DNA of 64,000 nt from Psococerastis gibbosa. Its lineage: Eukaryota > Arthropoda > Insecta > Psocodea > Psocidae. This document shows, piece by piece, positions 1 to 64,000 of this stretch. The stretch is taken from the NCBI GenBank assembly GCA_963971405.1, contig OZ020489.1, forward strand, positions 16,084,290 through 16,148,289. The letters are read 5' to 3'. Numbering within the stretch: the stretch's first letter is position 1; each line of letters starts with the position of its first letter. Made by a program: the position numbers and the translations under genes. The notes under the pieces were generated by a model that searched no databases, was not told where the DNA came from, and saw nothing but the letters and a program-made list of their open reading frames with translations.

Positions 1-3000
1 AATTTTAAGTACAATACATTTAGTAAAAAAAATATGCTAAATGTAGACACCCATATTATTTCAAGACCTTAAAATTAAATAATATTAGTAAACAGCTATT
101 ATTCATATTCTTGTACTATGAATTTTTTTGCAGCTATATATTTACATCGATAAACACGCTTGAGCTATTTTATAATTTTAAGTACAATACATTTAGTAAA
201 AAAAATATGCTAAATGTTGACACCCATATTATTTCAAGACCTTAAAATTAAATAATATATGTAAATAGCTATTATTCATATTCTTGTACTATGAATTTTT
301 TTGCAGCTATATATTTACATCGATAAACACGCTTGAGCTATTTTATAATTTTAAGTACAATATATTCAGTAAAAATAAGCTAAATGTTGATACCCATATT
401 ATTTCAAGACCTTAAAATTAAATAATATATGTAAATAGCTATTATTCATATTCTTGTCCTATGATTTTTTTGCAGTTATATTTACATCGATGAACACGCT
501 TGGGCTATTGCTTAATGTTATGTACAATATATTCAGTAAAAATAAGCTAAATGTTGACACCCATATTATTTCAAGACCTTAAAATTAAATAATATTAGTA
601 AACAGCTATTATTCATATTCTTGTACTATGAATTTTTTTGCAGCTATATATTTACATCGATAAACACGCTTGAGCTATTTTTATAATTTTAAGTACAATA
701 CATATAGTAAAAAAAATATGCTAAATGTAGACACCCATATTATTTCAAGACCTTAAAATTAAATAATATATGTAAATAGCTATTTTTCGTATTCTTGTAT
801 TTTGAATTTTTTTTGCAGCTACACTTACATCGACGAACACGCTTGGGCTATTGCTTAATGTTAAGTACAATATATTCAGTAAAAATAAGCTAAATGTTGA
901 CACCCATATTATTTCAAGACCTTAAAATTAAATAATATATGTAAATAGCTATTTTTCGTATTCTTGTATTTTGAATTTTTTTGCAGCTACACTTACATCG
1001 ACGAACACGCTTGGGCTATTGCTTAATGTTAAGTACAATATATTCAGTAAAAATGAGCTAAATGTTGACACCCATATTATTTCAAGACCTTAAAATTAAA
1101 TAATATTAGTAAACAGCTATTATTCATATTCTTGTACTATGAATTTTTTTGCAGCTATATATTTACATCGACGAACACGCTTGGGCTATTGCTTAATGTT
1201 AAGTACAATATATTCAGTAAAAATAAGCTAAATGTTGACACCCATATTATTTCAAGACCTTAAAATTAAATAATATATGTAAATAGCTATTTTTCGTATT
1301 CTTGTATTTTGAATTTTTTTGCAGCTACACTTACATCGACGAACACGCTTGGGCTATTGCTTAATGTTAAGTACAATATATTCAGTAAAAATAAGCTAAA
1401 TGTTGACACCCATATTATTTCAAGACCTTAAAATTAAATAATATTAGTAAACAGCTATTATTCATATTCTTGTACTATGAATTTTTTTGCAGCTATATAT
1501 TTACATCGATAAACACGCTTGAGCTATTTTATAATTTTAAGTACAATACATTTAGTAAAAAAAATATGCTAAATGTAGACACCCATATTATTTCAAGACC
1601 TTAAAATTAAATAATATTAGTAAACAGCCATTATTCATATTCTTGTACTATGAATTTTTTTGCAGCTATATATTTACATCGATAAACACGCTTGAGCTAT
1701 TTTATAATTTTAAGTACAATACATTTAGTAAAAAAAATATGCTAAATGTAGACACCCATATTATTTCAAGACCTTAAAATTAAATAATATTAGTAAACAG
1801 CTATTATTCATATTCTTGTACTATGAATTTTTTTGCAGCTATATATTTACATCGATAAACACGCTTGAGCTATTTTATAATTTTAAGTACAATACATTTA
1901 GTAAAAAAAATATGCTAAATGTAGACACCCATATTATTTCAAGACCTGAAAATTAAATAATATTAGTAAACAGCTATTATTCATATTCTTGTACTATGAA
2001 TTTTTTTGCAGCTATATATTTACATCGACGAACACGCTTGGGCTATTGCTTAATGTTAAGTACAATATATTCAGTAAAAATAAGCTAAATGTTGACACCC
2101 ATATTATTTCAAGACCTTAAAATTAAATAATATATGTAAATAGCTATTTTTCGTATTCTTGTAATATGAATTTTTTTGCAGTTATATTTACATCGATGAA
2201 CACGCTTGGGCTATTGCTTAATGTTAAGTACAATATATTCAGTAAAAATAAGCTAAATGTTGACACCCATATTATTTCAAGACCTTAAAATTAAATAATA
2301 TATGTAAATAGCTATTTTTCGTATTCTTGTATTTTGAATTTTTTTGCAGCTACACTTACATCGACGAACACGCTTGGGCTATTGCTTAATGTTAAGTACA
2401 ATATATTCAGTAAAAATAAGCTAAATGTTGACACCCATATTATTTCAAGACCTTAAAATTAAATAATATTAGTAAACAGCTATTATTCATATTCTTGTAC
2501 TATGAATTTTTTTGCAGCTATATATTTACATCGATAAACACGCTTGAGCTATTTTATAATTTTAAGTACAATACATTTAGTAAAAAAAATATGCTAAATG
2601 TAGACACCCATATTATTTCAAGACCTTAAAATTAAATAATATTAGTAAACAGCCATTATTCATATTCTTGTACTATGAATTTTTTTGCAGCTATATATTT
2701 ACATCGATAAACACGCTTGAGCTATTTTATAATTTTAAGTACAATACATTTAGTAAAAAAAATATGCTAAATGTAGACACCCATATTATTTCAAGACCTT
2801 AAAATTAAATAATATTAGTAAACAGCTATTATTCATATTCTTGTACTATGAATTTTTTTGCAGCTATATATTTACATCGATAAACACGCTTGAGCTATTT
2901 TATAATTTTAAGTACAATACATTTAGTAAAAAAAATATGCTAAATGTAGACACCCATATTATTTCAAGACCTTAAAATTAAATAATATTAGTAAACAGCT

Positions 3001-3740
3001 ATTATTCATATTCTTGTACTATGAATTTTTTTGCAGCTATATATTTACATCGATAAACACGCTTGAGCTATTTTATAATTTTAAGTACAATACATTTAGT
3101 AAAAAAAATATGCTAAATGTAGACACCCATATTATTTCAAGACCTTAAAATTAAATAATATATGTAAATAGCTATTTTTCGTATTCTTGTAATATGAATT
3201 TTTTTGCAGTTATATTTACATCGATGAACACGCTTCGGCTATTGCTTAATGTTAAGTACAATATATTCAGTAAAAATAAGCTAAACGTTGACACCCATAT
3301 TATTTCAAGACCTTAAAATTAAATAATATATGTAAATAGCTATTATTCATATTCTTGTACTATGATTTTTTTTGCAGTTATATTTACATCGATGAACACG
3401 CTTGGGCTATTGCTTAATGTTAAGTACAATACATTTAATAAAAATAAGCTAAATGTAGACATTCATATCTCTTTGAAGACCTTAAAATTAAATAATATAA
3501 ATAAATAGCTATTTTTCGTATTCTTGTACGATGAATGTTTTTTGCAGCTATATTTACATCGATGAACACAATTGAGCTATTGCTTAATCCAAGTACAATA
3601 CATTGAGTAAATAAAAGCTAAATATTGACACCCATATTATTTCAAGACCTTAAAATTAAATAATATATGTAAATACTTTTCGTATTATTGTCATATGAAT
3701 TTTTTGCAGCTATATTTACATCGATGAACACGCAGGAGCT
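1..3740. repeat. Satellite array, about 173-bp unit, about 21 copies
   Basis: A head-to-tail tandem array runs from the window edge to about 3740. Starts of the same phrase at 1, 174 and 347 give a 173-bp period. Each unit carries the phrases ACACCCATATTATTTCAAGA and TTTTTTTGCAGC. Two main variants alternate irregularly: one with ATCGATAAACACGCTTGAGC, the other with ATCGACGAACACGCTTGGGC followed by TTGCTTAATG. Units from about 3430 on are more diverged, as expected at an array edge. The array probably continues to the left of the window. No coding potential is seen. Confidence 0.97.
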
Positions 3741-4060
3741 GTTTTCTTCATGACATATCCACAGCGTGATACGATACTAACCTAACCTGTCCGGGTTTAT
3801 TTACTAATTTTACTGCAGCCTGCCTCCATTAAAATTCATTAGTATATTTCTAATTTGTCGGCATACCGTGACCCGGTCACAGAGAAGTAAAATAAAACTT
3901 AGTACCTATGAGCAGTAAGCTATGAAAAGTGAACCCTGAATAGGGCCGAATTGCCGGTTGATCCTAGCTCTTACATCCATTTTGAGAGCTAATTAATTAA
4001 ATTCTCGTTCCACAATGCCTATAATCCTATAATGGCAAAATTGCTCTATGAACACTACCT
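3741..4060. other. Non-coding spacer
   Basis: Low-complexity AT-rich sequence between the satellite and the Helitron remnant. I see no gene and no clear repeat. Confidence 0.5.
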
Positions 4061-4063
4061 GCC

Positions 4064-5815
4064 TGAAATATATATAAAATTCTCATGTCCCGGTGTTAGT
4101 AGTTGAACTCCTCCGAAATGGCTTCACCGATTCTCATGAAATTTTGTGTACATATCGGGTAGGTCTGAGAATCGGACATCTATTTTTCATACCCGTAAAT
4201 ATTAAGGGTAATCCACCCCTATTTTTTTTTCAATTTTCAACCCTTTACAATCAACCCCTATTTTTATCTTCCACAATTTTAGATAATTTTTTTTTAATTT
4301 TCTGATGATACAGCATTAGTAAATACATATAACCCTAAATTTTCAACCCTTTACAATCAACCCCTATTTTTATTTTTAATATATTTTTTTTTTATCTTCC
4401 GCCTTTGCCTCCAAAACGGCTTTACCGATTCTCATGAAATTTTGTGTGCATATCGGGTAGGTCTGAGAATAGGACAACATCTATTATTCATACCCCTAAA
4501 TATTAAGGGTAATCCACCCCTAAATTTTATGATTTATTTAAAAATATCACTATAAAATAATACATAAATAATAATAAATAAAATAATTTTAAAATATTAT
4601 TGAGGCTTATGGAAAAATCAACGCTTTGATATCTTAGCAACTGGTGCTGCCATCTACAAAATGACTACACAAATGAACCTCATTCAGTTACTTTAGAACT
4701 AAGCTACATGAAATTTATTGATTTCCTATTTATAAGTTAGCATAGGGAAAACTTTGACATGGCGAATTTTTTTATTTCAACGAATTGACACGTGTAGTGG
4801 TCCCAGAAACCAAAAAACATAGTGGTTTTTACGAAAAGTCTACTGGTCGGTCTGTCTGTCGATTTGTGGGCAAACTTCTCGATGGAATTTGGTGGAATTT
4901 GCCTTGGATGTTATTTTCAACAATCAACCCCTTGCTGGCAGAAAGAGCGCTTTTGGCAAGTAAAAATGTGGACGTAAATGGATTAAATTTAAAATTACAA
5001 CAGTTGTTACCTGGGGGACTTAATGTCATATAAATCAATCGATGCAGTTTGTGATACCAACGAGACTGTGAAGTGCTGAGTGCTTAAATTCGTTGGATTT
5101 GCCTGGCATGCCACCACACAATTTACAATTGAAAGTTGGATCACCGATTATTCTCCTTCGTAACTTAAACCCACCACGGCTATGTAATGGCACGCGATTA
5201 GTCATTAAAACTTTAATGAAAAACGTTATAGAAGCCATCATCTTGAATGGCAAGTTTCAAGGCGAAAATGTTTTGCTGCCACGAATCCCTATGATTCCTA
5301 CATATGTGCCAATTGAATTCAAACGCACTCAATTTCCAATTAGATTGGCATTCGCTATGACGATCAATAAGTCACAAGGCCAGACATTGTCTGTATGTGG
5401 CTTAGATTTGGAAACACCATGCTTTTCCCATGGACAACTAAATGTGGTATGTTCTCGCGTGGGAAAACCATCCAGTTTGTTTGTGTTGGCTAAAGACGGA
5501 CTAACCAAGAATATTGTACACTCTATTGCGCTAAGAGATTAATTTTTTTTTCAACTGCCATAATTGATAGTTACAATATGAATAATAATTTTTGATATTT
5601 AGATAACTAGCAAGAATTGTAATTTAAAATGTATTCTCTACATTAATAAACATTAATTTATTACCCTACATAAAGCATTCTTTTATTGTTTATAACGCTT
5701 TCGATTATAAGTACATCCCCGAACACTTATAGTAGATGATTATTTTTATTGAACTAAAAAAATGTTTCCTACAAATAATATACATGGCAAAACAACGTTT
5801 GCCGGGTCAGCAATG
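4064..5815 (+). mobile_element. Degraded Helitron
   Basis: A region with a Helitron-like 5' phrase (TATATATAAAATTCTCATGT at about 4068), a broken PIF1-type helicase C-terminus (4925-5542) and a typical 3' tail phrase, AACGTTTGCCGGGTCAGC, at about 5795-5812. Intact elements usually continue into CTAGT; here the next bases are AATG, so the terminus is damaged or truncated. A roughly 105-bp block is present twice near the left end (about 4115-4220 and 4418-4520), and a third truncated copy lies at 5899-5972. About 4775-4910 is a fragment of the poly-G dispersed repeat described elsewhere, in reverse orientation. Confidence 0.7.
4925..5542 (+). pseudogene. Helitron PIF1-like helicase, C-terminal fragment, frameshifted
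   Basis: The longest open part (from about 5093 to the TAA at 5540-5542, about 148 residues) has hallmarks of the C-terminal helicase domain of Helitron transposases: [26 protein letters not shown], the motif [10 protein letters not shown] and [12 protein letters not shown]. Upstream, LAERALLASKNVDVNG and LLPG are in one frame. The continuation DLMSYKSIDAVCDTNETV is in another, with a frameshift in the run GGGGG near 5013. A second shift precedes [10 protein letters not shown] at about 5080. The Rep domain and helicase motifs I-IV are missing. This is a dead fragment; family assignment is confident, activity is excluded. Confidence 0.85.
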
Positions 5816-5973
5816 TGGAAAATTGACGGAACCCCTGACACGACATTCATTGACTGTTAGGCGGTACGAAGTTCGCCGGGTCCACTATCTCTTATATATA
5901 AAATTCTCATGTCATGGTGTTAGTGGTTAAACTCCTCCGAAACGGCTTTACCGATTCTCATGAAATTTTGCCG

Positions 5974-6240
5974 CATTTACATGAACAGTGGGCGCGAGGC
6001 CGAAGGCCGAGCTGCCGGCTGCGGCAGGCGCAAGGGGGGCGGGGCCGCGGAGCGGGCCCCGTTGCGCTTGTATAAGATATAACACTGACATTAAATTAAC
6101 TTGGAGTGAAGGGGCAACCTCCTCGTTATAACCGAATTTAGAAGATATAGAAAAACTAGGCTGGCTGGATTCGAACCCACGATCTACGCCTAACTGGGGC
6201 ATTGTCTTATCCACAAGCCCCGACAAGAACAGTTGATATA
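5974..6240 (-). mobile_element. tRNA-headed SINE copy (family 2)
   Basis: On the minus strand a tRNA-like head with a perfect B box (GGTTCGAATCC, at about 6168-6178) is followed by a body reading TTTTTCTATATC..CGGTTATAACGAGGAGG and then GTTAATTTAATGTCAGTG. The same body occurs at 36.8-37.0 kb and 43.9-44.1 kb. The left part (5994-6064) is unusually GC-rich for this window and contains GAGGCCGAAGGCC. No intact tRNA cloverleaf was found, so it is not called a tRNA gene. Confidence 0.7.
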
Positions 6241-7313
6241 TCGTATATTCTTTACTTATATGCTCCTAGTGAAATGTTTCATATTGCTAGACAGGTTAGC
6301 TCAACTACACAACTATCCGAATAAGACTGTGTGCGAAAAACCCCACTATTTTGCGCCTATTTTTTTCGAAAATTGTCCCCGTGGGAAGCTGTTTGCAGAG
6401 TATGTATAGCATGACTTGTATATGTTACTTGTTATACTTGAACGTTGATCATAGGCTATATAACTTTACTGCTTTTCACACGAGTATTGTATCATTGACT
6501 GAAATCCCCCACTATCAAAATTCCTGTGTAGGGTTTTGGTTTCGTACATACGTATAAGAAATTTTTATATATTATACAAAACATACACTTGTAGATAATC
6601 TAATACCTTTTATTCCATTTACTATTATACGGCGTCCCTACAGTACTCAGCATACATCCATTCAATTGCTTGTTTTCGTCGATCAGACCTGGCTTACTCA
6701 ATAATAGGCTAATAATAGTAGTTATAAGATAAGAAAGCAGAATAGTAAGTAAGTTAGTGAGTAAACGTGGATTGAAACATAAATCAATTAACACACAATA
6801 GTTGTGCTACACTGAGGAATAGACTTAAAAGGTTGCAATTAAATTTATTTTATCATACATTTCAATTGCTCGGCACAGCAAAAGTACATTACATTGGGTC
6901 GATACCCGTACGTAAACACATAGGGAAAAATAAAAGAATACATTTTTTAAATTACGATTCTGGAAACAAATCGCGAATAAAACACATATCGTATAGGTTT
7001 ATTTAGCTTCTGTAGGCTATTAGGCTACAACGCATTTTAAATAATTCATTTTTAAATATTTCTACACTATTTTTTGTATTAATTTGAATAACATCATATA
7101 GGCAGAGTTAATTAGTTAGCTTCTATTCCTGTACTAGGTACCTTGTACCTACCATACATCAGTATCTTTACCCTAAGGCCGTAACTGTGTAACCCCTGCG
7201 CTTTTCAAGTTCTACTGCAGTTGATGCATAGCCTACAATTCAGTTTTCATTTAATACCTAAGTATTTAAACATAGGGTCAGTGCAACAAACATTAATGAT
7301 TGACAAACAAAAC
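6241..7313 (-). other. 3' flank of trp, probable 3' UTR
   Basis: No open frame of interest. On the minus strand this follows directly from the trp stop codon and is AT-rich. Several AATAAA-like strings exist on that strand (for example near 7000 and 6843), but which polyadenylation site is used cannot be decided from sequence alone. Confidence 0.4.
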
Positions 7314-7629
7314 TTAAAGCCATCCGGTAATAATTTCTCCAGTAACAGTTGATCTGCCACCTGGTTTCATGGGTGTAATAGGCCGTTTTGGCTCCTCCTT
7401 CTTCTCGCTCAGTTTTTCATCTTTCTTCTCGCTTTTTTCAGCCTTCTGTTCTTCTTTTTCCATCTTTTCTTCTTCTTCCTTTGGTTTGACTACGTCTTTT
7501 TCTGGTTTAGAGGCAGCTTGATCTTGAGTGTCACTTGCGGACGGTTTTTCTGGGGACTCTGGCATACTTGGTGGCTCAGGAGTCGGTGTAGCATCCTCTC
7601 TTGGGTCTTCCGGAATCGGGGTCCTAGAC
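7314..7629 (-). CDS. trp: trp exon 18 (residues 1075-1179, C-terminus with INAD-binding motif)
   Basis: Acceptor TTCTCAG|GTCTAG; stop TAA at 7316-7314. It encodes a Pro/Glu/Lys-rich tail (residues about 1090-1160, many KEE and EKK runs) and ends [17 protein letters not shown]. Fly TRP ends in the same pattern, STVTG followed by ISGWL, which binds PDZ domains of the scaffold INAD and holds the channel in the rhabdomere. The charged tail parallels the long KP-rich tail of fly TRP but is shorter. Confidence 0.95.
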
Positions 7630-10600
7630 CTGAGAAAAGATCATATGTCAGCATGCATTAGTGAACTAAAAACAGCATACTGTAGTCAGAGGGACAGGAG
7701 CTCAAAGTTCAAATATAGTTGCTTATCACTAAAAAAAAATTATTTTTTAGCAACGGTTTCGCACTAAGTCATTCATTTTCAGGCTACAGACTCTGTTTTT
7801 GTAGCCTAGTGCCAAAACCGGACGCCCTTATGATAACATTTAAAAAAATGGTAATCAACTTGACAGTATTGCTTGTTTTTATTTAGTCTTAATTAGTTTT
7901 CTAATTATTGTAGGCAGTTTTGTAGTAGTATTTGAGGAAATGCAAATGCATTCATTCAGCTTTTTTTTTTTAAACGAAAAATCACTGACTTCACGGAATA
8001 AAAATTTGTTCTCTATGAACTGTATCCGGATGTAAAGTTTGGATTAGATAGGGGTGAAATCTTCAAGTATAAATTAAATACAAGTTGCATAATTCCAATT
8101 CCAATTCGGTTGTAGCCTAGCCTATACCTTGTAGCTTGGCTATGATACCTGTGGGCGATGATATATCACTGGGGCAGGTATGACAATGGCAAAGCTGCGT
8201 ATGTGCATTATAAAGAACCTGTGGGGCTATCTTCCATTAGATGCAGAATCTTATACCACCACTTTAAGCGCACCATACATAGAATAGTCAATGGCGCTAC
8301 CATGCATTGGCAGATGGCAGATGACAGATACATTTCAATCAATGGTGGGACCGGCCTTAACGCCGTTCCCATTACCGCTTGAAAAGTCTCGGTCAGGAAT
8401 ACTGCACGGCACCACCATGCACAGTATATCATTCGGATAATACAGTTACTATAGTTATATTTTCTGGTCATGCTTCGGAGGACATGTAAAGCAGGTGGTC
8501 TCGGGCTTTCCTAGTTAAGTTTAAGAGAGGGCTTTATAGCCCTAACTCCGCTGGGTTGGCTTAGTAGTAGAACAAAAAAAGTCATTATTTATTTATATAT
8601 TTATTTCAAGCGATGGTGGTACCAGGTCCAAAAGCTAATAATCCTCAATAGATACCTGCTTATGGTCGTAACAGGTCATGGTAGAGAAATAACTGCCTTG
8701 CACCCACCTCAGACTCATGTGAACTGACTCTATAGGTCTTCCCAGCAAACTGAACCCCGAGAATTTAATCCTATTTGCAAACGGGGCAGACAGGTCACAT
8801 GGGAAACTCTGTCCCATTCACGCTATTGCTCGCGTGACTAGGATGACATCGCTTACAATATATCTGTTGTTTTCTCAAAATGTCGAGATACATGGGCGTT
8901 AGAGCTATTTTCTCAACTGAAATGGATACTGGGAATTTCGAAAACTCGATAACTTTGACAGTTTCGGTCCGAGTAATCTGAAATTTGAAACACTGATAGC
9001 TGAGCGCTGTTCCAGATTGGACATTAGATTAGGGGAAGAGTAAGAATAATTTTGGCCTTTTTACACAGCAGTAACAGTGCTGCGAAAATATAATTAAATA
9101 AATAAAATAAATAAATAACCATATTTTTGCAAATCGACGTAAAGGTCCCAATCTTACACAAAAAACTTTAAGTAGGTACAATAATTTATTTATTGTAAAT
9201 TCCAAAACTAATGAGTTTCAGTTGGTAGTCATAACTACTCATAATAAGAACGTCAATAGTAAAAAATTAATTTGAAACTACAACTTGGACTGGGTGAGGA
9301 GATGGTTTAAAATTAATTATTTAAAATATTAATTATTTAAAATATTAATTATTTAAAATATTAATTAAAATATTGTACGTGTTTCGCATCCATATACGAT
9401 CGAGTACATAATATCAATTAAGACAAGGGCCGTGAGGTGACTATTTTTTATTTTTATAGCATGAGAAAAGACTTATAAAAATGTTCTAGTGTACTTCAAT
9501 ACTGCATTACAGCAGGCTGATCATGGCGATTATAATACCGGGGTTTAAATAATCCCTGGTATTAAAAATGTAAACAAGATACTTTTATAATGGAAAGTGC
9601 TATTCAAAATTTGTTTGTTTTAATACTAGGTTATTATTTAAACCCCGGTATAATAATCGCCATGATCTGGTACATGTTATCAATTATGAAATTTCCCTAT
9701 CGGCCAGAACCAAAAGGCATTCCTTTAGTTATTTCATTTAATTCAGAATATAGGTAAAATTTAACAATCAGAATGAGTCAGATTTGCTAATATTTGATAC
9801 ATATTGTAGGAATCATTTTCAACGTTTAACTATTATACCGTATAGGTAGTGTAACCTGTAATCTGTGAATTTCTATATCTAAAAGTGGAGAGTCGTGTGG
9901 GGATATTAAATTATTTCTATTTCTATTATTAGGTATGGCACACTCGTGCTCGTGGCGTTATGGCAATTCTATTGCATCCTAGTGTATAGTCCACGCAAAA
10001 TGAGAAAAGTATGGACACGGAATTGCACAATTTTTGTTATGCCTTGCATCCAACAAGGTGCAAAGAATATTTTTTATTAGTGTTGCGCAGGATCAAAACA
10101 CTCCATGTCCATACTTTTCTCATTTTGCGTGGACTATACCTACCTATACAACCATTTTATAGCCCACTAAATGTAAAAATGTTCTATTTAATGAACTTGG
10201 CCTGTATTTACCACTGTTGCTTCTTTTTTTTGACTCAATTTACCGTTAAATTATGGATAGTTGCTGAAGTTCTCATTAATTAGTGCAGCTATCTGTCGGA
10301 ATTACTTTTAATCTATCTTCCTAATTTCTAAGATTTTTTTTTTGTACAATAATTGCTAGTGATCTACCTGAAATCATGCTTTTCGGGTGGTGGTGACGGA
10401 GCCTTATGTTTAATGGACGGTACCCTGGTACTTTGGTACACTTCATTCACGGTTGTAACGCTGGGGCTGTTGTCGCCGGGGCTGTTGTCGCCGACGAAGC
10501 GCACACTGGACGTGCGGCTAGACGGCGCAGTGATGGGTGGTGTTATGTCGGCTAGGGAGCGAGTGCTGCGGGGCCGAGGTCGAGCAATCGGTGGAGGCAA

Positions 10601-13600
10601 CGAGAGAGAGTCACTTCGCGATGCAGAATTTGAGTCCTGAAAACCAGACATTGTCTGCAATCTAATTAAATAAAAAATTAAAAGTGGTTAAATTTGGGGG
10701 TGCCAAAAAGTAGCCTGCCTAAGCTATTTTAAAATATTGCATTGAGCTAAGAACCAGTATAGGTACAAGGCATTCTACCTAATTCTGCTGTTTAGGTACG
10801 CATCATTCTGTTCTCACTTACCGGTTGCGGCTCCTGCCTCTGTCAGTATAAAAACATCAATTTGACAATCAAACAGAATTTTCTTCAGCTCGCTGAACTT
10901 AGATGGGCTCAGTCCGCCTGCGCTCCAAAAAATAATATTATAACTACGTGATCTCTGCCTGATAAGGGCGTCGTTTGCAGGGCCCTGAGAAGGGCCGGTT
11001 CTTCTTTATCAAGGTTGTGGCACGGTCAAAAGACGAAGAATTTTAGTTCATTTAGCATCACCCAGGGTACACCGCTTGGAGGCGAACTACACTGTACCCC
11101 CTGGGGTGGTGGACTCACCATTGTGCCCCCTGTGTTTTACATCTGAAGGAACAGCAGAACATCTCGCAACCTGCGACGGCCTTAAGGACGTCATCTGCGA
11201 GGCAACTTTGGAGGGACGAGCTTTTTTATACTGGGCGGCACGGCGTCGGATGGCCGGAAGGCCACGTACGGGCGTTGGCTGAAGTAAGGAAGTAAGTGTT
11301 CTCACTCACCGGTTTTCCCACTGTGAAAACATCGTCATCCCCTGAGGAGGCAGTAGGCATACCCTTTCCACTGGCTGAAGAGTCAGTTCTGATTCCCTTA
11401 TCAACCTGGTCGAATTCTTGTATAATTTTCGGCATCTTGAATTTAGCATAGGCAATACGGGTAGCTGGAGTAACTTCGGAAAGCTTTGGATTGTATTCCA
11501 GAAGTCGGTCGGGGTCGATCGATTGCAACTGCTGATTTTTCTCAATGATATACCTATAATGAAATTCATAATACGAATTAAAGGACTATAGTCTATATAC
11601 AATCGAGAATCACCATGCAATAATTGGTCCATGCACATCACATCATACATAGGCTAATCCATGAAAGATGAAATTCAAATTTGGGTGACTTTGCCGAAGA
11701 ATGCAATGTTTCATTACCGTACAACAATAACAAGTACGGTATTATATACACCATATGTACCGTATATTTGCCACCATAAATACCACAACAATATTGACGG
11801 TTCGGCACGCACGAGCTGCTGGCGTTTATTTTCATTGCGGCAAATGCGTAGTAGTAGAAAATCACTTATGATTCAACTTCAGAAAATTTCGGAGTTTCGG
11901 CAAGAAGCCGACTGCACACTGGTGCACGGGATTTTCCCTCAACACGCCCGCAGAACAAGCGTCAACTTCAATAATCTTCTGCAGTTGTCTCTGCAGTTTC
12001 CAAACTACCCATTTTGCTACAAATGAAAAAAAACGTCCGCAACTCGCGGGTTCCGAATCATCCGTGATCATACAAATCGTACAAAATAGAATATAATTCC
12101 CTTTGCACACGGACAATTCTCGCAGTCGCGATTTGCCGACGTCTTTTCCATTATAGCCATAGCATTTTTTGTAATTTCGGAAGCTAGCGTGAAGCCAACC
12201 GCACGCAAGTGCGCGGTTTTCTCCTAGAAACGCCCGATCATAGAAATCTTCCTAATACACACAGTATGCTATTGTACACTCAGTGAGATTGCATCGATCA
12301 TTCACGACCTATTCCTACAATGATAAAAGACGTCGGCAAATCGCGGCTGCGAGAATTGTCCGTGTGAACCGGGCGTTTATAGTACGTATTAGACTATTAG
12401 GATAACTTGAAATATACTTACCTTCGTATACTCTGTTTTGACCTTCTCTCCCTTAAGTCGTCACCACGACCAATTGGATCAGTCCTTTTGGTACTTTTTC
12501 GAACAATGGCATTCCAATCCTTCTTCTTAGACGAAGTAGCGCTGCTCTTCCTTCCGATGGCACTAGCTATCCTACTGAAGACATCCTTTGGTTCCTTTTC
12601 ACTCTTGATGACGTCCTGAACAATGCCTTCGACAATACCAATCTGGAAGTCTTTGATTAGGCGTCGCTCCATAACTTTTCCTTTTTTGGACACTGAAACA
12701 ATAAAGCGATTGATTGTTAGGTATTGTCTTCCTGAAATTAAAGGAAGTTTAAAATTGTGTATGAATTTTCATTGGGTGCGGTAACAATTTAAGAACGAAA
12801 TTTTATTTTTTATTTTATTCAACATTATTTTGTACTACATTTTGTTCATAGGAAAGCTAATCACCCTTTGAGGGTGTAAGTAAGAAGTTTGTTGATGATC
12901 TTTCTTCAGTGTTCATTTTGGGTTGTAATGGTGTCAATATGCCACGTGTTCCCCACTAGGGTTGGGTGGACCCATGCTTGGAGGAAAATGTTTCCTTTCC
13001 ATGTCGATTCTGGAACTGGAGTTTTTTCACTTCACGGTCCAGTCTCTATACCAAATGGAGTAAAAGCGTTACAGAATCCTGATTGGGTATCGATAGTTTT
13101 CTTCCCATTTCTATAATTATTTTAATTTACCTTATCTCCAAAGTATGTGACAACATTGATTGTCCTTAAGAGGGAAAAGGAATAAGTATAAAAAATATAT
13201 GTATATATATTTAATATAACTTTCGATTTATTTATCCTCCAAATATTCGTCTATTATGCTCAACGATAATATAATAGAATAAATGGCGTGAAACCATAAA
13301 CTAAATATTGACGATAGCGGTGAAATGTAGAGGGAAATGTCAATAGAAATGGCAAAGAAAATGACAAAGGAAGTGTTTCTTGGTTGTAGGATTCCTACAC
13401 CAATTATTAAAGAAAATATAGTGGCCAATGAAAAACAAATGAACAGTTCAACATCCGGCGCAGTATGTTACTGCGCACTTAACTTTGCAATAGAAATAGC
13501 TTAATTGTTGCTTTCCAATTTATACGTAGCCTAGTATAAGGAAAGCTTTGTGATGGTCGAAATTTCCGATTCCGAGATTTCAACGGAATTACACGTTTTG

Positions 13601-16600
13601 AGGTCCAGGAACTCAAAAAAGTGTTTTTTACGAAATGTCTGTCTGTATGTCTGTCTGTCTGTCTGTTCACTACTTCCGGGCAAACTACTCGGTCGATTTT
13701 GATGAAATTTTGCATGTAGGTTCACAAAAATCATGCCTCGAGACCATTTTTTTTTATTTGGGGCTAACTCAATTTTATTCTCAAAAAACTCCAAAAAAAA
13801 CGTTTAAAAAAATTATTTCCCAAAAACGGCTCCAATGATTTCTTTTAAATTCACATATATTGTAGTTGTTATTAACGTTGATAATATGCGGGGGGTCGCT
13901 TGCCCCTTGATAGTTTGCTTCTGGAGGTAAAAAAATAAAAATAACTAAATTTTCATGAAAAATGACTAAAAAATAATTTTTCTGCGAAACCTTTTTATCG
14001 ATGATTTTTACTTTCAGGCATGTTCTAGGTGTTAAATTGAGTAACGAAACCGGACAGGTTGCTTTCCCAAAAAACTATTTGGTTTGTGCAAAAAAAAATG
14101 TTTTTGAAAAAATGAAAATTCACGCTCAAATGCATTGCGTGCCTTGCCATTATTGCTGTGTGGTTATGTAATGTAATGTCTGACCTATGAAGACTTTATT
14201 TCACCTCCAGTGACGTCAGGTCACATTTACCATTAAAGTACTCATTTTCTCTATCTACTAATTGATAAATTGGAAAGCATGTTCGAGTAAACTCGGACCG
14301 GTTCTTTTGATTGCATTAGGCTTGTGGCGAGAACCACCAGCTTACACGAGGAAACTACCGCGGAATCGTTGATTGACTGAACTGTGGAAGCCCATCCAGC
14401 CATGGACCGATTCATTAGCCCATTTTGGGGGGGGGGGGTAGTTGGGGGTCAAAATAGAAGAAACATATATGAAGTATCGATTAAATAAGAGCGTAATAAA
14501 TTAACTTACAATAGATTTACTCAATTTTGGGGGGGGGGGGCAGTTCCCCCCTGTATCCGTCTATGCATCCAGCCCACATGATCATACTGTACCTACCTGC
14601 ACTGTTATCTTGGTTGAGTTGCGGCGTCTTCATCCCGTTATTTCGCAAAATATCAACCAGTTCGTAACGCAAAGTTGAGATGTCTTGTCTGATTTCCATG
14701 ACGTCGTCTTCTGTAATACCGTAATCATCGCGTTTGGTCTGCTCTGCAGTCACATAGCGTCTCACTAACAATTTCATCGTGTGGTCATGCCTTTGTTGGG
14801 CCTTTACTTTGCACTTGATCTACAATATTAAGTCTATAGTCAAATTCTTAATCAATGAAAAGGTGTATAGTGTACACTTATGTTATTATATAATATAGTA
14901 ATTCGCTCTTATGGAAAATAAAGACAATTTTCTTTCTTTCTTTCTTACTAGGCATACTATGAAATATTCATAATTTTTAAATTAGGAAATTTTCTGTTTT
15001 CGTAAAATTGGCTATTTTAGTTATGAATGTTTTTTAAAGTGTCCCGATTTTATACATTTTTTTGTTTTAGAACCAAGCGAGATCAAGGATTTTTGGCTAA
15101 ATTTATTATTTTTTGAATGCACGGCAAAACTATTTAAGAATAGTCTTGTGAAGACTTCATATAAAATTCAAATTTTCTCTAAATACGCAGACTCTAACAC
15201 GTGGACTTATGCTTTGCTATGAAATCTTTATAATGCATCTTATCGTGTTTCTTTAGAGTATTAGCCTGCTATTTCCGATGAGTAAATTTTCTGCGAAAGC
15301 TTTTTTTTAAGTCTTCAAAAGACTATTCTAATCAGTTTGTGGCTGAGGATCAAGGTGTTAAAAAAACTTAGAAGCAAATTGGAAAGTTCTCCCTTACATT
15401 TTTAAAGGTAGACTAATTTAAAATCTTTGATCTGCTGAATGGCTCCCCATCGCCGACGCCAAAAAAAAAAAAAAAAAAAAATCTTTGATACTACGTACCT
15501 TTGTAGATGCAGTCCTCATTTTAGCCATGTCTCGACAGCCAAACCAATTGCGGAAATTTTTTAGAGTGGGCATAAGATTGAAAGGGGCAGGCAATGTACT
15601 TCCTTCATCAAAGTAGCTGATCCATAGTTTACTGCGAGCAAATTTCCATTCCACATCAGATCGTTCCTTTAAAAATTATGGCACAAAAATGAAGGCCAGT
15701 CCAAGCAAGGGGGACAAAACTCGGCAACATGATTGCATAATGGAGAGAAGTTATGCCATTGCCTAACTTAATTACTAAAGCACGGGCATGAATAATGCAA
15801 TTAATGCGATACTTGAAGGGTTTCCCACATTATGAAGGACACAGATCTGCCGATGATACCAAATAGATCCAGCAGCCCTATTATGGCGATTTGGGATTAA
15901 CGTAACACCGGGGGTTATTATTCAAGTGTTTTAAACAAATGAATGCAAAATGCGCGGTAAATTTAAGTTGATAAATTAATCCTCGGCTGTATTTTTGGTG
16001 AGTTTTCAATTTTTTTCTCCCATAGATGTATAGACATTTTAATTAGAACTTAAATTCATATTATATTTCACAATTCTATCTGTACATTTTAATGTTTAAT
16101 TAGTATTTCCTTCAATTGTAAAACAATGCAATCATTCGCGTTTATTCCAATCATTTATTAATTTGAATTTCCAGCGCATATTTGAACAGCGCCACGTGAC
16201 ACCTTACTACTGCGGTATTTAAAAAAAAAAACGGTAGTATATAAACCCTGGTGTTAGGTTAATCCCAAATCGCTGTAATAGGGCATCTACAATCCCTGTT
16301 GAAATATATGCCGCATGCCTTGCCTATTGTTCAATTTTATGGAATTACGGTAGTGGAAGTATGGGCAGGTAACGTACAGTACTGATCTTCGTTCTTAAAT
16401 AGAGGGAAATATGTCAACAACGCGTTGTTGACCAAAATGGGATCACTTGCTATTTGCAATGTGCAGCTACCTATATACTAATATGATGTAGCTCGAAACC
16501 ACCTACTCACTTTATCCCATAAGTGCACTGTAACGTTATATAGTCGTTACAGAATCAGCCCAAGAGAAAAAAAAATAAAGCCTTCCTAGAAACGTCTCTA

Positions 16601-19600
16601 CAATTTTAATTTATAATACAATTTGTACAACTCTAGGTCTATTCTACAATAAATAGCATATTTTGACTACGATTCTAAAAGAGTACACACATGCGCTCAA
16701 CCAGTAGTTGATGCTGGGAGGCAATATTCCGCTTTTTTTTCTGCAGTGTGGAATGAAACTGACAGAAAGAACCTCCATAATTTTTTTTATTTTCTTTTTG
16801 GTAAGGAAGTTCTTTGCTGAACTGAGGCTTCATGCCGAGTCATTGATAATCCTATTAAATCTATGATTATAGGCTATGTTTCAGTGCAACTTTATCAGCA
16901 AATGTCGGCTCCAGTGGCAGGAGGGTAGCGAGTCTCTACACACCTTACGGATTGGAGATGTGTCGTAACTCGACACTTGTAACCATTAGGTTACATAGTA
17001 AGGCGACTGAAAAGATCAATCGGATTCGGATATATTCATTAAATTGTTCGTGTACAATTAACTTTTTGTTTAAACAAATTACAATAACTGCATCATTTGA
17101 ATTTTTTCAATAATATAGGCCTTTATAGTGCAATGTTCCGTAGCAGGATCCGCTGGTTCCAATGTTCCGTGGCAGGTTCAATTCATTAATATTTTTTGAA
17201 GCTAAAGGGAAGTGTGCTTGTAGTGTGGTATGAATAAAATGTGCTGTAACTCTATACATACATAACAATATAGCATGTGTTAAAACAATCCAGGTGTAGT
17301 GTCGGAGGAGCAATTTTTACAGCTGATCAGGGAAGTAAAAAATTTTAAAACAATACCGAGATAATTTGGAAAGAATTTGACATCATAGCAATCAGCATGT
17401 TCAAGAGAACAATTATGTTGATCACGGAATATGACCCAAACAGCAGTAAGGCCCAAAATCGTGTGAAACTTTTGATTCCTTTTAGATCAAAAGATGTGAG
17501 ATCCACCATTCCAAAAGAAGCCCAAAATAAGCTTTGAGACGCTTCAAAAAGACTGTAAGCAAGAATAAGTTTACCTGGATAATTTCATAGGAGCTGGACA
17601 TCATAGCAATGAGCATGTTTAAGAGTACGATGATATTTATTACGGAGTATGAACCAAACATCAGCAGAGCCCAAAATCTAGTAAAACTCTTGATACCTTC
17701 CAAATCAAAGGAAGTTAAGTCGACTAAGCCAAAAGAAGCCCAAAAAAGAGACTGCGAAGTTTCAAAAAGACTAAAATTAAAGAAAATTAGGAAATACAAA
17801 ATACAAAAGGATTTTAGGAGGGTTCTGAAGTTTTTATAGCACATCCATACCCTATTTCAAAATTTGTAGACAATTATCACCATAAAAAATATTAGAAACC
17901 AAAAAAGTAAATACCTTCCCCCTAATTACACACTCAAACTATTGTTCCAATATTAGATCCAATAAATATGGGCCTAAGAAAAATTGGAAAGTGTAGCCAA
18001 ATATCTAAATTCAGATTCAAATCGTATACTTCGATATAAACATTCCAAATATCGAATAGGCCTAGTAATTAATCTATAATAATTTATAATAATCTAAAAT
18101 ATATACGGTTATATAATCGATAGTCTAATTCTAAACGGCATAGTAGGTAGTCCCGCTGATAGCAGTTAGCCAAACCACGCAAACTCACTTCTAACCGGAT
18201 TTGAAAAAAAAGTTAATTTGCTACCAGTATGGGAAACTTACTTGGCAAATCTTCGCCACACTGTGCAAGCTTTTTCGTTGCCATCGAAATCGGGTACGTC
18301 AGGATCACTGAGAACGTAACACTTAGTTTTCTCTAAGTCAGCATAGTACCACATGAGCTGGTTCATTCCACAGCCAAATGCAAACAGCACTAGCGTGTAT
18401 ATGAAGAAAAATTTAATGATGTCGATTATCATTCGTCCCAATGAGATCTGAAGGGGCCCGAGATGAGGATTTACACTGAATATGTGAACTAGCTTCAGAA
18501 AACTGAAACAAATAATACAAGATTTCATCAAATGAGCTAGACCAGTTCAAAATGGAATTAAGGTAGGTAGGGGCGGCGCTTACACCCAATAGGTACCTGA
18601 ATTCAAGTGCCTTAAACTAGGCAACTTTATTGTGAAAGACCTCCAAATACGGACAGAGTTTTGCATGAAAATTACTAACTACTGTACTAACAATAGGTAC
18701 TGTACAGTATATTGGCACGAAAACTTACAGAACAATTATACAATTAAATATTGCTATGGAATACACTCGCTTCAGTTTCAGAGCAAAACGCAGTACACAA
18801 AATGTATAGCGAAATAACATTTTTAACGTACGGTAACTATAGACCTATTACTATATGCAATAGGTAACTCATCAGAAAGAATGCATTCAAGCAATCAATT
18901 CATTCAGTATTGTGAGACTTGCAATGGTAAGACCTATGACTATTTCAAAATTAAACCCATTCGTGGTTATTTGTAACATTCTGTTACAGAATAATGGAAC
19001 TAGAGAAGCTCATCAAACGTACGCTAGAGGACATTTGCTACCCAAACTCGAAAGAATGTCAAATACCTGTTAGATCAAAAGAAAATTTGTTGATGTATTG
19101 TATTACTCCAGTAGCCTAATTAATTAATTAATGTTTTCCCCATTTATTGACTATTATGAAGTAAAAAAGTAGCCTAGACTTCTTAACAAACAGAAACAAC
19201 ACTTTAAAGATTCGCTTTCAAATTATAGCCTGGTTATACTGGTATGTAATCATTTTTGAGATGAACTTTAAAACTAAACGAATAAGTTGTCTTTCATTGT
19301 AAGTGACAATCGTAGGGGTAAAACCCTTATAAGTGTAAAAATCAAATATTTCATGAATAATCAATATTAGAGTTGTCTTAAATAATCAGAGAAAAAAATT
19401 GGTTAATGGTGTACGTAGCCTACCTCACTCTAACTCAGATTCACCTTAATTATTGTATTTGGTTTGTATGAAAAGCTATTGGCCTGGTAGTCCCGAGAAA
19501 AAGAAGAAGAAGGTGGAAGAACCTAACACCAAACATCCAGGAAAAAATAGCGCCCGGAGCCTAACTGTTGTACCCTGCATGGCGGAGCCTCAATGGGCTA

Positions 19601-22600
19601 AGAATGGGGGTTACAAGATGCCGCGCGAACTTGTGTAGGTGGGGACTGGCGGAGGACCCGACTTGCGAGTACAGACAACTGCAGGACGACGGACACCTTC
19701 TGGTCTGCCCGAGATTGGGAGAAGCTGATTCCCAGACGCCAACGACAAGGCCATCCACGCCGCAACGCTTTGGATCAACGTGTCCAACACATTAAGTAAG
19801 TCCCGAGAAATGAGTTCAAGAACTGATTTCTGTTAATGTCTCAGGTTGATTCAAGTTACAGGCAATTGAAAATTAAACACGTTACAAAACCGCAATCCTC
19901 ACCTAAATATCATGCCGGCAGCAAATGCTCCTTCAGAAAGGAGCATGGGATCGAATGGGTGCCATTTCTCTCGCGGATAGTACGGATCTAACCCAGACCA
20001 TTCTTCTCTCTGGAAACAAATTGGTCCAAACGGTTAATAATACCATTGAGCTACATAGTATAAACGTAGCCTACAGTAGATTTCCATCGTTTACTAGCAT
20101 AGAATAAATATTTACTAGTATGGCGGCTATTCCACTTGTCAATTTTTTTTTTCAATTTTGATAATGTCACTGTCGGAAAATCATCATTGTTGCATTTATA
20201 CACCTAATTTCACTTGTCTTCAATAATTGACCATTTTTGTTTTCAATTTTTTCCAATGTTGTAAGTTTACGGCGGGTCTTTCTTTTAATTTTATACAAGA
20301 AATTTTATGATCTAAATTATGAAGTAATTCATTTTGTCTCAAGAAATTATTTACAATTATTTATCATATCCAGACGACGCCAATGTTTAATTTTAGTTTG
20401 TTATTGTTTGCAAAGCGTGATTTTACTCTATGATTGTTGATCAATTTTAACATGCGGAAATTAAATGGACAATGACATAGAGTACCGAATAAAATCTCAT
20501 CAATTATTGAAGAAAAATTGACAAGTGGAATAGCCGGCTTAGTGATACTTCTATATATAGAAGAGGGATATTTAGATCATTTATAAAGATCTAATTAACT
20601 CGGCGTTCCGCTTCTGCAAGTTTTCGAAGAAGGAAAATTCCAGATGTCATCCTATCGTGGTCCGGTAGTACTGTATATTATGTAAGTAAAGTACTCATAG
20701 TTACCTTGACGATAAAGATGGCGGTAAAGCGCAATGAAATCCACATAATATAAAAACAGTTGGTTATAAAATCAACGATGTTCCATAGATCAGCAATGTA
20801 ATCCAGCAGACCGTCACTCCATAATGATTTCACTTCGTTGAATACATAACCTGCGAATCACCCAACCTAATTGAAATGGTTGCATTTTAATATGGTAAGT
20901 TCTTTATTAAATTTTCTCGAACAGAATACAGTAGGCTTAAATATATACTATGTATATATAATTATATATAATTATTGACCCGTACAATGAAAGAAATTTG
21001 ACTGACTATGATTCACAAAGAATATGATATGACCTTTTCTGAATGGAGGCCAAGACGCTACAATGGTTCGGCTACCATCAAAGAATGGGTGAAGAAAGGA
21101 TCACCGAAGATCGAGGACAACATTCGAAGAAAGAGTAGGGGGAAAACAATGGCTCAAGGCAATGACAACCAACTGGGTAGAGTATAAGAAATGGACCCGG
21201 GGTAACCCCCTCACGTTGCACGCTGATGAATCTAGAGAAGTTGAAGAAGAAGAAGAAGAATAAGTGTAGAAGACGATGATGATAATGACGATGATGAAGG
21301 AGACTTTTTCTAATGTATAAAAGGCTAGAAAGATACTTACTGAAAATATAAATTATTAATGAGCATTCCACTACACCTGGAAAAGAGCCACGTTCCCTTC
21401 GTTTCCAGTCGATTAACATTTCTTGCATCCAGTCTGGACCAAACCATTCCACGGCTAAATATTCAGCTCTTTGGGAAGCCAACCCAAGAAGTGCTGAAAT
21501 TAATTCAGTATACCATTCAGTTGGAACCAAACCTCATTGTTTTATTAATAAATGAATTTATGAATGATGCAGAACGCCTCATGAGCAAGTTTATTGAAGA
21601 TCTGAAATTGATGGTGTAGTAATGAAATTATGCAAACATATCGACTTCGATGGCCAGGTGGTAACGTGCTTGCACTTGTGCGAGTCGTTACACGCCATGC
21701 AATCGGAGACGTGTCGTACTCATCACGGGTAATAACCTACAGAGGCGACTGAAAAGGTCAATCGGATACATTCATTAAATTGTTTGTATGCGGTTTATCT
21801 ATATTTAAAAAAATATATATATAAGTTCTATAAATATCTAAATTTACGGAAAGTTGTACCTAACTTATTTGGTCGGCTAGTTAGGCCTAGCACTTTTAAG
21901 CGAAACCCCTCACATTATTTATAATCCATTCTCTTCGCAATAAAGTTACATAATACGTTTATGTAACATACCTGTTATGTTTGTATTTAAAATTTAACAA
22001 AAAATTACAGAGGGAATGTACAGTCAAAACTAGGCAATTCACTTACATAGAAAAAACATATATGAAGAAGAATGAAGAATAAACTTGACAAATGGCTTCT
22101 TCATGAATAAACCTTGCGGTGATTTGGGGGCCATCATGTAGATTGTACTGTACACAGGGAACATGCAGGCCAGCCTCCCGACTTCAAACAACTGGCGAAC
22201 CATATTTTTTCTGCGGAATCCAGGAAGGCCGTCGTACCATATTGCGGCCAAGAGCTGTTGAACGTTTGGGTGTGCCACAAACTGGAGCAATGAAATGTGA
22301 ATTATACGCAATCACGCACTATGACATACTATAGCATCCGGGTGTAGAAAAGTGACTTGAGAGGCTCTGTAGCAAGGGTGTCCTTCCCTACCCCCTTCCT
22401 TTAAAAAGTGGGAGCAACTGAATATTTGGGGTCAACGCGGCCATCCTTGCTAACTGTCTCAAAGATAACCGGGAAAGAATATTGCCAATAATACATCATA
22501 GGCTAAGTGATGATTAATTTGCTCAATGTAACCCGTAACAATGTAACGAAGTAACCCGCAAACGCTCCTATAGAGAGCAGGTTTTATTTTTAATTACGCC

Positions 22601-24408
22601 ATAGCATTATGCTTCAATCATCAGCGTTCTTGCAGCCCGATACAACACCTATGGTGAACTTCTGCTATTGACGAGAGCAGGGCACGTCTTAAGGTATTTT
22701 CTGTCCATTTTTTCCCGGGTGTCGTAGGAGGTGTTGGCACCAATGAAATTGATAATTAATTTACCCAAAAATGGTCTCAAAGGAACCCGCAGTAGTAGAT
22801 ATATTGTACCTATAGATCAGGAGGTGTTTGCACCAATGACAAGAAGGTTTACAATAGTACTGTATACTTTTTTACTTATGTGTGGTTTCTAAAGTATGCC
22901 TCCTCGACGGAGGCTTAAAGGGGACACAGGCAAAAGTTTGATTTAAAAAAATTGTGTGTTTAAAACGAATATAGAAAAATACTCAAGTTTCTTAACCGCT
23001 GCACTAAGGAGATAATATTATGTAGACAAGTGAGTAATGTATGATAACGTGGGGAATCAGGCCCAAAATGGCAATGTGGATTTACACAATGGTCATTAGG
23101 CCGGTGATTACCTATGGAAGTGTAGTTTGGTGGACCAAGACTACACAGGTCACAGTGACAACCAAGTTGAATGGGCTCCAGAGGCTGGCCTGCCTCTGTA
23201 TCACAGGAGCAATGTCAACTTCACCAGGGGATGTCCTGAATACTTTATTGAACCTGCCAACCCTGGGAGTCTTCATTGAAGCACAGGCCAGGATGGGCGC
23301 CTATAGATTGGAGCTGGAAGGCTGCTGGAGAAGCAAAAGGTCAGGCCACTCCAATATTACTAAAAGCATATCGGAAGACACGCTTTTAATGCCGTCAGAC
23401 CGAATGACACCCCTGCTCTCATTCAGCAAACCATTTAACACTAGAATTCCAGCTAGAAAAGAATGGAATGCTGAAGAACATCAAACAGGGGACAATGACC
23501 TAGTCTGGTATACAGATGGGTCGAAAATGGAAAATGGGGCTGGAGGAGGAGTCTATGGGGAAACTGTAGACAAATCCATAGTCCTAAGCCTCGGCAAATA
23601 TGCTACAGTCTTTCAGGCTGAGGTAGGGGCCATTATAAAATGCCTAGAGGAGTGTATGGAAATGGAAAGCAAGGGCAAAACCATTATTATCTATACAGAC
23701 TCGCAGGCAGCGATTAAGGCTGTGGAGGCTATAAAGATCACATCAAAAATGGTGTGGCACTGCATCAACCTCCTAATAAAGGTGTGTCGGGAAAACTCAG
23801 TCTCGCTGATTTGGGTCCCGGCTCACTCGAACTTTGATGGGAATGAAAGAGCCGACGAGCTGGCTCGAAAAGGTGCAGAAACGCCATTCATTGGTGCAGA
23901 ACCTAAGTATGGGATGGCTTATTGCCAGGCCCGTACTTCTGTACAAAAATGGGTGCAGAGAAAAACTGCAGAGGAATGGAAGAAAGTCCCGGAAAGCAGA
24001 TTTGCTAAGAAGGTTATTCCGGGTCCTAGTAAAAAGCTCACCGATCAGCTTCTCTCTTTAAGTAGAGAGCAAGCTAGAAGGGTGGTTGGCACGCTTACGG
24101 GCCACGGCCACTTCAACAAACACATGCATAGGGTTGGCGTGAAAAACGACAGTAGATGCAGACTGTGTGAAGTTGAAGAAGAAACAGCTGAACACATTCT
24201 CTTTGAATGTGAAGCGCTGGGAAAAACTCGATACCAAACTCTTGGCCACCCTAGGTCTGAAGAGGAAACCATCCGATCTAATCCCATCACAAAAACACTA
24301 GAATTTATCAAAAAGACTGGTGTTATAAGATGGGCGTAGACGGCAAACGTGGAAGCAAAAGACCTTCTAGGTCGACGCTTATAGGAACTCAAACGAGTAG
24401 GCCCCACG

Positions 24409-24444
<36 letters not shown>

Positions 24445-27400
24445 TATGATAAAGTACCAATGGTTCTTACCCTTTTCTGCTTATATCGTATTGCCAGCTT
24501 CAATCTCTCCAGTGTTTGTCTATCTCCTGGTTCCCAAATATCGCCCTCCAGATTGAAATTAAGCATTACATCCAGTTCTTCAGAAGTTCTCGCATGGTCA
24601 AGCAATGCAGTTGCAAAATCCTGAGTTCCTTGGCGCATTTCCTGTGAAATTATAAAATGAAGGGAAAGGAAATACATTAGGCTATTATGAAGAGCATTCA
24701 TCAGTTATCGAGTTATTCCTGGTTAAGTGTGTTAAGTCGAGTTATGTTAACACTCGTAATAATATTTAGTCCAGGTCGAACAAAAATAGCATATTGGTCA
24801 CGGGGTCGTTGAAGGATAAGGTTCATCCCGTCCACCCTCGGTCTATTTAACACTCGCAGACACGGAAAACTGATAGATACCGCTAATAATGAATAACCTA
24901 TATATGAAACCTTAGCGAAACAATTTACTAAGCCGTGATAATATATATTTACGACAGCCAACGGCCTTGCCATGTTGAATCCATGAGACCATGATTCAAA
25001 CTGCGGCTAACTTGGTAGTGTGCACAGCGTTGGCAGGGGAACATGGTGGGACATTAAAATACGCTGAGACTATACCAGTCAGTATTGGTCACCTCCGATT
25101 TCATCGTGTGACATTACCATGTTCACCAAGTGGCTCAGAATCCGCTATAATCAGGAGGTCCACCCTGTCAGCCAACTCCCCTTTCCCCCGAGGTGAACGA
25201 GTCTGCCCTTAGGGTGCCTCAAGTTAACAAACGGACTCACTCCCCCCGCCAGGCTGACAGGGTTGCTTAAAACAGAAATGCTGAAACAACAACAACATAC
25301 TTGTATGTATTTACAATACTATATTATTAATTGGTGTGGCAAACCTTATATTCAGCTCGAAATTCTGTTTCACAAAAGCTCAAACGTCGCAGCTCCCATG
25401 ACAATTCAAACGCTGTCAGTAGCGGATCTCGAGAAGATAAGGCGATAAGGGACGAGGACGAGAGGGCTCGGTAAGCATTAATTCGTGACTGGGAGTGTCG
25501 CAGGGAGTCTGTTTGAGATGAGAGAATGCATTCGTCGCAGCCACATCTGTGAAAAACAACACAACAACTTGAAGAGACAATCAGAGCAGAGCAGAAGAAG
25601 CCTTATACGTGTGAAAAAATCCAATATCATTTGAAAATACACAATAGTCCTCTTAGTAACTTTGTAAAACTTCCTGTCACTCATTGTGAAAAAATTACTT
25701 TGTAAAGTTTTACGTTATAAAGTAAAAAATAAAAATTCGGTTTCGGCTCACGCCGTCGTCAAGTGTAAGAAAACAGTAAAAATCAAGCGGTATGCAAGAT
25801 AAAACGCACATATACAGGTACCAATAGTAAACAATAATTAAACATTTCAAAATGGTAGCCCCAACAAGTGAGAGCTATACCTCAAAAGGATTATGTCATT
25901 AAGCAAAGTTTATTTTCTTTTCAACAATAGCTTCTCTAATCTCAATAGTTTCTAAATTATCAAGAAGTTTTACCTCGTTTGCTGCAATCTTAAAATTATC
26001 GAAGTCACAGGAATGGCTGTATCTTATTACACCTCGACGATTCCGGCTCACGCCATCGTCAAGGTGTGTTTTTTCTTTTATAACGTAAAACGTAAGTAAT
26101 TTTTTCACAGTGAGTATCATATGAAGGATTCATTAGTCAGGATTAGCATATCCTATATAAATAATATAAATATATAAATAATGTTGTTGATATCCTTTTA
26201 TGAAAAATAATGTTGTTGATATCCTTTTAGGAAAAATAATGTTGTTGATAACCTTTTAGGAAAAATAATGTTGTTGATATCCTTTTATGAAAAATAATGT
26301 TGTTGATATCCTTTTAGGAAAAATAATGTTGTTGATATCCTTTTATGAAAAATAATGTTGTTGATATCCTTTTAGGAAAAATAATTTTGTTGATATCTTT
26401 TTAGGAAAAATAATGTTGTTGATATCCTTTTAGGAAAAATAATTTTGTTGATATCCTTTTAGGAAAAATAATGTTGTTGATATCCTTTTATGAAAAATAA
26501 TGTTGTTCGGCGTGTTGCAAGTACCTACTACTTGAACAATATGTTGGTTTCGAATGCCTACCTATTCTATTGTATTTCGCTCTCAAAATGTGTAATATGA
26601 ACAAGTCTATATAAGAGTTTATGAACTATTGTAGTATTGTAAATGTACGAGGCAAAATAACTAGATTGATTGGCGAATCAGTGACAAACAATTGGTTTAC
26701 CGGGCAACCTCCTCACTTTTCAGGGCATTATACACGTATATTCGAAAATGGGAATCGAGAAAAATCTGAAAAATGAGGGGTTGGAACCCAAGAACGATGT
26801 CTTTTGGGGGAACCGTATGGTAACACAAGGCATAGTTTTTTTTTAGATTCATTGCCCAGATTTTTCTCGCATCCCTATTTTCGGCTATAATTTTTCTTCT
26901 TGTCTTTATTATGAAATTTACGGACTGCCTAACAGTATCACTGAGGAATTAAAATTGAAGGAAAAGAAGGGTAACACGCAACGGTGTTATTTTGATTCAT
27001 AACTCATATGGCTGAAAGGGATGAAACAGTGTACAAAAGAAATAAGAAGAGGCTAATCTTTTACTGCTGTAATAACTCATGGCTTAAAGTTTTATCACCC
27101 TGCTGATCCACACATGAGCAGCTTGGCAACATAGCTGCTTTAATATAGAGATTTACAATAACAGTATATTATATAACCCAGCTTTAAAATTCTTTAGCTG
27201 ATGGTTTCGCTGAAGTCTTATATTGCTTTAAAAGTGAAAAAAGAAAAGAAAAAGACAAGAAATATATTTACCATACAATACAAAATGAAATTAATTATAC
27301 AACAAACCCACTAGGAATTTAACAATTTTCCTACTAAATATATATATATGTATCGTATAAATTCCTCCGTGGGCACATCAATCAAAACCTATGAAAGGTT

Positions 27401-30400
27401 TGTGTGATTGAAATTGTGATGTTTTAACATAAGAATTATCCTTTTACTTTTACTTTTAGGGCGAGCGCGACCGAAATTACCGAGTTACCAGAATCCGGAC
27501 GCGGTCGCCCTAAAAATTGTTTTCTTTTATTGTTGTAAATAGAAATATTTTTATATAACTTAAGTAATAATAATAAATTTTGAAAAGTGCTTATATTATA
27601 GGCTGTAATAGGCCATAAAACTAGGTTCGGAAGGATTCCTGCGGATCAAAAAATCACTAATTAAAATACTATTAAGCATTCAATATTAATTGCAAGTTGT
27701 TTCTGAAAAGTTTTGATTGTCTTAAATATACCTACATTAAAATTCAGTCAAATGCCAATATTGTATGTTATCGTATGTTATCATATTTGACAACATTTTA
27801 CAGGTACAGGGTACCTACTTAACTTTGTATAAAGTCTCTACAGTTTTTTAACACAGCACAGTGCTCATATGGTACGTTAGACACGCTTGCACCAGCTACA
27901 CAACCATCTAACCGAACAGGTCTTTGCGCTTACTTTATAGCATAAAGGCAATGCTTTATGGAATATATTGTAGCATTATATAATGCTACAATATACTGTA
28001 TAAAGGTATATACTGTATAAAGGGTATTTATTTATGTATAAGCTCACCTGACATCGTGTGGTGTTGGAAGGGTAGCACCTCGATCTAGAAGAATTTTTAA
28101 AATCTCGTAGTTGTTCATGTGGGCAGCTAAAATAAGCGGTGTTATATCTGTGGTAAAGGCGGACGAAGCTCGATCAACTGCTTCCCAGCTCTAAAACATT
28201 TAACAAAAGACATACAGTATACTGTATGGTATTGGTGATTTTATATCAGCTGTAGGATGGTACCTACCACTCTGTCACGGTATTAAAGAACCGGTCCGAG
28301 TTTACTCGAACATGCTTTCCAATTTATCAAAATTAGTAGATAGAGAAAATGAGTAATTTCAAGGTAAATAATTTTCCTATGGTTAAATTTCCGATATCTC
28401 GGGGGGGGGGGGGGGTTGTCCATCTAACGTCACAGGACGTGAGGTAAATTATAGATAGGTCAGATCAACACATTACCACACAGCCAGACAGCCAGACATT
28501 TAGTAAAAACCACTTTTTTTGGTTCCTGGGACCTCAAAACGTGTAATTCCGTTGAAGTCTCGGAATCGAAAATTTGGACAGTCACAAAGCCTTCCTTATA
28601 TTACGTATAAATTAGAAATTAAAAAACGTAACTTCACTTTTGGGGTAGATATATGGAGTTTTTGGTATCGTTGGAATCGATACACTTCCAGTGATCCAAA
28701 TTTGGCGGAAGAAATTCATTTCTGTATACATTTCATGAGAGAGGAAAATGTGAAATTATGACTGCAAACTTTTTTTTACCATAACCAGACTGTTGGGAAA
28801 GAATGCTCTTAAGTATATAAGCAAACCAATCAACAAACGCTCCATATAATAGCCTAGACTCTTGGGCGCACCCCCCACCCCTAATTACAGCAGATATGCT
28901 GTATGAAAGTTGACCAATAATTGTAAAAATGCATACATTACCGAAAATAATCCCTTTTTCGTCCAAATTGCACAATTTAAAAGAACCGTTCCAAATTTAC
29001 TCGAACATGCTTTTCAATTCATCAACATTAGTAGATAGAGGAAATGAGTAGTTTCGTGGTAAATAATTTTCCTATGGTTAGCTTTCCGATATCTCTGGGG
29101 GGGGGGGGGGGATTGTCCACCTGACGTCACTGGAGGTGAGATAAATTCGTGAGATAAATTCTAGATAGGTCAGACCAACACATTATCAAACAGCAATAAT
29201 GGAAGGACATGCAATGCATTTGAGCGCGAATTTTCTATCATTTTTTCAAAAAATAATTTTTTGCACAAAACCAAATAGTTTTTTGGGAAAGCAACCTGTC
29301 CGGTTTCGTTACTCAATTTACCACCTAAAACATGCCTGAAGGTAGAAATCATCGATAGAAAGGTTTCACAGAAAAATTATTTTTTAGTCATTTTTCATTA
29401 AAATTTAGTTATTTTTATTTTTTTTACCCCCAGAAGCAAACTATGAAGGGGCAAGCGACCCCCCGCATTTTGTCAATATTAATAACGGCTACAACATATG
29501 TGAATTTAAAAGAAATCATTGAGCCGTTTTGGAGAAATAATTTTTTTAGACGTTTTTTGGAGTATATCTTGTTTGTAACACTTTTAATCTCAGGTTAATG
29601 TTAAAAATAATCCACAAAAGAAAATCCTGAAGGTCATGCACAAAAGAACCACAGTTATTTCCATCTGAAGAGCTATTTAAAATAGCAAACGTTCCAACCA
29701 TCAGAAACACGTTCATTAGAGAAGCCATAACACAACTGTTCAAACACAGACATCTACACTCTGAAGTGACCCATGGCCACAGTACACGATACAGAGAAAG
29801 CAGACCTTTATATAGTGAGACCCCTAGAACTAAAAAAATTCAAAGCACTGCACAATACATTGCACTCACACTCTACAACAGTCTACCAAAAGGAATAAAA
29901 GAAATCTCAAATATGAGGTTGTTTATCGTTGAAAGTGCCACAGAACATCTAAAAGTGAAATAAAATAACGTATAGAGCAGAAAAGAAACTATACCCTACT
30001 ACAATACATAGAAAACCATAAAACGCCCTTACCAACCCAATTTGACCCTATTAACTAATAACTACTAACTAACTAATAACTGCAATAACTGCATGCATTA
30101 ATTAATAATCATGAACTTACCCTACTAACCTACTAATAAATATTGATGAAAACAAAAATTGTTATATTGTATATCATATATACATGACATCATGCATTGG
30201 ATTGTTTCGCCATATCGTCTCTATGAAAAACCACGCACGACAGCTGTGGTAAAATCCAATTTAACTTGTACAAATATTTTTGAGACAAATAAATAAATTG
30301 AATTGAATTGAATCGCTATAGTAGGCCCACTGACCCACCTAAAACATCCTAAAACTTGAACTTCCAAGTGGCCTAGCAGGCTCATTTTAACACTATCTAC

Positions 30401-33400
30401 AAGTCTACAACAGCAGCCTGATCGAGGCGATTGTAATACCGGTATTTATTTAATCCCCTGGTATTAAAAATGTAAACAAGATAATTTTATAATGGAAAGA
30501 GCTATTCAAAATTTGTTTATTTACAGTTATAATCCTAGGGTATTTATTTAACCCCAGTATTATAATCGCCTCGATCAGGCTGCAGGTGAATGAATGAAAG
30601 AATCGTTTATTTACCATGACTAAAAAACAATATACAGTATAAAAAAGACCAGTTTTGTCCTATGGGCTCCGCCCGTTTAAGGGGGAAAATTTTAACATAG
30701 ACAAGATGAACTGATTTAAAGCAACTTAACTTCATTGGAAGTGTTGTTTCCAACGGCTGCTTTCGGCATTTCTGCTTTAAGTAACCCTGTCAGCCTGACC
30801 TGACCTGTGAGTCTGTTTGTTAACTTGAGGCACCCTAAGGGCAGACTCTTCCACCTCGGGGTAAAGGGGAGTTGACTGACAGGGAGGACCTCATGACTAT
30901 AGTGGATTCCGAACCACTTGAGGAACATGGTAAAGTCACACGAATAAATCGGAGGTGACCAGGACTCGACACGCACGTAGACTGACTGGTATAGTCTAAG
31001 CGCGTTATCATGTCCCACCATGTTCCCCTGCCAGCGCTGTGGACACTACCAAGTTTGCAGCAGTTTGAGACATACTCTGCTCTCATGCATTCAACATGGT
31101 AAGGGTCTTCATTGGAAGTAAATAGCCTAAGGCGGGTATTCCACATACGTACATTGTCAATGAAAATTATGAAATTGAAGGACATTTCAATTTTACTCTA
31201 TGCCATTGTTAAAATTGATCATTGATCAATTGATCATAGAGTAAAATCACAAACTAAAATTAAAAAATGGCGTCATGGGATATGTCAAGTGTGTCAAGTA
31301 CAGTTATTTTAATTGATTTAAAAAAAAAAAAAAACAGTTTTCATCCATTAAACAGATCGGTGAAGGTCGATCTTACTTCGGATCTCCTACTATTATTAGG
31401 TTTTATTAAAAATAATAAGTGTACGAAGAAAACAAATACAAACAAAATTTCAAAAAACATATGCAAACAAATTTCAAAAATTTGGCGCATACGTTTCAAT
31501 AGAAAGTTGTCAATTTTTGAATAAACATGTGGAATGGCCGCCATCAATGAAAAATTGAAATGTCCTTCAATTTCATATTTTTCATTGACGATGTACGTAT
31601 GTGGAATACCCGCCTAAGTATGAATTTGGTATAGTATTGCAATGTATTGTATGGAGGTCCTTAATATGCTTGAATATGTTCAATGTTAGTCATCTGGTTA
31701 GCAAGTGGCATTGAGCTGAGAATTAAATAGTAAGTCCTTAGTTAAACGCGTTAGAGCACGGATCTCCCTGTCACACCTAAGATTAAGGAATCAAAGCGAA
31801 GTCGTATTTACTGTTCCTTGGGCCAGATAACCGCATCCTAGCTTTCCGTGTTTGATTCAGCGACCTGGGCCAGAGATATTGACAATCCAAGTCAACAATC
31901 CAGAGTTAAGTTTTGGAACTTAAATTAAATCAACCCCTCTGTCACTCGGATGATATCTTGCAACAATACCAAAAGTTATACTAAGACTATTTTGAATAAA
32001 TAATGACCTTTTGTTCTATTACTAAGTCAACCTAGCGGAGTTAGGGTTACACAGCATCTCTCTTCACACTCAACTAGGAAGGCTCGGGCCCTCCTGCTTT
32101 ACATGCCCGCCGAAACATGGCCAAAAAATTTAGTAAGTGTGGGAATCGAACCAACAGCCTTTCGGGTGAAAGTCAGAGTCCACACCGTACAAAGAACCGG
32201 TCCGAGTTTACTCGAACCTGCTTTCCAATTTATAAATTAGTAGATAGACATAATGTGTAATTTCATAGTAAATAATTTCCCTATGGTTAAATTTCAGATC
32301 CCTCAGGGGGGGGGGGGGGTCCATCTCTATATTAAAAACCCCTTAAAACTCAATTGCATATTCTGGGACAAACAGACTAATACATTGTAACAGTAGTAAC
32401 AATGATAGGACACGCAATGTATTGGAGCGTAAAGTTTCCATAATTTCTTCAGAAAATAATTTTTTGCACAGAACCAAATATTTTTTTTGGGAAAACAACC
32501 TGTTTATTTTTGTTACTCTATTGAACACCTAAAACATACCTGAGGGTAGAAATCATCGATAGAAAGGTTCCGTAGAAAAATTATATTTTAGTCATTTTTC
32601 ATGAAAATTGAGTTATTTTTATATTTTACCCCCAGAAGCAAACTATCGCCGGGCAAGCGACCCAATGCATTTTGTTAACATTAATAACGACTACAATATA
32701 TGTGAATTTAAAAGAAATCGTTGGAGCCGTTTTTGAGAAATAATTTATTTATACTTTTTTTTTAGTTTTTTGAGAATAAAACCCCCCAAAATTAAGTTAG
32801 CACAAAATAAAACTTTTTCTTGAGATATGATTTATGTGAACCTACATGCCAAATTTCATCAAAATCGACCGATTAGTTTTCCCGGAAATCGATGAACAGA
32901 CAGACAGGCAGACATTTCGTAAAAACCACTTTTTTGAGTTCCTAGGACCTCAAAACGTGTAAATCCGTTGAAATCTCGGAATCGAAAATTTCGACCATCG
33001 CAAAGCTTTTCACATACTACGTATAAACTGGAAAGCAATAAATAAACATACCCATACCATGCCACACACATTAAAAGTCATACGCTCTAGCATGAAGAAA
33101 ATAGGTCTCCAGAAAAACCCTACGAACTAATGCTGGCTGCCTTGCTAGGTGAGATCTGCTATACAACTTCACTATGCTGCCGTAGAATTTGCTTGCGTGC
33201 AGCGGACTTTGAATCTTTTAGTTCCAAACCAGACCTTAGGCCCGGTACACACGGACGTTCCACGCTGCCGGCGTGAGACACTGAGAAATTTATCATGTGA
33301 TCAAATGGGCTGGTGATAGGTTGGTGCAAAGAAAAATTAATTTCTGAGCGTACTTCCTAAGGTTTTGTGGCGTTGATGCGTGTTCCGGGCGTGTCTATGG

Positions 33401-35787
33401 GGAAAACCGTGCAGTTTTGTGCTGTCGGCTTCACGCCAGCTGGCGAAATCATCGAGAATACAGCAAGAAACCTTCTGCTTGCCCTATGGTTACAATCGAA
33501 AGGACCTCAGTAAATCGCGAGTAAATCGCAGAATCGTCCGTGTGAACCGAGGCTAATTGAAGCAAAGCCGACTATCAAGTGTTTTTTAAACTGTTGTACC
33601 TGTGGCTTTTTATGTCTGGAACTCTGGAAGTTAACTTCAAGTTTTTGCTTCGGCTCCCGTATATTGTGATTTGTACAATATTCGAATAATCAAATATTCG
33701 GATAATTGAATATTTGTATTTATATTTTTGAAGAGGCCATGTCAGTTTGATGAAAAATAGTTTATTTTCGGTACTGTGTGAATTGTGTTCAGTACTATAC
33801 TATGTTTATATGGATACTGTACATAAAAAAAATCAAAACTTACTGCCTCGCATAGTATGACAGCTTTAGTGTCGAAATGGAGCAAAATCGCTAAAAGGAC
33901 AAAGCTCGAAGAAGAAGTGGAAATGGAAAATAGTTATTCACGGATAGGCGTAGATCATGGGAGTTTTTTGTATATCATTTAAACTTCGGTTATGGAAAAT
34001 AACTCTAAGAAACTGCTGATAACAAGCACGATAGTTTGATATACATTATAGTTAATTGCTTCGGAGGGCATGTAAAGCAACTGCGGTCCCGGGTCTTCCT
34101 AGTTGATTGTAAGAGAGGGTTTTATAGCCCTAACTCCGCTAAGTTGGCTTAGTAATAGAAACTATAAAAAGTCCTTAGTTATGGTATAGATGGAAATCTT
34201 TTACACATACCATGAATGGTGGTGCAATCGGCTTCGATGACAAGGTGGTAGCATGCTTGTGCTTGTGCGAGTCTCTGCGCGCCATGCGATCGGAGTTGTG
34301 TCGTAACTCAGCACAAGTATTAATTTACTCATTGAGACGACTGAAGAGGTCAATCGGATACATTCATTAAATTGTTTGTATGCGATTAACACCTTTTTAT
34401 AAAATAAAATAAAATAGGGTCATGGTGGTGAATTGTATCAAAACTTATACTTGCATTTGTTTGGTTCTAAGTCCCAAGGCCCCCAGGTCCCAGGAATTCT
34501 AAGAGGTTTTTTTTATAAAAGATTATTCGCATACAAAAAATTCAATGAATGTATCCGAATAACCTCTGTAGGTAATACCTGTGCTGTATGCCAACGAAGG
34601 CTATAAAGTTAGTTTAAGTGTTAGTTTTAGTTGCTTAGTGTTACCTTCGCACGCCGCAGGTTTGACCCCATTCACTATACCATTCACTGCAGTCATTTTA
34701 CTAATTTTAGTAAGTTCTCTCTTTATTGGAAATCATTAAAACAGATTCAAGTGATAATTGAGAATGTATTGCATAGTAAACCTATGTGAGGTAGGTAGGT
34801 ACGATACCTAAGTTACAGGCTATAAAGCTACATGTAAGGCTAATATTGGTTACTCACGTAAGGTTGGCCAGGGGCGTGGAACTGTTCCTCCCACTGCAGG
34901 AGGATCTCAACTCCTTCCACGTATTCCTCCTTAATGGAGTGCAGAAGAGAGTCTTTGACCTTGATTCCACAGTCCAAAAGCAGGTGCATGAGGTCGTGGT
35001 TTTCATTTTCGATGGCAGTCACCAATGCGGACCGATTTAAAGGGTCCACACAGTTAATGTTTAATAAGTCAGGCTGATCTTTATGCTCGTCAAGAAGTCT
35101 GCAATGTGCAGGAAATATTTTATAAAGCATTTAACTTGAATTTCGTCAAACGCAATCTCTCTGAAGGCATAAACAGCCATTGGATGGGCATTATGAACCT
35201 ATGCCAACTTATATAGTGGCCCATAGGTCCCTTGTCCAATGCCAACGACACCATGAATTTCGGACAGTATTCGTATTGTTTCCGCATGAAACCGCAAACT
35301 GGTAACGTCCTTGATGTCAACCTACACCGGCTACAAGCGATAATGGACAAGCTGAGACAAGCTTACCATTGACGCAATGAAAGCAATGAAGCATGATTTA
35401 ACCAAGTATAGTAGATACGAGTCGACGTGCGGTATTATGTTTTTGCAAAATATAAGAATCCTGACAGATCCCATCACCTGATCATGTCTGTAATACAAAT
35501 TGATGTCAACCCTTTTGGCTCTTATAAGTTATATATATACCTATAGGTGCTGCTTAAAGGAAGGGTATAAACTATATTAAATGTGAAAAGTAGGAAAATT
35601 TCTCTAGAAAATAAAATTTCTCAACTAACCTTCTTACAGTCGCAACATCACCCCTTTCAGCATAAAGTAAAAACTTCTTTTCTATTGGAGTCAAAAACCC
35701 TTCCTCCACTTCTTGAGGGTAAACATTGCTCCCTAAGTTGTGATTGGAGCCTAAAAGATTTTCCTGTGATTCTGTTATCCCCACCAT
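7314..35787 (-). CDS. trp: Photoreceptor TRP channel, whole gene (18 coding exons plus one alternative)
   Basis: Encodes a TRPC-class cation channel of the classical TRP type, which in insect eyes carries the light-induced Ca2+ current after phospholipase C activation. Coding exons on the minus strand: 35787-35630, 35098-34858, 28190-28048, 25546-25345, 24641-24471, 22281-22047, 21493-21341, 20850-20705, 20009-19903, 18502-18242, 17770-17575 (or 17552-17357), 15666-15499, 14819-14597, 12692-12422, 11553-11310, 10839-10822, 10654-10368, 7629-7314. All introns are GT-AG, all phases agree, total 3540 nt = 1179 aa; the fly protein is about 1275 aa. Order: ankyrin repeats, TRP_2 linker, S1-S6 with pore, TRP box EWKFARS, CIRB-like region, charged tail ending in TGWL. 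The C-terminal STVTG..GWL identifies TRP rather than TRPL or TRP-gamma. The largest intron (exons 2-3) is 6.7 kb. The 5' UTR and promoter are not located. Confidence 0.95.
8457..8608 (+). mobile_element. SINE family 1, 5'-truncated copy
   Basis: Matches the body of the fuller copy at 41708-41932: CATGCTTCGGAGG.CATGTAA, GAGGGCTTTATAGCCCTAAC, then TTGGCTTAGTAGTAGAAC and a TTTA-rich tail. The tRNA-like head is missing. Confidence 0.8.
9519..9667. mobile_element. Palindromic MITE, GGCGATT family
   Basis: Inverted arms of about 35 bp, starting GATCATGGCGATTATAATAC and ending with its complement. The interior reads ATTAAAAATGTAAACAAGAT. Related copies lie at 30413-30583 and 62826-62992. It is non-coding, inside the last trp intron. 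Confidence 0.9.
9985..10138. mobile_element. 154-bp MITE with perfect 33-bp terminal inverted repeats
   Basis: Starts TATAGTCCACGCAAAATGAG and ends with the exact complement; the arms match over 33 bp. The outer TA pairs fit a Tc1/mariner-type TA target duplication. It lies in the last trp intron. Confidence 0.92.
10368..10654 (-). CDS. trp: trp exon 17 (residues 980-1074)
   Basis: Acceptor GATTGCAG|ACAATG, donor TTTCAG|GTAGAT. It encodes a Ser/Pro/Arg-rich, probably disordered tail with [14 protein letters not shown], the repeat [10 protein letters not shown] and [10 protein letters not shown] second acceptor, TTTTCAG|GACTC, 18 nt further in, would remove six residues in frame. Identity rests on phase and position, as this part of TRP is poorly conserved. 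Confidence 0.82.
10822..10839 (-). CDS. trp: trp candidate micro-exon 16 (18 nt, RQEPQP)
   Basis: ACTGACAG|AGGCAGG at the 5' side and CAACCG|GTAAGT at the 3' side define an 18-nt exon, phase 0 on both sides, coding Arg-Gln-Glu-Pro-Gln-Pro. Since exon 15 ends and exon 17 begins in phase 0, it can be skipped without harm (1173 aa instead of 1179). Its donor neighbourhood CCGGTAAGTGAGAACA nearly repeats that of exon 15 (CCGGTGAGTGAGAACA), suggesting a local duplication. It could be a decoy exon. Confidence 0.55.
10960..11298 (+). pseudogene. Non-LTR retrotransposon 3' fragment
   Basis: A short open stretch (11076-11282) encodes [18 protein letters not shown], the CxxC...H...C knuckle found near the C-terminus of many non-LTR reverse transcriptases, and ends [16 protein letters not shown]. 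It is followed by a GAAGTAAGGAAGTAAGTG tail. Orientation is opposite to trp. Only the last part of the ORF is present. Confidence 0.65.
11310..11553 (-). CDS. trp: trp exon 15 (residues 892-973)
   Basis: Acceptor ATTATAG|GTATAT, donor AAACCG|GTGAGT. It encodes [40 protein letters not shown], matching fly TRP in register, then a Ser/Asp-rich spacer. The 3' end of a non-LTR element begins about 12 nt beyond the donor. Confidence 0.92.
12108..12369. mobile_element. MITE with CACACGGAC terminal inverted repeats
   Basis: Left CACACGGACAATTCTCGCAG..GCGATTTGCCGACGTC and right complement ending AGAATTGTCCGTGTG pair over about 40 bp. The interior GAAGCCAACCGCACG..CGGTTTTCTCC resembles sequence at 11905-11945 and, inverted, at 33375-33440. 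It lies between trp exons 14 and 15. Confidence 0.8.
12422..12692 (-). CDS. trp: trp exon 14 (residues 802-891, CIRB-like region)
   Basis: Acceptor GTTTCAG|TGTCCA, donor CGAAG|GTAAGT. It encodes [29 protein letters not shown] and DPIGRGDD, the part of TRP that in flies includes the calmodulin/IP3-receptor binding region. It is basic and probably cytoplasmic. Confidence 0.93.
12870..13110 (+). repeat. Dispersed repeat fragment (VGWT type)
   Basis: Shares GGTTGGGTGGACCC and nearby sequence with the inverse complement of about 46890-47200. Both can be read as VFP..R..VGWT.A in a short frame. This may be part of an unidentified transposon; function unknown. Confidence 0.45.
13497..14310 (-). repeat. 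Dispersed poly-G-type repeat, copy a (lacks the G run)
   Basis: Reverse-oriented copy of the roughly 850-bp family that begins AAAGAACCGGTCCGAGTTTA (here complemented at 14282-14310) and ends CGTATAAATTGGAAAGCAA. It contains the CAGACAGACAGACA run and the phrase GTTTGCTTCTGG. The poly-G tract present in other copies is missing here. Confidence 0.85.
14424..14545. mobile_element. Small poly-G-bordered element
   Basis: Two runs of more than ten G frame AAATTAACTTACAATAGATT. The inverse complement of the same unit lies at 49795-49915. It ends about 50 nt from the trp exon 13 donor. Confidence 0.65.
14597..14819 (-). CDS. trp: trp exon 13 (residues 728-801, coiled region)
   Basis: Acceptor ATTGTAG|ATCAAG, donor GTGCAG|GTAGGT. 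It encodes [33 protein letters not shown] and LRYELVDIL, a conserved helical stretch of TRP family C-termini. Confidence 0.94.
14905..14946 (+). mobile_element. LINE 3' tail with (TTTC)n
   Basis: ATGGAAAATAAAGACAATTT followed by (CTTT)n matches the 3' end of the LINE fragments at 55985-56095 and 56275-56600 (there on the minus strand). Only the last 40 bp are present. Confidence 0.6.
15421..15489 (+). mobile_element. Minimal retro-insertion: 29 bp plus poly-A, with target duplication
   Basis: AAATCTTTGAT is repeated at 15421-15431 and 15479-15489 on both sides of a 29-bp segment (CTGCTGAATGGC..CGACGCC) and about 20 A. This is the signature of target-primed reverse transcription with extreme 5' truncation. 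The source RNA is not recognised. It sits at intron position +10 after the trp exon 12 donor. Confidence 0.85.
15499..15666 (-). CDS. trp: trp exon 12 (residues 672-727, TRP box)
   Basis: Acceptor TTTAAAG|GAACGA, donor ACAAAG|GTACGT. It encodes [20 protein letters not shown], containing the TRP box EWKFARS just after S6, then [12 protein letters not shown] tiny retro-insertion begins 10 nt inside the following intron. Confidence 0.95.
15874..16284. mobile_element. MITE, GGCGATT family, different interior
   Basis: Left AGCCCTATTATGGCGATTTG and right CAAATCGCTGTAATAGGGC pair imperfectly, and the next inner parts (GGGATTAACGTAACACC and GGTGTTAGGTTAATCCC) also pair. A solo right-type end is at about 36603-36632. 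Confidence 0.85.
16900..17060 (+). mobile_element. SINE-like repeat, copy 1
   Basis: Shares GATGTGTCGTAACTCG and GGCGACTGAAAAG.TCAATCG.ATTCATTAAATTGTT with the copies at 21640-21800 and 34228-34395. The head contains an A-box-like TGGCAGGAGGG. Class uncertain. Confidence 0.65.
17357..17552 (-). CDS. trp: trp exon 11b (alternative pore loop and S6, version b)
   Basis: A second complete copy of the pore/S6 exon: acceptor TTGCTTACAG|TCTTTT, donor ATCTCG|GTATTG, also 196 nt and with the same phases. It encodes [27 protein letters not shown] (Lys630), LLLFGSYS and ends MSNSFQIIS, whose tail is closer to fly TRP (SNSYQIIS) than 11a is. The reading frame and splice sites are intact, with many silent differences from 11a, so it is not a pseudo-exon. 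Inclusion of both copies would shift the frame. Splicing choice is inferred, not shown. Confidence 0.88.
17575..17770 (-). CDS. trp: trp exon 11a (residues 606-671, pore loop and S6, version a)
   Basis: Acceptor AATTTTAG|TCTTTT, donor ATCCAG|GTAAAC, 196 nt, enters with one base and exits in phase 0. It encodes [20 protein letters not shown] (pore helix and filter; Asp623 corresponds to the filter Asp known as D621 in fly TRP), FDLEGIK (Glu630), then S6 with [20 protein letters not shown]. It is one of two tandem copies; the other begins 23 nt downstream. Joining 11a to exon 12 gives EIIQ-ERSDVEW in frame. Confidence 0.93.
18242..18502 (-). CDS. trp: trp exon 10 (residues 519-605, S4-S5)
   Basis: Acceptor TTTCAG|TTTTCT, donor GCCAA|GTAAGT. 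It encodes [40 protein letters not shown] and [12 protein letters not shown], then an extracellular loop with [14 protein letters not shown] and ACTVWRRF. The last two bases (AA) need the T of exon 11a or 11b to make Asn606. Confidence 0.95.
19500..19812 (+). pseudogene. Non-LTR retrotransposon C-terminal fragment
   Basis: The open frame 19568-19795 encodes [43 protein letters not shown], a form of the C-terminal knuckle region of Jockey-like reverse transcriptase proteins. It stops at 19793-19795 and is followed by AAGTAAG. No RT core is present. Antisense to trp, about 90 nt from the end of exon 9. Confidence 0.75.
19903..20009 (-). CDS. trp: trp exon 9 (residues 484-518, S3-S4 region)
   Basis: Acceptor TTTCCAG|AGAGAA, donor TTTAG|GTGAGG. 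It encodes [20 protein letters not shown] and AFAAGMIF, the extracellular S3-S4 part and the entry to S4 shared with TRP and TRPL. Confidence 0.94.
20122..20537. mobile_element. Foldback MITE, GGCGG..TTCCAC family, member 1
   Basis: Begins GGCGGCTATTCCACTTGTCA and ends with TGACAAGTGGAATAGCCGGC; the next inner stretches (AATTTTT and AAAAATT) pair too. The interior includes TTTTAATTTTA and ATAGAGTA-like parts. TA lies next to both ends. Inside a trp intron. Confidence 0.85.
20705..20850 (-). CDS. trp: trp exon 8 (residues 435-483, S2 end and S3)
   Basis: Acceptor TTCGCAG|GTTATG, donor GTCAAG|GTAACT. It encodes [36 protein letters not shown], the S3 helix with the conserved WNIVD. Confidence 0.94.
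21040..21262 (+). pseudogene. Non-LTR retrotransposon 3' fragment with (GAA)n tail
   Basis: The frame reads [16 protein letters not shown], the familiar 'WFGH..RM..ER' motif near the C-terminus of non-LTR polyproteins, but is broken by stops soon after. It ends in GAAGAAGAAGAAGAATAAG. It lies about 80 nt beyond the trp exon 7 donor and is antisense to trp. Confidence 0.6.
21341..21493 (-). CDS. trp: trp exon 7 (residues 384-434, S1 end, S1-S2 loop, S2)
   Basis: Acceptor TTTCAG|CACTTC, donor TTTTCA|GTAAGT. It encodes [32 protein letters not shown] and ECSLIIYIF. This matches the fly layout between S1 and S2. Confidence 0.93.
21640..21800 (+). mobile_element. SINE-like repeat, copy 2
   Basis: GATGGCCAGGTGGTAACGTG at the head fits a Pol III A box (TGGCCAGGTGG). 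The body and the end GGCGACTGAAAAGGTCAATC..ATTCATTAAATTGTTTG match copies 1 and 3. Confidence 0.7.
22047..22281 (-). CDS. trp: trp exon 6 (residues 306-383, pre-S1 helices and start of S1)
   Basis: Acceptor GCTCCAG|TTTGTG, donor CTAT|GTAAGT. It encodes [20 protein letters not shown], near-invariant in TRPC channels, then [20 protein letters not shown] entering the first membrane segment. Confidence 0.95.
23048..24339 (+). pseudogene. LINE polyprotein C-terminus: RT thumb, RNase H, Cys/His knuckle
   Basis: An uninterrupted frame of about 430 codons. Residues 1-110 resemble the region after the RT core ([20 protein letters not shown]). About 155-285 is an RNase H domain with the acidic set: Asp in WYTDGSKM, Glu in FQAEVGAI, Asp in IYTDSQAA, Asp in GNERADELA, and His in PAHSN. 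The end has [18 protein letters not shown], a C-x2-C..H..C knuckle. Presence of RNase H suits I/Jockey/R1-type elements. The first in-frame ATG (23041) lies in the target duplication, so it is not the element's own start. Without RT the copy cannot move by itself. Confidence 0.9.
23048..24440 (+). mobile_element. 5'-truncated LINE with poly-A and 12-bp target duplication
   Basis: AATGTATGATAA occurs at 23036-23047 and again at 24441-24452, immediately after a poly-A run of about 26 nt. This marks the insert as a single retrotransposition event of 1.39 kb. The element retains only the end of its polyprotein. It is inserted antisense in the trp intron between exons 5 and 6, with its poly-A 28 nt from the exon 5 donor. 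The perfect target duplication and long poly-A suggest a recent event. Confidence 0.93.
24471..24641 (-). CDS. trp: trp exon 5 (residues 249-305, TRP_2 linker)
   Basis: Acceptor TTTCACAG|GAAATG, donor AAAAGG|GTAAGA. It encodes [26 protein letters not shown]-like ELDVMLNFN and [16 protein letters not shown]. The poly-A end of a LINE insertion lies only about 28 nt beyond the donor. Confidence 0.95.
24955..25300 (+). mobile_element. SINE-like family B, full copy
   Basis: Begins GCCAACGGCCTTGCCATGTT, contains CACCTCCGATTTCATCGTGT, TCAGGAGGTCCACCCTGTCA and CTTAGGGTGCCTCAAGTTAA, and ends in a CAACAACAACA tail. Reverse copies: 30725-31110, 57850-58205 and 63395-63750, plus a partial one at 47560-47750. 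Confidence 0.8.
25345..25546 (-). CDS. trp: trp exon 4 (residues 181-248, end of ankyrin region and TRP_2 linker)
   Basis: Acceptor TTTCACAG|ATGTGG, donor TATAAG|GTTTGC. Contains CGCDEC, the Cys-rich turn, then [16 protein letters not shown] and [13 protein letters not shown], typical of the linker after the ankyrin repeats in TRPC proteins. Confidence 0.95.
25670..26120. mobile_element. Inverted-repeat element with unrecognised short frames
   Basis: CACTCATTGTGAAAAAATTACT at the left pairs with AGTAATTTTTTCACAGTGAG at the right, and the phrase CGGCTCACGCC.TCGTCAAG occurs near both ends in the same orientation. A 73-codon frame (26120-25899, minus) is not recognised. Just left, 25684-25478 minus reads [11 protein letters not shown], which recurs at 47232 plus as MSDSKFYKVTK. 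Confidence 0.5.
26178..26507. repeat. 29-bp minisatellite, about 11 units
   Basis: Tandem unit ATAATGTTGTTGATATCCTT + TTAGGAAAA, with single-base variants (TTATG/TTAGG, GTTGT/TTTGT). No spacers, so not a CRISPR array. Inside trp intron 3. Confidence 0.95.
26510..28040. other. trp intron 3, remaining part
   Basis: No gene seen. It includes a short inverted pair TTAGGGCGAGCGCGACCG / CGCGGTCGCCCTAA at about 27457-27514 and a near-perfect 30-bp palindrome around TGTAGCATTATATAATGCTA at 27963-27993. Confidence 0.5.
28048..28190 (-). CDS. trp: trp exon 3 (residues 134-180, ankyrin repeats)
   Basis: Acceptor TTTTAG|AGCTGG, donor GTCAG|GTGAGC. It encodes [25 protein letters not shown] and LLDRGATLP, a classical ankyrin helix pair of TRPC channels. 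It is separated from exon 2 by a 6.7-kb intron full of repeats. Confidence 0.93.
28285..28640 (+). repeat. Dispersed poly-G repeat, copy b (internally deleted)
   Basis: Starts AGAACCGGTCCGAGTTTACT, has a run of about 15 G at 28400, then jumps to CAGACAGCCAGACA and the family end AAGCCTTCC..ATACGTATAAATTAGAA. Confidence 0.85.
28978..29572 (+). repeat. Dispersed poly-G repeat, copy c (cut at its 3' side by a LINE)
   Basis: Same start as copy b and a G run at 29097-29112. It ends abruptly at GACGTTTTTTGG (29565), where the LINE fragment at 29573-30312 begins. Confidence 0.85.
29573..30312 (+). pseudogene. LINE (CR1-like) C-terminal fragment with (TTGAA)n tail
   Basis: Reads [20 protein letters not shown], then HSTRYRES and [15 protein letters not shown], stopping at 29961-29963. 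'LYNSLP..I' near the stop is typical of the last residues of CR1/L2-like reverse transcriptases. A 3' UTR follows, ending AAATTGAATTGAATTGAATC. It is 5' truncated, with at least one frameshift near 29610. Confidence 0.75.
30413..30583. mobile_element. Palindromic MITE, GGCGATT family, copy 2
   Basis: GCAGCCTGATCGAGGCGATT at the left, the complement at the right. The interior with TAAAAATGTAAACAAGATA is shared with 9519-9667 and with 62826-62992, which is in the opposite orientation. Confidence 0.92.
30725..31110 (-). mobile_element. SINE-like family B copy
   Basis: Reverse orientation: TTAACTTGAGGCACCCTAAG, ATCGGAGGTGACCAGGACTC and ATGTCCCACCATGTTCCCCT in the + strand order of the inverse family. 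Confidence 0.8.
31131..31614. mobile_element. Foldback MITE, GGCGG..TTCCAC family, member 2
   Basis: GGCGGGTATTCCACATACGT at the left; ACGTATGTGGAATACCCGCC at the right; arms continue through CATTGTCAATGAAAAT and GAAATTGAAGGACATTTCAA. The core carries TGATCAATTGATCATAGAGT, shared with the inner arms of members 3-5. TAA flanks both ends. Confidence 0.9.
31998..32187 (-). mobile_element. SINE family 1 copy, interrupted at its 5' end
   Basis: Inverse complement of the SINE at 41708-41932: GGGAATCGAACCAACAGCCT is the complemented B box. The head is cut at 32187 where poly-G repeat copy d starts, so the poly-G repeat arrived later or was joined by deletion. Confidence 0.8.
32191..33045 (+). repeat. 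Dispersed poly-G repeat, copy d (longest)
   Basis: From AAAGAACCGGTCCGAGTTTA to ACGTATAAACTGGAAAGCAA, with a G run at 32307-32320. The ends CTTTCCAATTTATAAATTAG and ACGTATAAACTGGAAAGC are partly inverse to each other. Contains no long frame. Confidence 0.88.
33240..33556. mobile_element. MITE with CACACGGAC-type ends
   Basis: Left CCCGGTACACACGGACG, right CGTCCGTGTGAACCGAGG. The interior GGGGAAAACCGTGCAGTTTT and TCGGCTTCACGCCAGC are the inverse of parts of 12108-12369. Confidence 0.65.
34062..34180 (+). mobile_element. SINE family 1 body fragment
   Basis: GCTTCGGAGGGCATGTAAAG..TTTTATAGCCCTAACTCCGC and TTGGCTTAGTAATAGAAAC, as in the other copies; head absent. Confidence 0.8.
34228..34395 (+). 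mobile_element. SINE-like repeat, copy 3
   Basis: Matches copies 1 and 2 (TTGTGCGAGTCTCTGCGCGC, GAGGTCAATCGGATACATTC). A short reverse piece of the same 3' end is at about 34535-34590. Confidence 0.7.
34858..35098 (-). CDS. trp: trp exon 2 (residues 53-133, ankyrin repeats)
   Basis: Acceptor TTGCAG|ACTTCT, donor TAC|GTGAGT, phase 0 at the end. It encodes [20 protein letters not shown] and [16 protein letters not shown], ankyrin-repeat sequence closely resembling fly TRP. The intron just upstream contains a dispersed repeat at 35140-35370. Confidence 0.93.
35140..35370 (-). repeat. Dispersed repeat, unknown type
   Basis: The inverse complement shares GCTTGTCCATTATCG, GTGTAGGTTGACATCAAG and GGGCCACTATATA with 49240-49430 (+). 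Short frames are open in both but not recognised. It ends about 40 nt upstream of the trp exon 2 acceptor. Confidence 0.6.
35630..35787 (-). CDS. trp: trp exon 1 (residues 1-52, start codon)
   Basis: The start ATG at 35787-35785 sits in the context TTAAAAATGG. The protein begins [14 protein letters not shown] and reaches [20 protein letters not shown], the start of the N-terminal ankyrin region. Donor AAG|GTTAGT leaves two bases (AG) that join the A of exon 2 to restore Arg. Upstream non-coding exons are possible but not visible. Confidence 0.88.
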
Positions 35788-36060
35788 TTTTAATATTTTT
35801 GATCATCCCCCCCAAAAAACCGAAACGTTCACCTTTCCCCAATAGGTTTAACTGCGGGGATTGGGAACGTAGCTGGATGGAGTTTAGCGTGTTATGTAAA
35901 GTGTTAGTGGACTTCAGGGCTGTAAAATATATTTCTTTAGAAAACTTACTCAATTGTTTGATTTCTGAAAACTTCGAAAATTGTGAAGACATTTCCATAG
36001 TACCGCGATTGGCAACTTACCACCTGTAAAAGTCACTGGCCCTCGGAAAAATACCTACAA
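35788..36060 (-). other. Region upstream of the trp start codon
   Basis: On the trp strand this would be 5' UTR or promoter. No TATA box or initiator stands out clearly enough to call, and a further upstream non-coding exon cannot be excluded. Confidence 0.35.
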
Positions 36061-36200
36061 TCCAGGGGGTCCAGACCCTTAATTTATTAATGATGTATTG
36101 GATGAATTGATCAAACAACACAGGTTTACATAATAAAATCATTTCGGGGGGGGGAGGTCCGGACCCCTTGGACCACCCCCCTGGGCACGGCCATGACTGA
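36060..36200 (-). mobile_element. GTCCGGACC element
   Basis: The inverse complement reads CATGGCCGTGCCCAGGGGGG, GGGGTCCGGACC..CCCGAAAT and TATGTAAACCTGT, matching 55355-55435. It is one of many short elements with C/G runs in this window. Confidence 0.6.
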
Positions 36201-36362
36201 GATAGAGACTCAAGAAAAATTCGGACGGTGCGGGGCTCGAACCCTCGATCTATGGCTATGGTGCGATATCTCACTAGATCCTGGCAATTGCGCCATTTGG
36301 ATCCCAAGGCTTATGGTAAATATACACTAGACTGATAGTAGTACCTTTTAAACGTCGTAAGA

Positions 36363-36552
36363 ATGTCAGACGAACATGCCGAACGAAATGTACAAAGCAA
36401 GCTTGACAAAACCTCTGAGAGAACAAACTAGAAACCGCCCTCCACGAGTTGGGAGCCCGTAGATGGTTTGTCCGAGATGATTGGAGGAGAGTTGTTGAGT
36501 AGCCCAAAGTCCATCAAGAGCTGTAGAGCCAGAAGAAGAAGAAGAAGAAGTG
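36363..36552 (+). pseudogene. Non-LTR retrotransposon 3' fragment with (GAA)n tail
   Basis: The frame contains WFVRDDWRRVVE before a stop, like the ending 'W..DR..WR..V' of non-LTR polyproteins, then AGAAGAAGAAGAAGAAG. Weakly preserved. Confidence 0.5.
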
Positions 36553-36789
36553 CGTTTTAATAATATTATTTTTTATTAATTGTCCTTCAAAGAATATCAG
36601 AAATGTTAATCCCATATCGCCATAATAGGGCTACTGGATAGGCAACGATAGTGGGTTCCAATGCCGATCTAGCCAATTTTTTAGTTATTTCGCATTTTGG
36701 ATTAGAGATTCGAATGAAATATAATGAAACATACTGTATATACATGTATGTAGGCTATATTATTATTTTACCTTGAGCACATAAGCCAA

Positions 36790-37015
36790 ACGTCATCTAT
36801 TGAACGAAATTAGAGGATATACTGGGCTTGGCGGGATTCGAACCCACGATCACGCCTAACCGAGCTTGTGATCGAGCGGTTCAGACGACACCCCGGTTAG
36901 GCGGAGGTCGTGGGCTCGAATCCTGCCAAGCCCAGTTTTTCTATATCCTCTAATTTCGGTTATTACGTGGAGGTTACCTCTTCAACCAAAGTTAATTTAA
37001 TGTCAGTGTTATATA
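36790..37015. mobile_element. Head-to-head inverted dimer of SINE family 2
   Basis: Left half: AGTATATCC-type body and GGGATTCGAACCCACGATC (complemented B box). Right half: GATCGAGCGGTTCAGACGAC, GTCGTGGGCTCGAATCCTGC (B box) and TTTTTCTATATCCTCTAATT. The two halves pair as a long hairpin. Confidence 0.75.
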
Positions 37016-37689
37016 CACCTTATTATAATGCTTCAATATAATCATCTATTGAGCACTGAGAAATACAAATTTTTGTAACCCCTCGCCTACAATAAAGGGC
37101 TTCACTCAGTAATCACATTACTGGGAGACTTTTCGCGTGTCCTACCCCATGGTACTGGATGTAGCCTACAAGTAATGAAACCATTACAATGAAACATGCA
37201 CTCCTTCCAAATCCACGGTTCCTAATTAATGTTAAAATATGGGGCATCTTCAATAAATCTCATGAGACTGAACAAAGCAACAGGATCGAACATAAATTGA
37301 GTTTATGTAAATGGGGCTGCTCCTTATAGGCTACACCTAATATTTGAATGAGAAAGGGCCAACATCCTTCTGATCTGGATCTGAATACCTAACTCAAAAC
37401 AAAAAAACATTTCAGAAAGTTACATTATTTGTTAGCCAGTGGTATTGAGGCTGGCAGTCTACTGTATGTGTTTCAAAAATCTGCCTATTGTAGTCTACAC
37501 AATAATAATGCACAATTGTAAAACAACTATAATGATTTATTAAAATAAATGGAGTTAATTAACATTAATTTCACAAATGAAGATCTCCTATTCTGAGTTT
37601 CAACTAGAAGGATAGGTTGCTAAAGAGAATTACAATATACTGTGTGCCTCATAGCTTTTTTCAAATAATTCAAAACATTCCAGCTAAAA

Positions 37690-38648
37690 TTAACCAAATC
37701 TAATGAAATTACTACCACCATTCCTTCTCTTATGCTGACTGAAGTAGCCCTCGGGATGTGAATAGTACAAGTATTCAGGTATAAGATATTCATCTGGTAC
37801 AATCCAATCTTGCGGCTGAGGCTGAAAATAACTTTCTAGATCAACATATCTCTTTTGAAGATCGGATTCTGAATCAATCCCAATTTGGTCCATAACTTCT
37901 ACGTCTCTTCGGGAGCGGTCATTTTCCACGTCCCAGAGGGTAGCTGGCTGAGTGTCCCTCTTGATGCGTATTATGGGTCCGTTTTTGGGCTTATCCGCTT
38001 GAAGATCAAGTCCTCCACTTTCTACCTCCACGTCGTCATCGTCAATTTTCTGATCTTCTGTATCTGCCTCGGGTTCACTCCTTCCAAATCGAAGGAAGCC
38101 AGATTCATTCTTCAATGCTGTTGCTAACTTCTTAGGAGAATCATAGAAGTCAGCAGCATTTAAGTCTTTATCCCCGTTAAGTCGACCAAATCTCATGAAA
38201 TTATCTTTACCTCTGCCAAAGCGCATAAAATTATCTTTTGCCCTACCAAATCTCATAAAATTGTCTTTGCCTCTGCCGAATCGCATGAAATCGTCTTTCC
38301 CTCTGCCAAAACGCATGAAACTATCTTTTGCTCTTCCAAAGCGCATAAAGTTGTCTTTTCCTCTAATGAGCCTTTTCAGCTCGTCAATTTTGTCTTTTCC
38401 AGGTAAAGCGTAAATTTCTTCCAATTGTTCATCTTCCGGCCGCTCAAATCGCATAAAGTTATCTCTGGCTGCTCGACTGACTCTCGCAAAGGACATGAGA
38501 TTCTTTTGATTTCGTTCAGGAGACTCGTCATGGAAGTAACGACCACTCCTTCCAAACCTTATGAAGTTTTTGTCCAGTGCACTTCTTCTTGAGAAGGGAT
38601 CTTTTGTTGATCGTTTGACCAATCCACTGCTCCCATGAATAGTGGCAT
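37690..38648 (-). CDS. FMRFa: FMRFamide precursor, peptide-coding exon
   Basis: Main exon of a secreted neuropeptide precursor. Acceptor CTTTCCAG|ATGCCA, phase 1, stop TAA 37692-37690. With the upstream exon the precursor is 352 aa. Amidation units X-F-x-R-F-G with basic cleavage sites: SALDKNFIRFGR, then a run of six (GKDNFMRFGR, AKDSFMRFGR, GKDDFMRFGR, GKDNFMRFGR, AKDNFMRFGR, GKDNFMRFGR), later LKNESGFLRFGR, and a terminal NGGSNFIRFG directly before the stop: nine amidatable peptides. One copy, ARDNFMRFER, has Glu in place of the amide-donating Gly. An acidic spacer lies between units. The peptides would be amidated and released from neurons or neurohaemal organs. Confidence 0.95.
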
Positions 38649-40067
38649 CTGGAAAGATACAGTACATACTTAAGGGAGAGATTTCAAAATATTTTGTTAG
38701 CAAGGACTGGCCATGTAGTTTTGGACGAAATTAATTAATTTCTCGTTCCACAGCCGCAAAGGTGTGAAAGTGGTCATTTGAATAATTCATAACAAATAAA
38801 AGCTTGCGCATAAAAAGTAACAATTTCTCGCCTTAAATATTATTAGCCTATTAGCCTATCAGCCCTTCAGGAAACCCTGTTAAAGTGCAATAAACCGATT
38901 TTATAGAATATTAGTAGATCAGTCGGGTAAATAGACAGATTTTGGATAACGTTATCATTTTATTTGAATTTTAACAGAGAATTAATTAATTTCTTAGAAA
39001 ATGAAATGAAATGAAAAAAAAATGAAAGGAAATTCCTGGTTCACAAAACATTTTGAAACCTCTCCCTTAAGAGTAAAAGAAAGAAAAACAAATATTCGTA
39101 GATGGTCTCCATTCCATCGCATCATCAATCTTAGTGGCACGATGGAATGCATCAGATCCAATTTGAAAGCCATTAAATGCAATCATTAAAATTACATATA
39201 ATATACGGTATATTATACTGTATAACGGATCATCGTGAGGGGTTTTATGTTATATATTTATGTTACAGCCCAATAGTGGACCCATGCGAATATTCGCCTC
39301 TGCACACGATGAATAAGTTTTAAGCTTAATTATATCTGAAGCATATTTAAATATAAGAGATGAGTGTGGATTTATTTTTGGTACAAAACCGCCCAGCCGT
39401 CTTATGGAAATAATGTACTGTTGCATCTCCCTCTCCACTCGGCTGTCAACATTCTTTTATTATTAAGTCCACTCATGGTCCACTCCCTTTAGAATTTACA
39501 AAAAGATTGAAAACCATTGACGAGCCCGTCTTTCTTAGAATACTATAATAGTGTAAGTATTAGAATAAACAAAGTGCTTCATTGCATTTAATTAATGGCT
39601 TGACAGTACCGATGTAGTTCATAGAAATACTATATATTAACTGGAGCGGCGGGAGCCGTAATATGCCTTATGAGGCACCCGTTAACCACATAAGCCAACT
39701 ATCAAAGATAAGTACCAACGCAAAAAATATCGAAGTCTTACACATTGCAGCATAGCAGAATGGACACCTGGACCCGGTCAAAAACTCTGTACTTAGCTTG
39801 TGCAGGCTATTTTCCCCGCCTAATTGCGTACTTATCTTGTGCAGGCTACACTAACAGCAGTATTGACAACGGTCTCCAGCCACGGGATGATGTAGTTAAA
39901 TGCGTATTGTAGACAGGTTACAGGTTTTATGCTTTGGCCGTTGGCGTTAGTGAACAATTCGCCATGTCAGTGGTAGGTTTGGTGGGTAGGTTATTTATAT
40001 TGAATAGCATCTACGCACTATAGTATTGTATTATATGTTATATGCGGTACTGCATGTATGCAATTAC
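38649..40067 (-). other. FMRFamide intron
   Basis: GT-AG bounded, 1419 bp, AT-rich, no recognisable gene or repeat. Confidence 0.7.
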
Positions 40068-40176
40068 CTAGGGCGCTGTTGTCTCCGCTGGGGCCACTGT
40101 CTGCATCTTCTCCTAAACCCCCTTGCTGTTGGAGCAGGATGAGGAAGATCCAAACCAGCTGCCTCATTCCAGCACC
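40068..40176 (-). CDS. FMRFa: FMRFamide precursor, signal-peptide exon
   Basis: The ATG at 40167-40165 starts MRQLVWIFLILLQQQGGLGE, a signal peptide with hydrophobic core at residues 4-12, followed by an acidic spacer to Leu33. Donor CCCTAG|GTAATT leaves one G, which joins AT of the next exon to give Asp34; phases match exactly over a 1.4-kb intron. TTGTTTGTTGTTCAG|G at 40177 looks like an acceptor, so a non-coding first exon lies upstream. An in-frame ATG at 40200 lies in that intron and is not chosen. Confidence 0.85.
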
Positions 40177-40279
40177 CTGAACAACAAACAAATAACACAT
40201 TATGCGGCAGCTTAATTGATTAGTAGGTTTTCCATTCTAGGCATAGACTAATCCACGGACCACCCTTTGAACCTGATAA

Positions 40280-40674
40280 GGCGGGGATTCCACCGACCGG
40301 CTAGGGCTAAATACAAAAACGGTGACGTGGTAGCAGACATTCAAGACTTAGGCGGGGTTTCCACAAACCTCGCATTGCAGAATGCAAATGACATTGACGG
40401 AAATGTTTGTTTTCCTCTATTCCATAGTTAAAATTGATCAATGATCATACAGTAAAATCACAAACAAACAAATTAAAATTAAAAAATGGTGTCATGGGAT
40501 ATGTTAAGTACAAACATTTTAATAGATTTCTATAAAAAGAAAAATTCTAATTTCCGTCAATGTCATTTGAATTCTGCAATGCGAGGTCGGTGGAAACTCC
40601 GCCTAAGTCTTGAATGTCTGATACCACGTCACCGTTTTTGTATTTAGCCCTAGCCGGTCGGTGGAATCCCCGCC
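40280..40674. mobile_element. Nested foldback MITE, GGCGG..TTCCAC family, member 3
   Basis: Outer arms: GGCGGGGATTCCACCGACCG, then CTAGGGCTAAATACAAAAAC and GGTGACGTGGTAGCAGACAT, mirrored on the right. Exactly in the centre of the palindrome lies a second family member, 40351-40604, starting GGCGGGGTTTCCAC with arms CTCGCATTGCAGAATGCAAA. A near-copy of the whole nest is at 51827-52221. Confidence 0.93.
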
Positions 40675-40997
40675 TGAAGCATTGAAGCAGTAGAATTCGG
40701 GATGATATTATATAATTGTTTGATTTGATTTGAAAAAGAACAAAGTATTTAATAATAGTGAGAGAATTTATTGAAGATCATGCTTCATTAATGTTTATTC
40801 CGAGATTATAAACTTTTCACTTTTAAATCACAAATGGCGGGAAAACTTTACGACTTAACAATATTTGTTTTCTGCTCCGTTTTCTTGAGCGATTTGGTAT
40901 TTGCTGACGCAGACGCAGCTGGCTAGCTGGCATATAGACAGGCTTGTTGGCAAACAGGCGGGATGGCTAGCTGGCAGTTGCACCTGTAAACTGGTCT

Positions 40998-41137
40998 GGC
41001 GATTATTCCACCGACGTGGATTTTGAATGTGAATGTGTGATGACGTGGTAGCAGACATCATTAATATGTCTCTGTGATGTCTGCTACCACGTCATGACAT
41101 ATTCACATTCAAAATCCACGTCAATGGAATAGCCGCC
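40998..41137. mobile_element. Foldback MITE, GGCGG..TTCCAC family, member 4
   Basis: GGCGATTATTCCACCGACGT and its near complement at the right; arms include GGATTTTGAATGTGAATGTG and TGACGTGGTAGCAGACATCA. The latter module is also in members 3, 5, 6 and 7, while the former is unique. Confidence 0.9.
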
Positions 41138-41139
41138 TA

Positions 41140-41707
41140 AAGGCGAGGCTATATAAATCTGCTAAGCTTCCGAGTTACGATACAATGTTAGACATCTACG
41201 CAGTGCCCCTGAAGATGTCACCTGCAAATGTTTAAATGTTCGGAAGTACTCTTTCAGATCGACCACGGCCTATCATCCCGGATTCTACTGCTTCATCAAG
41301 TAAATCCGGCCGTGTTTTTGTTATTATATCAACCTTTGAAACCTTCCACAACCTTTAAGAACCACAATGGGGTTAGGATACGGTTACACTGCATTGGCCA
41401 TTTCGTCTCGCAGCACATACGGTAAGTATACACTTTGCTTCGGGCACACTTCAAAAATATGGACAAATTCATTTTGTATTCGGACATACTGAGGTACTGT
41501 ACTAGTATATAGGTATATACTGTATAGCCTAGATGTTGTTAAGAGACTATCAGAGACCCCGTAGTCCCTTTTTTTAATCAATTCTAATTTCACAGTAAAT
41601 ATCACCGTAGAGCCATTAATTGGGCGTTGGAAAATTGTTTCTCTTAATTTTGATGTACAATAGGTTTATATAATTACCTACTGTTGGAACTCCTTCGACC
41701 GTCAGTA
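41140..41707. other. Intergenic, no gene seen
   Basis: Short open frames only. Around 41600-41690 a stretch (TTAATTTTGATGTACAATAG, GGAACTCCTTCGACC) recalls parts of 43040-43170 and 53820-53950, probably a worn repeat. Confidence 0.4.
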
Positions 41708-41932
41708 GGATGGACATGTAGCGTACTGGTACGGACTCTGACTTTCACCCGAAAGGTTGTTGGTTCGAGTCCCACACTGGCTACATTTTCTGGCCATGCT
41801 TCGGAGGGCATGTAAAGCAGGCGGTCCCGGGCCTACCTAGTTGAGTGTAAGAGAAGGCTTTATAGCCCTAACTCCGCTAGGTTGGCTCAGTAATAGAAAC
41901 AATGAAAGTCCTTATTTATTTATTTATTATGG
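41708..41932 (+). mobile_element. SINE family 1, fullest copy (tRNA-derived)
   Basis: A-box TAGCGTACTGG at about 41721 and B-box GGTTCGAGTCC at about 41761, correctly spaced for a Pol III promoter. Body: GCTTCGGAGGGCATGTAAAG, GCTTTATAGCCCTAACTCCG; tail (TTTA)n. Other copies: 8457, 31998 (reverse), 34062 and 46566. Confidence 0.88.
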
Positions 41933-41957
41933 ACATTTGACAAACCAATTTCCATAA

Positions 41958-41990
41958 GGCGGCAATTCCACCGGCAATTTTACTTCATAA
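41958..41990 (+). mobile_element. Solo GGCGG..TTCCAC end
   Basis: GGCGGCAATTCCACCGGCAA without a matching opposite end nearby. Another weak solo end is at 49083-49110. Confidence 0.45.
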
Positions 41991-42904
41991 ATTTATTTGA
42001 TTTTGTCATTATATATGATGTACAAGCAGACCTTCCTTAAATGCCCTGTGGATCAACATTGAACTACACTGCAATGTTTATCTTATCATAGAATTATAGA
42101 GCGGACTCTTACGAAAATTTTGGTGTTTTGGAATAGCGATGGACTCAAAAATTTACCAAGTTAGAAACGTTTAAAAAACAACACTGTCGTTCATATCTGA
42201 TACCCAAGGCAGTCAATGTACTAGGTAAAGGGTACCTACTACTAGTACTACTAGTAGTATAAAGCCTCATAATAAATCTCTGTTCATATTAAGCACTATT
42301 ATTATGAATACCTAATAAAAATATAAAGTTAGGATTAAAATTTATGCAAAAACGAAACTTTCCAGATAGACAGTCAAACTAACTCTTTATTTTAAGTATA
42401 AGGGAAAATATTTTCTTCAGATTTTGTAGTCGATAAACGGGAGAGTAGTAGGTAAGGGCGAGGCATGGTAGGGGTGAATCAATCAAAACTTTTACTTGTT
42501 TCATAGGACCTTACTGACGCAAACTTAATGTAATTTGGAATATTACCTGCTGCAAATAAAAAAGAAACAAAGTGTGACGCAAGGGTGGATCCCCCACCCA
42601 AAAAAATTCACCCATCACTACATACAGTATATCTAATCTTTATTATTATTATTCAGAGAGTTGAGCTAACGTAGGTCTTGAGACCCTTTGAACAGCATAA
42701 TTATTGGTATCACAACCATTGCTAATTAATCAACTGTTGAAAAACAGCAGTTTAACCTTGTAAGCAAAGACAGCATGACCTTCGATGGCAAGTCAATCAG
42801 ATCGACCTGGTCCAACATTAAAAACATGAAAAGGAAAGGTCAATAACCTCTGCCATAACTTTCACGGAGCGCCTGACGGTATATGATTATGCAACCGTGT
42901 CATT

Positions 42905-43320
42905 TACTTTGGGAAGTTGTTAAGGGTCAACCGGAGTCGCCCATATTCCATTTTCTGTTCAAACTTCAATGTCTTATGAAATATGGAACGCAGAACAATG
43001 AAAAAATACTGAGTCGCAAGAAGAATTTTTTCTCCTAATTTTGATCTATAGTATGTGGCCTTAACTAACCACAATTCGCCACATTTGATGAACTCCTTGA
43101 ATTCCTTCAACTCGAACTCCTGAGTTCACTAACTATAGGCGATCAGTATTAATGATTGCAACATACTATGTATCAAAATTAGGAGTAAAAATTCTTCTTG
43201 TGACTCAGCATTTTTTCATTGTTCTACGTTCGATATTTCATGAGAAATTGAAGTTTGCACAGAAATGGAATATCGGCGACTCCGGTTTGCCCTTAATGGG
43301 CAACCTGACCAACATAGACG
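42905..43320. repeat. Long inverted repeat, arms about 150 bp
   Basis: Left arm 42905-43060 and right arm 43160-43320 pair: for example CGGAGTCGCCCATATTCCAT and ATGGAATATCGGCGACTCCG, and AAGAAGAATTTTTTCTCCTA against TAGGAGTAAAAATTCTTCTT. The arms can be read as short frames (ATYY.SKLG.KILL.TQ.FFI), so they may come from a transposon. Confidence 0.85.
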
Positions 43321-43889
43321 AAAATAAAAAATGCGCATGATGTTTGATTTACCATATCCAATACAAAGAACAATGTTCTGCCTGATTAAGGAATATATGT
43401 TAAATATCCCCCTAATGGTTTGCACTTTGTGTGACATAATTGTATCTTGCAGTGGAATTTGGGTTTCGACACCACGTACATGGTTCTTCTAGTACGATAT
43501 TCTCCTACAACAAACAAGGAAAGAGCAGTAAAATCTAAGCGTGGTACATACTGTATTTATTCTACGATTGGCTCCAAAAAAATCATTGAGTGGATTTTAA
43601 ATTGAAATTGAGGAGATATTAAGATAGCATGGAACCGTAAGGAGAGATTTACAAATAGGAAGGTGAGCTTGTCGTCAAGAGGCTGCATATTGTGGTACTT
43701 ATCACATTAATAACAACATCCCCCAAAGGGCTACTTTTTTATCATCTAACACTTCACCAACTTAATATGAAATTATGATGTTTTATGTTTAAAGTCAACA
43801 GTTTCCTGTTGCATCAGGGATTTTCCCTGCCGTGCCGTTAACATTATTTTATGGCCTTTATCTACTCGTAAGTAGGCCAATTTATCGCA

Positions 43890-44110
43890 TATAACCGAAA
43901 TTAGAGGATTTAGAAAAATCTGGACATAGCGGAATTCGAACACATGATCTATGGCTATTCAGGGCATCGTCCAGCAATTAATAGGTGTAGATCGTGGGTT
44001 CAAATTCCGCTATGTCCAGATTTTTATAAATCCTCTAATTTCGGTTATAATGAGGAGGTTACCTCTTCATTATAAGTTAGTTTAATCTTTAATGTCAGTA
44101 TTACATAGTA
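43890..44110. mobile_element. Head-to-head inverted dimer of SINE family 2
   Basis: Same architecture as 36790-37015: AATCTGGACATAGCGGAATT..CGAACACATGATCTA, then GTAGATCGTGGGTTCAAATT and CCGCTATGTCCAGATTTT, continuing into AATCCTCTAATTTCGGTTAT. The arms pair over about 90 bp. Confidence 0.8.
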
Positions 44111-44399
44111 TATTGTATAATGCAGAAATATTATAGGAGTACTTACTATCCAGTATTTAGCATGCTAAGCCTTGTTATCTGTTAAATCGAGAATTCCATT
44201 CACCATGTTGTCCCGCAAGAAACACACAATTATGAATAAAAATAATATTATTATTATAATATAATAATCACTTCACTTCTTTCCTTGACCAGTAACCCCG
44301 GACAAGGTGCATATATTGAGAAAAAGCAATTTGCTATTAATCATCATTATCACGCTCAGGCTTCCGCTTATCGAGCGATCTTAGTGCAGTGGCACTGCA

Positions 44400-44745
44400 A
44401 GATATAAAATGTAATTAATAATAATTAATAATAATTAATAATAATAAACCATTATAGTGTACTGTGTACTCACTCTAGCCTTCTGCAATGAGTGAGATCC
44501 TTCTGAACTCTGAAGGATGGTATTGTTATATATATAATAAAATTTATATATATATAATATAAAAATATATGTGTAAAATTATATGTATAATAAAATGGCT
44601 AATAGTCTGCATTTGAAATTATTTAAAAAAAAAAAATTATTTTCCCTATTTTGTTCAATTCTTTTAGTTTAAGTGGCAATTTTTTTTTCTTCTTCTTCTT
44701 CGGCCGGTACTCCCCTGCGCCGAAGGAATATATTTATAAATTAAC

Positions 44746-44791
<46 letters not shown>

Positions 44792-44800
44792 TGTGTATTG
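44400..44800. repeat. Simple repeats
   Basis: (TAATAAT)n-like stretch at 44412-44450, TATA-rich stretch at 44520-44600 and a pure (AAT)n run at 44743-44792. No gene. Confidence 0.9.
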
Positions 44801-44929
44801 AAAACATTTTACATTACACAGGTCAGCAGTAGCCACAACAGCTACATAGCTGAAAGAGAATCAACGTATAGTATCCCTCAAATTAAAAATAGAAATAGAA
44901 ATAAATAAAACACAGCATTACATAATAAA

Positions 44930-46230
44930 TTAATGAATTAATTAAATATTTTTTCATTAAATAAACAAATAAAGGATTTATATATCTTCCTTATTGTTCT
45001 GGAATTGTGCCTGGAATAAATAACTAGTGGTTCATGGCTACTCCCAACTGATACATAATGTATCTTGATGAATGAATCTTATGAAGCCTGAAATATACCT
45101 TACAATAGTAAACTCAAGAATTCCAATTTTTGTGGTTAACATGCTGATTTATGAAATCTCATCGTTGATGTACAAGCACCCACTGGAGCGCTATAAATCA
45201 ACAGAGATTCAATTTCAAGTCGACGGATAAAAGAATGGGGAGGAATGTTAGCGAGGATTGGAAAGAGATTGATTTAAAAAAAGTACAGCCTTTAGTGACG
45301 ACACATATCAGTCTGTTGTCGATATAAAGGCTAGAAACACAACCCAGAAGAAAACTTCTTCAAATATCAGTTGATTTGAATTCGGAAAATGAAAGTTTAT
45401 CTAATTCTACATGAAAAACTTCGGACTATAATATACTGTTGCTACCTAAATTAGTTGAGTTTCATTTCGCGCCGATATAGGAGGGGCAGCAAATATTAAT
45501 TTCGATTGACTCGCTTTGTGAGTCAATGTTTACTGCTTGGCAACGCAAACCCGCGACCCCGCGTACCTACACATTTTATCGGCTTGATGTGTTGACTTTA
45601 GAGTGTTACTGCCTTTTTGTCAATTTCTGTCATTAAAAAGAGTTTACGCATTTGGTGCTACATTATTTGCTGTCCTATTTATACGTAACATAAGAAAAGC
45701 TTTGTGATGATCAAAAGCAGCTACCGGTAGTTGATGAACCGAAGAGATATACAATCTAAGAAGTCTACGCTGTCTAAGATGAGATATTTGATCTCTCCAA
45801 AAATATTTTTGAATCCTTTTTTCATCGACTTGTCATAGGAGACATGACGGTGGGCCCCCTGGAATTGAAATAAAATGGCGGGAAGCGAATGTCCTATCTC
45901 TCCTAAGTTATATAGAGCTCAGGGGTTCACATGTTATAAGCAACCTATGCGATGCGATGCGACTTGAAACCAGTTTAGTAATGAAGATGAAACAATGTTG
46001 TATTGCTGTAACGGTGTAACTAGAATGTAGGAAATTTATGAAGATGTTGTGTCGGTGTGGGTTATTAATGAACGGGATAAATCGCTCAGAAATTAGATCC
46101 GATACAAGCTCTAATTTCACCCATAATTTCATTGAGTTATTGCTCAAGATATTGCTGTTGAAATACAAGATAATAGCTTATATTATAAGAAAAAAAGACA
46201 AAAAATACTGCACCTTGCTACAGGTAGGCT
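44930..46230. other. Intergenic, no gene seen
   Basis: AT-rich sequence with only short frames. A fragment at 45640-45720 (TTTATACGTAACATAAGAAA, GCTTTGTGATGATCAAA) is the reverse 3' end of the poly-G repeat family. Confidence 0.4.
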
Positions 46231-46234
46231 AATT

Positions 46235-46425
46235 TAAAAAATTGTCCCGAGATATGATTTTTGTGAACCCTCATACCAAATTATAATCCACCGAGTAGTT
46301 TGCCCACAAATTGATGAACAGGGAACAGACAGAGTTCAAAACGTGTAAATCCACTGAAATCTCGAAATCAAGAATTTCGGCCATCACAAAGCTTTCCTTA
46401 TACCTACTACATATAAATATGAAAA
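46235..46425 (+). repeat. Poly-G repeat family, 3' fragment
   Basis: TGTCCCGAGATATGATTTTT, CGTGTAAATCCACTGAAATC and CATCACAAAGCTTTCCTTAT match the 3' third of copies d and e. Confidence 0.75.
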
Positions 46426-46565
46426 CAAAAATAGTTTGAATAGTGATTAAAACTAAAGCTAGCCCTAGCGTTGTGCAATTATACCATTATAATTAAGATA
46501 AAAATGCAAAGTTTTACTTTTTTTTAAATCAAATTTATTTTTCCCGAAGAATCTTACTAGTTACT

Positions 46566-46708
46566 AATCGCATGCTTCGGAGGGCTTGTAAAGCAGGTGG
46601 TCCCAGACCTTCCTAGTTGAGTGTAAGAGAGGGCTTTATAGTTCTAACTCCGCTAGGTTGCGCTTAGTCATAGAACAAAATATGCATTATTTATTTATTT
46701 ATGTATTC
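46566..46708 (+). mobile_element. SINE family 1 body fragment
   Basis: ATGCTTCGGAGGGCTTGTAA, GAGGGCTTTATAGTTCTAAC and a (TTTA)n tail. Confidence 0.8.
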
Positions 46709-46889
46709 CTTACCGATACTCTTCTAGCTACTATGGAACTTAGGGTGCATACCTCTGGAACTGGCAAAATAAACAACGGAATTCTGGGACACCAGTAGGT
46801 GGATACTGTATGCTTTAATCTTCTGTTTGGGATTATGGCTGACTAGGGAGAGATTTCGTGGGGTTTCCCTTTAATTTCCTTCCCATTTC

Positions 46890-47250
46890 AATTTTGAGGA
46901 TGCATTTGAGTTAGACAGATGTCTATTAAAAATTCAAATTTACTTAATGAATATATGCTAATTATGTTACGGCTGGGAAGAGGCGATGAAGATTGGTAAG
47001 TGTTAAGCGGTAATTGGTAAGTGGTAAGAATGATAATATTTAGCGTGAATTTTATGAATTTATTTAGGATCATTAAGTGAACGACAAAATGACATGCAAG
47101 GAAAGCTGTCCCGCCTGGCCCGGGTCCACCCAACCTTAACCGATACCTTCCCCCGTCGGTAGGGGAAAACGTGACTGCCGGAAATGATTCTGCCTACAAA
47201 ATCTGTAATAATGCAGTAGTTATTTTTAACAATGAGTGACAGCAAGTTTT
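46890..47250 (-). repeat. Dispersed repeat (VGWT type)
   Basis: The inverse strand carries GGTTGGGTGGACCCGGGCC and a 60-codon frame with VFPYRRGKVSVKVGWTRARR, related to 12870-13110 (VFPTRVGWT). Host or transposon origin unknown. Confidence 0.45.
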
Positions 47251-47559
47251 ACAAAGTTACTAAGGAGATTATTATGTTTAATAATGCAGTAGTTAAGAGA
47301 GAGGAATAAAGGAATCCTCTTCCAGTCGCTGGCTACCATGTTGTTTGTGTTTTGTTTCTTTAATACTCAAATAGGTCCACAGGTTTATGCGCCCAAAATA
47401 TCAGAAGTGGGTAGGAATATTAATGTTATGGTATTCTGTGAGAATGTTGTTTATATTTTGAGATTTTATTCATGTCAATCGAAGGGAAGTTAACTGGCAA
47501 AAGATCATCAGGTAGTAGTATGGTTTGACACAGTCCCAGGCCACGGTGTGGGCCCATAG

Positions 47560-47770
47560 GACTCCAGTGGACCTCCTGATTATAGTGGATTCCGAACCAC
47601 TTGGGAAACACAGTCAAGTCACACGATTAGTTCGGAGGTGACCAGGACAAGTCCTACCATGTTTCCATACCGGCACTGTGCACACGACCAAGTTATCTGC
47701 AGCTTTGAACCTGCTCTGGTCCGCTGGATTCAACATGGTATGGCGGCCGGCTTAAAAAGATCATCAGGTA
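47560..47770 (-). mobile_element. SINE-like family B, partial copy
   Basis: GGACCTCCTGATTATAGTGG, GATTAGTTCGGAGGTGACCA and ATTCAACATGGTATGGC, as in the other reverse copies; the GAGGCACCCTAAGG part is missing. Confidence 0.7.
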
Positions 47771-47779
47771 CTGTCCGTC

Positions 47780-48595
47780 TTTATTGGCGCCAAAACGTAC
47801 CTTTTATCGAACCAATACCATTTTGATAGAAAAAGTCATATACTACAGTTGTATCTATGAGCCTACTGCTACTGCGTGTGATTATTATACTTAGGTAGGT
47901 GGATGGAATGCATCCATTGGACAAAGTTTGAACGTCTATGAACCCCATTTTTAAATTAATTTAATTGTAAGAATTGGCCGGAAAGCCCAAAATTTGCCCA
48001 GTGTGAAATTAAGACAAGCTCCTAGGCTAGATTATTAATTTCCTTTTATTGTAAATAATCAAAGGCGACGGTAAAAAATGTTCAGTGCATCGGCCAAGCC
48101 TACTTCAAAGGAAGGGCCATGAAATAAGATTGACACTTTCAATTGTAGTGCAAATATTTTAGTATGGTTCAAAATGTGGATGGGCCATGCAGGAGCCAGG
48201 CAGTAGGACACAGGGGCCGTGGCCCAAGCTGGCCCTTTCGTAGCACCACTAGTACCCCCTCTGGAAAGGATATGGTTTATTTTTAATTTTGGAATATACA
48301 ATTATTTGGCTTTGGCGAAAAAGCTGCTCGACCACAATACGAAGACACTTGGCTTATATTTTTAATGCACTTCGTAATAATGCCTGCTTATCTGTCATAT
48401 TGTAAGTTGCTGTCATCAAGTGTAGAGTCATGCTGCTACTGAAATGACTCTAAGCTTGATTATGATGAATATGAATTTTCTTCATTAATTAGCCTCACCA
48501 AGTGTCCTCGTATTGTGGTCAAGTATTGTACAGTTCTTACCTATACTCGGTTTCCTATCAATGTTCGTTTGAAACCATAGAAAGAACCGGATGTA
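47780..48595. other. Intergenic, no gene seen
   Basis: Short frames only, no recognised motif or repeat. Confidence 0.4.
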
Positions 48596-48602
48596 ACAGT
48601 AA

Positions 48603-49015
48603 GGCGCGGTTTCCACCGACCTCTAAGTGCAAAATACACATACGGTGACGTGGTAGCAGATATCATTAATAAAGGCGGGGTTTCCACCGACCTCTCATTG
48701 CAGAATGCAAATGACATTGACGGAAATTTTTGTTTTACTCTATGCCATAGTTAAAATTTATTGATCAATGATCATAGAGTAAAATCACAAACAAACAAAC
48801 TAAAATTAAAAAATGGCGATATGGGATATGTATATGTATCTATGTATAAGTACAAAATTTTAATAGATTTCTATAAAAAGAAAAATTCAAATTTCCGTCA
48901 ATGCCATTTGCATTCTGCAATGAGAGCTCGGTGGAATACCCGCCTAAGTCTTGAATGTCTGCTACCACGTTAATGTCTTTGTATTCTGCAATGAGAGGTC
49001 GGTGGAAACCCCGCC
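48603..49015. mobile_element. Nested foldback MITE, GGCGG..TTCCAC family, member 5 (mosaic)
   Basis: The outer left tip GGCGCGGTTTCCACCGACCT and right tip GGTCGGTGGAAACCCCGCC enclose arms with ACGGTGACGTGGTAGCAGA and GTCTGCTACCACGTTAATG. The inner element is 48674-48944 (GGCGGGGTTTCCACCGACCT to GCTCGGTGGAATACCCGCC). The outer right arm contains TTCTGCAATGAGAGGTC, normally an inner-arm sequence, so modules have been exchanged. Confidence 0.88.
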
Positions 49016-49239
49016 TTACCAATGAAAGCAAAATCAACGCCCTCGTTTATATTGTACGATTATGTTGCAAGTGAAACTCCACCGCGGCAATTCCACAATT
49101 TAATTGCCGAAGGGAGTCTCAAAGCTCCATTGTACATACAGTATAATAGGCAGGTGAGATAGGCATGGACCCGACTCGCACGTTACCCGTATTTAGTTAA
49201 GAAACGCTTACGATTGTTACATTGTGTCAATGGTAAGCA

Positions 49240-49435
49240 TGGCTCAGCTTGTCCATTATCGTTTTAAGTCGGTGTAGGTTGACATCAAGAATGTACGTAC
49301 CAGTTTGCCAACGGCCAAAACGCTTGTGGAAATATGTCCAAAATTCCATGGGATCGTTAGCAAGACAAGGCTCAATGGGCCACTATATACTCGAAAGCAC
49401 CCAAGCAACGTTATGCCGCACACGGGCTAGTGCCC
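49240..49435 (+). repeat. Dispersed repeat, unknown type
   Basis: Forward copy of the repeat at 35140-35370 (GCTTGTCCATTATCG, GTGTAGGTTGACATCAAG, GGGCCACTATATA). Not recognised. Confidence 0.55.
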
Positions 49436-49794
49436 TGCGGTATATAAAAAAATATCACAAAATAGATCGTCTACGTCCATTAACTTTGTTATATTTAATA
49501 ATTGATTCGCATGAAAACAAACTAACCAACGTTACACCATTTAATCCTTGCTATACGGTAACTTGTATTTTGGGTCTTGATAATAAATAATTCATTGAAT
49601 TTATTGATTTGTAAAAATTACTTCTAATAATAAAAGGCTTGTACCCTAAGGAATATTGGACGTCACCGCCATAGTATTCCTTACCGAGACTTTTCAAGCG
49701 ATTATGGGAAACGCTCTTAGAATAAAATTAACCATACATTGACAATGATGCGGGACTGACTGTAAAGCACCTACTACACGTACAGATAAAGGGG

Positions 49795-49915
49795 GGGGCA
49801 GGAGGTAGCTGCCAAAATTTAGTAAATCTATTGTAAGTTAATTTATTACGCTCTGGTTTAATCGATCCAACATATGATTTTCCTATTTTGAACCCCCACC
49901 CCCCCGCCCACTACC
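49795..49915. mobile_element. Small poly-G-bordered element, inverse copy
   Basis: Run of G at 49791-49798, AATCTATTGTAAGTTAATTT in the middle, and C runs at 49894-49910; the inverse of 14424-14545. Confidence 0.65.
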
Positions 49916-49975
49916 TACTACCGTATACATTGAAGACAATCTCTCATTCCACATCAACACAAGTATTGATATGGT

Positions 49976-50117
49976 GGCGGGGTTTCCACATACGTCAATG
50001 GTCAATGGTAAATGTGGTATTGATGTTTTAGCAGACATTAAAGACATACTAAAAATGTCTGCTACCACGTCAAAACCATATTTACCATTGACCATTGACG
50101 TATGTGGAAACCCCGCC
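49976..50117. mobile_element. Foldback MITE, GGCGG..TTCCAC family, member 6
   Basis: GGCGGGGTTTCCACATACGT mirrored at the right end; arms CAATGGTCAATGGTAAATGT plus the module TAGCAGACATTAAAGACAT / ATGTCTGCTACCACGTC. Nearly perfect hairpin of about 140 bp. Confidence 0.93.
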
Positions 50118-50859
50118 TATGTTGAGGCCTAAATAAAATTTCCCACTAGAATGTATTAATGTGGCGTAAATGTACAACAGATTAATTAATTAATAATGAC
50201 TTAATGGACAAATATTAGGCTAACACCACAAAGTGAAGTAAATCAATGTTTATTTCCTTTCAACGGTGACCACAAATAATCAAATGTGAAATTACATCGC
50301 TGGCTTTTGGCATTTATCTATTTTATTGCTGTATTTTAGTCCTCTGTTCATTTTGCAAAATAGCCCGGGATGTTTCAAACGAATACGGACATGAGACTTT
50401 CATTTTTAAGAAACCCGTACCTTTAAAAGGCTTTCAATAGTTCCACACAGGGCCGTAGCCAGAAATTTTTGCCGGGGGGCCCATCTGACGTCACCGGAGG
50501 TGAAGTAAGTATGTAAAAATAAGTAAAAAAGTAACCGTAATATATTTATAACTCCGTTCTGTCTAGTGTAAGCTGCAAATATTTCAGGGGACCCACCCCC
50601 CCCCCTGGCTACGGCCTAGGATCCACAGAGGGCCGAGGGGCTCTATTAAGATATAGTACCGTAAGACGTAATAAATTAGTCAACCAATAAGTGGTATTTA
50701 TTAAGGTAATTAAGAAAATTAGAGTAACTCACTTTCGATTTTTCATTTCTTCCATTTTTATACACCTCCAAAGCCGTTAAAAATGATATAAAAATTAATT
50801 TCCGGTCGTTGCCGACTTTTATTGTGTAATCATTATTCCACTGAGAATATTAATGTGCT

Positions 50860-51153
50860 TCATTTTCCGCATTTGCAAATTTCCAGTCGAGAGAAAAAAA
50901 AACCCATGGACCATTCATCGGGCGCGGATAGGCCGATAAGACATTCATTTGTTGTAAGTGCAACTTCTTTAAGAACAATCATGGGTTCAGGAATGGGATC
51001 AATAAGGGGGGACCGGTGCAAACGTCCGATTAAATCGATTCGTTTTCGCGGGTTATTTATATTGAAATTGTTTGTAATATAAACATTAAAATCTTGTTCA
51101 TTATATTTAGTAAAAATTCCCCGCACTTTTTTACATTGTGTCAATTCTTCCAA
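50860..51153 (-). CDS. Unrecognised 97-codon open frame
   Basis: Minus-strand frame MEELTQCKKVRGIFTKYNEQ to LEICKCGK. It contains NPRKRIDLIGRLHRSPLIDP, reads like real protein and lacks low complexity, but no family is recognised. There is no visible partner exon. It may be a transposon fragment, as poly-G-type sequences sit on both sides, or chance. Confidence 0.25.
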   Translation of the reverse strand: MEELTQCKKVRGIFTKYNEQDFNVYITNNFNINNPRKRIDLIGRLHRSPLIDPIPEPMIVLKEVALTTNECLIGLSAPDEWSMGFFFSRLEICKCGK

Positions 51154-51826
51154 GAAAACCCAATTTGATTAAATGTTAACTCGTCAAATCTTTTTTGGGG
51201 GAGGGGGGGGGGTTACCCCTGCACCTCTCTGGCTACGCCCACGGGTTCAGGACCGGTATTGAGAGATGTAAGCTAGTTACTGTACGTAGAGATTGTTTTA
51301 AAATTACAAATACAATTTTCTTTATTTACGGAACTATTATTTTTAAACATCTGAATTGTAACCAGCCACATCTGAAAAGTCAGACAGAACCAACAGAATC
51401 TTTGTGTGAATACTGGGTGACCATTCGTCCCGTTTTTAACCAGGGTGTCCCCTCGTCGCCAAAGAGAGGCAAGGGACGCTATACAATGTCCCGGTTCCCC
51501 GAAAATAACTCTCTAAATTTTACATGAATTAGCGAAAGGGGATAAAATAAAACAGTTAAGGGCAAATGTTTTTCTTAAAATATCCCCTCATCATCTCGTT
51601 CGTGGAAAATTCTAATTTTCGAGTACTTAAGTCCTTAGGGGACCAAAAAACAAAATTCGAAAAAAAAAATTTGCCTAGATAGCTTATGAGTTATGACTTG
51701 TGCTACTGGTGGCACATTGGGAGTCACTTGAAGTAATGAGTTGCTCATACTACAGTTAGGTTGGTTGGTACGTTCTTTGAATTCTAAGCTATTGCACTGC
51801 TACGGAGGCTGTTATTCTGTTGGTAA

Positions 51827-52221
51827 GGCGGGGATTCCACCGACCGGCTAGGGCTAAATACAAAAACGGTGACGTGGTAGCAGACATTCAAGACTTTGGC
51901 GGGGTTTCCACCGACCTCGCATTGCAGAATGCAAATGACATTGACTGAAATGTTTGTTTTCCTCTATGCCATAGTTAAAATTGATCAATGATCATACAGT
52001 AAAATCAAAAACAAACAAACTGAAATTAAAAAATGGCGTCATGGGACATGTTAAGTACAGACATTTTAATAGATTTCTATAAAAAGAAATATTCTAATTT
52101 CCGTCAATGTCATTTGCATTCTGCAATGCGAGGTCGATGGAAACCTCGCCTAAGTCTTGAATGACTGCTACCACGTCACCGTTTTTGTATTTAGCCCTAG
52201 CCGGTCGGTGGAATCGCCGCC
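51827..52221. mobile_element. Nested foldback MITE, GGCGG..TTCCAC family, member 7
   Basis: Near-identical in layout and sequence to 40280-40674: outer tip GGCGGGGATTCCACCGACCG, inner element 51898-52150 with arm CTCGCATTGCAGAATGCAAA. TAA lies directly outside both ends, a likely 3-bp target duplication of the PIF/Harbinger TWA kind. Confidence 0.93.
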
Positions 52222-52229
52222 TAAGGTTT

Positions 52230-53010
52230 TTTACCTTGAATAGACCGACCGACGAACCAACTAGCCAACCTGTAGTGTAATCGACGATTAAGGTTTTTTA
52301 CAATAAAAATATTTTTCAGTTGCGCTCCTTCTGGAGGCAAAGGTGCACGTTACATTTTATACAATATTAAAAAGCCTCTTTTAGGGAGATTACCTATTGA
52401 GATGGCGACCAATGTTCGGCTTTCGGAAAATTTCTTCACGACTTTTCATTTCATGACGCCCTGAGCCTAAAACCACCCTCCGTTCAAAATGCTATATATA
52501 TACTGCGTGTATACCTTATACTTATATACTGTATGTATGTACCTAATATCGATTTTAGGAAGACAAACTTCCGTAAATATTGTCTGATTTTAATGAAACT
52601 TAGCACAAACATTGATCATACAAATGTCTTGATCCAGTTCGTTAACCAGCTAGATCCACTATATAGTTATAACATGGTGGCCGATTAAAACCTTATATAA
52701 TTCATATCTCAGTTAATATTGGTCGCTGAGGAATGAATTAAAATCTGACTGAAAGTCCGTATTATTATCTACGATAATACGATAAATACGTAGTAGATAA
52801 ATTGATGTTGTGGTCGGGAAAATAATGAAGTATTTTTTTATTTTTCATTACATACATAGCGTAGGTAGCGTAGAGGAAAAGCAGGGTCTGCGGAATCTCC
52901 CTACACCTGATCGGCCAGACCCGAAAGGGATTTTTTTCCCCGCTTCCTGGAGTTTTTCCGGCGTAAACCAGCACTTGCCACTGACATGCTGAAAGGCAAC
53001 AGATCTACGT
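52230..53010. other. Intergenic, no gene seen
   Basis: AT-rich sequence with short frames only. Confidence 0.4.
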
Positions 53011-53014
53011 CCTT

Positions 53015-53335
53015 GTGATGCTTCCTGTATGTAAATCTTTTGTCATCATCTTAAATTCTCGACTGCAATTTCTTCTGACTCTCCAATTTCGTCTTCCATT
53101 TCTTGAAAAACTGATTCATATTGCATTACTTCTGCTTCATTGTCTTCAGTTCTGCCAAGTTTGCCACATCAACCACATCGTCAAATTTTCTAAAATCGAA
53201 CTCCAACTCCCCACCGTCTTCAATAATATCTGACAAATCTGTATCTTCAAGGGACTCCAAAAAAGTATTAAACCCATTGAGTATTAAGGTTGAACTTAAA
53301 TGGCTTCTTCTTCGCTATGCAGCCCAAAACTAAAT
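53015..53335 (-). pseudogene. Possible broken acidic coding fragment
   Basis: The inverse strand reads LEDTDLSDIIEDGGELEFDF, then FDDVVDVANLAEL, then in a shifted frame EVMQYESVFQEMEDEIGESE. The strongly acidic, low-complexity character over two frames suggests a frameshifted old coding region, perhaps a transposase domain. Family not recognised. Confidence 0.3.
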
Positions 53336-53339
53336 ATGT

Positions 53340-55190
53340 AACATACTATACTTATACATATACTTATTATCGTTTGAGAACCGATGTGCCACGGGTGGCA
53401 CACGCACTTTTAGATAAGAATTATTACTGACCTGTGACTTTGCAAAGGCTTCAAACCCAAACCCTAGTCAAATAATTATTTATAGTTATTTTTACGCAAA
53501 CAATCAGATTGCTGGTCCTAAAATATTGTTCTTACCTATCAATCAATCAACCAATATCAAGTGCTTACACCTGCAGTTTGATTTCCCTTCGGCATATGGG
53601 AAATGCCGAAATATTGCAAAAATATAAATCTCAGTCAACGGAGGGCAGGTGCCATTGTTGCTTAAAAGGTTAGCAAAAGCCATTGTGATCAACCACGTCC
53701 ACTGCCACGACCACACTTTTCAGGAAAAAAATTATAAAGTTTGATGTGCCACCAGTGACCCCTCAGGAGCGAAGGGGATGTTGAGGTGTAATAAATTAGA
53801 AAAATATTCTTTTCTACGCTTTGATGTACATTATGTATTGGGAACTAAAATCGATCAGCCACAGCTATTGAACTTGATTTGTAAAAAATAACAGTCACCG
53901 AGGATGTCAGGTCGAAGGAGTTCCAAGACTGTGGCCAATTCGTGTTAGTGGCCACAAACTATGTATCAAAAAGTTAAGAATTATTATCTCTTCTACCTTA
54001 TGACTCTAATTTCTGACACTACAATTGAAATATCATGAGAAATTTGACCAGTGGAAGACATAGAGGGAAGGGGGGGGGGGTCACGACCGTAAAAAGCGGC
54101 AAAATTACAACTTATTTCTTTGTTTTAACATGAAATATGAAAAGTGTTATTGTAATAGGTACTACTTTAAATAGTTTCGGTTTCTTCTGTATATGTACCA
54201 ACCAGAATTGATCTGAAAAACTAAATAAGTTATACTTTTATTTTTGGAAAATTGAATGGGTCATCTCATGTTACCCTCTATTTTCAGTGGTCTTTTTTTA
54301 ATTTTTTAAAGATTAATTCATGGACTTTCCCTCAAGTTCAGAACATATTTTAACTTGTTTTGTTTTATTTTCTCTGACTAAATACATGAGAGGAATAAGC
54401 ATATTTTCAATGGAAACAGTTAAGAGACAATCGGAAGGGAAAAGCTCTATAAGTGTAGAGTTGTCAAAAATATCAGTGCAAACAGAAGAAGATTTACCGA
54501 GCATTGATACATGATAGCCTCTTTCAAACACGATTGAATTTGATTTATACCTACAAAAAACTATTGGTGCGGTATTCCCATGAAAAGAAGTTCAAGAACT
54601 GTAGCCAAATTGCTGTTATTGAATTTCGCCACTATACAAAAAACGAGTAGAGGGTTCTCGGATTTGCTTTTAAATTATTCCGAGAGGGATAAGTAAAATA
54701 ATATATGATAAGTCGCAAATCAATGCTATAATCATTTCCTGAACCATGCCAATTAGGGTCTATAACTGCCATTGTATAGGAAGCATAGCAGTTCCGGTAT
54801 AGTAAAAGTAAGATAATATGTAAAGCAAATAAAAATGGTTATCGCAAATGGGTTTGTTAAATAATAACCGATTTTAAGGAGGACAACTTACCACCGTGAT
54901 CTGCGAGGGTGGCGGCTTTAGGACTGGCAGGTTTGGGGGTATATTCGCAGCTTTTATACCTCCCCACTCCGCCAACAACCACCAACGCTCTTCATAAACC
55001 TTGTGGTCACCCATCTTTTTTGCCTCGGAGTTTTTGTTCATAATAATAAGTCAAAAGAGATCAAGTAAATTTCGGGGAAGGTGCTGTATCATTTGACGGA
55101 TAGACTAAGGTCCGATCCGGCGATACTTGTCATTTAAGTGCCGCTTTTCTTGTTATTGTTTTTTTTTAATTGTTAATAATCGGCTCCCAT
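53340..55190. other. Intergenic, no gene seen
   Basis: Short frames only, including a 72-codon minus frame at 54531-54313 that I do not recognise. A worn relative of the inverted-repeat element at 42905-43320 seems present around 53815-54060 (CAAACTATGTATCAAAA, ATATCATGAGAAATTTGA). Confidence 0.4.
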
Positions 55191-55194
55191 CAGA

Positions 55195-55740
55195 GGCGGA
55201 CGCAGCGACCGAATTGCCCCCCCCCCCTCATTTGGAAGGCAGTTATATTCTTTGCCTCTAAAATCGAAGTGTTACTGCTCTCAAAGTGCGTAAAAAAAAA
55301 CCACTAATTCAGTCTTATTTTTTTCAAAAAAGGTCTCCCGGGGAAGGCCCCCGAGCATGGCCGTGCCCAGGGGGGTGGTTCATGGGGTCCGGACCCCCCC
55401 TCCCCCGAAATAAATTTTTGTATGTAAACCTGTATGGTTTGAAGAATTTATCCATTAATTCATTAATAAATTGCGTATAAATTTTATTTGGACACCCCCC
55501 CCCCCGAAATCAAAACGGCCTTGCCCCCGAGCCCCCCTTGTTCACAATTATATTAATTCCTTGTAATATATTCACCTTATTGCTCTGAAAAGGCGTCAAA
55601 CCCCAATATTTCAGCCCTATTTTTCAAAACATTTCACCCGGAGGAGACCCCCGGGCCCCCTTCATATTCTCCGAACCCTCTGGCTCTGGACACTGAGGTC
55701 ATTAATTTAAAAGCTGCGTACGTCTATGAGAACGGCTTTC
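55195..55740. mobile_element. Cluster of GTCCGGACC / C-run elements
   Basis: Contains CATGGCCGTGCCCAGGGGGG, GGGGTCCGGACCCCCCC, CCCGGGGAAGGCCCCCGAGC and GGAGGAGACCCCCGGG. Shared with 36060-36200, 50455-50620 and 60828-62280. Class unknown; non-coding. Confidence 0.6.
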
Positions 55741-55984
55741 CCTATTTTATGCACTTTTTATGAAAACCTATCGTTACGCCACTGACAAGTGCCTCCCCCT
55801 TTTATGAGGTCTGGGACCACCCATGGCTCACATAGGCTAACTATTGTACGTCAGCCGATTCAATAATAACAACAAAAATAATAACGAAATAAGCGCCACT
55901 TAGGTAGTCATAGTCATTGAACAATTAGAGAGGAGCCCATTGTCAGGGGAAATGAGCGAATTAAACATAGCTCGACACCTGCAG

Positions 55985-56095
55985 TATGTAAACCTCTTGA
56001 AAGAAAAAAGGAAAGAAAGAAAATTGTCTTTAATTTTCCTTGTAGGCGAATTTTGGGCCTTTAGGCCCACTCTTGCAACTAACCCATATATCTTA
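55985..56095 (-). mobile_element. LINE 3' tail
   Basis: The inverse strand: ATATGGGTTAGTTGCAAGAG, GGGCCTAAAGGCCCAAAATT, AAAGACAATTTTCTTTCTTT. Matches the 3' end of the neighbouring fragment at 56275-56600. Confidence 0.65.
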
Positions 56096-56274
56096 AAGGG
56101 TCTAGAAGTAGGTAAATAACGTTCTATCGGACTTATAAAGGTAAGGCAGTGATTTCAAAAGATTTTCAAAACAAATTGGTTAGTTAGATGAAATTAATTA
56201 ATTCCTCGTTCCGCAGCCCCAAAAATGTCTCAAAAATTAAACTACAACATTTAATTGATTCAATTACTACTCCC

Positions 56275-56600
56275 CCAGGAGAGAAAGAAAGAAAATTGTC
56301 TTTATTTTCCATATGGCCCTTCGGCCCATTCATACAATTAACCCATAATAAATAAAACAATGTTTCACAATATTTAAAATATAAATATATATATATATAT
56401 AATATATATATATAAATATAAAATAAAAAAAGGTAAACATTCAAAAATGTATACACCATGCGCATACCCATACCATTCCAAAACCTCACCGCTTGTACCG
56501 AAAAAGAAAAAGATTTGGCCTGGGATGTGCGGATTGGAAAGGATAATTTTTTTAATGCAGTATAATGCACTTTGTCGTGGTAGGGGTATGTCATCCACCG
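56275..56600 (-). pseudogene. LINE (CR1-like) C-terminal fragment
   Basis: The inverse strand reads LSFPIRTSQAKSFSFSVQAV, then RFWNGMG, a form of 'SFSF.AV..WNSLP' near the C-terminus of CR1-like reverse transcriptases. A TA-rich insert (56381-56430) and the 3' end with (TTTC)n follow. 5' truncated, and the frame decays after WNG. Confidence 0.65.
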
Positions 56601-57396
56601 TCTGTTGTATTTTCTTTTTTATGGCAATAATACAAGTATTTCAAGTGAGAAAATGTAAATTTAACTTAGATTCAGCGAAAGCTTGTATTTTTTATGAATT
56701 TTTCATAAGACCATTGTCGTAGTTGAATGAGGAATTAATTAATTTTATCAAAATAAGTAAAGGCTGGTAGCAACAAAATAATTATTTAACTATTATGCTG
56801 CGTACATACGGAAGTATGGTGCTCGGGTGGGCGGTTTCCAATAAATAGAGCACAGCCTGCGGCTACTTTCCTGAATGTAACTACATCGATGATAAATAAT
56901 TTTTCGGATATGGAGATAATTAAAATTGCAATGTTGGAAAATTAAGGCAACAGATAGGTAATTATCATTTAGACACCGAAATGTACATAAATAAAGAATT
57001 GCTTTTTGTTCGAGCGCTACTCGTAGGTCTTTGAAACTTATATAGCATGTACAAACATCTGCACTACGTGCACACATACTATATACATATTATATATGTA
57101 TATACAATGCGTCAACTTAAAATTTTAATCCTTATCCATAAAAATTCAGCCATTTGTATATTCACATGTTGATAAAGTGAACTTCTTAGTAACACTATAC
57201 AACTAGGGATTCTTCCTGAAGATAAGATATTTAGAAACTGTTATTTCTATTTCTCGTAGGCCTATATTTATTTATACATGAAAATGTACGTACTGGAAGA
57301 TCTGAAATAAAATTATGTCCACCACGCCGATTAAGTTAAAAAAATAGCTAACAGATGTTGTGTATCGTATATGAAAGAGAGTAGCGTATCCGTAGA

Positions 57397-57725
57397 AATT
57401 ACGAGCTCTACGCGGTATACCGAGAACCTACGATAGTAGCCGAAATCAAGAGAGCTCGCATCAGGGGGCTAGGGCTAAGGCACGTGGAACGAATGCCAGA
57501 CAATAGGGCTACAAGAGCAGCCTCACACAAGGTGCCCCAAGGGAGAAGACGAGTGGGACGACCACGGATGCGATGGCTGGACGACGTCGAGGTGGATCTG
57601 CCGCCCCTTGGCGTCGATGACTGGCGAAGGAGAGCGCTGGACCGCGCAGGCTGGCGAGACGTGGCAGAGCAGGCCAAGGCCCTTCACGGGCCGTAGCGCC
57701 AAGGAGTAAGTAAGTAAGTAAGTAC
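57397..57725 (+). pseudogene. Non-LTR retrotransposon C-terminal fragment with (AAGT)n tail
   Basis: The open frame reads YELYAVYREPTIVAEIKRAR, LGLRHVERMPDNRATRA, GRRRVGRPRMRWLDDVEVDL and DWRRRALDRAGWRDVAEQAK, stopping at 57694-57696. This is the well-known end of Jockey-type polyproteins ('LGHVERM', 'GRP..RW.D', 'WR..A.DR..WR'). It is followed by GAGTAAGTAAGTAAGTA. 5' truncated. Confidence 0.88.
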
Positions 57726-57849
57726 GGAATAAGAAACTCATCATCTACCCAAAAATATAGTTCCGTAATGGGCTTAAGCTGCTCAAAATTGTATTTAACA
57801 TATTCCCGCATTATATTTCTAATTACGGTATCATCCTCATTGAAAATTG

Positions 57850-58205
57850 GTTGTTGTTGTTATTGTTTCTAACGCCTGCTTTCAGCATTACTGCTTTAAG
57901 CAACCTTGTCAGCCTGGTGGGGGGAGTGAATCTGTTTGTTAACTTGAGGCACCCTAAGGGCAGACTCTTTCACCTCGGGAAAAGGGGAGTTGACTGACAG
58001 GGTGGACCTCCTGATTATAGTGGATTCCGAACCACTTGGGGAATCTGGTAAAGTCACACGATTAAATCGGAGGTGACCAGGACTCGACTTATACTGCCTA
58101 AGCGAGTTATCATGTCCCACCAGGTTCCCCTGCCAACGCTGTGCACACTACCAAGTTGCCGCAGTTTGAAACATGCTCTGCTCTAATGGAATCAACATGG
58201 TAAGG
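57850..58205 (-). mobile_element. SINE-like family B copy
   Basis: Inverse orientation with GTTGTTGTTATTGTTTCTAA at its tail side, GAGGCACCCTAAGGGCAGAC, and ATCAACATGGTAAGGCCGTT at its head side. Confidence 0.85.
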
Positions 58206-58259
58206 CCGTTGGCTCATTGAAAATTGGTAGTTTAGCTAATAAAACTTAAATACCTAGGC

Positions 58260-59535
58260 AATGTATAAATAAAAAAGGTACATATCTTAAATTTTTAAAT
58301 GCCATTTCGGACTTTTTCGCCTATGAACAGTTAACAGCACAAAATTCTGAAAAGAGCCAAAAGGGCACAACGACACAACACTCCATTGTAGTGCGGAGCA
58401 ACGTAATAACGACAGATTATCTTCGTATTTATCGCCCACCACTCCCCTGAGCTTTTTAACCCCGCGGGCCAGCCTTGTAGCTTACCGCAATGTCTGTCTG
58501 TTCTTAATTGTGATAAAAGCGTTCCTCTTCCTTTTGTAGTCGTCAGCTCACGGACCAGCACCATGGCGAAAATAAAACCTTACCCACTGCATCTCATTTT
58601 AGATATTAGAGTGGACAGAATAGACGGCGTCGAACCATAAGCTAAGGTGAAATGTAAGGGGAAATGGCAAAGATTGTCAAAGTTTGTCGAGTTCAAACAT
58701 AAATTAAAAGAAAATTGCGAGAAATAAACAAGTGCACAATCGGCAACCTCTATCTAAATAGCTTTATTTTGGATTTAATTATCTTATGAAGAAAACCTCC
58801 AAGCTCAGTCACTGCTTTTTGCCGCTTCATTGTTTAAGCTGCGGATTCTCATCTTACCCGCCTGATAGCAACATATCCCATTGAAATAATTATAAAATAG
58901 CAAGTTTGTCATGTGGGGACAGCTATCATACCATGAGCTAGTGTAATGCAAATAGGTCTACTACTATAGAAGCATAAAGAGCTTTTATTCAACCTCATAT
59001 TATTATGAGCTTATACTGGCTACCTATAGTATTTTAATAAGTTCAGTATCCATTTAGTGATCGATATATTATCAAAGCTCTTTAGCTTTTATTAATTTCC
59101 CTGCTGCAACAGGGAAATAGCCTACCTCTACTAGCAATGCAAACATTGAATATGCCCTAGTTCCTATGTTACGTAATTTTAAAGAGGATTTACATACAAT
59201 ATTATGCAGCTCATGCCTAACATAATCTCCTACATCTATTTAACCTTCACATACATTATGCTCCAGTTTAAATATCATAATAATAACATAGGCTACTTCA
59301 GAGATAAGTAATCTACAGTATGTCCAATGACTTGTAGCTTATATTATACTAGTATGATTATTATATTACTACAGGACAATATGTAATACATTAATAGTAC
59401 TCGAAAGAGTAAAAAAAAATATCTAAGTCAATATTAATAAAATAAAAAATTAAAACTAAGCACTTAAGAATAAATTAAAATTGCTATAAAAATAGGGCAT
59501 GCATCCATATGTATGTACCTACATATTGTAGTTAA
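58260..59535. other. Intergenic, no gene seen
   Basis: AT-rich sequence with short frames only. No repeat recognised. Confidence 0.4.
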
Positions 59536-59542
59536 CAAAGTA

Positions 59543-60265
59543 AAAGAACCGGTCCGAGTTTACTCAAACATGCTTTCCAATTTATCAATTAGTAGATAGA
59601 AAAAATGAGTAATTTCATGGTAAATAATTTTGCTATGGCTAAATGAGAAGGGGGGGGGGGGGGTTGCCCACCTGTCTTCACTGGAGGTGAGGTAAATTCT
59701 AGATAGATGAGACCAACACATTACCACACAGCAATAATGGCAGGGCACGCAATGCATTTGAGCGTGAATTTTCTATCGTTTTTTCAAAAAAAAAAATTTT
59801 GCCCAAGACCAAATAGTTTTTGGGAAAGCAACCTGTCCAGTTTCGTTGCACAATTTAACACCTAAAACATGCCTGAAGGTAGAAATAATCGATAGAAAGA
59901 TTTCACAGAAAAATTATTTTTTAGTCCTTTTCATTAAAATTTAGTTATTTTTATTTTTTTACCCCCAGAATCAAAATATCAAGGGGCAAGCGACCCCCCG
60001 CATTTTATTAACACTGATAACGACTACAATATATGTGAATTTAAAAGATATTGGAGCCGTTTTTGAGAAATAATTTTTTTAGACGTTTTTTGAGAAGATA
60101 ACCCCCCAAATTGAGTTAGCCCAAAAAAAAAAAAAATTGTCTCGGGGCATGATTTTTGTGAACCTACATGCCAAATTTCATCAAAATCGAGCGAGTAGTT
60201 TTCCCGGAAATCGATAACAGATAGAGCGACAGAGCGACAGACAGACAGACAGACATTTTATTGAG
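59543..60265 (+). repeat. Dispersed poly-G repeat, copy e
   Basis: AAAGAACCGGTCCGAGTTTA, a G run at 59650-59663, GGGGCAAGCGACCCCCCGCA, and a CAGACAGACAGACAGACA run at the end. The family's terminal ACGTATAAATTGG part is missing. Confidence 0.85.
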
Positions 60266-60563
60266 AGGTTTATAGGAGGATAAGCTACTGTTAGGTTCAA
60301 CTCAGATATTGTATTGTACAGACGAGGCAGTCTACGCAGTGTGGAATATATACATATGTAGCTTATAGGACAATAAAATACATTTTAAGGCTTAGATAGA
60401 TTTTCTGGTACCTAACCTCAGCAATGTCTAACCAACTTCTAAGACCATCCTTAGGTGCTAGATTTTGTGCTCCAAAGAATATACGTAGGAAGGTCTCTAT
60501 TACCTACATATCCGTACAAGAAGAGCCAAGTGGGTGGGGCACCTGATCAGACATGTAGGTCTC

Positions 60564-62685
60564 CTTAAAGCTGGCCACACACGACCGCGCCGATTTCACC
60601 GCGCCAACGCGCCAACACGCCAAATGGATGAGGTGGAGCGGTGAGTCTAGAGGGGTGCCCACACACGACCGCGCCAACGCTCCACCAGTTTCTCAAGTTT
60701 TGTATGTGACTGACTTTCTTTTAAAATAATTATAAATGTTGAAATTGATAATGGGTAGGCCCAAGGAAATTTTACTGATGCCTATATTTGAAAATTAGGA
60801 AGAAAAGAAGTTAATGGTCAAAGCAGTTGCGTATCCAGATTTGGGGGGGGGGGTGGTCCAGTTTTCACATAACATCAATACATAAAGTATGCCCACTTAT
60901 AAGTGGTTTTCGAATGGGTTGGTGTTTATGTGGCGCCCCCCCCCCCCCAATTTTCGTAAAATAGTAGAAAAAGATTAAGGCAGTTCTCATAGACGTACGA
61001 ATCTTTTATCTTTTAATTAGGGGCATGATCTCTTAATTTTCCTTGACCAGGTACCCGAGGGTTCGAGAGTCTGAAGGGGGGCCCGGGGATCTCCCCCGGG
61101 GAAGGGTTTTGTTCAAAATAGGCCTGAAATTGTGGAGTTTTACACATTTTCATATGTAAACGAGTACGTCTTGCAACGTATTCTATTTACGTCTAGGTTT
61201 TACAGCCAAAGAATAGTAGGTGAGTCCAGTGGCGTAGTCAAGAGGGGGGGAGGTCAGCGGGGTCCGGACCCCCCCCCTCAAAATTTAGCAAAACCGAAAA
61301 CTTTTCAAAACAAATCCCCGGGGAGACCCCGGTCCCCCGGTCTCCAGTTTTTTAATAATTTTATCGTCTGCAAAATCAAAATTGTTTTGCCGACAAGCTA
61401 TTTCAGGCTTATCCTTTAAAGAACATTCCCTACGGTAGCCCCCCTTGTTAGCTGCAATATTCTTCATATGTAAAATATGAGCATAACTGCTTTCAAAGTG
61501 CATAAATTCCATTATTTTGGGCCTATTCTTTTTCAAAATAATTCCCCCGGGGGAGAACCATGGGCCCCCGTTCTTGCAGTACGTCTCCTATTCTTCGGCT
61601 GTAAAACCTAAACATTTTTAGAATAGGTTACAAGTCGTATATACATCAAAATGTGTAAAACTCCACAATTTCAATCCTTTTTTTTCAAAACCCTTCCCCG
61701 GGGGTCTCCCCCGGGACCCCCTTTAGCAACCCGACCCCTCGGGTGGGGAAATTCAGATCATGCCCCTAATTAGAAGATGTGCACGTCCATGAGGAAAGCT
61801 TTCCTATTTTTGTACACTTTTACGAAAATACGGGGGGGGGGGGCGCCAAATGAAACACCACCCCATTTGAAAACTTATCGTAAACGGGCAAACTTTACGT
61901 ATTGATGTTGCATGAAAACTGGACCCCCTCCACAAAAAATTTCTAGCTACGCCGCTGAGTAGGTCTACTGCAAGGAAGGGGGGCCCAAGGGTCCCTCCGG
62001 GAGAATTAATTTAGACAAGAATAAGCACAAAATAGTGGAATTTACGCACTTTGAAGCAGTTATGTTTATATTTTACGTGTGAAGAATATTACAGCTACGG
62101 TAACAAGGGGGGCCGGGGGCTTCCCCGGAAAATCATTTGAAAAAAAATAGGCCTGATAGGGACCGGGGTCTTCCCAGGGAATTTTTTTTAAATAAATGAC
62201 TGAAAAATTTGCTATTTTGCTAAATTTGGGGGGGGGTCCAGACTCAGCTGCCCCCCCCCCCCTGGCTATTTGACACTGGCAGTGGCTGTTGAAAAGAAGA
62301 GATGTGAGCCATTCAACACTTGCCACAGGCCACAGAAAACAAACTCTCGTTTGGAGGTCATACGTCTGCTTCCGAAGGTGGCTGAGTGAGCACTGAGCCA
62401 AAGTCAGCCAATTCTGGCAGGCAGGCATATGCCAAAACAGGATTTCTCCACAGACGGGCATGTGCCAACAGCTTGGAGCGGTGGGTTTGGACGCGCGGTT
62501 TCCCCACACACGATGCGTCGACTTGCTCGTCCATTAGCGTGGCGCGGTGGATTTCCAACCGGTTGGATATCCAACACGTCCGACCACTCCACTGAAATTC
62601 TTGACAGGTTTCCCCACACACGATGCGTTTTTGGATGAGCGCGCCAAAATTAGTGGCTTGGAGCGGTCGTGTGTGGCCAGCTTAA
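60564..62685. mobile_element. Composite element with TTAA-flanked inverted ends
   Basis: TTAAAGCTGGCCACACACGA at the left and TCGTGTGTGGCCAGCTTAA at the right form inverted ends. GCGCCAACGC and ACGCGCG-type repeats lie next to both. The TTAA at each end suits piggyBac-like integration but is offset by one base. It encloses the C/G-run cluster. No transposase. Confidence 0.6.
60828..61950. mobile_element. Large foldback of C/G-run elements, arms about 380 bp
   Basis: Left arm 60828-61220 and right arm 61585-61950 pair: GGTCCAGTTTTCACATAACA against TGTTGCATGAAAACTGGACC, TTAATTAGGGGCATGATCTC against GATCATGCCCCTAATTAG, and AAATTGTGGAGTTTTACACA against TGTGTAAAACTCCACAATTT. The loop holds another GGGTCCGGACCCCCCC unit. 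61975-62130 is a further inverted copy of 61430-61580. Confidence 0.82.
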
Positions 62686-62825
62686 CACCATTGAAGGTAC
62701 CAATATCAGGGCCAGGGGCCCACCAAGGAAGACGTACGCGGAAGATCTCAATCAAAATAAAAGGTGCCTACTTGACAGAACAGAGAAAAATGGAAAAGCT
62801 GGTTTGTTGCAAACCAACCCACACC

Positions 62826-62992
62826 AGCCTGATCGAGGCGATTATAATACCAGGGTTAAATAAATACCCTAGGATTATAACTGTAAACAAACAAATTTTG
62901 AATAGCACTTTCCATTATAAAATTATCTTGTTTACATTTTTAATACCAGGGGATTAAATAAATACCGGTATTATAATCGCCTCGATCAGGCT
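62826..62992. mobile_element. Palindromic MITE, GGCGATT family, copy 3
   Basis: AGCCTGATCGAGGCGATTAT mirrored at the right; the interior is the inverse of 30413-30583. Confidence 0.92.
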
Positions 62993-63394
62993 GCTGATAC
63001 GACTAGCGAAGACGAAGCCTATGGACACTACTAAGTAGTCACTAATGGAACGGATAGGATAGCATGCTCCATAAGACCATAGACAAGCAAACTCACACGG
63101 ATGCAGTAGGCAGCAACTGACAAAATAAGTGAAAAACACGAGGAGTTTTGTATTTCAACTGTTCAATGTTCAATGTTCAAAAAACATGAAAAAATTCGTC
63201 GTCATTTACAAAGAGAAGGATTAGGGGATTTCTCGGAAGACTCTTTGTCGCGGTTGTCCCTTTTTTAAATGCGTACTCTGCCACAGCTTAACTCGTAGAG
63301 CTTATGGGTAAAAGTTAGTCTAGTGCTGATCTCCATGCATCAAACACAAAGGCATTCAATGAGGACACACTTCGGCCCTGTGATGAGGAAGGAA

Positions 63395-63750
63395 GAGCTG
63401 TTGTTTTTGTTGCTAACGCCTGCTTTCAGAGTTTTCTGCTTTAAGCAACCCTGTTGGGAGGGGGGGGGGAGTGAGTCTGTTAACTTGAGGCACCCTAAGG
63501 GCAGACTCTTTCACCTCGGGGCAAGGGGAGTTGACTGACAGGGTGGACCTCATGACTATAGTGGATTCCCAACCACATGGTAGTCACACGATTAAATCGG
63601 AGGTGACCAGGACTCGACACTCACGTAGACTGACAGGTATAGCCTCAGCGCGTTATCATGTCCCACCATGTTCCCCTACCAGCGCTGTGGACACTACCAA
63701 ATTTGACGCAGTTTGAAACATGCTCTGCTCTAATGGATTCAACATGGTAA
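63395..63750 (-). mobile_element. SINE-like family B copy
   Basis: Inverse orientation; GTTGTTTTTGTTGCTAACGC at the tail side, GAGGCACCCTAAGGGCAGAC, and ATTCAACATGGTAAGGCCGT at the head side. Confidence 0.85.
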
Positions 63751-63754
63751 GGCC

Positions 63755-64000
63755 GTTGGCAGGAAGGAAAAGTAATGTCTTCTGCATGTAATAATCCAAA
63801 GGAAGACAGAAAGACTGAGGGCTCCTGGCAGAAGAAGAACATCCTGGTTGAAAACCCTGAGGTGGTGGTTTGGTAAGAGCACGACTTCCTTTTTCAGAGC
63901 AGCAGTCTCCAAAGTACAAATTGCCAATATGATCGCTAGTCTTCGATAGAAGAAGCGGTTTAAGCAGATAAAGAGGAAGAAAATCGCATCAAAATAATGG
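63755..64000. other. Window end, no gene seen
   Basis: Short overlapping frames only; sequence ends without a recognisable feature. Confidence 0.4.

Follow-up and report, generated by a model that had tools for sequence, protein, structure and literature searches.

The phototransduction channel gene trp of Psococerastis gibbosa very probably carries two functional versions of its pore exon, 11a and 11b, which are predicted to be mutually exclusive and lie only 22 nt apart. Each mRNA would include one of the two, and the resulting channels would differ around the filter and at the inner S6 end, in 8 of 65 residues. The relevant features of the window, the whole stretch of 64,000 nt that was analyzed, are given below. 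Exon numbers are those of an earlier sequence-only reading; exons 3–6 of trp were not traced.

7314..35787, minus strand: trp gene from the probable first Met (MVGITESQ..., 35787; putative start) to the stop, by exon-wise reading and paralogue tblastn
18242..18502, minus strand: exon 10, S5 and turret, common upstream exon with donor CAA/GTAAGT, by tblastn and alignment to PDB TRPgamma
17771..18241, minus strand: intron 10, 471 nt, with a branch-point-like CTAAT motif whose A lies 17 nt before exon 11a
17575..17770, minus strand: exon 11a, pore helix, filter, S6 and lower gate of TRP (LFETSQ...SSSYEIIQ), open in the exon 10/12 frame
17553..17574, minus strand: 22-nt spacer with the 11a donor, the 11b acceptor and a branch-point-like CTTAT (A at 17566), from the sequence and a yUnAy scan
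17357..17552, minus strand: exon 11b, second copy of the same exon (LFEASQ...SNSFQIIS), open in the exon 10/12 frame
15667..17356, minus strand: intron after 11b, 1690 nt
15499..15666, minus strand: exon 12, TRP domain, common downstream exon

Both copies measure 196 nt and have their own AG and GT splice sites. Exon 10 ends 2 nt into a codon that is completed by 11a and 11b alike, and both copies end on a codon boundary. Coordinates, lengths, phase and dinucleotides confirm what the sequence-only reading had proposed, namely two 196-nt pore/S6 copies with the same entry phase, a phase 0 exit and an acceptor and donor each. The 22-bp gap described there (17553–17574, GTAAAC...TTACAG) likewise agrees with the sequence, which reads GTAAACTTATTCTTGCTTACAG from 17574 to 17553. 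The copies are identical at 147 of 196 nt (75%) on the DNA level and at 57 of 65 residues on the protein level, with 33 of the 49 nt differences located at codon position 3. The repeated stretch comprises 201 nt with a start-to-start spacing of 218, and the likeness of the copies stops almost exactly at the exon borders. A search of the 409-Mb genome with the 414-nt stretch containing both copies returned one match, the stretch itself.

Open in-frame products are obtained by joining 10-11a-12 and 10-11b-12. A stop is reached in 10-11a-11b-12, in 10-11a-gap-11b-12 and in 10-12; the earlier expectation that joining 11a to 11b breaks the frame holds, and retention of the gap and skipping of both exons break it as well. 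Taken together, the two exons are homologous neighbours that agree in length, phase and reading frame and have GT-AG sites, as is typical of mutually exclusive tandem exons. Eight non-pore exon pieces (exons 2, 7, 8, 9, 10, 12, 13 and 14 of the sequence-only reading; exons 1, 3–6, 15, 16 and the last were left out) were used as queries for further tandem copies in trp, and each matched once between positions 7000 and 37000 of the window at E ≤ 0.05.

TRP is the founding member of its channel family. The 14-residue C-terminus of the product resembles the fly TRP tail. The stretch from pore to TRP domain (11b piece) matched TRPgamma best among PDB entries (9vqq, E 2e-87), followed by TRPC5 and TRPC4; 9vqq is taken to be an insect protein. 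Both isoform pieces matched PF00520, and the alignment to TRPC4 and TRPC5 shows that the exon 11 region spans pore, S6 and gate. Since TRPL-like and TRPgamma paralogues occur as distinct genes elsewhere, these matches and the C-terminal tail together point towards a TRPC-type gene that is most likely the classical trp, the names of the paralogues resting on likeness without a tree. About 2 kb upstream of trp, a precursor of FMRFamide-type neuropeptides with repeated FMRFGR units was observed (37693–38730, minus strand), which matches the Pfam family FARP (PF01581, E 1.2e-9).

The TRPL-like gene lies on the same contig and the same strand as trp (C14:16029459–16040695). Its furthest upstream exon found is located ~51 kb beyond the trp stop, so that the two TRPC genes are linked. 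The TRPgamma gene was found on another contig (C3), and the trp exon pieces match both paralogues one by one in tblastn. In both of them the homologous exon is single; its length (196 nt), borders and phase agree with those of the trp copies, and a search of 128,289 bases of C14 and 50,000 of C3 detected no second pore copy (E ≤ 0.01). Between the two trp copies 8 residues differ, compared to 17–20 between them and the paralogues, and the duplication therefore most likely arose in trp after the three genes had separated. On viral contigs 13 pattern matches were obtained, none of which was a relative.

Site counting for 11a versus 11b resulted in a pS of 0.835 and a pN of 0.089. Synonymous change is near saturation, and therefore no useful dS can be given. 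When 49 substitutions were placed at random with the transition share of the real pair (2000 trials), 30.5 ± 2.6 residues changed (minimum 22) and a stop arose in 78.5% of trials, compared to 8 changes and 0 stops in the real pair. Out of 65 residues, 11a and 11b differ from the TRPL-like protein at 19 and 17, from TRPgamma of the same genome at 17 and 20, from PDB TRPgamma at 18 and 20, and from PDB TRPC5 at 30 and 31 positions, respectively. Being similarly distant from these four outside sequences, neither copy, judged by its residues, is decaying. Selection appears to have kept both copies, on pairwise evidence that cannot prove present-day selection on both, and gene conversion could lead to an underestimate of their age or divergence.

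The differences between the copies were located by alignment in TRPC4 numbering. Common to 11a and 11b are Gly 577, Asp 580, Ile 617 and Ser 621. In zebrafish TRPC4, G577 belongs to the filter, residue 580 lies above it, and I617 and N621 form the lower gate, as described in the part of that study consulted (PMC5951680). Asp621 of fly TRP is named as the major determinant of Ca2+ selectivity in a review, again consulted in part (PMC7565274), and judged by its place the Asp at 580 would correspond to this residue; in the filter of the TRPL-like protein, Gly stands where trp has Asp. The copies (11a/11b) differ at 567 (T/A) and, beside the filter Gly, at 578 (L/M). One further difference is found in the loop after the filter (587, E/K), one in early S6 (600, M/L) and four just past the gate (622, S/N; 624, Y/F; 625, E/Q; 628, Q/S). 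At 622, 625 and 628 it is 11a that is unlike all four outside sequences, at 567 and 600 it is 11b; as they depart at different positions, each copy has its own changes. M578, N622 and F624 are common to 11b and the TRPL-like gene, and at two positions at the end of S6 the N and Q of 11b are the residues of PDB TRPC5, from which 11a differs. Because the copies retain the Gly and Asp of the filter and the Ile of the gate and diverge next to the filter and at the inner S6 end, tuned gating, conductance, permeation or lipid sensitivity would be likelier than an altered Ca2+ selectivity.

With regard to splicing, U1 pairing was scored for 12 trp donors (exon 9 was left out). The donor of 11a, CAG/GTAAAC, reached −8.3 kcal/mol and ranked 5 among the 12; only 1.1% of the 3482 GTs on the minus strand of the window pair with U1 as well as this donor does. 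For the 11b donor, TCG/GTATTG, −4.4 kcal/mol was obtained, the weakest value of the 12, and its sequence has 4 of 9 consensus bases compared to 6 to 8 in the remaining trp donors. The U1 energy is a rough guide, as two other donors score low as well: −5.1 for exon 10, despite 8 of 9 consensus bases, and −4.9 for exon 8. The acceptor of 11a (...TTTTAG) has its CTAAT motif 17 nt upstream and pyrimidines at 13 of 17 positions, the acceptor of 11b (...TTACAG) at 11 of 17.

In the 60 nt before 11b, yUnAy motifs occur at −14 and −4 only. The latter is unusable, being too near the acceptor, which leaves the A at −14 as the sole candidate branch point in a usable position. This A is nt 9 of the spacer, beside the 11a donor with its six intronic bases; a branch point further back, as usual, would have to fall within exon 11a. 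Any branch point inside the 22-nt spacer, putative as it is, lies within the distance of about 50 nt below which donor and branch point exclude each other sterically. In human exon clusters, a donor-to-branch-point distance of <50 nt was the steric criterion for 57 (9%), according to the part of the source consulted (PMC5740500). For comparison, the four other trp introns measured have 471, about 530 (exon 1 to 2: 531), 679 and 1690 nt. In docking-site models of exclusion, a docking site forms long RNA pairings with one selector per exon. Pairing of this type, looked for between intron 10 and the opening 557 nt of the intron after 11b, scored −135.8, which does not exceed the −137.0 ± 8.3 of 60 mononucleotide shuffles. 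In the same downstream intron we observed a 44-nt inverted repeat (89%; 15875–15918 and 16241–16284, 322 nt between the arms) that resembles a small mobile element. The intron between exons 7 and 8 contains an open frame of 433 codons (23038–24339, plus strand) with likeness to the RNase H part of a non-LTR retrotransposon, a label given from its reading and not from a search.

These observations suggest the following mechanism. U1 on the 11a donor (spacer nt 1–6) and SF1/U2 on the 11b branch point, which would be either CTTAT (spacer nt 6–10) or a site inside exon 11a, would occupy the same RNA, with the consequence that 11a and 11b could not be defined together. Transcripts escaping this exclusion would meet stops and be degraded. 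The steric exclusion that the sequence-only reading regarded as built in gains support from the frame and from a spacer below the limit of ~50 nt between donor and branch point, the splicing itself being a prediction. Owing to its better donor and acceptor, 11a would be the default, and 11b would rely on regulators. Tentatively, and with clearly less confidence than in the exon pair as such, the element may be read as a switch for the pore and gate of photoreceptor TRP: cells would choose by which side of the 22-nt element is occupied, Ca2+ selectivity would be kept while filter side and S6 gate differ, and the kinetics of the light response might be adapted to cell type or state.

With its weak donor and cramped acceptor, 11b could be used seldom or never. 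It is unlikely that only one copy, presumably 11a, is used and that 11b is an unspliced relict of an old duplication or included at noise level. The U1 match of 11b, the weakest among the 12 trp donors scored, would fit such a relict, as would the fact that the 22 nt upstream of its acceptor start with a donor. With synonymous change near saturation, however, an unused copy should have gained stops and residue changes, yet 11b is free of stops and about as near to the outside sequences as 11a. Its N and Q at two positions of the S6 end, unlike the residues of 11a, even match PDB TRPC5.

Since all three products other than those with a single copy meet stops, the pair might also act mainly as an off-switch, in which skipping of both exons, or inclusion of both with the gap spliced out or retained, would yield stop-bearing mRNAs and lower the TRP level, pore choice being secondary. 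We consider this very improbable, as an off-switch has no need for a constrained second pore, 57 of whose 65 residues are kept. That the pair is an artefact of assembly or haplotypes can practically be dismissed: no support for it was found, although the genome note, in the part consulted, does record 20 haplotypic duplications removed by curators. A DNA divergence of 25%, the 22-nt spacing within a phase-correct gene, the single locus in the genome and an assembly QV of 60.4 (same source) speak against it, and the difference between a pS of 0.84 and a pN of 0.09 argues against an artefact and a decayed copy alike. Two functional, mutually exclusive pore exons are thus the preferred reading.

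Several known systems are comparable to the predicted exon pair; the sources were consulted in part, and the statements refer to those parts. In several phyla, the pore exons of NALCN occur as tandem mutually exclusive copies (PMC3557258). Similar to the trp pair, its exons 15a/15b and 31a/31b are tandem mutually exclusive P-loop exons of a cation channel that arose by duplication of an old exon, and exon 15 also covers the start of S6 (PMC3557258). In contrast, the choice of copy in NALCN exchanges a key residue of the filter (E/K) in one domain out of four (PMC3557258), whereas the trp copies keep the filter Gly and Asp and differ around them. Unlike NALCN, TRP is a four-subunit channel, in which the change would be present in all subunits of an isoform. 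In OGDH, exons 4a and 4b exclude each other through branch points too near to the upstream donor, as proposed here; the human branch points lie 25–41 nt from the donor in a longer intron (PMC7969005), whereas the trp spacer has 22 nt, with the candidate A 9 nt in or else a branch point inside 11a.

Among TRP channels, splicing changes the pore in TRPM3 alpha1/alpha2 too, there by an insertion into the pore loop and not by exchange of two homologous exons (PMC7959729). Drosophila TrpA1 is an insect TRP gene with mutually exclusive exons as well; it is of the TRPA type, its alternatives concern exon 1, at the amino terminus, and exon 10, and the opening of the abstract makes no mention of the pore (PMC11471635). 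In Pieris rapae, alternative splicing was described for the start exons of Pyx and TRPM and as a 9-nt change in the TRP domain of TRPgamma (PMC7143563), and in Bactrocera dorsalis exons 2/3 of TRPL are spliced alternatively (PMC6137742). A survey of locust TRP channels does not mention exon, isoform or mutually exclusive in the part consulted (PMC10379062). Among the literature matches listed, judged by titles, the starts of abstracts and some passages, with few subscription papers and no genome annotation, no TRPC gene with mutually exclusive pore exons was found. The sequence-only reading had known of mutually exclusive exons in other ion channel genes and of no pair covering the TRP pore; this stands for TRPC, with the qualification that a pore exon pair exists in NALCN. 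As far as seen in the literature searched, the principle of exclusion is established, and the gene, trp, and the very short spacer are new.

If true, one gene would give rise to two channels through the choice of a pore exon, and trp would join NALCN and TRPM3 as a further animal example of pores varied by splicing. The two pores would be equal in all else, and their eight evolved substitutions would represent a ready experiment on the tuning of TRPC pores. The 22-nt spacer would be a compact case for steric exclusion, in which lengthening should free double inclusion.

Elsewhere in the genome, a nearly complete copy of mitochondrial COX1 in two frames was observed on the nuclear chromosome that also carries trp (C14:11085363–11086704). 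In total, 42 COX1 matches occur outside the mitochondrial contig, many of them short or weak. The mitochondrial contig itself contains a tandem repeat array with repetitive open frames (L030:7720–8119), which probably lies in the control region.
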